NCBI GenBank assembly: GCA_947475715.1
Contig: CANJNY010000021.1
Span: forward strand, 1-51,644
Length of the DNA: 51,644 nt
From: Prolixibacteraceae bacterium
GTDB lineage: Bacteria > Bacteroidota > Bacteroidia > Bacteroidales > Prolixibacteraceae
Direction: 5' to 3'
Shown here: positions 1-51,644 of the stretch, piece by piece
Layout: every line of letters begins with the position of its first letter
Numbering within the stretch: position 1 is the first letter of the stretch
Program-made: the position numbers and the translations under genes
The notes under the pieces: model-generated
Databases searched by the model: none
Told to the model about the DNA's origin: nothing
The model's input: the letters and a program-made list of their open reading frames with translations, nothing else

Positions 1-1709
1 ACCACAATATCAGCTGAAGCATCCAATGCCGCCTGAACACCGGAGGCAACAGATTCAAAGGCATTATTGTCGACAACTTCATAACCTGCAACTGCAAAGA
101 AGTTCGAGGAGAACTGAGCTCTGGCTTTACTAAATACCAGATCGCCGATAGTCAGCATAAATGCCTTAGGTCGCTTATTGATTGAAGAAAAACGATCAGT
201 AGAATATCTTAGCCCCTCCAGTTGACGGGCTCTGCGGTACAATTTAATCGTTTCAACTTCAGCCGCAGCGGATGTCTGATCGATAGCCTCAAATAACTGG
301 CTATTCAATTCATCACTGATTTGTTCCGAATAATTTGGGAACTGATTAACGCCAAGGATATTATCGCGCCGCATGGCTACTGCTTTAGTCCGTTTTACAG
401 CCATCTCATTTACCTGTCTCTGCACGAATCCTTCACGAAAAGCAGAAATAAATCCCCCTTTATCCTGAATTTCCAGGAAAATCTTCCAGGCTTGTTCGGC
501 AACCTCAGCTGTTAAGGATTCAATATAATAGGATCCTGCTGCCGGATCTGCAATTTTATCAAAATGAGCCTCCTCCTTGAGGATAGCCTGTTGATTACGG
601 GCAATACGTTCAGCAAATTCCGTGGATTGCTCATAAACCACATCAAACGGATTTATCGTCAGCGAATCTGTCCCCCCTAAGGTTGCAGACATTGCTTCAG
701 TCTGTGTACGCAGAAGATTCACATAGGAATCATAAATTGTTTTATTCCAGATTGAGGTTTCAGAATGGATATACATCTTGCAAGCACATAAACAATCTCC
801 CTTATCACATTTTTCGGTACATGCACATTTGGGATTATATGCCTCGACTATTTTTGCCCACAACATTCTGGCAGAACGAAGTTTTGCAATCTCCATGAAA
901 TAGTTCCCTCCGACACCAAAATTAAAACGGATCCGCGGAGCAATCTGACCGGCATCTAATCCCAGATCTGTTAATCGGGTAAGATACTCAACACCAATAG
1001 CCAATGAAAATCCCAACTCCTGAACGATGGAAGCTCCGGCATTATTAAAATTCCGTCCATTAACACCAATAACTTGAATTCCACGATAATCTGCGGCAGA
1101 TTCAAGTACATTTTTTACGCAGACAAAAGCCTCCTTTTGGGTAGTGCAGAATTTTCCCGTTAAAGTAAAATCGCCCACCGGATCGAGGCTTACCGATCCC
1201 TTTACTTTATCGGGATCAGCCTTTTGCGCTTTAAGAAATTCAACAAGACTTTTTACCAACAAGGGATTTTCACAAGTCATCACAAAATTAACCTCTGTTT
1301 TCTCTAGGTCTATTCCGTCACATAACTCCTTAATATCAGAAATATTAACCTCCATACCCTTCTTAAAGACAAACCCAAGAGAGGTAATCCCCTTTAAAAG
1401 AATGGTCCGGGCTTTGTGGTTTGCTTCGGCAAAATTGGTTACATCAATCTCCTGCCTCACTAACCAATGATTACCTGTTCTGTGATTTCCACGCACGAAT
1501 GGGAATTGCCCGGGTAAGGTATCAATAAACCCAAGCCCGCTTAAATTATCGTCCCGATAATACGGATGCACCTTAATGCCTTCATTGGTAGACCAGATTA
1601 ATGTCTTGTCATAATCTCTACCTTTAAGATCATTGCGGATTTGAGATTCCCAGGTTTCAGTGGATACAGTAGGAAAATCCTGAAATATATTCATATCTTT
1701 CTCATTCAT
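1..1709 (-). CDS. mutA: Methylmalonyl-CoA mutase small (beta) subunit, 3' end cut by window edge
   Basis: The reverse strand reads open from an ATG at 1709 to the left edge, about 569 codons; full small subunits are usually about 620 residues, so roughly 50 residues are missing. The start reads MNEKDMNIFQDFPTVSTETW, followed by a block with WSTNEGIKVHPYY and GQFPFVRGNHRTG, characteristic of the methylmalonyl-CoA mutase N-terminal barrel domain. The small subunit pairs with the adenosylcobalamin-binding large subunit (MutB), which interconverts succinyl-CoA and methylmalonyl-CoA in propionate metabolism; mutB would be expected just beyond the left edge. A second in-frame ATG lies at 1694. There is no Shine-Dalgarno, as is usual in Bacteroidota. 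A TACCTTTG -7 element is centred about 35 bp upstream. All small forward-strand ORFs inside this interval are antisense shadows. Confidence 0.93.
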   Translation of the reverse strand, partial: MNEKDMNIFQDFPTVSTETWESQIRNDLKGRDYDKTLIWSTNEGIKVHPYYRDDNLSGLGFIDTLPGQFPFVRGNHRTGNHWLVRQEIDVTNFAEANHKARTILLKGITSLGFVFKKGMEVNISDIKELCDGIDLEKTEVNFVMTCENPLLVKSLVEFLKAQKADPDKVKGSVSLDPVGDFTLTGKFCTTQKEAFVCVKNVLESAADYRGIQVIGVNGRNFNNAGASIVQELGFSLAIGVEYLTRLTDLGLDAGQIAPRIRFNFGVGGNYFMEIAKLRSARMLWAKIVEAYNPKCACTEKCDKGDCLCACKMYIHSETSIWNKTIYDSYVNLLRTQTEAMSATLGGTDSLTINPFDVVYEQSTEFAERIARNQQAILKEEAHFDKIADPAAGSYYIESLTAEVAEQAWKIFLEIQDKGGFISAFREGFVQRQVNEMAVKRTKAVAMRRDNILGVNQFPNYSEQISDELNSQLFEAIDQTSAAAEVETIKLYRRARQLEGLRYSTDRFSSINKRPKAFMLTIGDLVFSKARAQFSSNFFAVAGYEVVDNNAFESVASGVQAALDASADIV

Positions 1710-1740
1710 AACAAAATAGCTATTGCTTAAAATGGATTTA

Positions 1741-1748
1741 CAAAGGTA
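1741..1748 (-). promoter_or_regulatory. Likely -7 promoter element of mutA
   Basis: The reverse strand reads TACCTTTG, a full match to the Bacteroidota TAnnTTTG element, about 30 bp before the mutA ATG. I see no TTG at the expected 19-21 bp upstream. Confidence 0.5.
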
Positions 1749-1808
1749 AAAGTTTAAATCTTAATACTTGGTAAAAGAGATGTTAATTTAAAATTAAATA
1801 ACATAAAA

Positions 1809-1839
1809 TTGCAACACTTATCTTTTCGATGTACTTTAG
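1809..1839 (+). promoter_or_regulatory. Possible promoter of the CAP-domain gene
   Basis: TTG at 1809-1811, a 20 bp spacer and TACTTTAG at 1832-1839 resemble the Bacteroidota TTTG-N20-TAnnTTTG promoter with one mismatch in the -7 element. It lies about 50 bp before the ATG at 1888, in the divergent gap with mutA. Confidence 0.35.
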
Positions 1840-1887
1840 CGGCATACACATTAGCCGTTTAGTCGAAAACAAAATTATCAGCCAAAT

Positions 1888-2538
1888 ATGTTCATTAGTA
1901 CAATTTTCAACTTATTATCATTGTTCACTTTTTGTTTCGGCAATAATCAAACCCCGATGCAAGATAATCCGGAACCAGTTTACCTTTCCAATCTGGAACG
2001 TGAAGTAATTAGTGAACTTAATCTGGCCCGATCTAAGCCCGGAGTTTATGCAGATTTTCTCACTTTGTACGCTGCGCAGTTTACAGGAAAAGAGTTTCAC
2101 GAATCCGGGAAGCCCATACTTCTTACCAAGGAGGGGAAAGCAGCTGTAATTGAGGCAATAAAGTTTCTTCGAAATCAAAAACCGCTGAATGGACTAACTG
2201 CGTCAAAGGGGATGAGTAAAGGGGCTAATGATATGGTCAAAATGCAGGAGACAACCTCACAGGTTGGGCACAATGGAATTGATGGGAGCACTTTTGCCGA
2301 ACGAATCAGCAGATATGGTACCTGGAGCGGATTGTGTTCTGAAAATATTGATTATGGGAATAACGTAGCACGCAGAATTGTCATGGCACTGATCATCGAT
2401 GATGGTGTAAGCAGTCGTGGCCATCGAAAAAGTATTTTCGAACCTGGATTTAGACGTGTAGGGGTCTCTTTTGGAGGACACAAGACTTATGGTTATATGT
2501 GCGTAATTGAGTACGCAGTAAGCTATACCGAAAAATAG
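1888..2538 (+). CDS. Secreted CAP-domain (SCP/PR1-like) protein
   Basis: 216 residues. The first ~18 residues are hydrophobic (FISTIFNLLSLFTFCFG) and look like a signal peptide. The rest matches the CAP superfamily: a helix with EVISELNLARSKPGVYADFL, then GMSKGANDMVKMQ, VGHNGIDGSTFAERISRYG, CSENIDYG, DDGVSSRGHRKSIF and GVSFGGHKTYGYMCVIEY. The two histidines and acidic residues of the usual CAP cavity (VGHNG...SENI...RGHR) are recognisable. Bacterial CAP proteins are extracytoplasmic and mostly of unknown function. The gene stands alone between mutA (divergent) and the actin-like gene (convergent). Confidence 0.85.
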   Translation: MFISTIFNLLSLFTFCFGNNQTPMQDNPEPVYLSNLEREVISELNLARSKPGVYADFLTLYAAQFTGKEFHESGKPILLTKEGKAAVIEAIKFLRNQKPLNGLTASKGMSKGANDMVKMQETTSQVGHNGIDGSTFAERISRYGTWSGLCSENIDYGNNVARRIVMALIIDDGVSSRGHRKSIFEPGFRRVGVSFGGHKTYGYMCVIEYAVSYTEK

Positions 2539-2570
2539 TCAACAAAAACAGGCCGTTTTTATCTGATTTT

Positions 2571-2620
2571 TTGGCATAAAAAAAGCTTATTGGAAATTCA
2601 ACAAGCTTTTTTTATGCCAA
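2571..2620. terminator. Bidirectional hairpin terminator
   Basis: A perfect 18 bp inverted repeat (2571-2588 with 2603-2620, 14-nt loop). The arms contain A7/T7 runs, so the hairpin carries a U-tract on either strand. It lies between the convergent CAP-domain and actin-like genes and can serve both. Confidence 0.8.
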
Positions 2621-2674
2621 AATTTAAGTTATAACAGATCAGGAATCAGTCCTTACACCGTTAGTACTCCAAAA

Positions 2675-3721
2675 CTATTCAGTGTCGTTGTAAATTGTAA
2701 CGACTGTATTCGAGTTACCCAGGTCAATACCCACATAGGTGATATTTTCCTTTAATTCAAGGGTATTGGATGAAGGAACCATTGATACTGAATTTAAGCA
2801 ATACCCCTCACTGGCACAAAGATAAGGTTCCGGATAAACGATAACATCCAGAATATCCTGAAACTCTTCAATAAATAGTGTTACTAATTCAGTATACATT
2901 GCGCCACCGCCTACCAGGTAGATTTTAGTTGTTTTGGAGAAGTCTTCATCTGAATATTTCTTACGCATTGCAGGTGAAATAACCTCGTTATAATAGCTGG
3001 TTAGAGCACGCTTGCGCATCTCTAAAACATCAACTTTCCGACGGTTAATCAGAAAGAAACCACGCTGAAATGCACGTTCAATTTGCTGACCGGTAAGCAT
3101 ACTCAGGTAATAATTCTTTTCGATTTCGTTTTCGAGAATATTCACCGCATAATGAATCCCCTTTTCACTGTGTGCAGTACGTTGCACAATTCCTGATGGT
3201 GTTGAAAGAGCCAATTCAAAAGTGCCAAAACCAAGACTGCCGATAAAGAAGTTTTGTGTTTCAGCCATCTGACCCTGGCGAATTGCCTTAATGCAACCAT
3301 CGATTTCGGTCATTACATCAAACGCTGATACATTTACGCTAATATTTTCAACGCCTGTTCCGCCAAAAGTTCTGGTATCAAAACTAACCTGGTGTTTTCC
3401 CAAATAGAAATCTCTGGCACCTTTTTTATAAATAGCATGTGTAATAAACGGAAAACCGGTGGTAATCACCATTTTATTGTCAGTTCCCTGCGCTGCAATA
3501 ATTAAAGCAGTAAGCGCCATTAACTGATAATCAAGATCTTGCGCCGAACTATTTAAAAATTTATGAGGGGCGCTACCTTCGGTTAGTGCCATATTTCCAA
3601 TCAGATAATTACGCTGATTAAAATTATTGATTTTCATCCCTTCAATAAAATTGGCGGCTACTTTTGCAAAATCGACACTGGTTTCTTCGTAAACACTAGG
3701 GAATACATAGGATCGTTTCAT
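2675..3721 (-). CDS. Actin/ParM-like ATPase with apparently permuted motif order
   Basis: 348 residues. Nucleotide-binding motifs of the actin/ParM superfamily are present but in an unusual order. The protein starts at RSYVFPSVYEE (residues 3-13), a segment that in ParM-like proteins normally follows the first phosphate loop. TTGFPF is at 87-92, a phosphate-2-like loop IGSLGFGTFE at 160-169, the adenosine motif VGGGA at 270-274, and only at the end comes the phosphate-1-like segment VGIDLGNSNTVVTIY (330-344), normally the first strand of the fold. Joining the last residues (IYNDTE) to the first (MKRSYVFPS) restores the canonical order, which suggests circular permutation. There is no coding sequence upstream that could supply a normal N-terminus: an 83 bp AT-rich gap separates it from the bactofilin gene, with which it is probably co-transcribed. 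Likely a cytoplasmic filament-forming ATPase; partner and role unknown. The acidic residue normal in phosphate-2 is replaced (G161). Confidence 0.75.
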   Translation of the reverse strand: MKRSYVFPSVYEETSVDFAKVAANFIEGMKINNFNQRNYLIGNMALTEGSAPHKFLNSSAQDLDYQLMALTALIIAAQGTDNKMVITTGFPFITHAIYKKGARDFYLGKHQVSFDTRTFGGTGVENISVNVSAFDVMTEIDGCIKAIRQGQMAETQNFFIGSLGFGTFELALSTPSGIVQRTAHSEKGIHYAVNILENEIEKNYYLSMLTGQQIERAFQRGFFLINRRKVDVLEMRKRALTSYYNEVISPAMRKKYSDEDFSKTTKIYLVGGGAMYTELVTLFIEEFQDILDVIVYPEPYLCASEGYCLNSVSMVPSSNTLELKENITYVGIDLGNSNTVVTIYNDTE

Positions 3722-3804
3722 AAATGTTTTTTTATTGTTTCTAGATAACTTATTATTTATTTATAAATTCGAAATTGTGGGTTTACTAATTAATATTTAT
3801 AAAT

Positions 3805-5178
3805 TCAGTTGAATAGTGATGAATAGTCATCAATTGGTAATTGACGAATAGCATCATTGAGAAAGAATTCACTTTTTTCAATTTCCTTATTCGTATTCAC
3901 AAGATCATTGTCATTAATTTTCTTACTGTTATACTTCTGTTGATCATTTTTATTTTCGATTGCCTTTGTATCGTGAAACCTTCCCGGACTTAACAGGTTT
4001 CTTAGCTCTTCAAACCCGGAAATATTGTAATTCTTTCCTTTTCTGGAATTTGGTGTTATTAAAGTTAGATCTGAACTATAGGGTTTTTTCCTCCCTTTTT
4101 TTATCTTCGACGAATCCACCTTAATCGGCTCACCCAGATTACCTGCGATTGAAATAGCGGCAGGAAGCGGGAACAGCAATTCTTCTTCCTGATCGCGAGT
4201 CTCAATTAAATTATCTTCAAAATCAAATTCAAGTAAGAGACTCTCTTTGTCGTGATCAGTAAAATTGGCGGCAGCAATAACGATTTCCTGATTATTATTT
4301 TCAACCATTTGCAATTCTGAAACTAAGAAATTAAACTTGTCATCTTCCTCAAGTTCGATCATTTCGATTGAATCCTGATACTCTGTTTCAAATAACAGTT
4401 CAGTTTCAACTGACTTAATATCAATAATATGATCAATCCCTGCCGGACTAATCTCTGAGACCTTAACCTGAACGATCTCTATTGGTAAAGTAACTGAAAT
4501 CTCTGCCTGATGTTGAATACTATCCTGAAATCCTACAATCTGGGATAATAATTCCGGTTGAAACTCCGATATTGAATCTTCCTCAATAATTACTGGATCT
4601 TTTTTCAGACTTACAGGTGCAGTATTTTCTACCTTTTCACCTGAAAATTTCGATATTATATCTGCTGAATTACCTGGCATTTGCTCCCAAAGTGATTTCT
4701 TAAGTGAGAATTCAGGTGAATCCGATTGATCTTCACGAACAAAATCTATTGTATCTTGCAAAGTCTGAGCAGGAGAATAGTTAGAGATTTGTTTCCGATT
4801 TGGCTCAACTTTAATCATTTCTTCAGCAAGGTAAATCTGAGCCTCGTCAATGGCTTCCAGTTTTTCGTAAGTAACAACTTTAGCCGTTATTGTGGCACCG
4901 TCCTTAACTTCAAAAACCTTGGTATACAAATTGCCAAATATTGAGGCTTTCTCATGAAGTATAGTAATGCCGGAAACAATTATATTTCCCTCAATTCTTC
5001 CGAAAACAACGAGATCTTTTGCCCGAAGGAATCCTTTTACGAATCCTTCAGCACCGACAATTACATTTTTATCTGATTCCACCTTCCCAAAGACTTCCCC
5101 ATCGATGCGTACATCAGTAGTAAAAATGAGTTCTCCGTTAATTTTAGAAGAAGAATTAATTAATGTAGGTATTTTCAT
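3805..5178 (-). CDS. Bactofilin with very long acidic C-terminal extension
   Basis: 457 residues. Residues ~5-110 are a bactofilin beta-helix: repeated short turns such as INGELIFTTDVRIDGEVFG, VIVGAEGFVKG, LVVFGRIEGNIIV, ASIFGNLYTKVFEVKDGATI. Bactofilins are polymerising cytoskeletal scaffolds, normally 100-200 residues. Here the beta-helix is followed by ~350 residues rich in Glu, Asp, Ser, Ile and Leu with little globular pattern, a basic patch (KIKKGRKKPYSS) near residue 365 and a hydrophobic-acidic end (AIRQLPIDDYSSLFN). The gene precedes the actin-like ATPase on the same strand by 83 bp with no terminator visible, so the two probably form an operon under the promoter at 5257-5288. The tail is a candidate docking region for the ATPase or other partners; that is inference. 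Confidence 0.87.
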   Translation of the reverse strand: MKIPTLINSSSKINGELIFTTDVRIDGEVFGKVESDKNVIVGAEGFVKGFLRAKDLVVFGRIEGNIIVSGITILHEKASIFGNLYTKVFEVKDGATITAKVVTYEKLEAIDEAQIYLAEEMIKVEPNRKQISNYSPAQTLQDTIDFVREDQSDSPEFSLKKSLWEQMPGNSADIISKFSGEKVENTAPVSLKKDPVIIEEDSISEFQPELLSQIVGFQDSIQHQAEISVTLPIEIVQVKVSEISPAGIDHIIDIKSVETELLFETEYQDSIEMIELEEDDKFNFLVSELQMVENNNQEIVIAAANFTDHDKESLLLEFDFEDNLIETRDQEEELLFPLPAAISIAGNLGEPIKVDSSKIKKGRKKPYSSDLTLITPNSRKGKNYNISGFEELRNLLSPGRFHDTKAIENKNDQQKYNSKKINDNDLVNTNKEIEKSEFFLNDAIRQLPIDDYSSLFN

Positions 5179-5256
5179 ATTAGGCTAACATGCAATGATT
5201 GAATAGGTTAAAATAAACAGTAATTCTTATTTATACCAAATTAAAAATAATAAGGT

Positions 5257-5288
5257 CAAAGATAGCAAGTAATTTTTACACACACAAA
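5257..5288 (-). promoter_or_regulatory. Promoter of the bactofilin/actin-like operon
   Basis: On the reverse strand TTTG (5285-5288), a 20 bp spacer and TATCTTTG (5257-5264) match the Bacteroidota TTTG-N20-TAnnTTTG promoter at every defined position. It lies about 80 bp before the bactofilin ATG and downstream of the MATE gene, so the cytoskeletal pair is its own transcription unit. Confidence 0.75.
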
Positions 5289-5333
5289 AGTTTTTACAAT
5301 AATTATTTTTTCTAAGTAAATTATTTCAATATA

Positions 5334-6662
5334 CTAAACCACCTTCCCTTGCCACTTACCCTTTTTCAGATACCAAACAGAGAGAATTCCGGTTAAAATA
5401 CTATAAATAAATTCGCACGTCCAAACATATTCTATTGCCATTTGAAGTTTTACAGCAATTAACCAGGCAAATATAAGGTAAACAGAAATGGTAATCATCT
5501 CAATACCGAGTGCAAATTTTGTATTTGCTGTTCCAAGTACTCCATTGAAAAAAATACTCGTAATTCCGAGTATGAAAAGGGCGACAAGAATGATATAATA
5601 TGAAGGGAGGGTCGCCTGTGTAAGCGAAATGCTATTCGTAAACAGGGAGATCACCATTGTTGGGGAAATTAAGGCTGATGCGACAGTAATAACCATGGCT
5701 ACAACACTAAAGCCAACAATTTTCCAGATAATCGGAATTACAAGATTTGGCTTTCCTTCTCCCAAAGATCTACTGACCAATGTACTGACAACAGAACATA
5801 AGGCCCAGGCCGGAATCATCAGTAACAAATAAATGCTTCTTATTATATTGGAAACAGCGAGTGCCCGTTCACCCATTTTCTCTATAAACATAAAAAACAG
5901 AAACCAGCTTCCAAGAGAAAGAACATATTGCAACATCACAAATCCCGATATTCCCAAAGTATTTTTGATGATTCCAAAGTCTGGTTTAACCCATTTAAAA
6001 ATAGCATATTGCTTAAATCTGCTATTTCTCCGTGTAACAAATAACAGGAAAATCATTGCACAAAACTCAGCGATTACCGATGCAAGAGCAGCACCCTGAA
6101 TTCCGAGCTGTGGTAATCCCCAATAGCCAAAAATCAACAACCAGGCCAGAATGACATTTATGCCAGCCATAATTGCTGAACTTATACTTAGATATTTCGT
6201 AAAAGCTATACTGGTATAAAATGATCGGAAGAGTAATCCTGCAAAAGCAAAAATTAATCCCAGTATTCTAATTGTCAAAAATTCAGTACTGGCATTAAAA
6301 ACAGCCTCCGAGGCCATGAAGGGTTTCAGTAAATAAGGGCCGAAAAAAAATACAGTAAATGAGATTAAAAGTGAGGTTATCCCCAGGAAATAAAAACTAT
6401 TATCAAAGATCCGCCCTATAGCCAAATAGTTTTTCTCTCCATTTCTTCGGGAAATAAGGATCTGGACCCCCGTGGAGAATCCAAAACCCACCATGTAAAA
6501 AGTAGTATATAATAGCCCACCAATGGCTGATGCCCCTAATTCTACCTCTCCGACACGTCCTAAAAAAGCAGTATCTGTTATATTAACAACACTCTGAGCC
6601 ACAAGAGTAAGCATAATTGGCCAGGCAATATCCCAGATATTCCGGGAGGTAGGGATCGACAT
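5334..6662 (-). CDS. MATE family efflux transporter
   Basis: 442 residues, with the length and twelve hydrophobic segments of the MATE (NorM/DinF) family of Na+- or H+-driven multidrug and metabolite exporters of the inner membrane. The N-terminus IWDIAWPIMLTLVAQSVVNITDTAFLGRVG is the typical MATE first helix with its P...N.TD.AFLG pattern, repeated in the second half (GFVMLQYVLSLGSWFLFFMFIEKMG), which reflects the internal two-fold repeat. Substrate cannot be told from sequence. The gene is monocistronic by appearance, with a -7 element upstream and the bactofilin promoter directly downstream. Confidence 0.9.
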   Translation of the reverse strand: MSIPTSRNIWDIAWPIMLTLVAQSVVNITDTAFLGRVGEVELGASAIGGLLYTTFYMVGFGFSTGVQILISRRNGEKNYLAIGRIFDNSFYFLGITSLLISFTVFFFGPYLLKPFMASEAVFNASTEFLTIRILGLIFAFAGLLFRSFYTSIAFTKYLSISSAIMAGINVILAWLLIFGYWGLPQLGIQGAALASVIAEFCAMIFLLFVTRRNSRFKQYAIFKWVKPDFGIIKNTLGISGFVMLQYVLSLGSWFLFFMFIEKMGERALAVSNIIRSIYLLLMIPAWALCSVVSTLVSRSLGEGKPNLVIPIIWKIVGFSVVAMVITVASALISPTMVISLFTNSISLTQATLPSYYIILVALFILGITSIFFNGVLGTANTKFALGIEMITISVYLIFAWLIAVKLQMAIEYVWTCEFIYSILTGILSVWYLKKGKWQGKVV

Positions 6663-6701
6663 AAAATTAATAAGTATAGATAAGCGAAGATTATTAAGTT
6701 A

Positions 6702-6709
6702 CAAAGGTA
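6702..6709 (-). promoter_or_regulatory. Likely -7 element of the MATE gene
   Basis: Reverse strand TACCTTTG, full TAnnTTTG match, about 40 bp before the ATG at 6662. No clear TTG at the expected distance. Confidence 0.45.
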
Positions 6710-6724
6710 AGCAATTAAGAAATA

Positions 6725-6782
6725 TTTTAGCCGAAGGAATAAGAGTTTAGTGATCCACGAACTCTTAAGCCTCCGGCTAAAA
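6725..6782 (-). terminator. Hairpin terminator after acs
   Basis: Long interrupted hairpin: outer arms 6725-6733 and 6774-6782 (9 bp), inner arms 6741-6747 and 6760-6766 (7 bp), separated by a small internal loop. It ends in an AT-rich stretch on the reverse strand and sits ~45 bp after the acs stop. Confidence 0.6.
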
Positions 6783-6824
6783 AACTTTAAAATATTATTT
6801 ATTATTTAATAAAAGTAATCAAGC

Positions 6825-8720
6825 TTACTCCTCAAGGGTGCTTAAATCACCTTCCGGCAATCCCATAGCCCTGGCTTTCAGAACTCTGCGCATTATTTTT
6901 CCGCTTCGTGTTTTGGGTAAAGCATCGATATATGTGATCTCCTCCGGACGGGCAATCGGACCCAGATGCTCGACCATATGGAGGATCATTTCATGTTCAA
7001 GTTCTTTACTTGCCGTATATCCCAAACGTAAAACTGCAACAATATGGATACAGTTCCCTTTCAGGGAGTGAGGCAATGCAATAGCTGCAGCCTCTGCAAT
7101 AGCCGGATGACTTGCCATGACACTCTCTATTTCAGCAGTTCCAAGGCGATATCCACTCACTTTGATCACATCATCGGTTCGACCGATAATCCGGAAATAA
7201 CCATCTTTATCAATTTTGGCTGAATCACCGGTAAGGTACCAACCTTGTTTTTCATATTTCTTCCAATAGGTTTCAACAAACCGCTGTGGATCGCGATAAA
7301 TTCCGGCAGTCATTCCCGGCCATGGTGTTTTTATCACTAAAGTTCCCTCTTCACCTGGTTTCACATTATCACCATGGTCATCAACCACATCAATCACTGT
7401 ACCAAAGAATGGCTTAGTTGCCGACCCGGGTTTTAATGGAGTAATGGGTAATGGGGTAAGCATAAAACCTCCAGTTTCAGTCTGCCACCAGGTATCGATA
7501 ATGGGGCACCTCTCACCGCCAACAACTTTATAATACCATTTCCAAGCCTCCGGACTGATCGGTTCACCTACAGACCCAAGCAATCTCAATGAGCTGATAT
7601 CATTACGATTTGGCCATGAGTCTCCAAAACGCATTAAACTGCGGATCGCGGTTGGCGAGGTATACAGGATATTTATACCGTATTTCTCCACCATCTTCCA
7701 CCAGCGGTCGGGATAAGGAAAATTTGGAGCACCTTCATACAACATAATGGTAGCGCCATTTAGTAAGGGTCCGTAAACGATATAACTGTGACCGGTAATC
7801 CATCCCGGGTCAGCGGCACACCAATAGCGGTCTTCAGGTTTAATATCAAATACCATTCTGTGGGTTGTAGAGGTATAAACACTAAATCCTCCATGTGTGT
7901 GAACCAGAGCCTTAGGTTTTCCTGTCGAGCCTGAAGTATAGAGCAGGAATAACATTTCCGATGAGTCCATCTGCTCGGTTTCACAAATATTTGAAGCAAT
8001 TGGAAGGGCCAAAAGATCGTGTAACCAGTAATCCCGCCCATTTTCCATGTACACATCAACCCCGGTTCTTTTTACGGTGATACAGATTTCCATGGTTGGG
8101 GACAATTCCATTGCCTTATTAACTACACTCTTCATCTCAACAACTTTCCCGCGTCGGTATCCTCCGTCAGCGGTGATCACAATACGGCTGTTGGCATCAT
8201 TAATTCGATCCGCCAGGGCTTCATGACTAAATCCTCCGTAAACAACACTATGCACCGCTCCAATTTTAGAACAAGCGAGCATTGAAATGATTTGTTCCGG
8301 AATCTGGGGCATATAAATAGTAATGACTTCGCCTCTTTTAGCACCCATACTTTTGAGTACATTTGCAAACTGACAAACCTCACGGTTTAAGGCGTGATAG
8401 GAAAATGTCCTTACATCACCAGGTTCACCTTCCCAAATCAAGGCCAGCTTATTCCGATTGGCATTTTCAAGATGACGGTCAATCGCATTAAGGACAATAT
8501 TGGTCTTCCCCCCTTCAAACCACTTATAAAATGGCGGATTATTGCGATCAAGTACCTGATCCCATTTTTTGTACCAGGATAATTGCTCTGCCTGTTCTGA
8601 CCAGAAAATCTCAGGATTTTCTATTGATCTTGCATACAGTTGATCATATTCTTTAATATTTGCCTGTTCAATCACCGCTTGCGAGGGGTAATAAATCTTT
8701 TCATCATTCGTGTTTTCCAT
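6825..8720 (-). CDS. acs: Acetyl-CoA synthetase (AMP-forming)
   Basis: 631 residues, near the usual ~630-650 of acetate:CoA ligase. It activates acetate to acetyl-AMP and then acetyl-CoA in the cytoplasm. Diagnostic pieces are the N-terminal cap (FWSEQAEQLSWYKKWDQVL), the AMP-binding loop YTSGSTGKPKALVHTHGG, the acetate-pocket motif around DTWWQTETGG, the hinge YLTGDSAKIDKDGY..GRTDDVIKVSGYRLGT, and the C-terminal RSGKIMRR whose lysine performs adenylation and is commonly regulated by acetylation. Monocistronic by appearance; the 240 bp upstream shows no perfect promoter match. Confidence 0.94.
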   Translation of the reverse strand: MENTNDEKIYYPSQAVIEQANIKEYDQLYARSIENPEIFWSEQAEQLSWYKKWDQVLDRNNPPFYKWFEGGKTNIVLNAIDRHLENANRNKLALIWEGEPGDVRTFSYHALNREVCQFANVLKSMGAKRGEVITIYMPQIPEQIISMLACSKIGAVHSVVYGGFSHEALADRINDANSRIVITADGGYRRGKVVEMKSVVNKAMELSPTMEICITVKRTGVDVYMENGRDYWLHDLLALPIASNICETEQMDSSEMLFLLYTSGSTGKPKALVHTHGGFSVYTSTTHRMVFDIKPEDRYWCAADPGWITGHSYIVYGPLLNGATIMLYEGAPNFPYPDRWWKMVEKYGINILYTSPTAIRSLMRFGDSWPNRNDISSLRLLGSVGEPISPEAWKWYYKVVGGERCPIIDTWWQTETGGFMLTPLPITPLKPGSATKPFFGTVIDVVDDHGDNVKPGEEGTLVIKTPWPGMTAGIYRDPQRFVETYWKKYEKQGWYLTGDSAKIDKDGYFRIIGRTDDVIKVSGYRLGTAEIESVMASHPAIAEAAAIALPHSLKGNCIHIVAVLRLGYTASKELEHEMILHMVEHLGPIARPEEITYIDALPKTRSGKIMRRVLKARAMGLPEGDLSTLEE

Positions 8721-8961
8721 AACAGGATGTTTGTTTTATATATGCCTAAATTTAAATTTACAGTTTGATATACAAATATGAACAATTTAAATTAAAATGT
8801 CCATATCACTTTAGAAACAACTAAAATCTAATATTGTTTTATTTATTCTTTTTAAAAAACAGACCAAATGGAATGAATACTATAACTTAGAATAGACGCG
8901 CCCTGGCACGCCTATAGATTATCAAAATATGATATATCAATGCGATAAATTACACAGGTAA

Positions 8962-10057
8962 TTAATCTTCTCCTTCCGAAAATTCCATCAAAAATGCCTT
9001 TATAAATCCATCGATTTCGCCATCCATAACTCCCTGAACATTTGACGATTCGAATCCTGTTCTCACATCCTTGACCAATTTATAGGGTTGCATGGTATAG
9101 GAGCGAATCTGAGATCCCCACTCTATTTTTTTCTTGCCAGCCTCGATTTTGGTTACTGCTTCATGTCGCCTCTGAAGCTCAAGTGCATAAAGTTGTGATT
9201 TAAGCAGCCTGATTGCATTCTCCTTGTTTTGCAATTGTGAACGAGACTCCGTATTTTCAATTATAATACCCGAAGGTGCATGTTTAAGCCGCACTCCGGT
9301 CTCTACCTTATTCACATTCTGTCCGCCTGCCCCGCCTGAACGAAAAGTATCCCACGAAATATCACCTGGGTTTACATCAATGACAATGGTATCATCGACT
9401 AATGGGGCAACAAAGACAGAAGTAAACGAAGTCTGTCTTTTCCCCTGGGCATTAAATGGCGAAATACGCACTAAACGGTGAACACCATTTTCACTCTTGA
9501 GATAGCCGTATGCAAATTCACCATCTATCTCAATGGTGACACTTTTTACACCGACATCTTCCCCGGGAACAAAACTGGCCTCCCGAACCTTATATTTATG
9601 TTTCTCAGCCCATCTTAAATACATGCGCATTAACATATCGGCCCAGTCATTCGATTCCGTTCCTCCCGCACCTGCATTGATTTTCAAAACTGCACCCAAA
9701 CGATCTTCTTCACGACGGAGCATATTTTTAGTTTCAAGATCTTCGATAAGCCCCCTTACCTCAAGAAATTGTTCCTCCAGTTCACCTTCGGTAATTTCAC
9801 CCGCTTCGCTATACTCAAACATAATCTGCAAATCCTCAATCGCCTGATCGACAGATCTAAATCCGTCGGTCCATTGTTTGATCGAGCGGATCACAAACAT
9901 TTGCTTCTCAGCTTCTTTGGGATTATCCCAGAATTTGGGATCCTGGGTTTTTAATTCTTCTTCCTCAACACGGATTAATTTATTATCGACGTCAAAGAAA
10001 CCTCCTCAGCGCATCCCGGCGCTCAACAAGCTCTTTAAGCTGTTCCTTTAGGATCAT
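8962..10057 (-). CDS. prfB: Peptide chain release factor 2, programmed +1 frameshift
   Basis: Two overlapping reading pieces make one ~364-residue protein. The first starts at ATG 10057 (MILKEQLKELVERRDALRRF) and ends after 21 codons in CTT-TGA (TGA at 9992-9994). A +1 shift at CTT to GAC (9993-9991) continues as DVDNKLIRVEEEELKTQDPK and runs through to the TAA at 8962-8964. RF2 reads UGA and UAA; the SPF tripeptide (RISPFNAQG) that sets RF2 specificity and the catalytic GGQ (AGGQNVNKVE) are both present. Annotating only the uninterrupted ORF (from ATG 9900) would lose ~50 N-terminal residues. A TACCTTTG element lies just upstream. Confidence 0.95.
9992..10006 (-). promoter_or_regulatory. prfB autoregulatory frameshift site
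   Basis: Reverse strand reads AGGAGG-TTT-CTT-TGA-C: an internal Shine-Dalgarno (10001-10006), 3-nt spacer, slippery CTT and an in-frame TGA followed by C. This is the classical RF2 feedback site, where low RF2 stalls termination and favours the +1 shift. The perfect AGGAGG stands out because genes in this window show almost no Shine-Dalgarno before their starts. Confidence 0.93.
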
Positions 10058-10082
10058 TTTGGGTGTAATTTAAATTAAGATG

Positions 10083-10090
10083 CAAAGGTA
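10083..10090 (-). promoter_or_regulatory. Likely -7 element of prfB
   Basis: Reverse strand TACCTTTG, full TAnnTTTG match ~25 bp before the true prfB start at 10057; its position supports that start. No TTG at canonical spacing. Confidence 0.45.
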
Positions 10091-10246
10091 GGAATAATGG
10101 TGGAATGTACTAACGGGAAAATTCGGTAATTCGGCAATTAGGTTAACTATTATTATGTGTAAGTCCTATCTTTTACAAGCTATCGCTAAAGTTTCTAATT
10201 TGTAGCAATTTGCATCTTACCAGGTACTTTTTACATTTCTAATTCT

Positions 10247-10732
10247 TCACTCCTGATCGCTTTGATCTCCAATTATCTGACCTGCAGCCGCAAATGCAAG
10301 TTCGGCCTCAAAGCCGTGACTTTGAGCAAAAACGGCCAGTTTTCCTCGACGTTCATACACCGTCGCCCCTTTTACCGATCTGGCTTTAGCTTTGAGTAAG
10401 TCATGAAGGATTTTCCTGTAAAAATCATCTTCAACAGAGCCAAGAGCAGATCTGATCAGCTCCTCCGGAATCTGTTTCTGGTGCAGCATATAGGAGAGCT
10501 TTATTTTCCCCCATTTATTAAACCTTAGTTTGTCATTGATATAGAAATCAACAAACCGCTGCTCATTCAAAAACCGCTCCTTAATCAGATAATCTATCGC
10601 TTTTGCAATATCCTCTTCAGAAAGCTCCCATAACCTGAGCTTTGCCGCCACGTCGAAACGACAGCGTTCCGATTGACTGCACATGGCCATGGCCTTTGTA
10701 AGTGCCTGACGATAGTTTACATTACCTTCCAT
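10247..10732 (-). CDS. recX: Regulatory protein RecX
   Basis: 161 residues, typical RecX length. RecX binds RecA filaments and limits recombinase activity. The three tandem three-helix repeats of the family can be seen: LTKAMAMCSQSERCRFDVAAKLRLWELSEEDIAKAIDYLIKE, then FLNEQRFVDFYINDKLRFNKWGKIKLSYMLHQKQIPEELI, and a third, weaker repeat at the C-terminus. No recA is nearby. A TATCTTTG element lies 25 bp upstream, overlapping the gap to the outer-membrane protein gene. Confidence 0.85.
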   Translation of the reverse strand: MEGNVNYRQALTKAMAMCSQSERCRFDVAAKLRLWELSEEDIAKAIDYLIKERFLNEQRFVDFYINDKLRFNKWGKIKLSYMLHQKQIPEELIRSALGSVEDDFYRKILHDLLKAKARSVKGATVYERRGKLAVFAQSHGFEAELAFAAAGQIIGDQSDQE

Positions 10733-10756
10733 CCTCTAAATCCGATTAATTTAAAG

Positions 10757-10764
10757 CAAAGATA
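10757..10764 (-). promoter_or_regulatory. Likely -7 element of recX
   Basis: Reverse strand TATCTTTG, full TAnnTTTG match, 25 bp before the recX ATG. Confidence 0.4.
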
Positions 10765-10779
10765 GTGTTATGCATGTTG

Positions 10780-12066
10780 CTATTTTAAAAAACCAGGCTT
10801 AAAAGCGATCATCACCCAGACCCAATTATTGGTTGCTTTATTTTCACCTCCACTTAAGGCCTTTAAGGTTTCGGTACCAAACATTTGTGAATAACCACCA
10901 CTGAGCTGAATATTTTCATCAAGTTTGTACCCTGCAACCAGATCAATTTCAGTTCCAAGCGATTTAGACATTACTTTTCCGCTCACTGCAGGATTCAAAA
11001 CATCATTTGCCGCCGAGAAGATATGTGGTGTTAAAACAACACTGAATTTCTTTTTTTTATAGGATATATTGCCGTACAGGTCGTTCAGCCCCACACTATT
11101 CAGGTGGTTTCCGACATAGAAATAATCCATATAGCCATTAAACTTGTGATTCGTCCCATATAACGGAGTAAAGGAGTTATTGGTGTAATTTGCATTTGCT
11201 TTCTTCTCCTTTTGGCTTGTTCCGGATAACAATTCCCAACCAAGGGCTGCTCCCCATATATCATTGAGTTTCGCGCTTAAGCCCAGCGTCGCATAATAGG
11301 CCGACAAATCACGAAGCGTGATGTCCTTCCCTGTTGTATAATAAGTTGCTCCAAATAATGAGATACTCTTCTTATCGTAAACCAAACGCGTTCCAACAGT
11401 TTGACTAAAGGCAGTTTTAAAAACCGGGATAGCATCTGTAGATTTATTTTGCAACCCGTTATTGAGAAATAGCAGGCTTAAACCCAGGGCATCTATTTTC
11501 TTGTTAAACCAGACGAATTGCATTGCTTTGTAGTTACCGATGATATTGTAATCTGTTGTTTTTGTTTTTTCAGACTCCTGATTAAAGGCCAGACCAACGT
11601 GTAGCTTAAAGCTCTTCTCATATTTAAAAAGTGCCAAATCGTGAACCCTTGCCTGTTGAGCCCAGTCGGCGTTTCCCAGGATTCGCTCATCGTCGTACTT
11701 CAACTCCTGCCGCCCCATTTTCATCGAAAATTGTTTCGTAAACAAATACTCTGCCCATCCCTGGTAGAGCAACACCTGATTTGAGCTGGAACTCTGTTGG
11801 GGCACATCTCCCCAAACACGGACATCCTGCAAACTCATACCAATTTTCAATTTGTCGAGTGTGTAAACACCATTGAGCCGCATTCGCTGGGAAGTAAAGA
11901 AAGCCGCTTTATCGTCATCGGTAACCATCGATTTATAGCCATGACGATATTCGGTTCGCGGTCGGTATTCTGCTGCGACCTGAAATTGAGCCATACCACG
12001 ATTTAGCGACGAAAAAGCGATAATTAAAAGAATAAATAATCTGAATTTTAAATTCTTGATTGACAT
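10780..12066 (-). CDS. Alginate-export-like outer membrane beta-barrel protein
   Basis: 428 residues with a signal peptide (LFILLIIAFSSLNRGMAQ). The mature part alternates polar and hydrophobic residues as in beta-barrels and carries the pattern of the alginate_export family (AEYRPRTEYRHGY, QRMRLNGVYTLDKLKIGMSLQDVRVWGD, LYQGWAEYLF, MKMGRQELKYDDERILG). Family members are porin-like outer-membrane proteins named after AlgE; most Bacteroidota members are not part of an alginate system, and none is seen here. It lies between recX and the carotenoid cluster on the same strand, with ~250 bp upstream that contains an inverted repeat. Confidence 0.75.
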   Translation of the reverse strand: MSIKNLKFRLFILLIIAFSSLNRGMAQFQVAAEYRPRTEYRHGYKSMVTDDDKAAFFTSQRMRLNGVYTLDKLKIGMSLQDVRVWGDVPQQSSSSNQVLLYQGWAEYLFTKQFSMKMGRQELKYDDERILGNADWAQQARVHDLALFKYEKSFKLHVGLAFNQESEKTKTTDYNIIGNYKAMQFVWFNKKIDALGLSLLFLNNGLQNKSTDAIPVFKTAFSQTVGTRLVYDKKSISLFGATYYTTGKDITLRDLSAYYATLGLSAKLNDIWGAALGWELLSGTSQKEKKANANYTNNSFTPLYGTNHKFNGYMDYFYVGNHLNSVGLNDLYGNISYKKKKFSVVLTPHIFSAANDVLNPAVSGKVMSKSLGTEIDLVAGYKLDENIQLSGGYSQMFGTETLKALSGGENKATNNWVWVMIAFKPGFLK

Positions 12067-12088
12067 AGCAAATTATAAGTTGAGAAAT

Positions 12089-12139
12089 AACCCGGTTAGT
12101 AGTTTTTAAAAGTAACATAAAAAAATAACTAACCGGGTT
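12089..12139. repeat. Inverted repeat upstream of the barrel gene
   Basis: 12-bp perfect arms (12089-12100 and 12128-12139) with a 27-nt A-rich loop. It may end the carotenoid transcript, ~170 bp after the crtI stop, or form a hairpin in the barrel gene's leader; no long U-tract follows. Confidence 0.45.
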
Positions 12140-12312
12140 TTCCGCAACCTTTTCTATTATAACAATTTCAGTTTAGCAGCTTAGTAATTATTAAAGAGCC
12201 AGATAAGCCTATAAACAAATAATATTTAGAACAGCCATTGTAATCTTTATCTGGATTTCATCTGAAAATAATTTAATTTAAAGGTAGTATTGTGAATTGA
12301 CAAATTGACAAA

Positions 12313-13791
12313 TTAGCTTATTTTCATCTTCTCGATCCTTTTGACCACCAATTTCGAACTGATCATTGTTATCGGCAATCCTGTTCCCGGAACGGTGGAG
12401 GCACCGACATAGAAGACATTTTTATACACCTCATCAAAATTGGTTGGACGGAAGGCACCGATCTGCATCATTTTATGAGACAAGCCCAAACCACTTCCGC
12501 GGTGGAGATTAAACTGGTTTTGCCAGTCAATGGGCGAATAGCTTGTCCGTGAGATAATTTCAGGAACGATATCCTGACCAATACGCGCCGAAAAGTCGGC
12601 GATGATGCTATCGACAATCTCATCCTTATCATCCCAGTTTTTCTTAAACCTCAGATCGGGAACGGGACAGACGAAGAACAGCGATTCACACCCTTCGGGT
12701 GCACAGTCCGGATTATTCCGCGAAAGGACATTGACATAATAATAGGGCTTTTGAATGGTCCCTGTTGACTGAAAGATCTTATTGGCATAATCCTTGAAAT
12801 TATTGCCAAGATAGTAATTATGATGCTCAACCTGAGGTAATTTACACTTCAACCCGATATAGATCGTGAGCGGGCCCATGGTCCACTCCATCTTGTCGAG
12901 TTTTGCCTCTGAAAAGCGGGGGCGTTTAAAAATTTTACCCCGGAATGAGGCGGCATCACTGTTCACAACGATGATATCGCTTTGCCATTTTACACCATTC
13001 TGGTCAACAAGGGCATCCAGTTTTTTGCCACTCGACAGGTAATCGACAATTTCGGTATTGTAGGTGATTTTAACATTCGCTTTCTGAAGCTCCTCGACGA
13101 TCCCTTCAACAATCTTATACATCCCCCCTTCAACATTATAATATCCATCATGCTGAAATTCGGTATACGAGAGTAAGGTATAAACAGCAGGGGTATCGAA
13201 CGGGGTCCGTCCCAGGAAGAAAGCGACCAGTGAAATAATTTCACGGGCATCATCCGAAGAGAAATAACGGCATACCTGTTGCCAGAAATTCCTGAAAAGT
13301 ATCGGTAAATGAATAGGATTTACTTTCATCAGAGTTAGCAGATAGGAGAAAACTGAATTGTAGTTTTCCTTGATTACAATATCCACTGTATCATCAAAAA
13401 GCGCCTTGCCACTTTTAAGATACCTACGCATTTTGATTTCAAAGTCCGGCTCAACATCTTTAAACTGTTCAGCCAGCTTGTGAATATCTTTATAAAGCTT
13501 ATAGGTCTTTGGGCTTCTGCTGAAATTTACCGTATACAGGGGATCTAACTCGACATATTTAAACGGGAGTTCAATATTGCAATCATGGGCAAATTCCTTG
13601 AATTCATAAGACATACTGAAGAAACTTGGTCCCATGTCGAAGGTAAAACCATCTTTTTTTAACTGGTTAAGCCTCCCTCCTGCCTGACTGTTTTTCTCGA
13701 TAATCTCAACCTGATAACCTCTTTTTGCCAACCTTAGGGCAGTTGCCAGACCGCCTATCCCGGCGCCAACAACAAGAACTTTTTTTGTCAT
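12313..13791 (-). CDS. crtI: Phytoene desaturase (CrtI family)
   Basis: 492 residues, normal for CrtI. The N-terminal FAD-binding Rossmann motif is VVGAGIGGLATALRLAKRGY with the following EIIEKN...GGRLNQL; the C-terminal family signature is present as GASTVPGTGLPITMISSKLV. CrtI dehydrogenates phytoene stepwise to lycopene. It is the last gene of a same-strand carotenoid cluster running from 18450 to 12313, in which genes overlap or are separated by at most ~11 bp. No second desaturase (CrtD type) is in the cluster, so any 3',4'-desaturation would have to come from elsewhere or not happen. Confidence 0.92.
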   Translation of the reverse strand: MTKKVLVVGAGIGGLATALRLAKRGYQVEIIEKNSQAGGRLNQLKKDGFTFDMGPSFFSMSYEFKEFAHDCNIELPFKYVELDPLYTVNFSRSPKTYKLYKDIHKLAEQFKDVEPDFEIKMRRYLKSGKALFDDTVDIVIKENYNSVFSYLLTLMKVNPIHLPILFRNFWQQVCRYFSSDDAREIISLVAFFLGRTPFDTPAVYTLLSYTEFQHDGYYNVEGGMYKIVEGIVEELQKANVKITYNTEIVDYLSSGKKLDALVDQNGVKWQSDIIVVNSDAASFRGKIFKRPRFSEAKLDKMEWTMGPLTIYIGLKCKLPQVEHHNYYLGNNFKDYANKIFQSTGTIQKPYYYVNVLSRNNPDCAPEGCESLFFVCPVPDLRFKKNWDDKDEIVDSIIADFSARIGQDIVPEIISRTSYSPIDWQNQFNLHRGSGLGLSHKMMQIGAFRPTNFDEVYKNVFYVGASTVPGTGLPITMISSKLVVKRIEKMKIS

Positions 13792-13796
13792 CTCTC

Positions 13797-14528
13797 TTAT
13801 TTATTTTTTTTGATTAGCTGAGGATACAACTCATCGCGAACCCATTTAAAATCAGGTTCAATCCTGAGGATCTCCTCATAAATTAATTTTTCACGAACCT
13901 CGTCATTAAGCATCTCATAGGTCTGAGCAATAGTGGTTAATAAACTCAGATAGTTCCAGTCATTCTTAATCTCCAGTGAATTATTCTCCAATAATACCTT
14001 CGCTTTTAAGAAATTCTTTAATGCATCCAATTTAGATCCACCAAACACAGCGGGTGAGTATAATTGCACATTTCCATTCTGAACATAACCAAAGAAATCC
14101 GTCGGATCAAGAGCTATAGACTCCTTCGCACATGCAGCACTTTTAGGCCCAATAAAAGGGGCGGAAAAAATATTCAAACCGATATGAAATCCGTAAAAAG
14201 CCGATTTGTATCCATTGACCTTAGCCAGGAAAGGTTTCTGCGATTCCAATAATTTTAAATTCTCTTCTGCCAGTTTAAGATAATCTGAGGCTTCCTCTTT
14301 TCTCTTTGTTCCCAGGCACCAACCAATATAACCATACTGATAATTGATCAGTTCAAGTACCTGCTCATTATTTTTTTCTTTTTTATTTTGAAGCTGATCA
14401 ACAATAACTTTCCAGGCAGACATCGAATTAGTGATATAGGCCTTGTAAATGTCACTTTTATCACTTCCATAAAGTGATATTGCAAACAAGAATAAAAAAA
14501 CAGTTAAGTAATATCCCTTCCTTTCCAT
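13797..14528 (-). CDS. Exported TPR-like protein in carotenoid cluster
   Basis: 243 residues. The start MERKGYYLTVFLFLFAISLYG is a signal peptide or anchor. The mature part is helical with TPR-like spacing (NYQYGYIGWCLGTKRKEEASDYLKLAEENLKLL; LTTIAQTYEMLNDEVREKLIYEEILRIEPDFKWVRDELY). No catalytic motif is visible. It overlaps the glycosyltransferase gene upstream by 25 bp and precedes crtI by 5 bp, so it is translated as part of the carotenoid operon. A periplasmic role, for example in placing or trafficking pigment, is a guess; the specific function is unknown. Confidence 0.7.
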   Translation of the reverse strand: MERKGYYLTVFLFLFAISLYGSDKSDIYKAYITNSMSAWKVIVDQLQNKKEKNNEQVLELINYQYGYIGWCLGTKRKEEASDYLKLAEENLKLLESQKPFLAKVNGYKSAFYGFHIGLNIFSAPFIGPKSAACAKESIALDPTDFFGYVQNGNVQLYSPAVFGGSKLDALKNFLKAKVLLENNSLEIKNDWNYLSLLTTIAQTYEMLNDEVREKLIYEEILRIEPDFKWVRDELYPQLIKKNK

Positions 14529-15598
14529 TGAAACTGATAAAAGAATTTATTTATAAAAGCCTTGTATACAATAAGTCCCATTGTAAGTTGCTGCGGAACT
14601 AAACAGAGAATATTTGTTGCAATATTCTGATTACTCGATAATGAAACAAAAATTCTGGTCACCAGAAATATAACAAAATAGGGTAAAGAAATGTTGAGTG
14701 AAAATGAGATGAAAACAGGAATAAATCCCAAAGTTGTAATAAGCCAGAATAGGGTTGCCAAAAGGAATGAATTACCAAAGAAGGCGGTGATATTCTTTGA
14801 AAAACCATTAACCGCCTCATCAAAGCCACGATACATCCTGCATTGGACCGATTCATTCCCGGTAAGGCAAGCCACCGGAATTCGATTTTGTTTAAAATAG
14901 CGTGCAATGAGAATATCCTCTACTTTATTTTTCCTGGCAAATTCGTGAGGGAGTAGTTTTTTATAAACCTGATTCTTAAACAACATAAACTGACCATTGG
15001 CAGCAGCCAGGGATGGAAACCCCGATCCTAAAACCAGTGGAAGCGGCAAAAGTGACAGTAAGATATAATTCATGATGGGAACTGTCATTTTCTCACCCCT
15101 GGTAACGATTAACTGATCCGGAAAAACGGAAAGAAGTCCAAGCTTGAACTTTTCGGCATAGGCTGCAGTGCGTTGCAAGATATCATCCCCGATACGCACA
15201 TCAGCATCGAGAAATAGCAGGTAGTCCCCTTTTGCCTGAAGGGATAATGAGTGACAACCAAAATTCTTTCCAAGCCATCCATCGGGCAATTTATCTGACT
15301 TTATTAATTTTATCCTGCCATCGGCTTGAGCCATCTCTTCAACAACCAGAGGTGTCCTGTCTTCAGATAAATCATCAAAGACAATAATTTCAATATTCGC
15401 GTAAGATTGGGTAATCAGATCATTTAAAATAATACCAATATTATTCGCCTCATTACGGGCCGGAATTAGAACTGAAATCAGAAAATTCTCCTTTAGTTCA
15501 TAGTTGTGTAAATCGGGTTTAAAAACCAAGTTAAATGCGGCAACAGTAAATTGCAGCAACGTGAAGGAGATAACAACTATTGCAAGACTAAGCATCAA
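14504..15598 (-). CDS. Family 2 glycosyltransferase, probable carotenoid glycosyltransferase (CruG-like)
   Basis: 364 residues. An N-terminal membrane segment is followed by a GT-A domain: SVLIPARNEANNIG, the DDLSEDRTP region, LLFLDADVRIG (DxD-type metal site) and EDILIARYFK with a QCRMYRGF acceptor-site motif; three or so C-terminal membrane helices follow. The arrangement resembles membrane GT2 enzymes and CruG, the carotenoid 2'-O-glycosyltransferase found beside cruF. Next to a CruF-like hydratase and an acyltransferase, the likely job is adding a sugar to the tertiary hydroxyl made by the hydratase. Start overlaps the acyltransferase stop (ATGA-type, 4 bp). Confidence 0.75.
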   Translation of the reverse strand: MMLSLAIVVISFTLLQFTVAAFNLVFKPDLHNYELKENFLISVLIPARNEANNIGIILNDLITQSYANIEIIVFDDLSEDRTPLVVEEMAQADGRIKLIKSDKLPDGWLGKNFGCHSLSLQAKGDYLLFLDADVRIGDDILQRTAAYAEKFKLGLLSVFPDQLIVTRGEKMTVPIMNYILLSLLPLPLVLGSGFPSLAAANGQFMLFKNQVYKKLLPHEFARKNKVEDILIARYFKQNRIPVACLTGNESVQCRMYRGFDEAVNGFSKNITAFFGNSFLLATLFWLITTLGFIPVFISFSLNISLPYFVIFLVTRIFVSLSSNQNIATNILCLVPQQLTMGLIVYKAFINKFFYQFQWKGRDIT

Positions 15599-16269
15599 CT
15601 ATCTGATTTTAATGCATTTGAATTGAGGCATTGTTTATAAAAGTTATTATAGGCATCCTGAATCGAACCGGAATCAAATTTATCCCCCATATATTCAGAG
15701 ATATACATAAAAAGACCCGGTTTCCGGTCGGAGAAGTAATCGACCAGATTGGCTGAAAATATGATCTGCAGCGGTCCTGATCTTTCAATAATGTGTTTGA
15801 CTCCCCCTTCAAAATGGAGTGGATAGGTATAAGCTGATTCAATTTTACCCTGGGGAAACACCAGGACCAAATTTGCCCTGTCAGCCAGGATTTCTGCCGT
15901 ATAATTAATTGATTCAATTGCACTTCGAGACCCTTTTCGAACAGAGTATCCTCCCACAAGGTTAGGATGAGTTAACTTCACCAATTGCTCTTCCAGCATC
16001 ATAAAATGAAACTTTCGTTTAAAAAGCCTGACATTTAAATACATGGCTAGAATCCCATCCCACCAGCTGAAATGGTTCGCCAATAAAAGGATTGGGAGTT
16101 TTCGATCATTAAATTCACCTGTAACCTCCACGCAGCCGAAATGTCGGCGAATGGTCCAGCCTGAATAAAACTTAGAGAATGGATAAAAGAAAAAATGGTG
16201 CCTTGCTTTTATAACCATCGTTATTATTTTACAAAAAACAATATCGCAATAAAGAAGAAAAACTGGCAA
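15595..16269 (-). CDS. PlsC-type 1-acyltransferase, probable carotenoid-glycoside acyltransferase
   Basis: 224 residues. The lysophospholipid acyltransferase signature H-x4-D is present in LLANHFSWWDGIL, with later blocks GGYSVRKGSRSAIESI and VFPQGKIES equivalent to the family's second and third motifs. General PlsC enzymes acylate lysophosphatidate, but this copy sits inside the carotenoid operon, between the CruF-like and glycosyltransferase genes, and probably esterifies the carotenoid sugar. Its start overlaps the preceding gene by 46 bp; an internal ATG (about 16218, MVIKARHHFFFYP) is an equally plausible start that would remove the overlap. Confidence 0.77.
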   Translation of the reverse strand: MPVFLLYCDIVFCKIITMVIKARHHFFFYPFSKFYSGWTIRRHFGCVEVTGEFNDRKLPILLLANHFSWWDGILAMYLNVRLFKRKFHFMMLEEQLVKLTHPNLVGGYSVRKGSRSAIESINYTAEILADRANLVLVFPQGKIESAYTYPLHFEGGVKHIIERSGPLQIIFSANLVDYFSDRKPGLFMYISEYMGDKFDSGSIQDAYNNFYKQCLNSNALKSDS

Positions 16270-16880
16270 ATAAAAATGGTCGATGCCACCGGGTTAAATG
16301 TGGGAACTTTCAACCATCTCAATAATCCATGAAAAGTTGCAGCCAATATAAACCATGCAAGGTAGTTCTGCAAAGGGATGTTATTTCCGGACCAGCTCCA
16401 CATATCCATCAAAGGTGCCACATGTTCCAGTACCCCATCATAAAGGACCAATAATAATGAAGCCAAAAGAATTTGAATCAGAGGATGCCACCTTGTCAAC
16501 ACCAGCAATGAAGCACTGGAATAAACCACCATCACCCAATTAATACCGATCATTAAGGGAGTATTAAATAACTTAAAGCCCAAACCATCGCCATAGGTAT
16601 AATGACCAAAGATAAGATGAGTTTTAACCCCTAAAACCTCGACAAAATAACTCAGGATGTAAATTAAAAGAAATCCGATCATCGTATGGCTCTGCTTCCA
16701 CGATTTATGAAAAAGCATAATAAGAATAAAGCTCAGTAAAAGAGCAAAAGGAATCAATGACTTAAAAATTTGCTGGGTCACCGGAATTGTAATCCCTGCG
16801 AATCCAACTGAATAAAATAGGATTACGATCCATATTGTTCTTGATTTATTCCGAAGCAAATAATTTGCAATTAGTTCCAT
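16224..16880 (-). CDS. Carotenoid 1,2-hydratase, CruF/DUF422 family
   Basis: 218 residues, integral membrane with six or seven hydrophobic helices. Family blocks of CruF/bisanhydrobacterioruberin hydratase (DUF422) are seen: FVEVLGVKTHLIFGHYTYGDGLG, PLMIGINWVMVVYSSASL, LLVLYDGVLEHVAPLMDMWSW. The acidic E/D residues in these helices are typical. The enzyme adds water to the psi-end of lycopene or gamma-carotene, giving a 1'-hydroxyl that a glycosyltransferase can use. It is 3 bp from the cyclase gene upstream. Confidence 0.83.
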   Translation of the reverse strand: MELIANYLLRNKSRTIWIVILFYSVGFAGITIPVTQQIFKSLIPFALLLSFILIMLFHKSWKQSHTMIGFLLIYILSYFVEVLGVKTHLIFGHYTYGDGLGFKLFNTPLMIGINWVMVVYSSASLLVLTRWHPLIQILLASLLLVLYDGVLEHVAPLMDMWSWSGNNIPLQNYLAWFILAATFHGLLRWLKVPTFNPVASTIFICQFFFFIAILFFVK

Positions 16881-16883
16881 GGT

Positions 16884-17594
16884 TCAGATCGATGGGGATT
16901 TTACAGATTTTCCTGCAAAAAATACAACTAAATAATTAATTAACAGAATATTAAACAGAATTAAACTGAAAGCATAGCTTAAATCCTCCACAGGAACTGT
17001 GAATATCCGGATGCCAAGGTTTTCAGAATTATTATACCATACAACAGGTTCGGCAATAAAGCTTCCTGTAAGTACTGAATTTACAAGAAAGAACGGAACC
17101 AGTATAACGGGGAAGGTAAGATAAAACCTGCTTAGAACAGCGTTTTGAATCGATGAAGCCAATAAAATGGCAAATATTGCAACCGTGAGATAGATTGAGG
17201 TATACATTTTTTGCAGATTCAATACGACTACAATACCCATGAAAAGGACCAGTACAATGGAGACAATGGTTGTCTGCTGTCGGGTAAGTTGCCGGGTTGG
17301 GAAGAGGAAAATCAGGGTATCATGCAAAAAAATGCTGGCGTATGGGATCACGATAAAGAACATCCACTCTTCAAGGGGTAAATTAAGGAGCAGAATACCG
17401 GAATGGTATTTTGGATTAAATCCCCAGATTCCATGTACTGTAAATAAAATATCTCCTCCAACGTAAAAAGCGCCAACAATGAAAAGTGATATTGCTACCG
17501 ATTTTAATTTGATATAAAACTTGAGTTTGCGGTCATAACTGTAAATCAGAGGGACCAGAACCGCTAAAATTTCGAGTGCCAGATAAACATACAT
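16884..17594 (-). CDS. Lycopene cyclase, CrtYcd/CarR-type membrane protein
   Basis: 236 residues, two tandem three-helix lycopene cyclase domains. The first carries the PLEEWMFF motif (typical LEE..FF of CrtYc) followed by IVIPYASIFLHDTL; the second carries the related EDLSYAF segment. These heterodimer-derived cyclases make beta-rings on lycopene ends in the inner membrane. Together with the CruF-like hydratase for the opposite end, the predicted product is a monocyclic (gamma-carotene-type) skeleton. 10 bp downstream of crtB, same operon. Confidence 0.83.
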   Translation of the reverse strand: MYVYLALEILAVLVPLIYSYDRKLKFYIKLKSVAISLFIVGAFYVGGDILFTVHGIWGFNPKYHSGILLLNLPLEEWMFFIVIPYASIFLHDTLIFLFPTRQLTRQQTTIVSIVLVLFMGIVVVLNLQKMYTSIYLTVAIFAILLASSIQNAVLSRFYLTFPVILVPFFLVNSVLTGSFIAEPVVWYNNSENLGIRIFTVPVEDLSYAFSLILFNILLINYLVVFFAGKSVKSPSI

Positions 17595-17604
17595 TGGATT
17601 CAGA

Positions 17605-18450
17605 TTAAATCATTCGAAGCTTATGTACTACTATTGCCTTTACGAGCAAGGCCATTTTCATCCCTCCTGATATTCTGATACGGCCTGTCAATATTTTGGC
17701 TGCCGAAGTATATTTAATCTTCTTTACCAACCGCTGATAATAATAAAATGCGATGAGTACAGCCAGTTTAGCATTTTGAGGCAACTCTGAGATCCCTTTT
17801 CTGGCTGAGAAAAAGTCTTTTTCGATATCTTTAATAATTTCAGCTTTTATCTGGTCATTAAAATTCCCATTTCCCATTTCTGGAAAATATTGCCGTTCGA
17901 GATATTCGGTATCGCTTCGAAGATCGCGCAGGAAATTGACCTTTTGAAATGCCGACCCCAATCTCATTGCAGGCTCTTTTAATGCTTCATATCTGTCGGT
18001 GTTGCCATCAGTAAAAACCGCAAGGCACATGAGTCCGACAACATCTGCCGATCCATAAATATACTGATCAATTTCTGATTTGCTGGTATAGGTTGTTTTG
18101 GTTATATCTGATCTCATGCTAGACATAAAGGCCTGAATAAGATCATCGGAGATTTGGTAACGTTTCACGGTCAGCTGAAACGAATGTAAGACCAGATTAA
18201 GGCTAATCCCGCATCTTAAGGCCTCATAATAATCTGCTTCGAATTTATCGAGCAGTATTTCTTTATCATGACCCAGAAATGTGTCAACTATTTCATCAGC
18301 AAGGCGGACAAAACCATAGATACTATAAATCGCATTCTGTATCTGAACATCCAAAAAACTTACCGCAATTGAAAATGAGGTGCTGTAAGTGCGGGTAACT
18401 AACTTGCTTACTTTAAATGAAACCTGGTCATAAAGATTTACTGAATCCAT
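17605..18450 (-). CDS. crtB: Phytoene synthase
   Basis: 281 residues. Both aspartate-rich Mg-diphosphate motifs of head-to-head prenyl synthases are intact: RLADEIVDTFLG (DxxxD) and FQKVNFLRDLRSD (second DxxxD). It joins two geranylgeranyl diphosphates to phytoene, the first committed step of the pathway. First gene of the carotenoid operon; no GGPP synthase is in the window. The ~280 bp gap upstream shows no canonical promoter that I could pick. Confidence 0.92.
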   Translation of the reverse strand: MDSVNLYDQVSFKVSKLVTRTYSTSFSIAVSFLDVQIQNAIYSIYGFVRLADEIVDTFLGHDKEILLDKFEADYYEALRCGISLNLVLHSFQLTVKRYQISDDLIQAFMSSMRSDITKTTYTSKSEIDQYIYGSADVVGLMCLAVFTDGNTDRYEALKEPAMRLGSAFQKVNFLRDLRSDTEYLERQYFPEMGNGNFNDQIKAEIIKDIEKDFFSARKGISELPQNAKLAVLIAFYYYQRLVKKIKYTSAAKILTGRIRISGGMKMALLVKAIVVHKLRMI

Positions 18451-18677
18451 TTTTTATTGTTTAAAAACATCCTTTATACAATAATAGAACAATGATCGCT
18501 CCGAAATGTTTTTAAAAATGAAACGAGTCTGGAGCAGTACCTTTTCAAAAATCAGTAGAAGAACCTATGGCGATTTCCATTTGGCAAATGAAAATCAAAT
18601 TATTAACAGATAAAATTTCAATTAAGAAAGATACAAAAATAATACCGGATTTCTTTAAAATAATCAGGAGAATAGGA

Positions 18678-18721
18678 TTAAAATTAAAAGCCCGATTTGT
18701 CAATCGGGCTTTTAATTTTAA
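18678..18721. terminator. Terminator after kup
   Basis: A perfect 20-bp stem (18678-18697 with 18702-18721) and a 4-nt loop, with G+C in the loop-proximal half and A/T runs at the base, 13 bp after the kup stop. It would also insulate the carotenoid operon. Confidence 0.87.
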
Positions 18722-18733
18722 AACGGAGATTGA

Positions 18734-20680
18734 TCAGGGATAATCAACCCTCAAAATTCGCTTTTTAAGTTGTTGTTCAATAACTATTGGTACTTTCTCC
18801 TCAATAACATTTGAGGAGTCGAGGCCCAGTGCTTTAACGTCATTGATACTTATCTTCCGGATAAAATTGTGCAGCCCCATAATAAAGCTTTGTTGCAGTG
18901 GCAATTTATAATCACTGATAAGAATTCTGTCGAGATTCACATATAAACAATCCGCAGGGATATTGTGTGATTTCAATGAATCGTATTGGCTAACCATACT
19001 AATTTCGCCACTTTTCACAAGATCTTCAATGACCTCTCTAAAGTAGAGGTTGATCTTACGTTCTATTTTAAAGCCAAGCCTGAAGTCAACCTTAATCAGT
19101 ACCCCGGGTATCATGTGATGAACAACATATTCAAAGGTATTTGGAGTCTCAAGGTTATCGATATGCAAGAACCAATAAGTACTGGCTCGCTTAGGGTGTT
19201 TATTGAAAATTGAATACATGATTTTCGCCTCAATCTGATCCCTGCGGTTTGCTTTGGTAATATAAATCAGGTTAGTTGCAATTTTCGGAACAGAGGTATC
19301 GGCACTTAGCTCCCTGAAAATACCGGGATCTTTATTCACATTTACAAAACTGATATACTTGTTCTTGATCTTCCGTCCAAAATACCAACCATACATCACA
19401 ATAAAGAAAACAAAAGCCAGGGCAATAGTTAACCAACCGCCATTTGCGAATTTGTGCAGGTTCGCATATAAAAAGGTACCTTCAATCGATAAAAAGACAA
19501 TAAGCAACAGGGCAATATACACCCTGCGCACTTTTCGGTTTCTTAAATGAAAGGACAACAGCGAAGTGGTCATGATCATTGTAATTGTTATCGAGAGTCC
19601 ATAGGCAGCTTCCATTCTTGAGGACTCTCCAAAATAGATCACCACAAAGGTACAGGCGATCCAAAGAAACCAGTTGACAAAGGGGATGTAGACCTGCCCT
19701 TTAATATCTGTCGGATAATTTATCCTGATCTTTGGCCAGATATTCAACGAAACCGCCTCACTAATGAGTGTATAAGACCCACTTATTAAGGCCTGGCTGG
19801 CGATTATGGAAGCCGCAGTTGCGATAACTACTCCCGGAAGGAGAAACCATGGAGGCATAATAGCAAAAAATGGATTTGCGCTATTCATATGATCCATATG
19901 ATTCAACAGGTATGCCCCTTGTCCAAAATAGTTAATAAGCAACGACAATTTCACAAACATCCAGGAGATACGGATATTCTGGATTCCACAGTGACCCAGA
20001 TCGGAGTACAATGCTTCCGCTCCGGTTGTTGCCAGAAATACAGCTCCAAGAAGAATTACAGCGTTCGGGAATTCAGTTATAAAACGAAACGCATAGATTG
20101 GATTTATTGCAACTAAAATACCAGGGTCATTTACCAGATAATTCAGCCCCAGCATCGCTAACATCGAAAACCAGATAAACATCACAGGACCAAATGCTTT
20201 ACCCATAAAACCGGTTCCGAATTGCTGAAAAAAGAAAAGTACAGATAAAATTGAAAGTACAATTGGAACTACCGGAATATGCGGATAAAATAGTTTCAAA
20301 CCCTCGACTGCCGAAGTTACAGTAATTGAAGGGGTTATTACACCATCGGCTAACAAGGCACTTCCACCGATCATGGTAAGGATAGCAATCAAATTATTTT
20401 TCCGTCGGATCAGTGCAAAGAGCGCAAAAATCCCCCCTTCACCGTGGTTATCCGCACGAAGGGTAATGATAACATACTTAACGGTTGTTTGAAGAGTGAG
20501 GGTCCAGAAGATACAGGATAATGCACCAAATATCAACTCTTTATTGTATATTGTTGATGCATTGATGATTGCATTCATGGTATAAAGTGGACTTGTGCCC
20601 AGATCACCGAATACAATTCCCAAAGTAATGACTAAACCTGCAAAAGATACTTTTGCAATGCCGCTATGCTGTTTATCCAT
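18734..20680 (-). CDS. kup: KUP-family potassium uptake transporter
   Basis: 648 residues, near the ~620-630 of Kup. The first helix reads ITLGIVFGDLGTSPLYTMNAI, the strongest family signature, followed by DNHGEGGIFALFALI and about twelve hydrophobic segments, then a ~200-residue C-terminal cytoplasmic part. The protein imports K+ with protons across the inner membrane. Single-gene unit with a -7 element upstream and a strong terminator downstream. Confidence 0.93.
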   Translation of the reverse strand: MDKQHSGIAKVSFAGLVITLGIVFGDLGTSPLYTMNAIINASTIYNKELIFGALSCIFWTLTLQTTVKYVIITLRADNHGEGGIFALFALIRRKNNLIAILTMIGGSALLADGVITPSITVTSAVEGLKLFYPHIPVVPIVLSILSVLFFFQQFGTGFMGKAFGPVMFIWFSMLAMLGLNYLVNDPGILVAINPIYAFRFITEFPNAVILLGAVFLATTGAEALYSDLGHCGIQNIRISWMFVKLSLLINYFGQGAYLLNHMDHMNSANPFFAIMPPWFLLPGVVIATAASIIASQALISGSYTLISEAVSLNIWPKIRINYPTDIKGQVYIPFVNWFLWIACTFVVIYFGESSRMEAAYGLSITITMIMTTSLLSFHLRNRKVRRVYIALLLIVFLSIEGTFLYANLHKFANGGWLTIALAFVFFIVMYGWYFGRKIKNKYISFVNVNKDPGIFRELSADTSVPKIATNLIYITKANRRDQIEAKIMYSIFNKHPKRASTYWFLHIDNLETPNTFEYVVHHMIPGVLIKVDFRLGFKIERKINLYFREVIEDLVKSGEISMVSQYDSLKSHNIPADCLYVNLDRILISDYKLPLQQSFIMGLHNFIRKISINDVKALGLDSSNVIEEKVPIVIEQQLKKRILRVDYP

Positions 20681-20724
20681 AAAGACGAACCTAATATTTT
20701 ATATTTTTTTAGCGAAAACAGGGG

Positions 20725-20732
20725 CAAATGTA
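20725..20732 (-). promoter_or_regulatory. Likely -7 element of kup
   Basis: Reverse strand TACATTTG, full TAnnTTTG match, 45 bp before the ATG at 20680. No clear -33 partner. Confidence 0.4.
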
Positions 20733-20877
20733 ATCACCAATTTGAAAAATTATCCTTGTATTCTCTGATTATTGTCATTGTAATCAGGATATAATTAACA
20801 TCGGTCATACTATATAATTATCGATGTGCCTGTTAGCACTATTTATTCCAATATTAAATAATCAATAAATGTTAAAT

Positions 20878-20911
20878 AAAAAGGCCGGATCATTAATTAT
20901 CCGGCCTTTTT
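20878..20911. terminator. Terminator after serS
   Basis: A perfect 13-bp GC-rich hairpin (20878-20890 with 20899-20911, 8-nt loop) with A5/T5 ends, so it carries a U-tract in both directions, 50 bp after the serS stop. Confidence 0.88.
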
Positions 20912-20961
20912 ATTCAACATTTCCATACACCTAAACCGATTTAGTTTTAAGCAAACACTGC

Positions 20962-22239
20962 CTATCTGATTATTTCACATCCGCCCAGATAAGGGACAAG
21001 AACTTTGGGAACCACGATTCCCTCAGGGGTCTGATAATTTTCAAGGATAGCAGCCACAATTCGCGGCAAAGCCAATGCACTTCCATTAAGTGTATGGGCG
21101 ATCATCGGCTTGGCACGTCCCTCCTCGCGGAATCGAAGTTTGAGACGGGTGGCCTGAAAAGACTCAAAATTAGAGACTGATGAAACCTCCAGCCATCGTT
21201 CCTGAGCAGCTGACCAGACCTCAAAGTCATAAGTAAGAGCAGAGGTAAAGCTCATATCACCACCACAAAGCCTTAAAATGCGGTATGGAAGACCAAGTTT
21301 TTCAACCAGTGTCTGAACATATGCCACCATATCGTTTAGTGAGTCATACGATTTATCGGGATGAGCAACCTGTACAATCTCCACTTTGTCGAACTGATGC
21401 AAGCGGTTAAGACCGCGTACATCCTTACCATACGATCCCGCTTCGCGCCTGAAACAGGCAGAATAAGCAGTGGTCTTAATTGGCAAGTCTTTCCCTTCAA
21501 CGATCACGTCACGGAAAATATTGGTAACCGGAACTTCGGCAGTCGGAATTAAATAAAGATTATCTGTGCTGTCATGGTACATCTGCCCCTCCTTATCGGG
21601 AAGTTGACCTGTCCCAAAACCGGAGGCTTCATTAACCAGGTAGGGTGGCTGAACTTCAAGATAGCCATGCTCGCGTGCCTGATCCAAAAAGAAATTAATT
21701 AATGCCCGTTGAATTCGCGCTCCAAATCCTTTATATACCGGAAAACCGGCACCTGTAATCTTTACACCGAGCTCAAAATCAATTAAATCGTATTGAGACG
21801 CCAATTCCCAGTGTGGCTTAGCCCCTTCAGGTAATATTGGCATCGTACCACCGGTAGCCACAATTTGATTATCCTCCGCACCTTTGCCTGGAGGCACCAG
21901 CGAAGCGGGAAGATTGGGAAGCAAAACCTGAAGTTGTGCGAGCTCTTCGTCAATAAGGTCGAATTCCCCTTCAAATGTTTTAATCTGCTCTTTAAGCCTG
22001 ACAGTCTGCTCTTTGGCCAGATTTACCTCCTCCATGTTACCGGCTTTCATCAGTTGACCAATCTCCCTGGAGATCCTGTTCATCTCGGCCTTCTGAGTTT
22101 CCGCTTCATTCTGAACCTCATTGCGCCTCTGATAAAGCTCAATCACCTTTTCAACAATTGCTCTGGCATCAAAACGTTTTACTGCAAGTTTTTCGATAAC
22201 CAATTCAGGATTATCCTGTATGAATTTTAAGTTTAACAT
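20962..22239 (-). CDS. serS: Seryl-tRNA synthetase
   Basis: 425 residues, standard length. The N-terminal ~110 residues form the antiparallel coiled-coil arm that holds tRNA-Ser (VIELYQRRNEVQNEAETQKAEMNRISREIG...). The class II core has motif 2 (FRREAGSYGKDVRGLNRLHQFDKVE) and motif 3 (GSALALPRIVAAILENYQ). It charges tRNA-Ser, and tRNA-Sec where present. Located directly downstream of rplU-rpmA on the same strand but separated by a terminator and its own -7 element. Confidence 0.96.
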   Translation of the reverse strand: MLNLKFIQDNPELVIEKLAVKRFDARAIVEKVIELYQRRNEVQNEAETQKAEMNRISREIGQLMKAGNMEEVNLAKEQTVRLKEQIKTFEGEFDLIDEELAQLQVLLPNLPASLVPPGKGAEDNQIVATGGTMPILPEGAKPHWELASQYDLIDFELGVKITGAGFPVYKGFGARIQRALINFFLDQAREHGYLEVQPPYLVNEASGFGTGQLPDKEGQMYHDSTDNLYLIPTAEVPVTNIFRDVIVEGKDLPIKTTAYSACFRREAGSYGKDVRGLNRLHQFDKVEIVQVAHPDKSYDSLNDMVAYVQTLVEKLGLPYRILRLCGGDMSFTSALTYDFEVWSAAQERWLEVSSVSNFESFQATRLKLRFREEGRAKPMIAHTLNGSALALPRIVAAILENYQTPEGIVVPKVLVPYLGGCEIIR

Positions 22240-22260
22240 GATCTTATGTTTCTATAGTTT

Positions 22261-22268
22261 CAAAAGTA
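22261..22268 (-). promoter_or_regulatory. Likely -7 element of serS
   Basis: Reverse strand TACTTTTG, full TAnnTTTG match, ~22 bp before the serS ATG; placed just after the rpmA terminator. Confidence 0.45.
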
Positions 22269-22278
22269 CAAATAAAAA

Positions 22279-22316
22279 ATCTCCTGTTTCATTACACGCG
22301 TAACAAAACAGGAGAT
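22279..22316 (-). terminator. Terminator of rplU-rpmA
   Basis: An 11-bp perfect stem (22279-22289 with 22306-22316, 16-nt loop) followed on the reverse strand by a T-rich run, 25 bp after the rpmA stop. Confidence 0.77.
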
Positions 22317-22340
22317 AATTAATATTTTCTATGAACGGGT

Positions 22341-22607
22341 TTACTCTACCGTTTTGAAAGGAAGAACAGAAACGTATGATTTATCATTTCTCTTCTTCTG
22401 GAACTCAACAGTACCATCGATCAATGCAAAAAGCGTATGATCTCTGCCAATACCGACATTCGCTCCCGGGTGGTGAGCAGTTCCGCGCTGACGAATAAGA
22501 ATATTACCCGCAATAGCAGCTTGTCCACCATAAATTTTAACGCCTAGACGTTTACTTTGAGATTCGCGGCCGTTCTTCGAACTACCGGCTCCTTTTTTAT
22601 GTGCCAT
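22341..22607 (-). CDS. rpmA: 50S ribosomal protein L27
   Basis: 88 residues. It begins [16 protein letters not shown] with the lysine-rich N-terminal tail that reaches the peptidyl-transferase centre; no extra cleavable N-terminal peptide of the Firmicutes type is present. [10 protein letters not shown] and [24 protein letters not shown] are the L27 core. It follows rplU by 19 bp in the conserved L21-L27 operon. Confidence 0.97.
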
Positions 22608-22626
22608 CGATAATCTTTTTTAAAAT

Positions 22627-22938
22627 TTACGCTAAAATTCCTGTAATTTGAATCTGTGTCAGGTATTGACGGTGACCGTTTTTCTTCTTGTAACCCTTAC
22701 GGCGTTTTTTCTTGAAGACAATCACTTTATCACCCTTAAGATGCTTAAGTACCGTTGCGGTAACTTTAGCACCCTCAACAAGGGGGGCACCAATACTGAT
22801 AACACCATCATTATCAACTAACAAAACCTTCTCAAAAGTTACATCAGCACCCTCATCCTGTGGAAGGCGGTGTACATAAACCTTTCTTTCTGCCTCAACC
22901 TTAAACTGTTGTCCGGCGATTTCTACAATTGCGTACAT
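22627..22938 (-). CDS. rplU: 50S ribosomal protein L21
   Basis: 103 residues. [26 protein letters not shown] and the C-terminal [26 protein letters not shown] are the L21 hallmarks. First gene of the L21-L27 operon, transcribed from the promoter at 23020-23051 with an ~80-nt leader. Confidence 0.97.
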
Positions 22939-23019
22939 TCTTACAATTTATTTTATTTGTGTCCGGCAGGCGGGAAACCGACGTCTCCTCTTTTAAAGCC
23001 AACCCGAACAATTGGAGTG

Positions 23020-23051
23020 CAAAAGTAAACATTCTATCCTTTTCTACCAAA
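23020..23051 (-). promoter_or_regulatory. Promoter of rplU-rpmA
   Basis: On the reverse strand TTTG (23048-23051), a 20 bp spacer and TACTTTTG (23020-23027): a full Bacteroidota housekeeping promoter. The 320 bp gap between rplU and the divergent DUF1080 gene otherwise holds the ~80-nt rplU leader with a GC-rich stretch at 22961-22985 and, on the plus strand, only a weak TACATTTA at 23142-23149 that could drive the DUF1080 gene. Confidence 0.75.
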
Positions 23052-23258
23052 AAGATTACGAAAATATTTTCAATCTTTTTATAATCTTACCAGTTCAGGT
23101 TCCGGAAAGCAAATAAACCGGTTGAATTAGGATTTTATTTTTACATTTATACCCTCTAAATCAACAGCTGTAAATCAGCAATGAATGAAAAATCACACCT
23201 TAAATATCAATATTTCCTGGTGGCTATTCCCTCCAACCTCTAAAAACCATTTATACGT

Positions 23259-23897
23259 ATGAAAATCCTGATTCTTACTGCAATCCTACTCTTAGCCATC
23301 TCCGGTTTTTCGCAAAAAAGAGAATCGCTGTTCAACGGAAAAAACCTTAAAGGATGGAGGATCTATGTGAATGACCCGTCAGTGGATCCAAAAAGTTTTT
23401 TCTATGTTAAAGATGGTATGATCGAGACTATTGGGGTTCCAATGGGCTATCTTCGAACGCAAAAAGAGTATGCCAATTACAGACTGCACCTCGAATGGTG
23501 TTATCCTGAAAAACCAACCAACAGCGGCATCTTTTTGCATACAACAGGTGTTGATAAACTTTGGCCGGCGCATTATCAGTGTCAGTTGAAAGATGGAAAT
23601 GCCGGCGATTTTATTGTTCATGGTGTAGGGTTAAAGGCAACAATTGGCGATACTATTTATATTTCAACAGAAAAATTAAAACCGGTTATCCCAAAATTTC
23701 ACGAATCGAATGAAAAAGTGGCCGGTGAGTGGAACAGTTATGATATCATCTGTGAAGGTAATTCCATCGAAGTTAAGGTGAACGGAGTGCTTCAGAATAA
23801 GGCAACCCAATGTTCAGTGACCAAAGGGGCGATAGGATTGCAGGCTGAAGGATCAAAAATCAGGTTCCGGAACCTGTGTATAGAGAAAATCAGGTAA
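23259..23897 (+). CDS. Exported DUF1080 (3-keto-disaccharide hydrolase-like) protein
   Basis: 212 residues with a signal peptide (ILTAILLLAISGFSQ). The domain starts RESLFNGKNLKGWRIY and includes YRLHLEWCYPEKPTNSGIFLH and EWNSYDIICEGNSIEVKVNG, the DUF1080 concanavalin-like sandwich. Family members are periplasmic or surface glycan-active proteins; some hydrolyse 3-keto-glycosides. It is 40 bp upstream of the sulfatase gene on the same strand, probably co-transcribed. Confidence 0.87.
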   Translation: MKILILTAILLLAISGFSQKRESLFNGKNLKGWRIYVNDPSVDPKSFFYVKDGMIETIGVPMGYLRTQKEYANYRLHLEWCYPEKPTNSGIFLHTTGVDKLWPAHYQCQLKDGNAGDFIVHGVGLKATIGDTIYISTEKLKPVIPKFHESNEKVAGEWNSYDIICEGNSIEVKVNGVLQNKATQCSVTKGAIGLQAEGSKIRFRNLCIEKIR

Positions 23898-23937
23898 AAA
23901 GAAGCGTGATCACTGTTGAATTAATTCTCCGGAACTT

Positions 23938-25479
23938 ATGAATAAAACCGTTTTATTTCCTGCATTTTGTATGGCTCTGCTGGCTTCTCAAACAGGAGGT
24001 GGTCAGGAAGCGAAACAACGTAAAATCGCACCGCCCAATATTATTTATATCCTGGCAGATGACCTGGGATATGGTGACCTGGGGTGTTATGGTCAAAAAC
24101 TGATTGAGACGCCAAATATCGATCAGCTGGCTGCTACCGGAATGCGGTTTACACAACACTATTCCGGGGCACCGGTATGTGCACCTTCAAGATGTACCCT
24201 TTTGACCGGCAAGCATACCGGACATTCCTATATCCGTGGGAATGATGAGTGGGCAGAACGCGGAAAAGTATGGGACTACCGGGCAATGCTGGCTGATTCT
24301 ACGCTGGAGGGTCAGCGTCCGCTGCCTGAAAATGAAATTACATTTCCTCAACTGCTCAAAACGAAGGGTTACATAAATGGCATTGTCGGCAAATGGGGTT
24401 TAGGAGCACCGCAAACAAACAGCACGCCAATGAATAAAGGTTTCGATTTCTTTTTCGGCTACAACTGCCAACGACAGGCCCATACCTATTACCCGGTTCA
24501 TTTGTACAAAAACGATCACAGGGTTTACCTCAATAATGACACTATTGCTCCCGACACCCGGCTCGAAAAAGATGCCGATCCCTATGATCTTAAAAGCTAT
24601 TCCAGATTTACCTTAAATGAATATGCCTGCGATCCGATGTTCAGAGAACTTACCGGATTTGTAAACCAAAACCGGAATCATCCCTTTTTTATGTACTGGG
24701 CCACAACAATTCCCCACGTACCAATTCAGGCGCCTCAGCGGTGGGTTGACTATTATATTCAAAAATTCGGTGATGAAAAACCCTATCCTGGAGACAAAGG
24801 ATATTTCCCTCACCGTTACCCGCATGCAGGGTATGCTGCCATGATCTCCTATCTCGATGAACAGGTTGGTTTATTGGTCAGGCAACTTAAAGAACTTGGA
24901 CTTTACGAAAACACCCTGATAATTTTCACCTCAGACAATGGTCCTGCATACAGCGGAGGTTCTGACTCACCCTGGTTTAAAAGTGCCGGTCCCTTCAAAA
25001 ACGAATTCGGCTGGGGAAAAGGGTTTACCCACGAAGGGGGGATTCGTGCACCCATGATCGCAAGCTGGCCGGCCAAAATTGGAAATGGGTTAATTAGCAC
25101 CCATATCTCGGCATTCTGGGATGTGCTGCCAACTATATGCGACATAGCGGGAATGAAAAATCCGGAATATACCGATGGAATCAGCTTCCTTCCCGAACTA
25201 CTGGGAAAGAAACAAAAAGCTCACCCATACCTCTACTGGGAATTTCCCGAAACAGACGGTCAACAGGCTATCCGGCTTGGAAAATGGAAAGGGATCCGAC
25301 AGGATATTAAAAAGGGAAACCTCCATATCCAACTATTTAACCTGGAGAGCGATTTGCAGGAACTGAACGATGTTTCAGCCCAACATCCTGAAATCGTGAA
25401 AACGATGGCGGAAATCATGGTCAGGGAACATGTTCCGGCAACGCAGGCGATATTTAAAATGAAGGCGTTAGGGGATTAA
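23938..25479 (+). CDS. Exported sulfatase (family S1, CxPSR type)
   Basis: 513 residues with a signal peptide. The formylglycine motif is CAPSR with Cys at residue 81 (PVCAPSRCTLLTG); metal-binding ADDLGYGDLG lies at 40-49 and FTSDNGPAYSGG in the second half. The cysteine form needs oxidation to formylglycine by a maturase (anSME or FGE), which is not encoded in this window. The substrate is not clear from sequence; linkage to a DUF1080 protein and to the region's glycosidases suggests a sulfated glycan. No frame breaks seen. Confidence 0.9.
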   Translation: MNKTVLFPAFCMALLASQTGGGQEAKQRKIAPPNIIYILADDLGYGDLGCYGQKLIETPNIDQLAATGMRFTQHYSGAPVCAPSRCTLLTGKHTGHSYIRGNDEWAERGKVWDYRAMLADSTLEGQRPLPENEITFPQLLKTKGYINGIVGKWGLGAPQTNSTPMNKGFDFFFGYNCQRQAHTYYPVHLYKNDHRVYLNNDTIAPDTRLEKDADPYDLKSYSRFTLNEYACDPMFRELTGFVNQNRNHPFFMYWATTIPHVPIQAPQRWVDYYIQKFGDEKPYPGDKGYFPHRYPHAGYAAMISYLDEQVGLLVRQLKELGLYENTLIIFTSDNGPAYSGGSDSPWFKSAGPFKNEFGWGKGFTHEGGIRAPMIASWPAKIGNGLISTHISAFWDVLPTICDIAGMKNPEYTDGISFLPELLGKKQKAHPYLYWEFPETDGQQAIRLGKWKGIRQDIKKGNLHIQLFNLESDLQELNDVSAQHPEIVKTMAEIMVREHVPATQAIFKMKALGD

Positions 25480-25553
25480 GCTACTGGAATACATAGCTAT
25501 AAAAATTTAACAAAATCCTAATCGAAGGAAGAGTAAAGTACAGGATAAAATCA

Positions 25554-26720
25554 TTACATTGACTTTATAATATCTGCAATTTGCCATGGAGTAGCAACAA
25601 ATTGATTATCAGCTAATGAATAAGAAGTTTGGCAATCAGGAACTGCATAAAATGCACTAATTGGCCTTAAATCCTGTATTGTAATACTCATGGATTTTGT
25701 TCGATGAGGTTGCGGAGTAAATTTTGCATCAATAGCAGCTAAACAATTGTTGCGTAAATAAATAACAAGATCACATTCAGCGCCATCTGCTGTACGGTAA
25801 AAAAAATATTGATATTCATCACCAAGTGTATTTATCAAATCTTCGACAACGTATCCTTCCCAAAGACTACCCAACATAGGATGGCGAAGTAAAGTCTCAT
25901 AATTAAAAAGATTCAACAGATAATTGACAATTCCTGAATCCCTGATATAAATTTTCGGTTTTTTTACAAGCCGTTTCCCAATACTGGAATGCCAGGGTTG
26001 TAAAAGCCTAACAATAAATGATCGTTCAAAAAAAGAGATTGCATTTGATGCTACAGGCATTGAAACACCCAATGAATTGGCTAAACTGCTAACATTAAGC
26101 AAACTCCCTTGTTGCGATGCGATCATCTGAAATAGGCGTTGAAGGTTTGTTGGGGAAGTACCTAAACCCAATAACCGAAGGTCACGCTCAAAGTAGGCAG
26201 ATAAAAATGACTTATACCAGATTTTACGAATTGTATATTCATCAAGATTGAATGGCTCCGGAAACCCTCCTTTGAGCCAATGCTCCCTAAAGTTAGCTAA
26301 TTGTTGAATTTCCAAATGTGCGAAAGGAGTTAATTCATAGGAAACGATCCGACCGGCAAGTGTCTCGTTACTTTGAAAAAGTAATTCAGGACTTGCTGAT
26401 CCAAGCAATATAAACCTTCCATTAACCCTATTTTGGTCTATGACACTGCGCAACACAGGGAAAAAATCAGGCCTCCGCTGTATTTCATCAATAATAACGG
26501 TTTTATGAGAAACTGATTTAAGAAATTCAACCGGATGGGTCAATGCACCTAAATCGGCAGGGTTTTCAAGATCAAGATATATAGTTTCACCAACTATGCG
26601 CTTACTTATTTCTTTGACCAAAGTAGTTTTTCCTACTTGCCGCGGTCCAAGTACAGCAACTGCAGGAAAATAGCTTAATACGGATAATATTTTGTCCTCT
26701 AAAATTCTTTTGATATACAT
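25554..26720 (-). CDS. AAA ATPase with DUF4143 domain
   Basis: 388 residues. Walker A (VLGPRQVGKTTLVKE) at ~23-37, Walker B (KTVIIDEIQRRPDFFPVLR) near 95, sensor-like RFILLGSASPELL, then a winged-helix part and the DUF4143 nuclease-like C-terminus (SLWEGYVVEDLI...YFFYRTADGAECDLVIYL). Such ATPases are common single genes in Bacteroidota with no settled function. It sits alone on the minus strand, convergent with the sulfatase and divergent from the oxidoreductase gene, interrupting an otherwise plus-strand sugar region; gain by transfer is possible. Confidence 0.87.
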   Translation of the reverse strand: MYIKRILEDKILSVLSYFPAVAVLGPRQVGKTTLVKEISKRIVGETIYLDLENPADLGALTHPVEFLKSVSHKTVIIDEIQRRPDFFPVLRSVIDQNRVNGRFILLGSASPELLFQSNETLAGRIVSYELTPFAHLEIQQLANFREHWLKGGFPEPFNLDEYTIRKIWYKSFLSAYFERDLRLLGLGTSPTNLQRLFQMIASQQGSLLNVSSLANSLGVSMPVASNAISFFERSFIVRLLQPWHSSIGKRLVKKPKIYIRDSGIVNYLLNLFNYETLLRHPMLGSLWEGYVVEDLINTLGDEYQYFFYRTADGAECDLVIYLRNNCLAAIDAKFTPQPHRTKSMSITIQDLRPISAFYAVPDCQTSYSLADNQFVATPWQIADIIKSM

Positions 26721-26809
26721 TGCCAGATTTCTATTCCCGTAAATATAAATAATATTTTTAATTTTACGGGGATGAATTCCAATAAGTATTTAGTCCTTTT
26801 AGAAGAAGG

Positions 26810-26840
26810 TTGTTAGTGATCAATCATTTTTTTATATTTG
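26810..26840 (+). promoter_or_regulatory. Promoter of the Gfo/Idh/MocA gene
   Basis: TTG (26810-26812), a 20 bp spacer and TATATTTG (26833-26840), matching the Bacteroidota promoter. Transcription would start about 26846, so the upstream TTG codon at 26838 cannot be the translation start and ATG 26886 is favoured. Confidence 0.72.
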
Positions 26841-26885
26841 TCATACCGATTACCCTCGAAACTTCTCACCTTAAATATTTTATTT

Positions 26886-28244
26886 ATGAAAAACAGCGCT
26901 TCTACACCGATGAGCCGAAGAGGATTCATAGGTAATTCCACTTTGGCCTCCGCCGGATTGATGATTGTTCCCGCTCACACCGTATCCGGCTTGGGTCACA
27001 TTGCCCCAAGCGACAAGCTAAATGTCGCCGGCATAGGGATTGCCGGAATGGGAAAAGGTAATATTGAACGGGTTGCCAAAACCGAAAATATTGTAGCCCT
27101 CTGCGATATTGACTGGCGGGAATCAACCCAAAAAGTATTTGCCACCTATCCGAAAGCTAAACAGTACAAAGACTTTCGGCTGATGCTCGATAATCAGAAG
27201 GATATTGATGCTGTGATTATCGCAACACCAGACCACACCCACGCAGTAATCAGCCTTGAGGCGATAAAACGGGGAAAACATACCTTTACGCAGAAGCCAC
27301 TTACCCATACAGTTCATGAAGCCAGAGTTCTTACGCAGGCAGCAAGGGATTATAAGGTCGCGACACAGATGGGGAATCAGGGACAGGCGGGCGAACCGAC
27401 CCGCCGCCTCAGGGAGATGATCTGGGATGGCGTAATTGGTCAGATACACGAGGTACACGTTTGGACAGACCGTCCAAACCGTGGATTTATTGATACTTAC
27501 TGGCCCCAGGGAGTTGCCCGTCCAACGGATACCCCTGCTGTTCCTGCAGAAGTTGACTGGGATCTTTTTATCGGACCAGCACCAATGCGGCCGTACAATC
27601 CGGCTTATCATCCATTCAACTGGCGGGGTTGGTGGGACTTCGGAACCGGTTCTCTGGGGGATATCGGTTGCCATTCTCTTGATCCTGTATTTCGTGCACT
27701 GAAACTAAAATATCCGACAAGTATTCAGGCGGTCTCAACGCTGGTGAATCAGGAGTCTTATCCATCCGGTTCAATGATTAAATATGAGTTCCCTGCCCGC
27801 GAAAATATGGCGCCCGTTTCACTCACCTGGTATGATGGTGGATTACGGCCAATGCGGATTCCGGAACTGGACGAAGGGATGCAAATGGGCTCTGGCGGAA
27901 CCCTTTATATTGGAGATAAAGGAAAAATTCTTGATGACAAAATACTGCCCCGTTCATTGCGTGATTCTTACAAAGTACCGGCTCCATACCTTCCTGCCTC
28001 TCCGGGCCACGAAGAAGAGTGGATCAACGCATGTAAGGGAGGGGCTCCTGCAGGGTCCAACTTCGACTGGGCAGGACCACTGACTGAAACTGTCCTGATG
28101 GGAAATATTGCACTCCGCAAAGAACTTAAGGAAAAAATGAGCTCGCAGGTATTAAATTGGGATCCGGATAAATTCAGCTTCCCAAATCTGCCTGAAGCCG
28201 ACAAATTCCTCCACTATGAATACAGGAATGGTTGGAGTCTGTAA
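26886..28244 (+). CDS. Tat-exported Gfo/Idh/MocA family oxidoreductase
   Basis: 452 residues from ATG 26886. The N-terminus MKNSASTPMSRRGFIGNSTL carries a twin-arginine signal (SRRGFIG). Then a Rossmann domain (LNVAGIGIAGMGKGNIERVA; VALCDIDWRES), DAVIIATPDHTHAVISLEAIKRGKHTFTQKPL with the family EKP-like motif changed to QKP, and GDIGCHSLDPVFRAL of the C-terminal sheet domain. Exported members of this family occur in many Bacteroidota glycan loci and use tightly bound NAD for oxidoreduction or redox-assisted glycoside cleavage. Its own promoter is directly upstream. The alternative start at TTG 26838 would place a poor leader before the Tat motif. Confidence 0.9.
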   Translation: MKNSASTPMSRRGFIGNSTLASAGLMIVPAHTVSGLGHIAPSDKLNVAGIGIAGMGKGNIERVAKTENIVALCDIDWRESTQKVFATYPKAKQYKDFRLMLDNQKDIDAVIIATPDHTHAVISLEAIKRGKHTFTQKPLTHTVHEARVLTQAARDYKVATQMGNQGQAGEPTRRLREMIWDGVIGQIHEVHVWTDRPNRGFIDTYWPQGVARPTDTPAVPAEVDWDLFIGPAPMRPYNPAYHPFNWRGWWDFGTGSLGDIGCHSLDPVFRALKLKYPTSIQAVSTLVNQESYPSGSMIKYEFPARENMAPVSLTWYDGGLRPMRIPELDEGMQMGSGGTLYIGDKGKILDDKILPRSLRDSYKVPAPYLPASPGHEEEWINACKGGAPAGSNFDWAGPLTETVLMGNIALRKELKEKMSSQVLNWDPDKFSFPNLPEADKFLHYEYRNGWSL

Positions 28245-28340
28245 TTAACTACATCCTTTTTAAAACATTTTGGACTAGGATACATATTTATTTGCATTTA
28301 TTTGTGTTCCAATACAATAACATTTAAAAAAACTATTTTT

Positions 28341-28437
28341 TGCCACCAAAGCACTAAAACACCAATCCGTCTGCCGACGGACCAAGACATCACAAAGATA
28401 TTTTGGTGTAATTTGGTGACTTCGTGTTTTGGTGGCA
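28341..28437. repeat. Imperfect ~97 bp palindromic repeat
   Basis: Outer 10-bp perfect arms TGCCACCAAA/TTTGGTGGCA (28341-28350 with 28428-28437) and an internal hairpin (TCCGTC-TGCC-GACGGA, 28366-28381) between partly matching CACC/GGTG-rich arms. It fills much of the ~370 bp gap between the oxidoreductase and the glycosidase genes; the rest of that gap is AT-rich and I see no gene in it. It has the look of a dispersed intergenic Bacteroidota repeat and could act as a terminator. Confidence 0.6.
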
Positions 28438-28613
28438 TTTTTTTGCTCCCGGGATGCGTTCAATAATGGGAATATATATTTTTTAATTCATTTAAATTAT
28501 ATATTAATTCCTTGATATATTGTATTTAAATATTCACTATTATTGCATAGTACTACCCAGAGGTTGTCCAATTTAAAACCAATTGATTTTCAGTTTAAAA
28601 CCCCAAAGCCCAC

Positions 28614-29912
28614 ATGAAAAATTGTATTTCAGTCATCCTTCTGATCTGTTTAGGATTTAGTTGTTCCCAAAATCCGGATCCGAAAAAAACATTGGCGAAC
28701 CAAATCCTAAGCGATTCTTCCCTGGTTACTGTGGATACCATGGCCCGGAATATTCTGAAAAAAGGGTTTAATGCCGGAAGCGGTTATTCGCAGGTTTGGG
28801 CCCGTGACATGAACACATTCGTGGAAATTGCCCTTGAAACGGTAAATCCCAAAGATATCAGGGGAGCAATTTTGGTATTCTTCGCCCTTCAGCAACCCAA
28901 TAACGAAATGATTGATGGATATGTTCTGAATAAGGATTTTAACTGGGGAGATCCGAATCAATACCGTTCAGCTGCAGATACGGCTCATGTAGGCTTTAAA
29001 AATACCGTTGAAACTGACCAGGAGACGTCGCTGATTCAAATTGTTGGAAAGTATATCCGGTTAACGGGTGACACCACCATACTCTCAGAAAAAATCGCGG
29101 GCAAAACTGTTCTGCAGCGCATGGGAATGATGGTTGACTATTTGCTGAAGGAGCGATACAACGAAAAATACGGCCTGATTTGGGGCGCGATGACTGCCGA
29201 CTGGGGCGATGTGCAGCCAAATACCGATAATGTGGTTGACATCGATTCAACAACCACCCCTGCAATAGACGTTTATGACAATGCCATGTTTATCATCGCC
29301 CTTGATTATCTGGCACAGATGACAAAAGACCCTTCGCAGGCCGGCAAATGGAAAACCATACGTACAACAATTGCAACCAACGTACGTACACATCTTTGGG
29401 ACGTTTCAAAACAAAAATTCATACCGCATATCTATCTGGACAAATCACCCATCCCTGCAGGTTTTGATGAATCGAAAATTTACTACCATGGAGGGACGGC
29501 CATTGCCATTGAGGCAGGGCTTTTAACCAAAGCCGAAATTGAGGCATCAAACAAGCAGATGCTTGAAAATGTCCGGTTATCGGGAGCCCCGACGATTGGC
29601 CTGACTTTGTATCCGGTCTATCCGGATGGATTTTTCCATGGGGGAATGGGGAAACCCTTTATTTATCAGAATGGTGGCGACTGGACCTGGTTTGGTGCGC
29701 GGATGATTCAGCAGCTCATTGCCAATGGATTTGAGAAAGAAGCCTATGCCGAAATTCGTCCGATGATTGATCTGGTTATAAAGAACAAGGGTTTTTACGA
29801 ATGGTATTATGTCGATGGAAAGCCAAATGGTTCAGCCCAATTTAAGGGTTCTGCCGGAACACTTGCAAAAGCGGTTAAGATGTTAAAGGAATGGGCAGAG
29901 AATAATAAATAA
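28614..29912 (+). CDS. Lipoprotein, (alpha/alpha)6 six-hairpin glycosidase-like
   Basis: 432 residues. A lipoprotein signal ends in LGFSC (Cys17). The body is helical with aromatic-rich substrate-facing loops: GYSQVWARDMNTFVEIAL, NTVETDQETSLIQIVGKYIRLTGD, GLIWGAMTADWGD, IDVYDNAMFIIALDYL, NGGDWTWFGARMIQQL. This pattern fits the six-hairpin toroid of glucoamylase/trehalase-like hydrolases; I cannot assign a CAZy family. Candidate acids are in ARDMN, TADWGD and GGDW. It starts a plus-strand run of closely spaced genes (31 bp to the next) that probably forms the sugar operon. Confidence 0.7.
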   Translation: MKNCISVILLICLGFSCSQNPDPKKTLANQILSDSSLVTVDTMARNILKKGFNAGSGYSQVWARDMNTFVEIALETVNPKDIRGAILVFFALQQPNNEMIDGYVLNKDFNWGDPNQYRSAADTAHVGFKNTVETDQETSLIQIVGKYIRLTGDTTILSEKIAGKTVLQRMGMMVDYLLKERYNEKYGLIWGAMTADWGDVQPNTDNVVDIDSTTTPAIDVYDNAMFIIALDYLAQMTKDPSQAGKWKTIRTTIATNVRTHLWDVSKQKFIPHIYLDKSPIPAGFDESKIYYHGGTAIAIEAGLLTKAEIEASNKQMLENVRLSGAPTIGLTLYPVYPDGFFHGGMGKPFIYQNGGDWTWFGARMIQQLIANGFEKEAYAEIRPMIDLVIKNKGFYEWYYVDGKPNGSAQFKGSAGTLAKAVKMLKEWAENNK

Positions 29913-29943
29913 ATATATTTTTCACTTTCAACATATAAAACAC

Positions 29944-31902
29944 ATGAAAACCAGCTGGTTGAGAATTGGTTGTATTGGTTATTTATCCCTTGTATTTTTT
30001 CTGATTTCTCAGGAGGTGATTGCTGAAATCGTACCGGTAAATTTTGCAAAAGTTACTATCTCCGATAACTTTTGGACCCCTAAAATAAATACGGTAGCTA
30101 CAGTTACCTTAGGCGCATGCATCACCTATACTGAAACAAAAACCGGGCGAATCAGAAATTTTGAAAAGGCAGCTGCGAAAAGCGGGGAGCATGAAGGGAT
30201 ATTCTTCGATGATTCAGATGTTTATAAAGCGCTGGAGGCGATAGCCTATTCCCTGAAAAATCATCCCGATGCCGCAATTGAAAAAAAGGCAGATGAATGG
30301 ATCGATAAGATTGCAGCAGCGCAGCAGCCCGATGGATATATCAATACGTTCTATACCTTAACCGGTCTGAAGAACAGGTGGACCGACATGGATAAACACG
30401 AAGACTACTGCGCCGGTCATTTAATCGAAGCCGGAATCGCCTATTTTAATACTACCGGCAAAAGAAAACTCATGGATGTTGGGATCCGAATGGTCAAACA
30501 TATTGATTCGACCTTCAGATTATCCGAAAATCACTGGATTTCAGGTCATGAAGAGATAGAACTGGCACTGGTTAAACTCTACCATGCCACCAATGAAAAG
30601 CAATATCTGGATCTGGCAATCTGGTATATCGACCAGCGGGGTCACGGATATTACCATGGAGCAGAACGGGATTCAAAATACGATCAGAATGATCTTCCAT
30701 TCGAAGATCAAAAGAAGGTTGAAGGGCATGCTGTACGTGCGATGTATTTATATACAGGTGTTTCTGATGTTTCGGCAGCAAAAAATGAAACCAAATATTT
30801 ACCGGCCCTGCTGAGCATCTGGGATAATCTGGTTGGAAAAAATATGTATCTCACCGGTGGCATCGGATCATCAGGTGAGAATGAGGGGTTTTCGAAAGAT
30901 TATGATCTCCCCAATGAGCATGCCTATTGTGAAACCTGTGCCTCGGTTGGAATGATCCTATGGAATCAACGGATGAACCTGATGACCGGTGAAAGCAAAT
31001 ATATCGATGTTCTGGAGCGAAGTTTATACAATGGTGCCTTGTCCGGATTATCTTTAAGCGGAGATAAATTTTTCTATGGAAATCCCCTATCCTCAACCAA
31101 TGGTTATTCACGAAGTGAGTGGTTTGGTTGCGCCTGTTGCCCGTCAAATATTGCCCGATTGGTTGCCTCGATCGGGAATTACATTTACGCCACCTCTGAG
31201 GAGGGTATTTATGTGAATTTATTTATCGGAAGTAATACGGTGGTTCAGTGCGGACGAACCAAAATTTCAGTCGCGCAGAAAGGAAATTATCCCTGGGATG
31301 GAACTACAACTATCAATATTTCACCGGATTCAAGAATAAAGAAAAAACTTTTCATCCGCATCCCCGGATGGGCAGTGAACAAACCGGTTCCTGGCGATGC
31401 ATACACCTATTTAACCCCTGATTTATCATCCGTTTTAATTACGTTAAACGGTCAGAAGATCGATTTCACACTCCATAGAGGCTATGCAGTTATCGACCGG
31501 GAATGGAAAAAAGGGGATGAAATTTCGATCCAACTTCCGATGAATGTTGAACGGGTGATTTCAAATGAAAATATTCAGGCAAACAAGGGACTTGTGGCAC
31601 TCCAAAGGGGTCCGCTCGTTTATTGTCTTGAACATGCCGATAACAGAGGGAAGGCAATGAATATTATTTTTCCCGATCAGGCCCAATTTTCAGCCTCATT
31701 TAATCCTTCATTGTTGGGTGGCATCGTTACTATCAGTTCAAAAGTTCCCGTAATAGATATATCCGGTGAGGGGGAATCTGTTTCAACAACCATAAAGGAG
31801 ATCACTGCAATTCCCTATTTTTCATGGGCTAATCGTGGTGAAGGGGAGATGCAGGTTTGGGTTCCGCGCAAAGTGATTGATCTCCGGCTCCTCTCAAAAT
31901 GA
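29944..31902 (+). CDS. Exported GH127-type (DUF1680) beta-L-arabinofuranosidase-like protein
   Basis: 652 residues with an N-terminal signal (IGYLSLVFFLISQEVIA). The zinc and catalytic signature of GH127 is intact: acid/base-like Glu314 in GENEGF, Glu330/Cys332 in YCETC, and the Cys pair 398-399 in GCACCPSN. By spacing these correspond to Glu322, Glu338, Cys340 and Cys417/418 of the Bifidobacterium enzyme (from memory). GH127 and sister families (GH142, GH146) act on L-arabinofuranose or related sugars; the exact specificity here is open. Its stop overlaps the regulator start (ATGA). Confidence 0.87.
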   Translation: MKTSWLRIGCIGYLSLVFFLISQEVIAEIVPVNFAKVTISDNFWTPKINTVATVTLGACITYTETKTGRIRNFEKAAAKSGEHEGIFFDDSDVYKALEAIAYSLKNHPDAAIEKKADEWIDKIAAAQQPDGYINTFYTLTGLKNRWTDMDKHEDYCAGHLIEAGIAYFNTTGKRKLMDVGIRMVKHIDSTFRLSENHWISGHEEIELALVKLYHATNEKQYLDLAIWYIDQRGHGYYHGAERDSKYDQNDLPFEDQKKVEGHAVRAMYLYTGVSDVSAAKNETKYLPALLSIWDNLVGKNMYLTGGIGSSGENEGFSKDYDLPNEHAYCETCASVGMILWNQRMNLMTGESKYIDVLERSLYNGALSGLSLSGDKFFYGNPLSSTNGYSRSEWFGCACCPSNIARLVASIGNYIYATSEEGIYVNLFIGSNTVVQCGRTKISVAQKGNYPWDGTTTINISPDSRIKKKLFIRIPGWAVNKPVPGDAYTYLTPDLSSVLITLNGQKIDFTLHRGYAVIDREWKKGDEISIQLPMNVERVISNENIQANKGLVALQRGPLVYCLEHADNRGKAMNIIFPDQAQFSASFNPSLLGGIVTISSKVPVIDISGEGESVSTTIKEITAIPYFSWANRGEGEMQVWVPRKVIDLRLLSK

Positions 31903-32912
31903 ACAAAATCATCGACATTCAGTTCGGGGAGAATCCATCGGTGCCAAAGTACCGGCAGATCGTTGATGCAATTCAGCAGAAGATTAAAACCGGCGAGCTA
32001 AAAAAAGGGGATAAAATCCCTTCATTAAATACGCTTTGTAAGCAATACGGATTGTCGCAGGATACCGTACTTACTGCTTATAATGAATTGAAATCAAAGG
32101 GAAATATCACTTCGCAGGTTGGGAAGGGGTACTTTATTCAGAGTGAAAACACAGATTACATGCACAAAGTGTTGCTTGTTTTCGACCGCCTGACGTCCTA
32201 CAAGGAAGAGTTGTACGACTCGTTTAAAGAGACTTTGAAAAAAGTTGGCAGCGAGCAGATCTTTTTTCATCATAATAATCTTAAGATGTTTCAGACGATT
32301 ATCGAAGGGGCAAATGGTGACTATTCCGAATATGTGATTATGCCGGTTGATCATCCCGATGCAATTCCAATCATCGGAAAACTCCCCTCCAATAAAGTCT
32401 ATATTCTCGATCAGGGAAGAAAACAATTTAAAAAAACATACCCTTATGTTTGTCAGGACTTCGAAAAGGATATATATCGTATACTAACTGAAAATGAAGA
32501 TATTGTGCGTAAATACACGCGAATGGTTCTGGTGATAAGGGATCAGAAATCTCATTTTAAGGATATTGCAAACGGATTCCTTGGATTTTGCAGGCAACGA
32601 ATGATTCAATCTGATGTGGTTGGCAATATTCAGTTATTTGATATCAAAGCAGGTGACGGATTTATTGTAGCAGACGACCGGGACCTTGAATTTTTAGTAC
32701 TTCACTGCGTTGAAAAGCAATATATTCTTGGGAAGGATTTGGGAATTATCTCCTATAATGAAGCACCTCTGAAGCGGATTGTCGCATCCGGCATTACGAC
32801 CATAACCACCGATTTTGCAAAAATGGGGAGAAGTATGGCACTGATGATCCTGAATGGAAAAAAAGAAAAGATTGATAACCCGTTTCAGCTAATCGTAAGA
32901 AATTCTTTTTAA
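31899..32912 (+). CDS. GntR-type regulator with LacI-like sugar-binding domain
   Basis: 337 residues. The winged helix at 1-75 (VPKYRQIVDAIQQKIKTGELKKGDKIPSLNTLCKQYGLSQDTVLTAYNELKSKG) is GntR. From ~85 on the fold is a periplasmic-binding-protein-like effector domain (KVLLVFDRLTSYKEELYDSF; LGIISYNEAPLKRIVASGITTITTDFAKMGRSMALMIL), as in AraR-like hybrid regulators. It likely senses a sugar or sugar phosphate and controls the surrounding operon. Translationally coupled to GH127 (4 bp overlap). Confidence 0.9.
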   Translation: MNKIIDIQFGENPSVPKYRQIVDAIQQKIKTGELKKGDKIPSLNTLCKQYGLSQDTVLTAYNELKSKGNITSQVGKGYFIQSENTDYMHKVLLVFDRLTSYKEELYDSFKETLKKVGSEQIFFHHNNLKMFQTIIEGANGDYSEYVIMPVDHPDAIPIIGKLPSNKVYILDQGRKQFKKTYPYVCQDFEKDIYRILTENEDIVRKYTRMVLVIRDQKSHFKDIANGFLGFCRQRMIQSDVVGNIQLFDIKAGDGFIVADDRDLEFLVLHCVEKQYILGKDLGIISYNEAPLKRIVASGITTITTDFAKMGRSMALMILNGKKEKIDNPFQLIVRNSF

Positions 32913-32942
32913 ATATCGGATAATTATTTAATAATTAATATC

Positions 32943-33317
32943 ATGAGAAGAATAATTGCAGAACACCCGCTTTTCATTTGGGTGATTTTAATTGTGTTGA
33001 TGGGATGTGCCAAAAAACCAAATCGTGAAATCACTGGAATTAATACTCAATCCAATACCATAAATGGCACAGCTAAGATCCGATTTTTTAATTCGGCAGG
33101 GGAAATATCAAATGAGCAGTCTCATGTGGTAAAACTGGATTCATTTGTGCGCACAGACATACCTGTTGCAATGGTCCTGCCAACCGAAGCCGGAGGTTAT
33201 GTACTGGTTGCTGAATTTACACCTGAAAACGGAACACCAGTTATAAGCCGAAGATTTTTGAAGATTGGTCACACTTCAGCTTACTCTTTTTACCACTTAA
33301 ATCCATTTAAACAATGA
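32943..33317 (+). CDS. Small lipoprotein with a beta-sandwich-like domain
   Basis: 124 residues, with a lipoprotein signal (FIWVILIVLMGC, Cys22). The ~80-residue mature part looks beta-rich (TAKIRFFNSAGEISNEQSHVVKLDSF; LPTEAGGYVLVAEFTPENGTPVISRRFLKIG) and recalls the small sandwich domains found at the ends of glycoside hydrolases, here standing alone. I do not recognise a named family. Its stop overlaps the start of the cupin isomerase (ATGA), and it is 30 bp after the regulator. Confidence 0.65.
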   Translation: MRRIIAEHPLFIWVILIVLMGCAKKPNREITGINTQSNTINGTAKIRFFNSAGEISNEQSHVVKLDSFVRTDIPVAMVLPTEAGGYVLVAEFTPENGTPVISRRFLKIGHTSAYSFYHLNPFKQ

Positions 33318-33898
33318 ACCCTTTAGAAATAGTGAAATCACCTGTCGAAATTGATCCGGACAATTTCGAATTGAAAGGTTCGCCCGTAGTCTTTCTGAAT
33401 CGTACGTTGGGTGAGCTTGCCGATATCTTTCTGGATAAGAATGGGGCTACCTTAATCCCTTCAGCAACTCCGGTTTATACGGTTCACTCCTGGTTACCAG
33501 TCAGGGAGTGGACACCTGGCGGATTATTCTTTGGCACTTCAACAATTATGCCCGGTAAAGTTGGGAATGAATATTTTATGACCAAAGGGCATTTTCATGA
33601 ATTGGCAGACCGGTCAGAATTTTACTGGGGTATTCAGGGTAAAGGGGTGCTGATACTGATGGATCGTGACCGGAATACCTGGGGTGAAGAGGTCTATCCG
33701 GGAAGCCTTCACTATATCGGCAGTGAAATCGCCCACCGCCTGGCCAACACCGGAGATGACAACCTCGTTGTGGGGGCCTGTTGGCCATCCGATTCGGGTC
33801 ACAATTACGAGGAGATAGCGATCAACGGCTTTTCAGCACGGTTGGTTGAAATTGACGGAAAACCGGTTTTAGTGCCACAAAAAAACATACTAAATTAA
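33314..33898 (+). CDS. Cupin-type glucose-6-phosphate isomerase
   Basis: 194 residues. The metal site His93-x-His95-x6-Glu102 (KGHFHELADRSEFYW) and His141 (SEIAHRL) has the same spacing as the archaeal cupin phosphoglucose isomerase site, and TPGGLFFGTSTIMPG is the family entry motif. Interconverts glucose 6-phosphate and fructose 6-phosphate in the cytoplasm. This is the non-homologous alternative to the large PGI, encoded within a sugar operon with a porter and a mannose-6-phosphate isomerase. Confidence 0.85.
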   Translation: MNPLEIVKSPVEIDPDNFELKGSPVVFLNRTLGELADIFLDKNGATLIPSATPVYTVHSWLPVREWTPGGLFFGTSTIMPGKVGNEYFMTKGHFHELADRSEFYWGIQGKGVLILMDRDRNTWGEEVYPGSLHYIGSEIAHRLANTGDDNLVVGACWPSDSGHNYEEIAINGFSARLVEIDGKPVLVPQKNILN

Positions 33899-33924
33899 AT
33901 TTTAATATATTACAATCAAAAAAA

Positions 33925-35247
33925 ATGAAGGGATACGTTATTTTAATATCGGTAGTGGCTGCACTCGGCGGCCTTCTTTTTGGGTTTGATACTGCGGTAA
34001 TTTCGGGAACGATCAATTTTATCCAGCCCTATTTTGGACTTTCCGAAGCCGGATTGGGCTGGACAGTTAGCAGTTTGCTCCTGGGTTGTATTGCCGGGGT
34101 TTTTCTTGCAGGTAAGGCAGGTGATCACTATGGCCGGAAAAAAGTATTAATGTTGGCCGCACTGTTATTTTTCATATCCGCAATTGGAAGTGCCGCTGCT
34201 CATGAACTTTTTTATTTCCTTGTAGCAAGGGTATTGGGTGGTGTGGCAGTGGGGGTTGCCTCGATACTCTCTCCGATGTACATCGCAGAGCTGGCACCTG
34301 CGAAATACCGCGGTTCGTTGGTATCGTTGAATCAGCTTGCCATAGTAATTGGAATACTGGTTGCATTTTTTAGTAATTATCTGCTTGTTGACTCCGGCCC
34401 GAATAATTGGCGTTGGATGTTACTGGTGATGGCAGCTCCTGCAGTTTTGCTGTTCTTCAGCCTCTTTCTGGTTCCAGAGAGTCCTCGCTGGCTCGTTGCC
34501 AGAGAGCGAAACGATGAAGCCCTGGCCGTATTAATTAAAACCGCAGGAAAAGAGGTTGCTAAGGCAGAATTAGCTGAAATTGAGGACACACTTAAAATCC
34601 ACGAGGAATCGGAATTCAGTGACTTGCTGGCGCCCAAGGTCAGGCCACTCCTGTTTATGGGAATGATCCTTGCCGTTTTTTCACAGATTACCGGAATCAA
34701 TACAATCATGTATTATGCTCCTAAAATTTTTGCCTCAGTGGGTAACTCCAACGGAAGTGCATTGCTTCAAACGCTGGCTATAGGATTTACCAATGTCATA
34801 TTCACCCTGGTTGCAATGGCAATTATCGACCGATTTGGCAGAAAGTGGATGTTGATACTGGGTTCCGGAGGAATGATGACGATGTTATTGGGATTGTCGG
34901 TGCTTTTTTTCATGCATCAAACTTCGGGTATTATGGTTCTGGTATTTATTCTGGGGTATATTGCATGCTTTAGCGCTTCACTGGGTGCCGCTGTTTGGGT
35001 AGTTATTGCAGAACTATTCCCAAACAGGCTTCGAAGTAAAGGGATGTCTGTTGCCATCATTTCGCTCTGGATTGCCTGTACAATTGTCTCCATAACCTTT
35101 CCAATTATGCTGGAGCGATTAAGCGGAGGGATTACATTTTTAATTTTTGCGGTGATCTGTCTGGCAAATCTGTTGTATGTTTGGCGGTATGTTCCCGAGA
35201 CAAAGGGAAAAACACTCGAGGAACTGGAACATCAGTTTTCAAAATAG
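33925..35247 (+). CDS. MFS sugar porter (XylE/GalP-like)
   Basis: 440 residues, twelve membrane helices. Sugar porter signatures: GFDTAVISG in helix 1, GDHYGRKKVL after helix 2, PESPRWL after helix 6, QITGINTIMYYAPKIF in helix 7 (sugar-contacting QxxGxN), DRFGRKWML after helix 8 and PETKGKTLEELE at the end. A proton-coupled importer of a hexose or pentose across the inner membrane. Between the cupin isomerase (26 bp) and the mannose-6-phosphate isomerase gene. Confidence 0.93.
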   Translation: MKGYVILISVVAALGGLLFGFDTAVISGTINFIQPYFGLSEAGLGWTVSSLLLGCIAGVFLAGKAGDHYGRKKVLMLAALLFFISAIGSAAAHELFYFLVARVLGGVAVGVASILSPMYIAELAPAKYRGSLVSLNQLAIVIGILVAFFSNYLLVDSGPNNWRWMLLVMAAPAVLLFFSLFLVPESPRWLVARERNDEALAVLIKTAGKEVAKAELAEIEDTLKIHEESEFSDLLAPKVRPLLFMGMILAVFSQITGINTIMYYAPKIFASVGNSNGSALLQTLAIGFTNVIFTLVAMAIIDRFGRKWMLILGSGGMMTMLLGLSVLFFMHQTSGIMVLVFILGYIACFSASLGAAVWVVIAELFPNRLRSKGMSVAIISLWIACTIVSITFPIMLERLSGGITFLIFAVICLANLLYVWRYVPETKGKTLEELEHQFSK

Positions 35248-35269
35248 TTGATTATCTGCAAAAAAATCA

Positions 35270-35287
35270 TTGGACATTAATGTCCAA
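35270..35287. promoter_or_regulatory. Perfect 18-bp palindrome, candidate operator
   Basis: TTGGACATTAATGTCCAA is a perfect dyad placed 16 bp before the ATG of the mannose-6-phosphate isomerase gene and 22 bp after the porter stop. The size and position suit a repressor site, possibly for the GntR-LacI hybrid regulator; no second full copy was found by eye. Confidence 0.45.
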
Positions 35288-35302
35288 ATTTATATTCTTA
35301 AA

Positions 35303-37081
35303 ATGACAATAAATTATTTAAAAGCCCCTTCAAAATTCAATAACCTTCCTGTGGTGGAGGTAACGAATAATCAATTTAAAGTATCAAAGGGCTGGGAAGC
35401 AATTTGCGACCGGTTAAACAATTCGGTTGATACTATTCCAGGAAAAAAGAAACTCGTCGTTTTTGAAACCTATCAGGGAGTCATTCATGAGGAACTGATT
35501 GCCAATCTTACAAGTGGAATCAGGCCGGACAGGTTTATTAATGCTGCAGATTTTATGCATACTGAGGAAGAGATCAAAAAACTTGTATTTCAGGATGTGA
35601 CCGACGACCGGATATTCGGGTTTCTAACACGGTTGACAATGCATGCCTACTTCGATCCGGAGAAGGTGAAGGGCATTCAGGCTGAACTGGAGGCAATAAC
35701 GGAAGGTGCTATTTTGATTTACGGCTATGGGGCCTCCTTAATCTGCCCTAAATCCGATTTACTGGTTTATGCCGATATGGCCCGCTGGGAAATACAGCTG
35801 CGGATGCGAAAACATTTGGTTGATAACCTTGGGGTGAAAAACAGGGATACCGCTGATTGGATGTTACTTTACAAACAAGGCTTCTTCGTTGACTGGCGTG
35901 TCTGCGACCGGTTGAAGAAAACCTTATTCGACAAAATGGATTTTATTCTTGACACCAATAAAATAGGCGAACCAAAACTTGTCGAAGGGAGAGCTATGCT
36001 TGAAGGTATGGAGCTTGCCATAAATCGCCCCTTTAGCGTGGTCCCATTTTTTGATCCAGGGCCCTGGGGAGGTCAGTGGATGAAGGAGGTTTGTAATCTC
36101 GATCGATCGGCACCGAACTATGCCTGGTGCTTTAACTGTGTTCCTGAGGAGAACAGCCTTTTGCTTAAATTTGGAGATGATATTATTGAAATACCTTCTA
36201 TAAACCTGGTATTCAGACATCCTGAAGAATTATTGGGGGCCCCTGTTCATGGACGCTTTGGAGATGAATTTCCGATCCGGTTTGATTTTCTGGACACTAT
36301 GGATGGAGGACATCTAAGCCTTCAGGTTCACCCCCTTACCGAATATATCCAGGAAAAATTTGGGATGCATTACACCCAGGACGAGAGTTATTACATGATG
36401 GAAACCGGCGATGATGCAATTGTCTACCTGGGTTTTAAGGAGGGCGTCGATCCGGAAGCGATGATGGCTGAACTTGAAGAGGCCCAGTCGGGCGGAAAAT
36501 CGTTCGATGCAGAAAAACATGTACAGACCTGGCCCATGAAAAAACATGATCATGTGTTAATTCCGGCCGGAACGATTCATTGTTCCGGGAAAAGCAGCAT
36601 GGTACTCGAAATCAGCGCAACACCATACATCTTTACATTCAAATTATGGGACTGGGGGCGTTTGGGAATGGATGGAAAACCACGCCCAATCAATATCGAA
36701 CATGGCAAAAAAGTGATCCAATGGGACCGCACCACCCAATGGACCAGAGAAAACCTTGTAAATAATGTTCATGTCGTTGCCCAAGGGGACGGCTGGATCG
36801 AGGAGAGTACAGGACTGCACGAACGCGAATTTATCGAAACCCGTCGTCATTGGTTCACAAAAAAGGTGGAACATAAAACCAATGGTGGCGTTCATGTGAT
36901 TTGTCTGGTTGAAGGTGATGAAATAATCGTCGAAAGTCCGGCAAATGCCTTTGAACCATTTGTGGTCCACTATGCCGAAGTGTTTATTGTACCTGCAAAG
37001 GTGGGAGAATATACTATCCGGCCTTTCGGATCTGGAGAAGGACAGAAGTGCGGGACATTGAAGGGGTATGTGAGGGTTTGA
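35303..37081 (+). CDS. Class I mannose-6-phosphate isomerase with kinase-like N-terminal domain
   Basis: 592 residues from ATG 35303 (MTINYLKAPS). The C-terminal ~330 residues are a type I phosphomannose isomerase: PWGGQW near 250, zinc ligands Gln341 and His343 (LSLQVHPL), Glu361 (QDESYYMME) and His426 (AGTIHCSG). The first ~230 residues are extra; they look like a P-loop kinase of the uridine-kinase/phosphoribulokinase kind (KKLVVFETYQG; LLVYADMARWEIQLRMRKHL; DFILDTNK) but the Walker A lysine-containing GxxxxGK[ST] is missing, so it is probably not an active kinase. Standard enzymes are 300-400 residues. A start at TTG 35270 would run through the palindrome and is rejected. Confidence 0.85.
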   Translation: MTINYLKAPSKFNNLPVVEVTNNQFKVSKGWEAICDRLNNSVDTIPGKKKLVVFETYQGVIHEELIANLTSGIRPDRFINAADFMHTEEEIKKLVFQDVTDDRIFGFLTRLTMHAYFDPEKVKGIQAELEAITEGAILIYGYGASLICPKSDLLVYADMARWEIQLRMRKHLVDNLGVKNRDTADWMLLYKQGFFVDWRVCDRLKKTLFDKMDFILDTNKIGEPKLVEGRAMLEGMELAINRPFSVVPFFDPGPWGGQWMKEVCNLDRSAPNYAWCFNCVPEENSLLLKFGDDIIEIPSINLVFRHPEELLGAPVHGRFGDEFPIRFDFLDTMDGGHLSLQVHPLTEYIQEKFGMHYTQDESYYMMETGDDAIVYLGFKEGVDPEAMMAELEEAQSGGKSFDAEKHVQTWPMKKHDHVLIPAGTIHCSGKSSMVLEISATPYIFTFKLWDWGRLGMDGKPRPINIEHGKKVIQWDRTTQWTRENLVNNVHVVAQGDGWIEESTGLHEREFIETRRHWFTKKVEHKTNGGVHVICLVEGDEIIVESPANAFEPFVVHYAEVFIVPAKVGEYTIRPFGSGEGQKCGTLKGYVRV

Positions 37082-37237
37082 TTGTTTGTGTTGTTAAAAA
37101 CTAATTAATGAAGCTGTTGGCAAAAACATAAATATTTTGTAACTTGTAGACAAATTTGACTTGTTTGACAATTAATTTGTCCACATAGTCAAATTTATCA
37201 AAATAGACAGATGATAGTATATTTGATAGACTATGAA

Positions 37238-37303
37238 ACGGCGTAGCCGTAATATCTTTGTAGAAAAAGATGAGTATAAAAGAAAACAGCGTAGCTGCGA
37301 CAT
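37238..37303 (+). repeat. Left hairpin pair (H1, H2) of the RAYT-like element
   Basis: H1 and H2 share the GTA loop with different but internally complementary stems. The AATATCTTTGTAG segment after H1 contains TATCTTTG (37253-37260), which also matches the -7 promoter element and points at the transposase gene. Confidence 0.75.
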
Positions 37304-37316
37304 AACTATTCAAGAT

Positions 37317-37778
37317 ATGGCAAATACTTATTCTCAAATGTATGTTCAAATTGTATTTGCAGTTTTAGGCAGGGCAAATTTGATTAGTGAAATTCATCGA
37401 ATCGAAATCGAAAAGTACATCTGCGGAATAATCTCAAATAAAAAATGTAAACCCTTGGTGTTATTTTGTAATCCGGATCATTCTCATATTTTGATTGGAT
37501 TGCACCCTACTATTTCAGTATCAGACATTACGCGTGATATCAAAGCAAGTTCCTCAAAATTTATCAATGATAAAAAGTTAGTGTTAGGGAAGTTTGCGTG
37601 GCAAGATGGTTTTGGATCCTTCACATATTCAAAATCACAGATCGACAATGTCGCAAAATATATTCTGAACCAACCAGAGCATCATAAAAAGAGAACATTC
37701 AGAGAAGAATATTTGTCAATTCTTCAAAAGAATGAAATTGATTTTGATGAAAGATATTTATTTGAATGGTATGATTAA
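37317..37778 (+). CDS. Y1 (HUH) transposase, IS200/REP-associated type
   Basis: 153 residues from ATG 37317 (MANTYSQMYV). The HUH metal motif is His55-Ser-His57 (CNPDHSHILIGL); the likely nucleophile is Tyr115 (VAKYILNQPEHH), followed by the family tail KKRTFREEY...IDFDERYLF. Such enzymes cut and join single-stranded DNA at subterminal hairpins and have no DDE domain. No TnpB/IscB partner is present. An upstream in-frame ATG at 37233 lies within the left hairpin region and would add 28 basic residues; it is less likely. Confidence 0.87.
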   Translation: MANTYSQMYVQIVFAVLGRANLISEIHRIEIEKYICGIISNKKCKPLVLFCNPDHSHILIGLHPTISVSDITRDIKASSSKFINDKKLVLGKFAWQDGFGSFTYSKSQIDNVAKYILNQPEHHKKRTFREEYLSILQKNEIDFDERYLFEWYD

Positions 37779-37780
37779 AA

Positions 37781-37850
37781 ATGTCGCAGCTACGCTGCTT
37801 CAGGTTTCCCCCAATGTCTCTTGCTACAAAGATATTGCAACTACGTTGCA
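37781..37850 (-). repeat. Right hairpin pair (H3, H4) of the RAYT-like element
   Basis: H3 is the exact inverted copy of H2 with its 3' flank, and H4 the inverted, stem-diverged counterpart of H1 with its flank. H4 ends 27 bp before the ATG of the downstream cupin gene, so the repeat forms its leader region. Confidence 0.75.
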
Positions 37851-37877
37851 GTCTTGTTATTTTATAACAAATATATT

Positions 37878-38657
37878 ATGACTTTCTACCCCGGCTTTGA
37901 CATCTGTCCAACCACCGACCCGATGGGTTTTGAATATGGCCCGGGAGTCTTCGGACCCAACGTTGAGAACCGCACGCTTAATTCGATTCGCCAAAGTTTG
38001 CGTAATCCGGATTGTGAAGGGCCCGATCCGGTATATTCCATTGCCATGGATATCGGCAAAACAGAGCATCTCGCACTGCTAATGCAACATCACTTACTGT
38101 ATGGTGCGGTGACCTATGCTGCGGGTCGTTTGGGGAGCGAACCGGTCCGAAGCCAGGGACATATCCATAAAGTTTCAACCTATTCAGGGTGGTCTACCCC
38201 CGAAGTTTATGAGATATGGTCAGGAAAAGCGATCATCTATATGCAGGAAACCACCAACGATCAACCGGGACGATGCTTTGCTGTCGAAGCCTCGCCTGGT
38301 GAAGTGGTGATTGTTCCCCCCTCATGGGCACATGCCACTATCAGTGCCGATCAGGCACAACCCCTGACTTTTGGCGCATGGTGCGATCGTGAATATGGTT
38401 TTGAATATGAGGAGATCAGGCGACATAATGGTCTGGCGTGGTTTCCTGTGATACTGAAAGATGGGGAAATGGGTTGGGAGAGAAACCCGAATTATCTCGA
38501 TTCCGAATTAATTATTAAGACTCCTGAAAGCTATTCTGAATTGGGCATTGAACCCGGAAAATCAATTTATACACAGTTTGAAGAAGATCCCGAAAAATTC
38601 TTTTTCGTCCCCAAACCTCAATTAGCGGCAGAGCTATGGAATCAGTTTATTCCTTAA
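37878..38657 (+). CDS. Second cupin glucose-6-phosphate isomerase-family protein
   Basis: 259 residues from ATG 37878 (MTFYPGFDICPTTDPMGF). The cupin metal ligands can be placed at His95 and His97 (RSQGHIHKVS), Glu109 or Glu112 (TPEVYEIW) and His152 (PPSWAHATIS). The family is that of archaeal-type phosphoglucose isomerase, but it is longer than the 194-residue copy at 33314 and the segment between metal ligands is larger, so a different sugar phosphate may be the substrate. Separated from the sugar operon by the RAYT-like element. A TTG start at 37821 would lie in the hairpin repeat and is rejected. Confidence 0.8.
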   Translation: MTFYPGFDICPTTDPMGFEYGPGVFGPNVENRTLNSIRQSLRNPDCEGPDPVYSIAMDIGKTEHLALLMQHHLLYGAVTYAAGRLGSEPVRSQGHIHKVSTYSGWSTPEVYEIWSGKAIIYMQETTNDQPGRCFAVEASPGEVVIVPPSWAHATISADQAQPLTFGAWCDREYGFEYEEIRRHNGLAWFPVILKDGEMGWERNPNYLDSELIIKTPESYSELGIEPGKSIYTQFEEDPEKFFFVPKPQLAAELWNQFIP

Positions 38658-38749
38658 AATAAATCCTCCATGGTTCCCCTTTTTGTGGGAGGTTAACTTT
38701 CCGATAATTCTGATTACCGATATACAATAAATCATTCATTTATAACACA

Positions 38750-38881
38750 ATGAAGTTCTTTGGAAGATCCTCCCATTTTCCAAAGTGGTGGGATTTCACT
38801 TTAAAGTCCGGATTCCAAATTATGTACCCTGAACTACCCGATAATCTTACTAATAATCATTTTAAATTATCTTATAATTAG
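38750..38881 (+). CDS. Possible 43-residue small protein
   Basis: An ATG in typical local context (AACACAATGAAG) opens a 43-codon frame ending in TAG at 38879-38881. The peptide begins MKFFGRSSHFPKWWDFTLKS and is rich in aromatic residues. The gap 38658-38977 has no other gene. The same DNA can form two mutually exclusive hairpins (38758-38785 and 38782-38802). It may be a small gene, a remnant or just untranslated RNA; I recognise no family. Confidence 0.25.
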   Translation: MKFFGRSSHFPKWWDFTLKSGFQIMYPELPDNLTNNHFKLSYN

Positions 38882-38912
38882 TTCACTGCATCAAAAGACA
38901 GCTGCTTTTTTC

Positions 38913-38920
38913 TAGCTTTG
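38913..38920 (+). promoter_or_regulatory. Likely -7 element of the thymidylate-synthase-like gene
   Basis: TAGCTTTG, full TAnnTTTG match, ~58 bp before the ATG at 38978. The same octamer, preceded by a T-rich stretch, occurs at 40043 before the sigma gene. Confidence 0.5.
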
Positions 38921-38977
38921 TATGTCACATCCTACTGACGATCTCCTTATAAATAACTCTAAAAGAACCTTAATAGC

Positions 38978-39865
38978 ATGAAAAATATTCCGGTTATCTC
39001 CATCACAGAAAAAACATTGGCAGAAGCATATGAAGCTGCTATAATCGCCGTTTACGAAAAAGGAACCAGGTTTAAAACCCAATACGACAAACCGGAGGAT
39101 CCTCAGAGTATGGATTGCACAATGAATATCACGATTGAAGAGCCGGAAACCGACCCCATGATTCATATGGCTTTCCCAGGTGGTATTGAAGAGCTAAAGG
39201 AATATGTGATGGAATTAAAGGGGATCAAAGACCACTGGACTAAAAACATGAATATTGAAAATGATAAGCGTTGGGAATACACCTATCACGGCCGACTGCA
39301 GAATTATGGAGCCTGGAAAGAGCTGATTGATGGTAAATCAATTGAGGCAGGACCGTTCAAAGTAGACCAGATTCAGTCGGTAATCGAGAAGTTGTCAAAT
39401 CAACCATTCACACGTCAGGCACAAATGATCACCTGGATGCCAAGTATCGATCTTGATTGTTATGACCCACCTTGCCTTCAGTCGTTGTGGTACCGGATTC
39501 TTGAGGATGAAGAGGGTGTTTACTGGCTCAATTGCAATGTGCGCTTCCGAAGTAACGATGCCTGGGGTGCCAACTTTATGAATATGTTTGGATTTATTCA
39601 GTTTAATAAAGAGGTAATTGCAGCAGGAGTTGCAGAAAAAACGGGCAAAACAGTATCACTTGGTCGCTTAAACTGGCATGCCGATTCGTTCCATATCTAT
39701 GGCAAGGATCTGAAAGTAGCAAAAGAGAGGCTTTTCGACCGAATTCAGGATATGAATTTCGAAGAGCGGACGATGAATTTTAATGATGATTATATCCGTG
39801 AAATCTATGATAGTGCTGAAGAGCAAATTATAAGGAAGATCAATAACTACGACCAAAGTCATTAG
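38978..39865 (+). CDS. Divergent thymidylate-synthase-fold protein
   Basis: 295 residues. ThyA-type landmarks are in order: YTYHGRLQNYG at ~101-111, a candidate nucleophile Cys166 in DPPCLQSLWYR (PC of the usual PCH, but His replaced), RFRSNDAWGANFMNMFGF at 189-206 (equivalent of RSxDxxLGxPFN) and HADSFHIYGKD at 234-244 (equivalent of GDxHIY). The RSNDAW..FMNMF form recalls the archaeal/methanogen-type thymidylate synthases rather than ordinary bacterial ThyA; that comparison is from memory. It could methylate or hydroxymethylate a pyrimidine nucleotide; the specificity asparagine cannot be placed with certainty. No folA or other folate gene is adjacent. Confidence 0.73.
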   Translation: MKNIPVISITEKTLAEAYEAAIIAVYEKGTRFKTQYDKPEDPQSMDCTMNITIEEPETDPMIHMAFPGGIEELKEYVMELKGIKDHWTKNMNIENDKRWEYTYHGRLQNYGAWKELIDGKSIEAGPFKVDQIQSVIEKLSNQPFTRQAQMITWMPSIDLDCYDPPCLQSLWYRILEDEEGVYWLNCNVRFRSNDAWGANFMNMFGFIQFNKEVIAAGVAEKTGKTVSLGRLNWHADSFHIYGKDLKVAKERLFDRIQDMNFEERTMNFNDDYIREIYDSAEEQIIRKINNYDQSH

Positions 39866-40042
39866 CTTCAGTTGAAAACCTGACTGCCATTTTATCCATA
39901 GAATTATATAATTATCTAAAGCAGCAGTTTTCTGCAAAACATAATTATCCCAAGATTGGAAAAACAGAACAATAAAATAAGTTTGCTGCTATCCGATCTT
40001 CAGATTATATTTGTTTATTCGGATAAATGGAAGATATTTTCC

Positions 40043-40050
40043 TAGCTTTG
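40043..40050 (+). promoter_or_regulatory. Likely -7 element of the ECF sigma gene
   Basis: TAGCTTTG, full TAnnTTTG match, 17 bp before the sigma-factor ATG at 40068; no TTTG at the ideal distance. Confidence 0.5.
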
Positions 40051-40067
40051 TGAACTAAACCCAAAAA

Positions 40068-40625
40068 ATGTATATCGATTCAACCGATACGTTTAACAAT
40101 ATTTATACTACCTTTTACAGAAAGTCCTATCTTTTTGTAAAATCGTATGTTCATGATGAATTGGTTGCGGAAGATATCGTTTCGGAATCGCTGATCAAAC
40201 TTTGGGAAAGGATCAAAACTCAACCAATTGAACATGTAAGTTCTTTTCTCTTCACTATTTTAAAAAACAGTGCGCTCGATCATTTAAAACATGAAATCAT
40301 CGTGCGCAAGGCTTATCAATCTCTCCACGAAATTCACAACCGTGAACTTGAAATTAGGACCTCTGTACTTCAATCGTGCGATCCCAATGAAATTTTTTCT
40401 ACTGAAATCCAACAAATTATTCAGAAAACCCTGGATACTCTTCCTGAAAAAAGCAGACATATTTTTATGATGAGCCGTTTTGAACACAAAAGCAATAAAG
40501 AGATTGCAGAAATCTTCAACATCACAGTAAAAGGGGTCGACTACCATATATCACTTACTACTAAAGCCTTAAGAATTAATTTAAAAGATTATCTTCCTTG
40601 TTTAGTCTATCTGCTTCTCCAATAG
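40068..40625 (+). CDS. ECF RNA polymerase sigma factor
   Basis: 185 residues. Region 2 (YRKSYLFVKSYVHDELVAEDIVSESLIKLWERI) and region 4 (LPEKSRHIFMMSRFEHKSNKEIAEIFNITVKGVDYHI) are those of Bacteroidota SusC-linked ECF sigmas. It precedes fecR, susC and susD on the same strand. Expected action: released by the FecR protein when the STN-carrying receptor binds substrate, then transcribes the susC operon. Confidence 0.93.
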   Translation: MYIDSTDTFNNIYTTFYRKSYLFVKSYVHDELVAEDIVSESLIKLWERIKTQPIEHVSSFLFTILKNSALDHLKHEIIVRKAYQSLHEIHNRELEIRTSVLQSCDPNEIFSTEIQQIIQKTLDTLPEKSRHIFMMSRFEHKSNKEIAEIFNITVKGVDYHISLTTKALRINLKDYLPCLVYLLLQ

Positions 40626-40710
40626 AACAGCTTATTGACAGGTTATAATTTCATACTACAAAGCTGTGTTCTGCAAAGCTTAGGCAGATTACTGCCATCG
40701 ACAGACTCTC

Positions 40711-40757
40711 AAATCTAGTGAAAATTTAAAAAATGTTAAATCTTTCACTAGTGATTT
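40711..40757. repeat. Inverted repeat between sigma and fecR
   Basis: 9-bp perfect arms CTAGTGAAA/TTTCACTAG (40715-40723 with 40743-40751), extended by a further four pairs past a small bulge (40711-40714, 40754-40757). It sits in the 205 bp gap between sigma and fecR; no U-run follows, so a regulator site or a leader structure is possible. Confidence 0.5.
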
Positions 40758-40830
40758 AACCTTCTGAATCGTTATAGTTGAGTCCCAGGAGATTCAAATC
40801 CGAGCTAACAACAAAACCCATGGTCATCGA

Positions 40831-41781
40831 ATGAATAATGGTTCACTTATACGCTATATAACAGGCGACGCAACAGAGGAGGAGATTATCCACATTACTC
40901 AATGGTTGGATTCTGATTCTGAACATATGCGTGAGTTTCTCGCTATGCGTAAATTATATGATATCACCCTTTGGCAATCTGAAGATAAAGCGAACCATCA
41001 ATCATTACCTGTTAAATCTGGCATAAATTTTAGAATAGGGAAGTTCCTCTTAGATATTGCTAAGATTGCAGCAATTTTTGTATTAGCCATATTGGGAACA
41101 CTATATTACATCCAGTCTAATAAAAAACCTGAGCCGGTTTCGATGCAAACCATTCGCGTTCCGGCTGGTCAGCGAGCTGAACTCATACTTACAGATGGAA
41201 CAAAAGTATGGCTCAATGCCAAGACAACCTTAATCTTTCCGAACCATTTTGATGCACAAAGTCGTATTGTGACCCTTGATGGAGAAGGATATTTCGAGGT
41301 AACAAGCAATAAGAAACAGCCATTTACAGTGAAGACCCCGAATTACGACCTTAAAGTCTGGGGTACTAAATTTAATGTGTTAGCCTACTCAGGGAAGCCC
41401 TATTTTGAGACTGCTTTATTTGAAGGATCTGTTGAACTGCTGAATCCAGGTGGAGAAAAGGGGGAAATGATCAATCCAAATGAGCGGATATTTCTCGATA
41501 ATAACCACTTAAAAAGGGGAATAATCAATAACTTAAATCACTTTCTCTGGAGAGATGGGATGATTAGCTTCGATAACGAATCTTTTCCTGAAATGGTCCG
41601 AAAACTTGAGCTATACTTTGACCTTAAGATTATGGTAAAAAACAAATCCCTTCTTTCTTATACCTGCACAGGGAAATTTCGCACCAAGGATGGCGTAGAT
41701 CATATTCTGAAAGTACTTCAGTTGAGCAACCAGTTCAGGTTTAAAATTGATGACAAATTAAATATTATAACCATTGACTAA
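40831..41781 (+). CDS. FecR-family anti-sigma factor
   Basis: 316 residues. The N-terminal ~65 residues (RYITGDATEEEIIHITQWLDSDSEHMREFLAMRKLYDI) are the cytoplasmic sigma-binding part; one membrane helix at ~70-90 (IAKIAAIFVLAILGTLYYI); then the periplasmic FecR domain (IRVPAGQRAELILTDGTKVWLNAKTTLIFPNHF; LDGEGYFEVTSNKKQPFTVKTPNYDLKVWGTKFNVLAY) and the C-terminal DUF4974 (ISFDNESFPEMVRKLELYFDLKI). It connects the receptor's signalling domain to the sigma factor. Confidence 0.94.
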   Translation: MNNGSLIRYITGDATEEEIIHITQWLDSDSEHMREFLAMRKLYDITLWQSEDKANHQSLPVKSGINFRIGKFLLDIAKIAAIFVLAILGTLYYIQSNKKPEPVSMQTIRVPAGQRAELILTDGTKVWLNAKTTLIFPNHFDAQSRIVTLDGEGYFEVTSNKKQPFTVKTPNYDLKVWGTKFNVLAYSGKPYFETALFEGSVELLNPGGEKGEMINPNERIFLDNNHLKRGIINNLNHFLWRDGMISFDNESFPEMVRKLELYFDLKIMVKNKSLLSYTCTGKFRTKDGVDHILKVLQLSNQFRFKIDDKLNIITID

Positions 41782-41840
41782 CTAATATCCACTAAAAAAC
41801 CAAATTTGCCTATGTATTGAGAAACTATTATTTAAAAAAA

Positions 41841-41868
41841 GCCGGAAAATGCGTCAACATTTCCCGGC
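41841..41868 (+). promoter_or_regulatory. Hairpin in the susC leader
   Basis: Arms 41841-41851 and 41858-41868 pair with one mismatch (10 of 11 bp) around a 6-nt loop, ~60 bp before the SusC ATG and ~60 bp after the fecR stop. No U-tract follows, so it is more likely a leader structure or processing site than a terminator. Confidence 0.45.
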
Positions 41869-41930
41869 CAACGGTTAAAACCCGTCATCCCAATTAAAAA
41901 ATCAAGTAATAACCATTAAACAACAAATGT

Positions 41931-44900
41931 ATGAAATTTTATTTGTTAGAGGAATTGAATGTCTCAACTAAACTACTGATTCAAAAAATGAGAATTACAT
42001 GTTTTCTGCTTTTTGTGTTTGTTACAGGCGTCTTTGCAAACACTGCCAATTCACAGGTTGCCAAAGTTTCGATTAATTTGAAAAACGCAACTGTAGAAAA
42101 GGTCATTGATTCTATTGAAAAACAAACAGATTATCTGTTTGTGTATAATAAAAATGATATTGACTTAACCAGAGAAGTTACTGTTGATCTCGAAAACCAA
42201 TCCGTTGCAGGAGTATTATCCGAAATATTTGACAAAACAAATATTATCTATGCAATGGAAGGGAGCAGTATTATGCTCATGTCACGCTCCGCTGTTCAAC
42301 AACAAGGGAAGGCGATTATCGGAAGAATTACCGACAGATCGGGTATGGCTGTTCCCGGTGCAACAATTATTGTCAAAGGGACGACAGTTGGGGTAACATC
42401 AAATAATGATGGCTCTTTTTCAATGTCTGTACCTGAGGATTCGAAAACTCTTTCAATCTCCTTTGTGGGGATGAAAACTCAGGAGATTTCAATTGGCACC
42501 AAAAATAGTTTTATGGTGGTCATGGATGATGAGACGATCGGACTGGACGAAATTGTAGCTGTAGGTTATGGGGTACAGAAAAAGGTCAACTTAACCGGGG
42601 CTGTTGAAAATGTATCGATTAAGGATCTTGCAACAAGGCCATTAACAAACACCAGTGTCGCGCTTCAGGGCAAAGTATCCGGTGTTTATGTAATGCAGAA
42701 TTCCGGACAACCGGGCAGGGACTACGGGAATATTTTAATTCGTGGAGTTGGAACACTGAACAACAATAATCCGCTGATATTAATTGATGGGATAGCTGGT
42801 TCAATGAACGATGTTAACCCAATGGATGTTGAAAGCATCTCCGTTTTAAAGGATGCAGCATCAGCAGCCATCTACGGTAACCGGGCAGCAAACGGAGTAA
42901 TCCTAATTACAACAAGGCGTGGACATGGTGAAAAGATGCATGTTGAATATACCGGATTTATGGCTGTTCAGAATGCCACCTATCTGCCTGAAGTGCTTAA
43001 TTCGTATGAGCATGCCACTCTTTATGAGGAGGCTGCAAAAAATTCGGGAAAGCCATCCAAATATACTGCGGATATGATCGCCAAATACAAAGCAGGTGGC
43101 GACCCACTTTATCCCAATACCAATTGGCAGGATGTTTGGTTTAAACCGGCAACAATGAAGAGCCATTTTGCCAGACTTAGCGGCAGCACGGATGTTCTCT
43201 CCTATTCATTTTCGGGGGGCTACCTCGACCAGGATGGTGTTTTATTAGGAACAGGCTTCAAGAGATATAATTTCCGTTCCAACATTGATGCCTATTTTCT
43301 GAAAAACAAAAAGCTCCATGTGAGCACCAACATGGCAGGTATCCGTTCGGATATGGAAGAATCTTCATACGGATCTACCGGTGTAATCCGGGCTATTAAC
43401 CGAAATGTGCCTACAGATGTAGTTTCCTGGCCTGATGGCTCATATGGACCTGACAGAAACTATGCCCTATACAAAAGCGGTGGATTTAACAATAGTTTAA
43501 AAAATGGTTTCACGGGCAATATTCATGCCGATTATCAGGTTATCAAGAACTTAACCCTTGAAACAAATTACGGTGTTGACTGGGTTCATTCCCTTTCGAA
43601 GAACTTCTGGCCTGATATCACCCAATATACAAGTCTTGCCAATTACACCAATAAACGTCCAACCTATACGAACTCAGAACTCACTGAAGGGAATAGCGAG
43701 ACCATGGCGACAACTTTCAATGCATTGATTCGTTACAAGGCAACCCTTATGGATGTTCATAATTTCAATCTGTTTGGTGGATATTCGGAAGAAACAATGA
43801 TGATTGATTATTCCAGTGGATACCGGAAATACCTTTTGAGCAGTCAGCCACAATTAAATATTGGTGACCAGTCAACCCAGACCAATAGTGGCGGGGCTGA
43901 TGCCACCGGATTACGTTCCTATTTTGGCCGTGTTAACTATGATTTTAAGGGTAAATACCTATTGGAAGCCAACGTACGTTACGATGGTTCATCCCGTTTT
44001 GCAAAAAACCAGCGGTATGGGACCTTTCCATCTGCTTCGGCAGGATGGAGAGTTTCTGAAGAATCATTTCTGAAAGATAACCCAATAGTGAATAATTTAA
44101 AACTCAGAGGGTCGTGGGGACAGTTAGGTAATCAGAATATTAACACCTATTATGCTGCTTCCGATATTCTTGCCACCGGTGCCAATTACATCTATGGCGG
44201 AACCTTTACTCCGGGTGTTGCCGTAACCACGTTAACAAACAAGAGTGTATCGTGGGAAACCACAACCCAAACCAATTTTGGACTTGATGCCAATTTATTC
44301 AAAAAACTGAGTATTACAGCCAACTATTTTTGGAAACAAACAGACAATATTCTTATGAACGTTCCGATTCCGGTAACACTTGGGGCTTTAAATACCCCTT
44401 ACCAGAACCTGGGATCCATGAAGAATACAGGTTGGGAATTAACTCTTGGATACAATGATAAAATAGGTAACGATTTCACATTTGATGCCAACTTAAACCT
44501 GTCGCACTTTAAAAATGAAGTGACTAACTTAGGTGGTTTAGGTCCAATCTATGGCAGTTCTACGATTCTTAAGGAAGGTGAATCCTACTATTCCTTTTAT
44601 GGTTATGAGGCGACGGGAATTTTCCAGAACCAGGCTGAAATTACTGCTGCACCCAAACAATCCGAAAATCCAAAACCAGGGGATATCCGGTTTAAGGATC
44701 TCAATGGTGACGGTAAAATCACCCTTGACAAAGATCGCAAGGTTCTGGGCAAGCAGGTTCCAGATTTGCTCTATTCTTTGCAGTTAAACTTTGGATATAA
44801 AGGATTTGATTTTAAAACATTCTTTCAGGGAGTTGCAGGTATTTCAGCTTACAGCTCACTCGAATTGGTTTCTCCTTTCTTTAACGGTGCCAGTGGTGGT

Positions 44901-45233
44901 GCATGGTTAATGAACCGTTGGACACCTGAGAATCCAAGTACAACTCAGCAACGGGTATTTCTTGATGGGGTTCGTGGCGGAATTACTTCTTCCTATTACC
45001 TTGAGAACGCCTCTTATTTCAGGTTGAAAAACATTGAATTAGGCTACACAGTGCCACAAACCCTGTTGTCAAAAATCGGGGTAGCCGGATTACGTGTATT
45101 TACCAACGTTCAGAATGCATTTACAATTACGAAATACAAAGGATTTGATCCTGAAAAGTCTCCGGGCAATACACGTAGTGATGCACATACTCAGGTGAGA
45201 ATTGCTTCACTGGGATTATCAGTTCGTTTCTAA
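41931..45233 (+). CDS. SusC/RagA TonB-linked outer membrane receptor with STN signalling domain
   Basis: 1100 residues. After a signal (MRITCFLLFVFVTGVFA from an in-frame Met ~20) comes the STN domain (VSINLKNATVEKVIDSIEKQTDYLFVYNKNDIDLTREVTVDLENQSVAGVLSEIF), then the carboxypeptidase-D-like repeat (GRITDRSGMAVPGATIIVKGTTVG), the plug (VGYGVQKKVNLTGAVENV; IRGVGTLNNNNPLILIDG; DAASAAIYGNRAANGVILITT) and a beta-barrel that ends in LGLSVRF. It imports oligosaccharide or glycopeptide together with its SusD lid. The STN domain marks it as a sigma/FecR-coupled receptor. Confidence 0.96.
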   Translation: MKFYLLEELNVSTKLLIQKMRITCFLLFVFVTGVFANTANSQVAKVSINLKNATVEKVIDSIEKQTDYLFVYNKNDIDLTREVTVDLENQSVAGVLSEIFDKTNIIYAMEGSSIMLMSRSAVQQQGKAIIGRITDRSGMAVPGATIIVKGTTVGVTSNNDGSFSMSVPEDSKTLSISFVGMKTQEISIGTKNSFMVVMDDETIGLDEIVAVGYGVQKKVNLTGAVENVSIKDLATRPLTNTSVALQGKVSGVYVMQNSGQPGRDYGNILIRGVGTLNNNNPLILIDGIAGSMNDVNPMDVESISVLKDAASAAIYGNRAANGVILITTRRGHGEKMHVEYTGFMAVQNATYLPEVLNSYEHATLYEEAAKNSGKPSKYTADMIAKYKAGGDPLYPNTNWQDVWFKPATMKSHFARLSGSTDVLSYSFSGGYLDQDGVLLGTGFKRYNFRSNIDAYFLKNKKLHVSTNMAGIRSDMEESSYGSTGVIRAINRNVPTDVVSWPDGSYGPDRNYALYKSGGFNNSLKNGFTGNIHADYQVIKNLTLETNYGVDWVHSLSKNFWPDITQYTSLANYTNKRPTYTNSELTEGNSETMATTFNALIRYKATLMDVHNFNLFGGYSEETMMIDYSSGYRKYLLSSQPQLNIGDQSTQTNSGGADATGLRSYFGRVNYDFKGKYLLEANVRYDGSSRFAKNQRYGTFPSASAGWRVSEESFLKDNPIVNNLKLRGSWGQLGNQNINTYYAASDILATGANYIYGGTFTPGVAVTTLTNKSVSWETTTQTNFGLDANLFKKLSITANYFWKQTDNILMNVPIPVTLGALNTPYQNLGSMKNTGWELTLGYNDKIGNDFTFDANLNLSHFKNEVTNLGGLGPIYGSSTILKEGESYYSFYGYEATGIFQNQAEITAAPKQSENPKPGDIRFKDLNGDGKITLDKDRKVLGKQVPDLLYSLQLNFGYKGFDFKTFFQGVAGISAYSSLELVSPFFNGASGGAWLMNRWTPENPSTTQQRVFLDGVRGGITSSYYLENASYFRLKNIELGYTVPQTLLSKIGVAGLRVFTNVQNAFTITKYKGFDPEKSPGNTRSDAHTQVRIASLGLSVRF

Positions 45234-45267
45234 TCAATATTGTATAATAACCTCAAATATTATCATT

Positions 45268-46797
45268 ATGAAATTCATTAAATATATAACGATACCATTG
45301 CTGATCCTGGTCATAATTTCCGGAGGATGCAAACAGGACTTGTTAAACATCACCCCGCTTAGCTCAATTAACCCGGATGCTTTCTTTAAAAATGAGAAGG
45401 AAGCTTCAGTTGCATTAACAGGGGTCTACAGTTCATTGGACGAAATGTGGATCTCGTTTGACGCGATGTCGGATGACTTATACGATCAATATCCATGGGA
45501 AGGACCAACTGAAGTTGGAGATGGGACATTCAACTCTACCTCGGGTTATATAAGCTGGAAATGGACTACCAATTATCGGGGTATTGGAAGGGCTAACCGG
45601 TTCATTGACAACATGGAGCAAAAAGCCAAATTCGATGCCACTAAAATGAGCCAGATGATTGCAGAGGCTAAGTTTCTCCGCGCTTTCTGGTATGCCGATC
45701 TGGCAGATTTCTATCAGGAAGTGCCGCTGATCCTTGCACCGCAGCCGCTGGCAGAAGCCAATACACCCAAATCTACAAAAGATCAGGTGATTACAGCTGT
45801 ATTAAAAGACCTTGATGACGCGATCGCCTCGTTACCTGCTACTTATGGCGCAGGAGATGTAGGTCGGGCAACAAAAGGGGCAGCAATATCCTTAAAAGCC
45901 AGAGTACTTCTCTATAATCAAAAATGGGCAGAGGCAGCTTCTGCAGCAAAATCGGTTATGGATATGAACATTTATTCGTTATATTCCAGTTACGGCGAAT
46001 TATTTACCGTGCAGGCCGAAAATAACGGAGAGGTCATTTTTGACGCACCTTATATGAAAGATAAGAGGCCTCAGGGTTATACAACAACAATCAGAGATTG
46101 GAGATCATATGTCCCATTTGTTCAGCTTTCAGATGATTATTACATGAGTAACGGAAAACCAATTTCGGATCCTTCCTCAGGTTTTAATCCGGCTAATCCG
46201 TTCAAAAACAGAGATCCAAGACTGAATATGACTTTAGTTGTACCCGGCGAGATTTATCATGGTGCACCTTATATTCCGGCAAACGATTTCTCCCCAACAG
46301 GTATGGCTGTCCGCAAAATGGTTGAAGAGGATAACCTTGAATACTGGAATGGAGAACTTAACCTGATCCTAATCCGTTATGCCGATGTTTTATTAATGTA
46401 TGCTGAAGCTAAGAATGAAGCTTCCGGTCCTGATGGCAGTGTTTATGACGCAATGAATGCTGTAAGAGCAAGGGCCGGAATGCCCGATGTTGCAACCGGA
46501 TTATCAAAAGAGGGTATGCGTGCAGAAATACGTCATGAACGAAGAATCGAATTTGTTGCTGAGGGATTGCGCTATTCGGATATCCGCAGATGGAAAATTG
46601 CAGAAACTGTAATGGTCACTGGCAAAGGGTATAATTCCGCAAAATTGACAGATCCTACCGATCCCGCAAGCTGGGTTTTCGAGGTAATCGATGCCAATTC
46701 CAGAATTTTCACTGCTCCTAAAGGCTATGTTTGGCCATTACCACAAACAGAGATTCAGACGAATAAAAAACTTATTCAAAATCCGGCCTGGAATTAG
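45268..46797 (+). CDS. SusD/RagB surface glycan-binding lipoprotein
   Basis: 509 residues from ATG 45268. The lipoprotein signal MKFIKYITIPLLILVIISGGC puts the lipid Cys at 21, followed by LLNITPLSSINPDAFFKNEKEASVALTGVYSSL, the SusD N-terminus. The TPR-rich body includes AEAKFLRAFWYADLADFYQEVPLI and the C-terminal LILIRYADVLLMYAEAKNE, RHERRIEFVAEGLRYSDIRRW. A TTG at 45202 inside susC is in frame but would spoil the signal. Ends 20 bp before a strong terminator. Confidence 0.95.
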   Translation: MKFIKYITIPLLILVIISGGCKQDLLNITPLSSINPDAFFKNEKEASVALTGVYSSLDEMWISFDAMSDDLYDQYPWEGPTEVGDGTFNSTSGYISWKWTTNYRGIGRANRFIDNMEQKAKFDATKMSQMIAEAKFLRAFWYADLADFYQEVPLILAPQPLAEANTPKSTKDQVITAVLKDLDDAIASLPATYGAGDVGRATKGAAISLKARVLLYNQKWAEAASAAKSVMDMNIYSLYSSYGELFTVQAENNGEVIFDAPYMKDKRPQGYTTTIRDWRSYVPFVQLSDDYYMSNGKPISDPSSGFNPANPFKNRDPRLNMTLVVPGEIYHGAPYIPANDFSPTGMAVRKMVEEDNLEYWNGELNLILIRYADVLLMYAEAKNEASGPDGSVYDAMNAVRARAGMPDVATGLSKEGMRAEIRHERRIEFVAEGLRYSDIRRWKIAETVMVTGKGYNSAKLTDPTDPASWVFEVIDANSRIFTAPKGYVWPLPQTEIQTNKKLIQNPAWN

Positions 46798-46816
46798 GTC
46801 ATAATTTAAGCACACT

Positions 46817-46858
46817 AAGGCTGTTTTAAAGAGATAACTATTTTTTTAAAACAGCCTT
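46817..46858 (+). terminator. Terminator after susCD
   Basis: A perfect 14-bp stem (46817-46830 with 46845-46858, 14-nt loop) followed by a T-rich run. It would reduce transcription into the arylsulfotransferase and GH101 genes, which may then be partly read through or have their own promoter. Confidence 0.82.
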
Positions 46859-46912
46859 TTTTATTCCTAAGAACAACTCCCGGACATTTGCTGATAATTT
46901 TAATAAGTTCAT

Positions 46913-48337
46913 ATGATTTTGCAGTTTAAACATTTTAAAGTCCACATTTGGCATAAAACCTTCCTTGCCTTCTTATTGATTGTAATGTATGGATGTAATA
47001 ATTCAGAGATCAAACGCCCCTGGAGCAGACGGATAATTCCATTCCCGCAACAAAATCTAACATGCAATAATGATCCAAATTCAGCCTTACGGCAAATATT
47101 TACCTGGCAAACAGATACTTCTGTCCGGTCATTTATTGAATACTGGAAAACAGGTGATAAAAAAAATATCTTTAGCTCTGACACCTCTTCATTTTGCTCT
47201 AATCACCGAATCATCCTTAGAGGCTTAAAGCCTGAATGTGAGTACACCTATAGAATTGTCAATTCAGACAATAAAAGCTTTTCCGAATCAGAGGCAGCCT
47301 CCTTTAAAACAAGCTTTTTACCGGTATGGCTCGATTCGTACTACACCGCCGCAAAATCCGGATTCAAAATAAATGGAAAACTACTCATCTCAAACCGAAA
47401 AGATCCGGGAATGCTAGTTTTGCTTGACTCAAATGGAACTATTGAATGGTATAATGCCTTTAGTAAATTTTTAAAAACTGCCTGGTATACTCAAAACAAT
47501 ACCTTTCTTTTTATACTCTCAGATCCCGGTTATAAAACAACTTACGGAAATCACTTATTGGAAATGAATCTTAACGGAGATACATTACTCCATTTTACTA
47601 AAGATTCACCCGGTTTTGCCAAAACTTTTCATCACGAAACCCTTTTGGATAAATCGGGAAATATCGTCGTCCTTACCGCTGAAAACAGGAAAATAAACCT
47701 AACGGAAGTTGGAGGAACTAAAAACGATTCGATCACCGGTGACGGGATACAGATTTTCTCCCGGAATGGAAAGAAATTATGGGAATGGACCGTTTTTGAT
47801 GTTGAAAACCCATTAAAAGATCCCGATATTCTGAAAAATAAAGCAGACTGGTTTCATGCAAACAGCATGTGTTTTGATAACGACAGTAACTTCCTGATCT
47901 CCTTTTATAACATCAGCCAGGTCTGGAAGATAAATTCAAAAAGTGGAAAACTGATCTGGAAATTCGGCGAGAAGGGAGACATAATACCCAATCAAACAGC
48001 TCTTTTCAGCGGGCAGCATACCCTTCATCTAAATAATGACGGATCGCTGATGATGTTCGATAACGGAGTAAAAACAAAGAGATCACGGGCCTTGTCATTT
48101 ATTATTAACGAAAATCAAATGAGTGCTAAATCCATAGTCAATGCACCCCTTCCCGATTCGTTGTATACCGAAAAAATGGGAAGCGCCTTCCTGCTTGATA
48201 AAAATACGATCCTTCAATGCAGCACGAATAAGAATTATCTGCTCGCTACCGATTTGCAGGGTAAAATCTTATGGAAAGTGAAAACCGGAGGGTTAACCTA
48301 CCGTGCTCAATTCATCCCTAACCAACCCGAAAAATAA
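46913..48337 (+). CDS. Arylsulfotransferase (ASST)-family lipoprotein
   Basis: 474 residues, lipoprotein signal ending in LLIVMYGC (Cys28). After a small beta N-terminal domain (EYTYRIVNSDN) the body is a beta-propeller with the three ASST histidine motifs in order: FHHETLL (His240/241), DWFHANSM (His315) and SGQHTLHL (His369), likely counterparts of the catalytic His residues of E. coli AssT (from memory). ASST enzymes move sulfate from an aryl sulfate donor to an acceptor without PAPS. In a glycan locus it may move or remove sulfate; the normal substrate is unknown. 12 bp before GH101. Confidence 0.77.
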   Translation: MILQFKHFKVHIWHKTFLAFLLIVMYGCNNSEIKRPWSRRIIPFPQQNLTCNNDPNSALRQIFTWQTDTSVRSFIEYWKTGDKKNIFSSDTSSFCSNHRIILRGLKPECEYTYRIVNSDNKSFSESEAASFKTSFLPVWLDSYYTAAKSGFKINGKLLISNRKDPGMLVLLDSNGTIEWYNAFSKFLKTAWYTQNNTFLFILSDPGYKTTYGNHLLEMNLNGDTLLHFTKDSPGFAKTFHHETLLDKSGNIVVLTAENRKINLTEVGGTKNDSITGDGIQIFSRNGKKLWEWTVFDVENPLKDPDILKNKADWFHANSMCFDNDSNFLISFYNISQVWKINSKSGKLIWKFGEKGDIIPNQTALFSGQHTLHLNNDGSLMMFDNGVKTKRSRALSFIINENQMSAKSIVNAPLPDSLYTEKMGSAFLLDKNTILQCSTNKNYLLATDLQGKILWKVKTGGLTYRAQFIPNQPEK

Positions 48338-48349
48338 GTCGTCAATTAA

Positions 48350-51346
48350 ATGAAAAAATTCCTGAAACTGGCAGCCCTTATTTTATTAATTTCCAATATG
48401 TTTACATCCGTAAACGAGGCTCTTGGAAGAAATAGGGCGATAAACGAAAAAAATTCAATCCAAACCATTGAATCGAAAAACCTTAAAATTTTGATTGATA
48501 CTGCCTTCCCGCGAATCATTCAATACACCTGGATTTCTACCGGTGAAGTGATTTATGCCCAGGAAGATCAACTGTCTGAGATATTGATTAATGGAAAACT
48601 TTACACCCCAAAAATCACGTTTGTCAAATCTAAAATAAATGCTGACTATAGTCTTGATTTTGAGGAAATAAGTGTGAATGCAACAGTCAGGATTGCTGTA
48701 AATCAGAATATTATTGAATTTAAGGTAACTGATATTTCCGAAAACGGGGTATTTAAAGTAAGTACTTTCGAAATTCCCGGCCACAACCTGCTCTCCATCC
48801 GCAATACTCAATCCGGTGCCTCTTTTGCCGGAGCGAGAATGTATACCGCAGTCGAGGGAAGCGGCGATGTTTTTATTCCCCTTACGGGAGAAATAGCCAC
48901 GGACTCTATTCCAAAAGATTTTTTATATGGGATCATCAATACCGGTCAGCTGGCAGCCTCACTTTGGTCAAATTCGGTAACCGAAAAGTCGGATAACAGC
49001 AGGATTCAAAAGCAAACAGTGAGCAAGAACGGGTATTTCCGAACCGGTTTATGGAGTGGATCATGGATATACCGGGCACAGGGAATGACCTCGACGGACC
49101 CCCTTCCGGTTGTAAAAATTGTGATCACAAAGGATCTGAATAATGACAAACTGGTCGATTGGCAGGATGGTGCAATAGCCTTTCGCAGTATCATGACTAA
49201 TCCCATGGGAAGTGAGCGGATCCCGGATCTGGTTGTTCAGCGTATTCCGATGAACTTTGCAAGCCAGGCAACCAATCCATTCACAAAAACCCTCGATGAG
49301 ACGAAACGGATTTACCTCAACACCGATGGACTTGGTCAGTTTGTGATTCTTAAAGGTTATGGATCAGAAGGACATGATTCGGCTCACCCCGATTATGGTG
49401 AAATCGGCAAACGTCAGGGTGGGGCAAAAGATATGGAGATGCTTTGTAAGGCAGCACAAAAGTATAATGCTTTTATGGGTGTGCACATCAACGGAACCGA
49501 ATCGTACGCCGAAGCCAAAGCTTTCGATGACTCACTGATTAATCATACAAAGCCGGGATGGGACTGGCTTGATGCCTCGTATTATATCAATAAACGGTAT
49601 GATGCAACGACTAACAAGCGGATGGTAAGGCTTCAGTCGCTAAAAGATCAGGTGCCGTCGCTTAACTTTATTTACTGTGACGTGTGGTATGGCAAAGGGA
49701 GCTGGGACAGTAAGAAACTAGGGCGAGAAATACATTCACTGGGCTTAACCCTGGGAACAGAATTTCCCAATGATCATGAATCGGATGCCGTATGGAACCA
49801 TTGGGCTGTCGATTATGATTACGGAGGCAAAACCATAAAGGGTTTTAACAGCCGGATTGTCCGCTTTATCCGTAATCACCAGAAAGATACCTGGGTGGCC
49901 CGTCACCCGCTGCTTGGAGGAGAAGAGATGAAGGATTTTGAGGGATGGCAGGGGAGAAATAATATCGATAGCTGCATCCAAATGACCTTTCAAACCGATT
50001 TGCCAACCAAATATCTGCAACATTTTCCAATCCTTAAATGGGAAGAGAATTCAATTAACTGTGAAAAGAATGTAGTGGTCAGCACTTCATCGGGGAGAAG
50101 AAAAATCACCAAGGATGGACGTATGGTTTTGGATGGCGATGCCTATCTCTTGCCATGGAACCCTGTTACAGCGGAAAAACTTTATCACTGGAATTCTAAT
50201 GCCGGTTCAACGACCTGGGAATTACCGGCAAGCTGGAACAAAATTAAATCAGTCGTTCTTTATCAACTGACCGACCAGGGAAGAAAATTAATCCGGAATA
50301 TTGATGTTGTAAACCATCAGGTTACGATTCAGGCATCAGCAAATACCCCTTATGTTATTTACAAAAAGCAGGCAGGACCACAGCAACAGGTCAACTGGGG
50401 TGAAGGGGCTCTTGTTAAAGACCCCGGGTTTAACAATGGCGATCTGAAATTCTGGAAAGTGAAAGGTTCAGGTGCTTCGGTCGCCAGAAACACCAGGGGG
50501 CAGTATGAATTGATCATTGATAAAGGTGAGTCAACAATGGTTTCACAGACACTGACCGGCTTAGCCGAAGGTTCATATTATGCCTCGGCATATGTTTCAT
50601 CTGCGGAAAATCGAAAAGCTACTCTGGAGATTAATACTTATGGCGGACCAGTAATGAATGCATATTGCAACAGTTCACTCTGGAAAAACTACATTGCAGC
50701 AGATTCAAAGAGTGATACAACGATGCAACGGATGTACACATACTTCACTGTTCCGGCAGGGCAGACCACTGCCGAACTAATACTGAAGGCTGAGGCTGGT
50801 TTCTCTAAAATCACCTTCGATGATATTCGTGTTGCACCACTTAAACGCACAGCCAAACCTGACAGCATCTGGTTTTCCGAAGATTTTGAAAATATCCCCG
50901 ATGGCTTATATCCGTTTATTAAGGGTCCTTCGGGTGGAATCAATGATCCGCGCACTCACCTCTCTGAATTACATGCACCTTACACACAAAAAGGGTGGAA
51001 CGGAAAAAAGATTGATGACGTAATCAGCGGAAATTGGTCTCTTAAGGCGCATGGTGAACCAACGGGACTGCTTCTTCAGACAATTCCTCAGACCCTTCGG
51101 TTTATTTCGGGAAAGAACTATACTGTTACAGTTAAATATGAAGCAACCGGATCGGATTATGCATTGGTAATTGGAGATGGAATTGAAAAAACACTATCCT
51201 TAACCTTAAATTCGTCAGACATTCCAACGACCTCAACATTTACCTTTCAAGCCAGGGAATCGGGGAATTCGTGGTTTGGGATCGAAAAGCTCAACGACAA
51301 AGAGACTGATCTGGTTCTGGATGATATTGTAATTTTAGAGAAATAA
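48350..51346 (+). CDS. GH101 endo-alpha-N-acetylgalactosaminidase
   Basis: 998 residues with a signal peptide (LAALILLISNMFTSVNEALG). Residues ~45-290 form the N-terminal beta-sandwich; the GH101 barrel follows with LNTDGLGQFVILKGYGSEGHDSAHPDYG, GVHINGTESYAEA, the candidate nucleophile Asp444 in FIYCDVWYGKG and acid/base Glu471 in GTEFPND, then HWAVDYDYGG and HPLLGGEEMKDFEGWQG. C-terminal sandwich domains run from ~685 (galactose-binding-like). GH101 cuts the GalNAc-alpha-Ser/Thr bond, classically releasing Gal-beta-1,3-GalNAc from mucin-type glycoprotein. The enzyme is shorter than the large Gram-positive GH101 proteins. Confidence 0.9.
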   Translation: MKKFLKLAALILLISNMFTSVNEALGRNRAINEKNSIQTIESKNLKILIDTAFPRIIQYTWISTGEVIYAQEDQLSEILINGKLYTPKITFVKSKINADYSLDFEEISVNATVRIAVNQNIIEFKVTDISENGVFKVSTFEIPGHNLLSIRNTQSGASFAGARMYTAVEGSGDVFIPLTGEIATDSIPKDFLYGIINTGQLAASLWSNSVTEKSDNSRIQKQTVSKNGYFRTGLWSGSWIYRAQGMTSTDPLPVVKIVITKDLNNDKLVDWQDGAIAFRSIMTNPMGSERIPDLVVQRIPMNFASQATNPFTKTLDETKRIYLNTDGLGQFVILKGYGSEGHDSAHPDYGEIGKRQGGAKDMEMLCKAAQKYNAFMGVHINGTESYAEAKAFDDSLINHTKPGWDWLDASYYINKRYDATTNKRMVRLQSLKDQVPSLNFIYCDVWYGKGSWDSKKLGREIHSLGLTLGTEFPNDHESDAVWNHWAVDYDYGGKTIKGFNSRIVRFIRNHQKDTWVARHPLLGGEEMKDFEGWQGRNNIDSCIQMTFQTDLPTKYLQHFPILKWEENSINCEKNVVVSTSSGRRKITKDGRMVLDGDAYLLPWNPVTAEKLYHWNSNAGSTTWELPASWNKIKSVVLYQLTDQGRKLIRNIDVVNHQVTIQASANTPYVIYKKQAGPQQQVNWGEGALVKDPGFNNGDLKFWKVKGSGASVARNTRGQYELIIDKGESTMVSQTLTGLAEGSYYASAYVSSAENRKATLEINTYGGPVMNAYCNSSLWKNYIAADSKSDTTMQRMYTYFTVPAGQTTAELILKAEAGFSKITFDDIRVAPLKRTAKPDSIWFSEDFENIPDGLYPFIKGPSGGINDPRTHLSELHAPYTQKGWNGKKIDDVISGNWSLKAHGEPTGLLLQTIPQTLRFISGKNYTVTVKYEATGSDYALVIGDGIEKTLSLTLNSSDIPTTSTFTFQARESGNSWFGIEKLNDKETDLVLDDIVILEK

Positions 51347-51357
51347 AATTGTAGTTT

Positions 51358-51432
51358 AAGTCCGGGTTCAATTATTTTTAAAAAAGTCCGGGTCTGACTT
51401 GTGCAGGTCACGAAGAAGTTGGGCCCGGACTT
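51358..51432. terminator. Terminator/repeat downstream of GH101
   Basis: AAGTCCGGG occurs directly repeated at 51358-51366 and 51384-51392 and inverted at 51424-51432, so either copy can form a hairpin with the last arm. The inverted arm overlaps the 3' end of the minus-strand RES gene, consistent with a shared terminator between convergent genes. Confidence 0.5.
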
Positions 51433-51644
51433 AAAATCCTTTCGTCGAAATTAAAAGCGACTGAGCTGATAACCCTACATCTGTGGATATCGGGGTGAAG
51501 GGAATTTAAAATGATATTAAATTCTTCTTTGATAATCGCCGAAGGGACTCTGAGTGCCAGATTCACTTTAGTCCTAAGAAATTCAGTCCCATAATTAACT
51601 GTCTCACTGCAAAAAGGAAAGCTGTCCCACCCTTTCACTAAAAC
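51408..51644 (-). CDS. RES-domain toxin, C-terminal part (gene cut by right edge)
   Basis: The reverse strand is open from the right edge to a stop at 51408-51410 (78 codons seen). The peptide reads VLVKGWDSFPFCSETVNYG, then LALRVPSAIIKEEFNIILNSLHPDIH and VAFNFDERIL, which is the conserved end of RES-domain proteins (VPSA, N.LLNP.HP and F.FD.R motifs). RES toxins degrade cellular NAD+ and are usually paired with an Xre/MbcA-like antitoxin gene placed upstream, which would lie beyond the right edge. Only the C-terminus is visible, so activity cannot be judged. Confidence 0.8.
   Translation of the reverse strand, partial: VLVKGWDSFPFCSETVNYGTEFLRTKVNLALRVPSAIIKEEFNIILNSLHPDIHRCRVISSVAFNFDERILSPGPTSS

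Follow-up and report, generated by a model that had tools for sequence, protein, structure and literature searches.

Actin, MreB, ParM and Hsp70 relatives begin with a phosphate-1 (P1) hairpin. The known ParM and Alp proteins form filaments, and bactofilin, which is unrelated to actin, is a beta-helical polymer without nucleotide. The ParM-type proteins of plasmids have an N-terminal P1 and an acidic residue in the phosphate-2 (P2) loop. Their chromosomal counterparts Dh-cParM1 and Cb-cParM, which are accompanied by ParR cassettes, were described in 2025 (excerpts of PMC12270681). FcmB, a cyanobacterial protein with a role in cell shape, was presented in the same year as the fifth bacterial actin family and, like the protein described here, is a bacterial actin other than MreB (excerpts of the FcmB paper). 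The excerpts of neither paper mention permutation or bacteroid* terms, and those of the FcmB paper do not mention bactofilin. Searches of the open-licence literature, with preprints and most subscription papers outside its scope, returned no account of an actin that is permuted in nature.

The window, which is the whole 51,644-nucleotide stretch of Prolixibacteraceae DNA that was analysed, contains an actin-like gene in which P1 is located at the opposite end of the protein. The open reading frame (positions 2675-3721, minus strand) starts with ATG, has no internal stop and encodes 348 amino acids. The protein begins with a strand that normally follows the P1 hairpin (residues 3-12; 3686-3715, minus strand) and carries the FPS motif within the segment FPSVY (residues 7-11). 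Further motifs are a short segment with a glutamate at the place of the catalytic Glu or Gln of MreB, ParM and actin (residues 138-142, E139; 3296-3310, minus strand), the P2 loop, the usual aspartate of which is Ser162 (residues 160-169; 3215-3244, minus strand), and the adenosine motif VGGGA (residues 270-274; 2900-2914, minus strand). A variable linker in which the old C-terminus is joined to the old N-terminus (residues 312-326; 2744-2788, minus strand) leads to the C-terminal P1 hairpin (residues 327-345; 2687-2743, minus strand) with the motif GIDLGNSNTVV (residues 331-341). The Pfam profiles ALP_N (35.1 bits, cut-off 26.3) and MreB-like_C (32.1 bits, cut-off 27.8) cover residues 3-133 and 178-276, respectively. 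The ALP_N match lacks the first 16 of the 148 profile positions and begins at position 17. MreB_Mbl scores 12.5 bits, which is below its cut-off of 27, and the "partition protein" family PHROG 691 matches residues 5-292 with an E-value of 2.4e-17. The protein has a single match in its own genome.

The likely partner of the actin gene is a bactofilin gene with a long acidic tail (3805-5178, minus strand; PF04519, E 2.7e-20, residues 5-101), which is located on the same strand 83 bp upstream. On the other side, a convergent gene encodes a CAP-domain protein (1888-2538, plus strand; PF00188, E 9.1e-10) that belongs to a cluster of seven genes, one from each of the seven loci of the genus. A terminator-like inverted repeat with A/T runs, read from the sequence and unscored, separates the two convergent genes (2570-2621). 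Elsewhere in the window, a gene with a +1 programmed frameshift (8962-10057, minus strand), which we take to be prfB-like, has a short first frame that begins MILKEQLKELVERRDALRRFL and ends with CTT TGA behind AGGAGG, after which the long frame continues. Presumably, the genes at 12313-18450 (minus strand) form a carotenoid-like cluster with a phytoene desaturase, a phytoene synthase, two cyclase-like membrane proteins, a glycosyltransferase and an acyltransferase, and those at 40068-46797 (plus strand) are consecutive genes for a sigma factor, a FecR-like anti-sigma factor, a SusC-like protein and a SusD-like protein.

The original prediction placed P1 at the end of the protein, after the P2-like loop and the adenosine motif, and the N-terminus at FPSVY, and all of these positions were confirmed. 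It also proposed that joining the last to the first residues restores the usual order of an actin, which is borne out by rotation of the sequence. When the last 23 residues of the window protein were moved to the front, the ALP_N score increased from 35.1 to 46.0 bits and the match covered profile positions 1-139, whereas a scrambled version of the same 23 residues in front gave 34.8 bits. Moving P1 to the front of a distant relative likewise filled in the start of the profile and increased its ALP_N score from 34.1 to 42.2 bits. The hhalign comparison of 45 permuted proteins with 12 plasmid ParM-type proteins, in all 12 of which P1 is N-terminal as judged from their N-termini and aligned columns, had a score of 133.9 over ParM columns 27-323 without rotation, and P1 formed a separate weak match to ParM columns 3-16 with a probability of 16%. 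In a rotation scan, the score reached a maximum of 163.1 over ParM columns 3-323 when the permuted alignment was re-cut at core column 312. The plateau of the scan, core columns 308-320, is at the variable linker. The P1, FPS, P2 and adenosine motifs of the permuted family align with those of all twelve ParM-type proteins. Scans in steps of 12 columns against three ParM subgroups, which together comprise 11 of the 12 proteins, peaked at column 312 each time, with scores increasing from 77 to 89, 88 to 111 and 65 to 73, whereas three ParM-ParM control pairs scanned in the same steps peaked at zero rotation.

When the permuted sequences were rotated and placed in a tree with the ParM sequences, a branch with a support of 99/98 had all 45 permuted proteins on the same side, although the tree carries long-branch warnings and the very long ParM L123 joins adjacent to the permuted group. 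Of the plasmid ParM/StbA and PRTRC-D proteins, the two that were scanned with Pfam have ALP_N and MreB-like_C in the same relative order as the permuted family. Sequence searches against solved structures gave weak matches, the best of which was chromosomal Dh-cParM1 for both family profiles (E 1.3e-3 for A2 and 3.7e-4 for A5); as in the permuted family, this protein and Cb-cParM are actin-like and chromosomal. Rotation of the profile brought little gain, with an E-value of 3.1e-4 for Dh-cParM1 and a change from 2.4e-3 to 7.7e-4 for DnaK. The matches to the DnaK and MreB structures occur piecewise and in permuted order, with every piece weak. In a rotation test against MreB, global mode placed the maximum of the permuted family at offset 300 but that of the ParM control at 108 rather than at 0, and in local mode the pieces never joined; the test is unreliable and was kept out of the argument for the permutation. 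Judged from these alignments, the protein is almost certainly circularly permuted, and the permutation is a fixed property of the whole family.

The genome searches for family members covered Bacteroidota. In a search of 61 genomes, the gene was found at full length in 7 of the 18 genomes of the genus, the six other copies being 87-95% identical to the window protein, and no match to the window protein was found in the 43 genomes of other genera. A profile built from the seven genus members detected the family in 22 of 393 genomes and 14 of 207 genera of the order. A wider profile detected it in 4 of 295 genomes from a class-level sample and in 17 of 247 from a phylum-level sample, each count including the window's own genome. 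The members analysed comprise a set of 45 different full-length proteins, including that of the window, and five near-identical copies from the genus that were omitted from this set. The original prediction suggested looking at homologues for a C-terminal P1, and all 50 full-length members, which represent at least two orders and at least two classes of Bacteroidota, carry P1 there or before a tail. The opposite case, homologues with an N-terminal P1, was not encountered in the phylum in an insensitive ALP_N search of 345 genomes. This search returned 11 matches in 10 genomes, all of which start at profile positions 16-21, the C-termini of those in G922 and G945 being unread. Because such a search has low sensitivity for partial profiles, and the corresponding search of the genus matched none of 18 genomes even though the window genome carries the gene, the count is a lower bound and the absence of unpermuted ALP_N proteins is unproven. 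ALP_N and MreB-like_C were recognised at E-values up to 0.1 in 22 and 20, respectively, of the 24 members of alignment A2.

The P1 motif is present exactly once in each of the 45 proteins. In 41 of them, it starts 15-31 residues before the C-terminal end, and in the remaining four (L051, L060, L061 and L062) it starts 108-139 residues before the end and is followed by a tail. Three of these four tails have a similar ending (GKFLKTGMW / HKFLISGTW), and FK or FS is at the terminus of eight of the 45 members, L051 included. The tails and ends may be tethers or partner-binding ends. One copy (L036/L038/L059 of genome G066), which was also left out of the set of 45, is interrupted by stop codons or a frameshift, and the P1 motif is still found at the end of its final piece. 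Among 72,556 plasmid records and 50,697 phage records, none matched the window protein, within the limits of these collections. A distant member had weak matches to ParM/StbA in nine plasmid records and none in the phage records, and no permuted relative was among them. Three scans of viral contigs yielded no relative.

The P1 residues G331, D333, G335, N336 and T339 are identical in all 45 aligned members. When the 45 proteins are aligned with the 12 ParM-type proteins, no variation occurs within the permuted family at D333, E139, G164, G166, E169, G271 and G272, or at P8, S9 and E12 of the N-terminal strand. The catalytic Gln/Glu before P2 is retained as E139 in 45 of 45 members, whereas a glutamine is present at this place in all 12 plasmid ParM-type proteins. 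The acidic residue of P2, which is found in all 12 ParM-type proteins (aspartate in ten, glutamate in two), is absent from all members of the permuted family, in which position 162 is occupied by serine (41), glycine (3) or asparagine (1). Since D333 and E139 are invariant and position 162 is S, G or N, the family has retained the aspartate of P1 together with the catalytic glutamate and has given up the aspartate of P2. The spacing from P2 to E169 is that of MreB; unlike in the permuted family, residue 162 of MreB is an aspartate and P1 comes first, as seen in the four MreB proteins inspected. The counterpart of E139 is MreB E140, the role of which is taken from the excerpts of PMC3137890. 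The same excerpts cite slower dynamics of MreB from B. subtilis after a change at the position of D162 and state that D162G cells are viable. Judged from the loss of the P2 aspartate in the sequences, hydrolysis by the permuted actin may well be slow.

Selection on the permuted actin gene is strongly purifying. The dN/dS ratios relative to the window gene are 0.019-0.040 for six relatives of the same genus and 0.053-0.063 for two more distant ones, and are rough because dS is 1.1-2.9. Residues 326-344 differ from those of each of the six same-genus relatives by 9-16 synonymous and 0-2 non-synonymous changes. Within the genus, the linker has clearly more non-synonymous change than P1, and its length varies among the sequences of alignment A2. 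The C-terminal P1 is not a chance match, because its five key residues are identical in 45 of 45 members and it has accumulated so few non-synonymous changes.

The flanks of 49 loci were compared, with L028 (from G360) and the second copy in G871 omitted; the loci are not independent, as seven of them are from one genus. A bactofilin gene on the same strand is nearby in 23 loci, with 26 such genes in total. In 12 of the 29 loci that belong to the window's order (Bacteroidales), bactofilin is directly upstream, and in three of these 12, all from genome G405, a second bactofilin is directly downstream. The three bactofilin-actin-bactofilin cassettes of this genome are on three contigs (L053, L054 and L055). 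Among the other 20 loci, bactofilin is downstream in 11, all outside the window's class, and three of the 11 genes are approximately 1.0-1.2 kb away. A gene from one cluster intervenes before bactofilin in L087 and L090, and the L087 copy encodes a TPR protein. When ten neighbours were compared with Pfam, all nine that had been chosen as bactofilins matched PF04519, and the tenth was the TPR protein of L087. The pairing is not obligatory, since 26 of the 49 loci have no bactofilin neighbour. These include L011, the contig of which starts at the actin gene and does not show the upstream side.

Bactofilin forms the largest neighbour cluster after the actin gene itself (21 loci), and the next clusters are mainly confined to the window's genus. 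Within this genus, the long-tailed bactofilin is present in all seven genomes with the actin gene and in none of the 11 without it. The two genes are adjacent in six of the seven carriers and are split between contigs in the seventh (G005). Eight of the 11 non-carriers have short bactofilins only, with open frames of 129-154 amino acids, and no bactofilin was found in the other three, which are 64-78% complete. The genomes with a permuted actin contain 0-7 bactofilin matches each, with at least one in 22 of 23 and none in one. Given these low numbers, the same-strand proximity in about half of the loci looks far above chance in our judgement, although many of the loci are related. A separate MreB is present in all 12 carrier genomes tested. 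The neighbourhoods favour, by a modest degree, joint function of the permuted actin and bactofilin. Three features go beyond the original prediction: the neighbouring bactofilin, the absence of the P2 aspartate throughout the family and the family's breadth.

The same observations bear on other explanations. The C-terminal P1 could be given in trans to a neighbouring subunit by a strand swap, which would create an inter-subunit nucleotide site and let P1 exchange drive assembly. Such an arrangement would suit a P1 that is carried on a linker variable in length and composition, and the long extra tails after P1 in four of the 45 members, but the short member L044 has a spacer of roughly twelve residues between the last core motif and P1, which suits folding in cis, and we regard the swap as highly improbable. 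A chromosomal ParM that segregates DNA with a ParR-like adaptor and a centromere is suggested by the domain make-up, according to which plasmid ParM/StbA proteins are the nearest unpermuted relatives, by the PHROG 691 match and by the similarity to Dh-cParM1. However, clustering of the genes at the 49 loci identified bactofilin as the largest neighbour group and no recurring small adaptor-like gene, and the searches of plasmid, phage and viral sequences argue in the same direction, which makes a segregation system of this type improbable.

Alternatively, the protein could belong to the wider actin/Hsp70 superfamily as a nucleotide-dependent switch that does not polymerise and that acts on bactofilin or another target as a regulator. 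The loss of the acidic residue from P2 and the more than half of the loci that lack a bactofilin neighbour are consistent with a switch, which we nonetheless consider unlikely, as the domain make-up is that of ParM and Alp proteins, the filament formers. The idea of a truncated or decayed copy whose C-terminus resembles P1 by chance has one broken relative, that of G066, in its favour, and is refuted by the 50 intact permuted members, the low dN/dS ratios and the invariant P1, so that its probability is negligible. Two further explanations, a split gene whose P1 is encoded in an upstream frame and the remnant of a tandem duplication, were also rejected: the three frames of the gene's strand contain no second P1 within 113 bp upstream and approximately 135 bp downstream of the window gene, and each of the 45 proteins has exactly one motif.

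The reading that we prefer, and consider likely, is that of a putative actin of the ParM/Alp type that is old, chromosomal and circularly permuted and often acts together with bactofilin. The permutation probably happened once, early in Bacteroidota or before, and the permuted actin is probably not a plasmid-partition system. We consider a two-domain actin fold very probable for the protein. AlphaFold models calculated from nine sequences had mean pLDDT values of 38.4 with the window protein first and 40.6 with the most distant protein first, and a Foldseek search with the second, low-confidence model returned nothing at E-values up to 0.001, its top match being a non-actin (E 0.12); both poor models and the Foldseek outcome were given no weight either way. 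In the proposed mechanism, the C-terminal P1 hairpin would fold back in cis to the place of the first hairpin and complete the two-domain nucleotide cleft. ATP with Mg would be bound via D333, the catalytic glutamate E139 would be kept, and hydrolysis would be slowed by the replacement of the P2 aspartate with Ser162. The protein would assemble into filaments or patches, and, as proposed in the original prediction, the permutation could affect the polarity of polymerisation or the control by nucleotide. Where the two genes are paired, the actin would organise, or be anchored by, the nucleotide-free bactofilin polymer, and the paired system would be a shape or positioning scaffold additional to MreB.

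A more far-reaching proposal, which we put forward tentatively, is that the proteins constitute a separate class of permuted actins in several orders and classes of Bacteroidota, which would bind ATP with slow or no hydrolysis and form a composite cytoskeleton with bactofilin where paired, while partners or neighbouring subunits would control nucleotide binding through the C-terminal P1. That permuted proteins have been unrecognised so far could be explained by profiles of the usual order, which miss their first piece. A family that ends with P1 indicates that the actin fold tolerates a break in the centre of the nucleotide site and that evolution has preserved it. The permuted family is thus a natural test of which parts of the actin topology matter for polymerisation and hydrolysis, and its repeated bactofilin neighbourhood points to a link between the nucleotide-driven and nucleotide-free cytoskeletons of bacteria.
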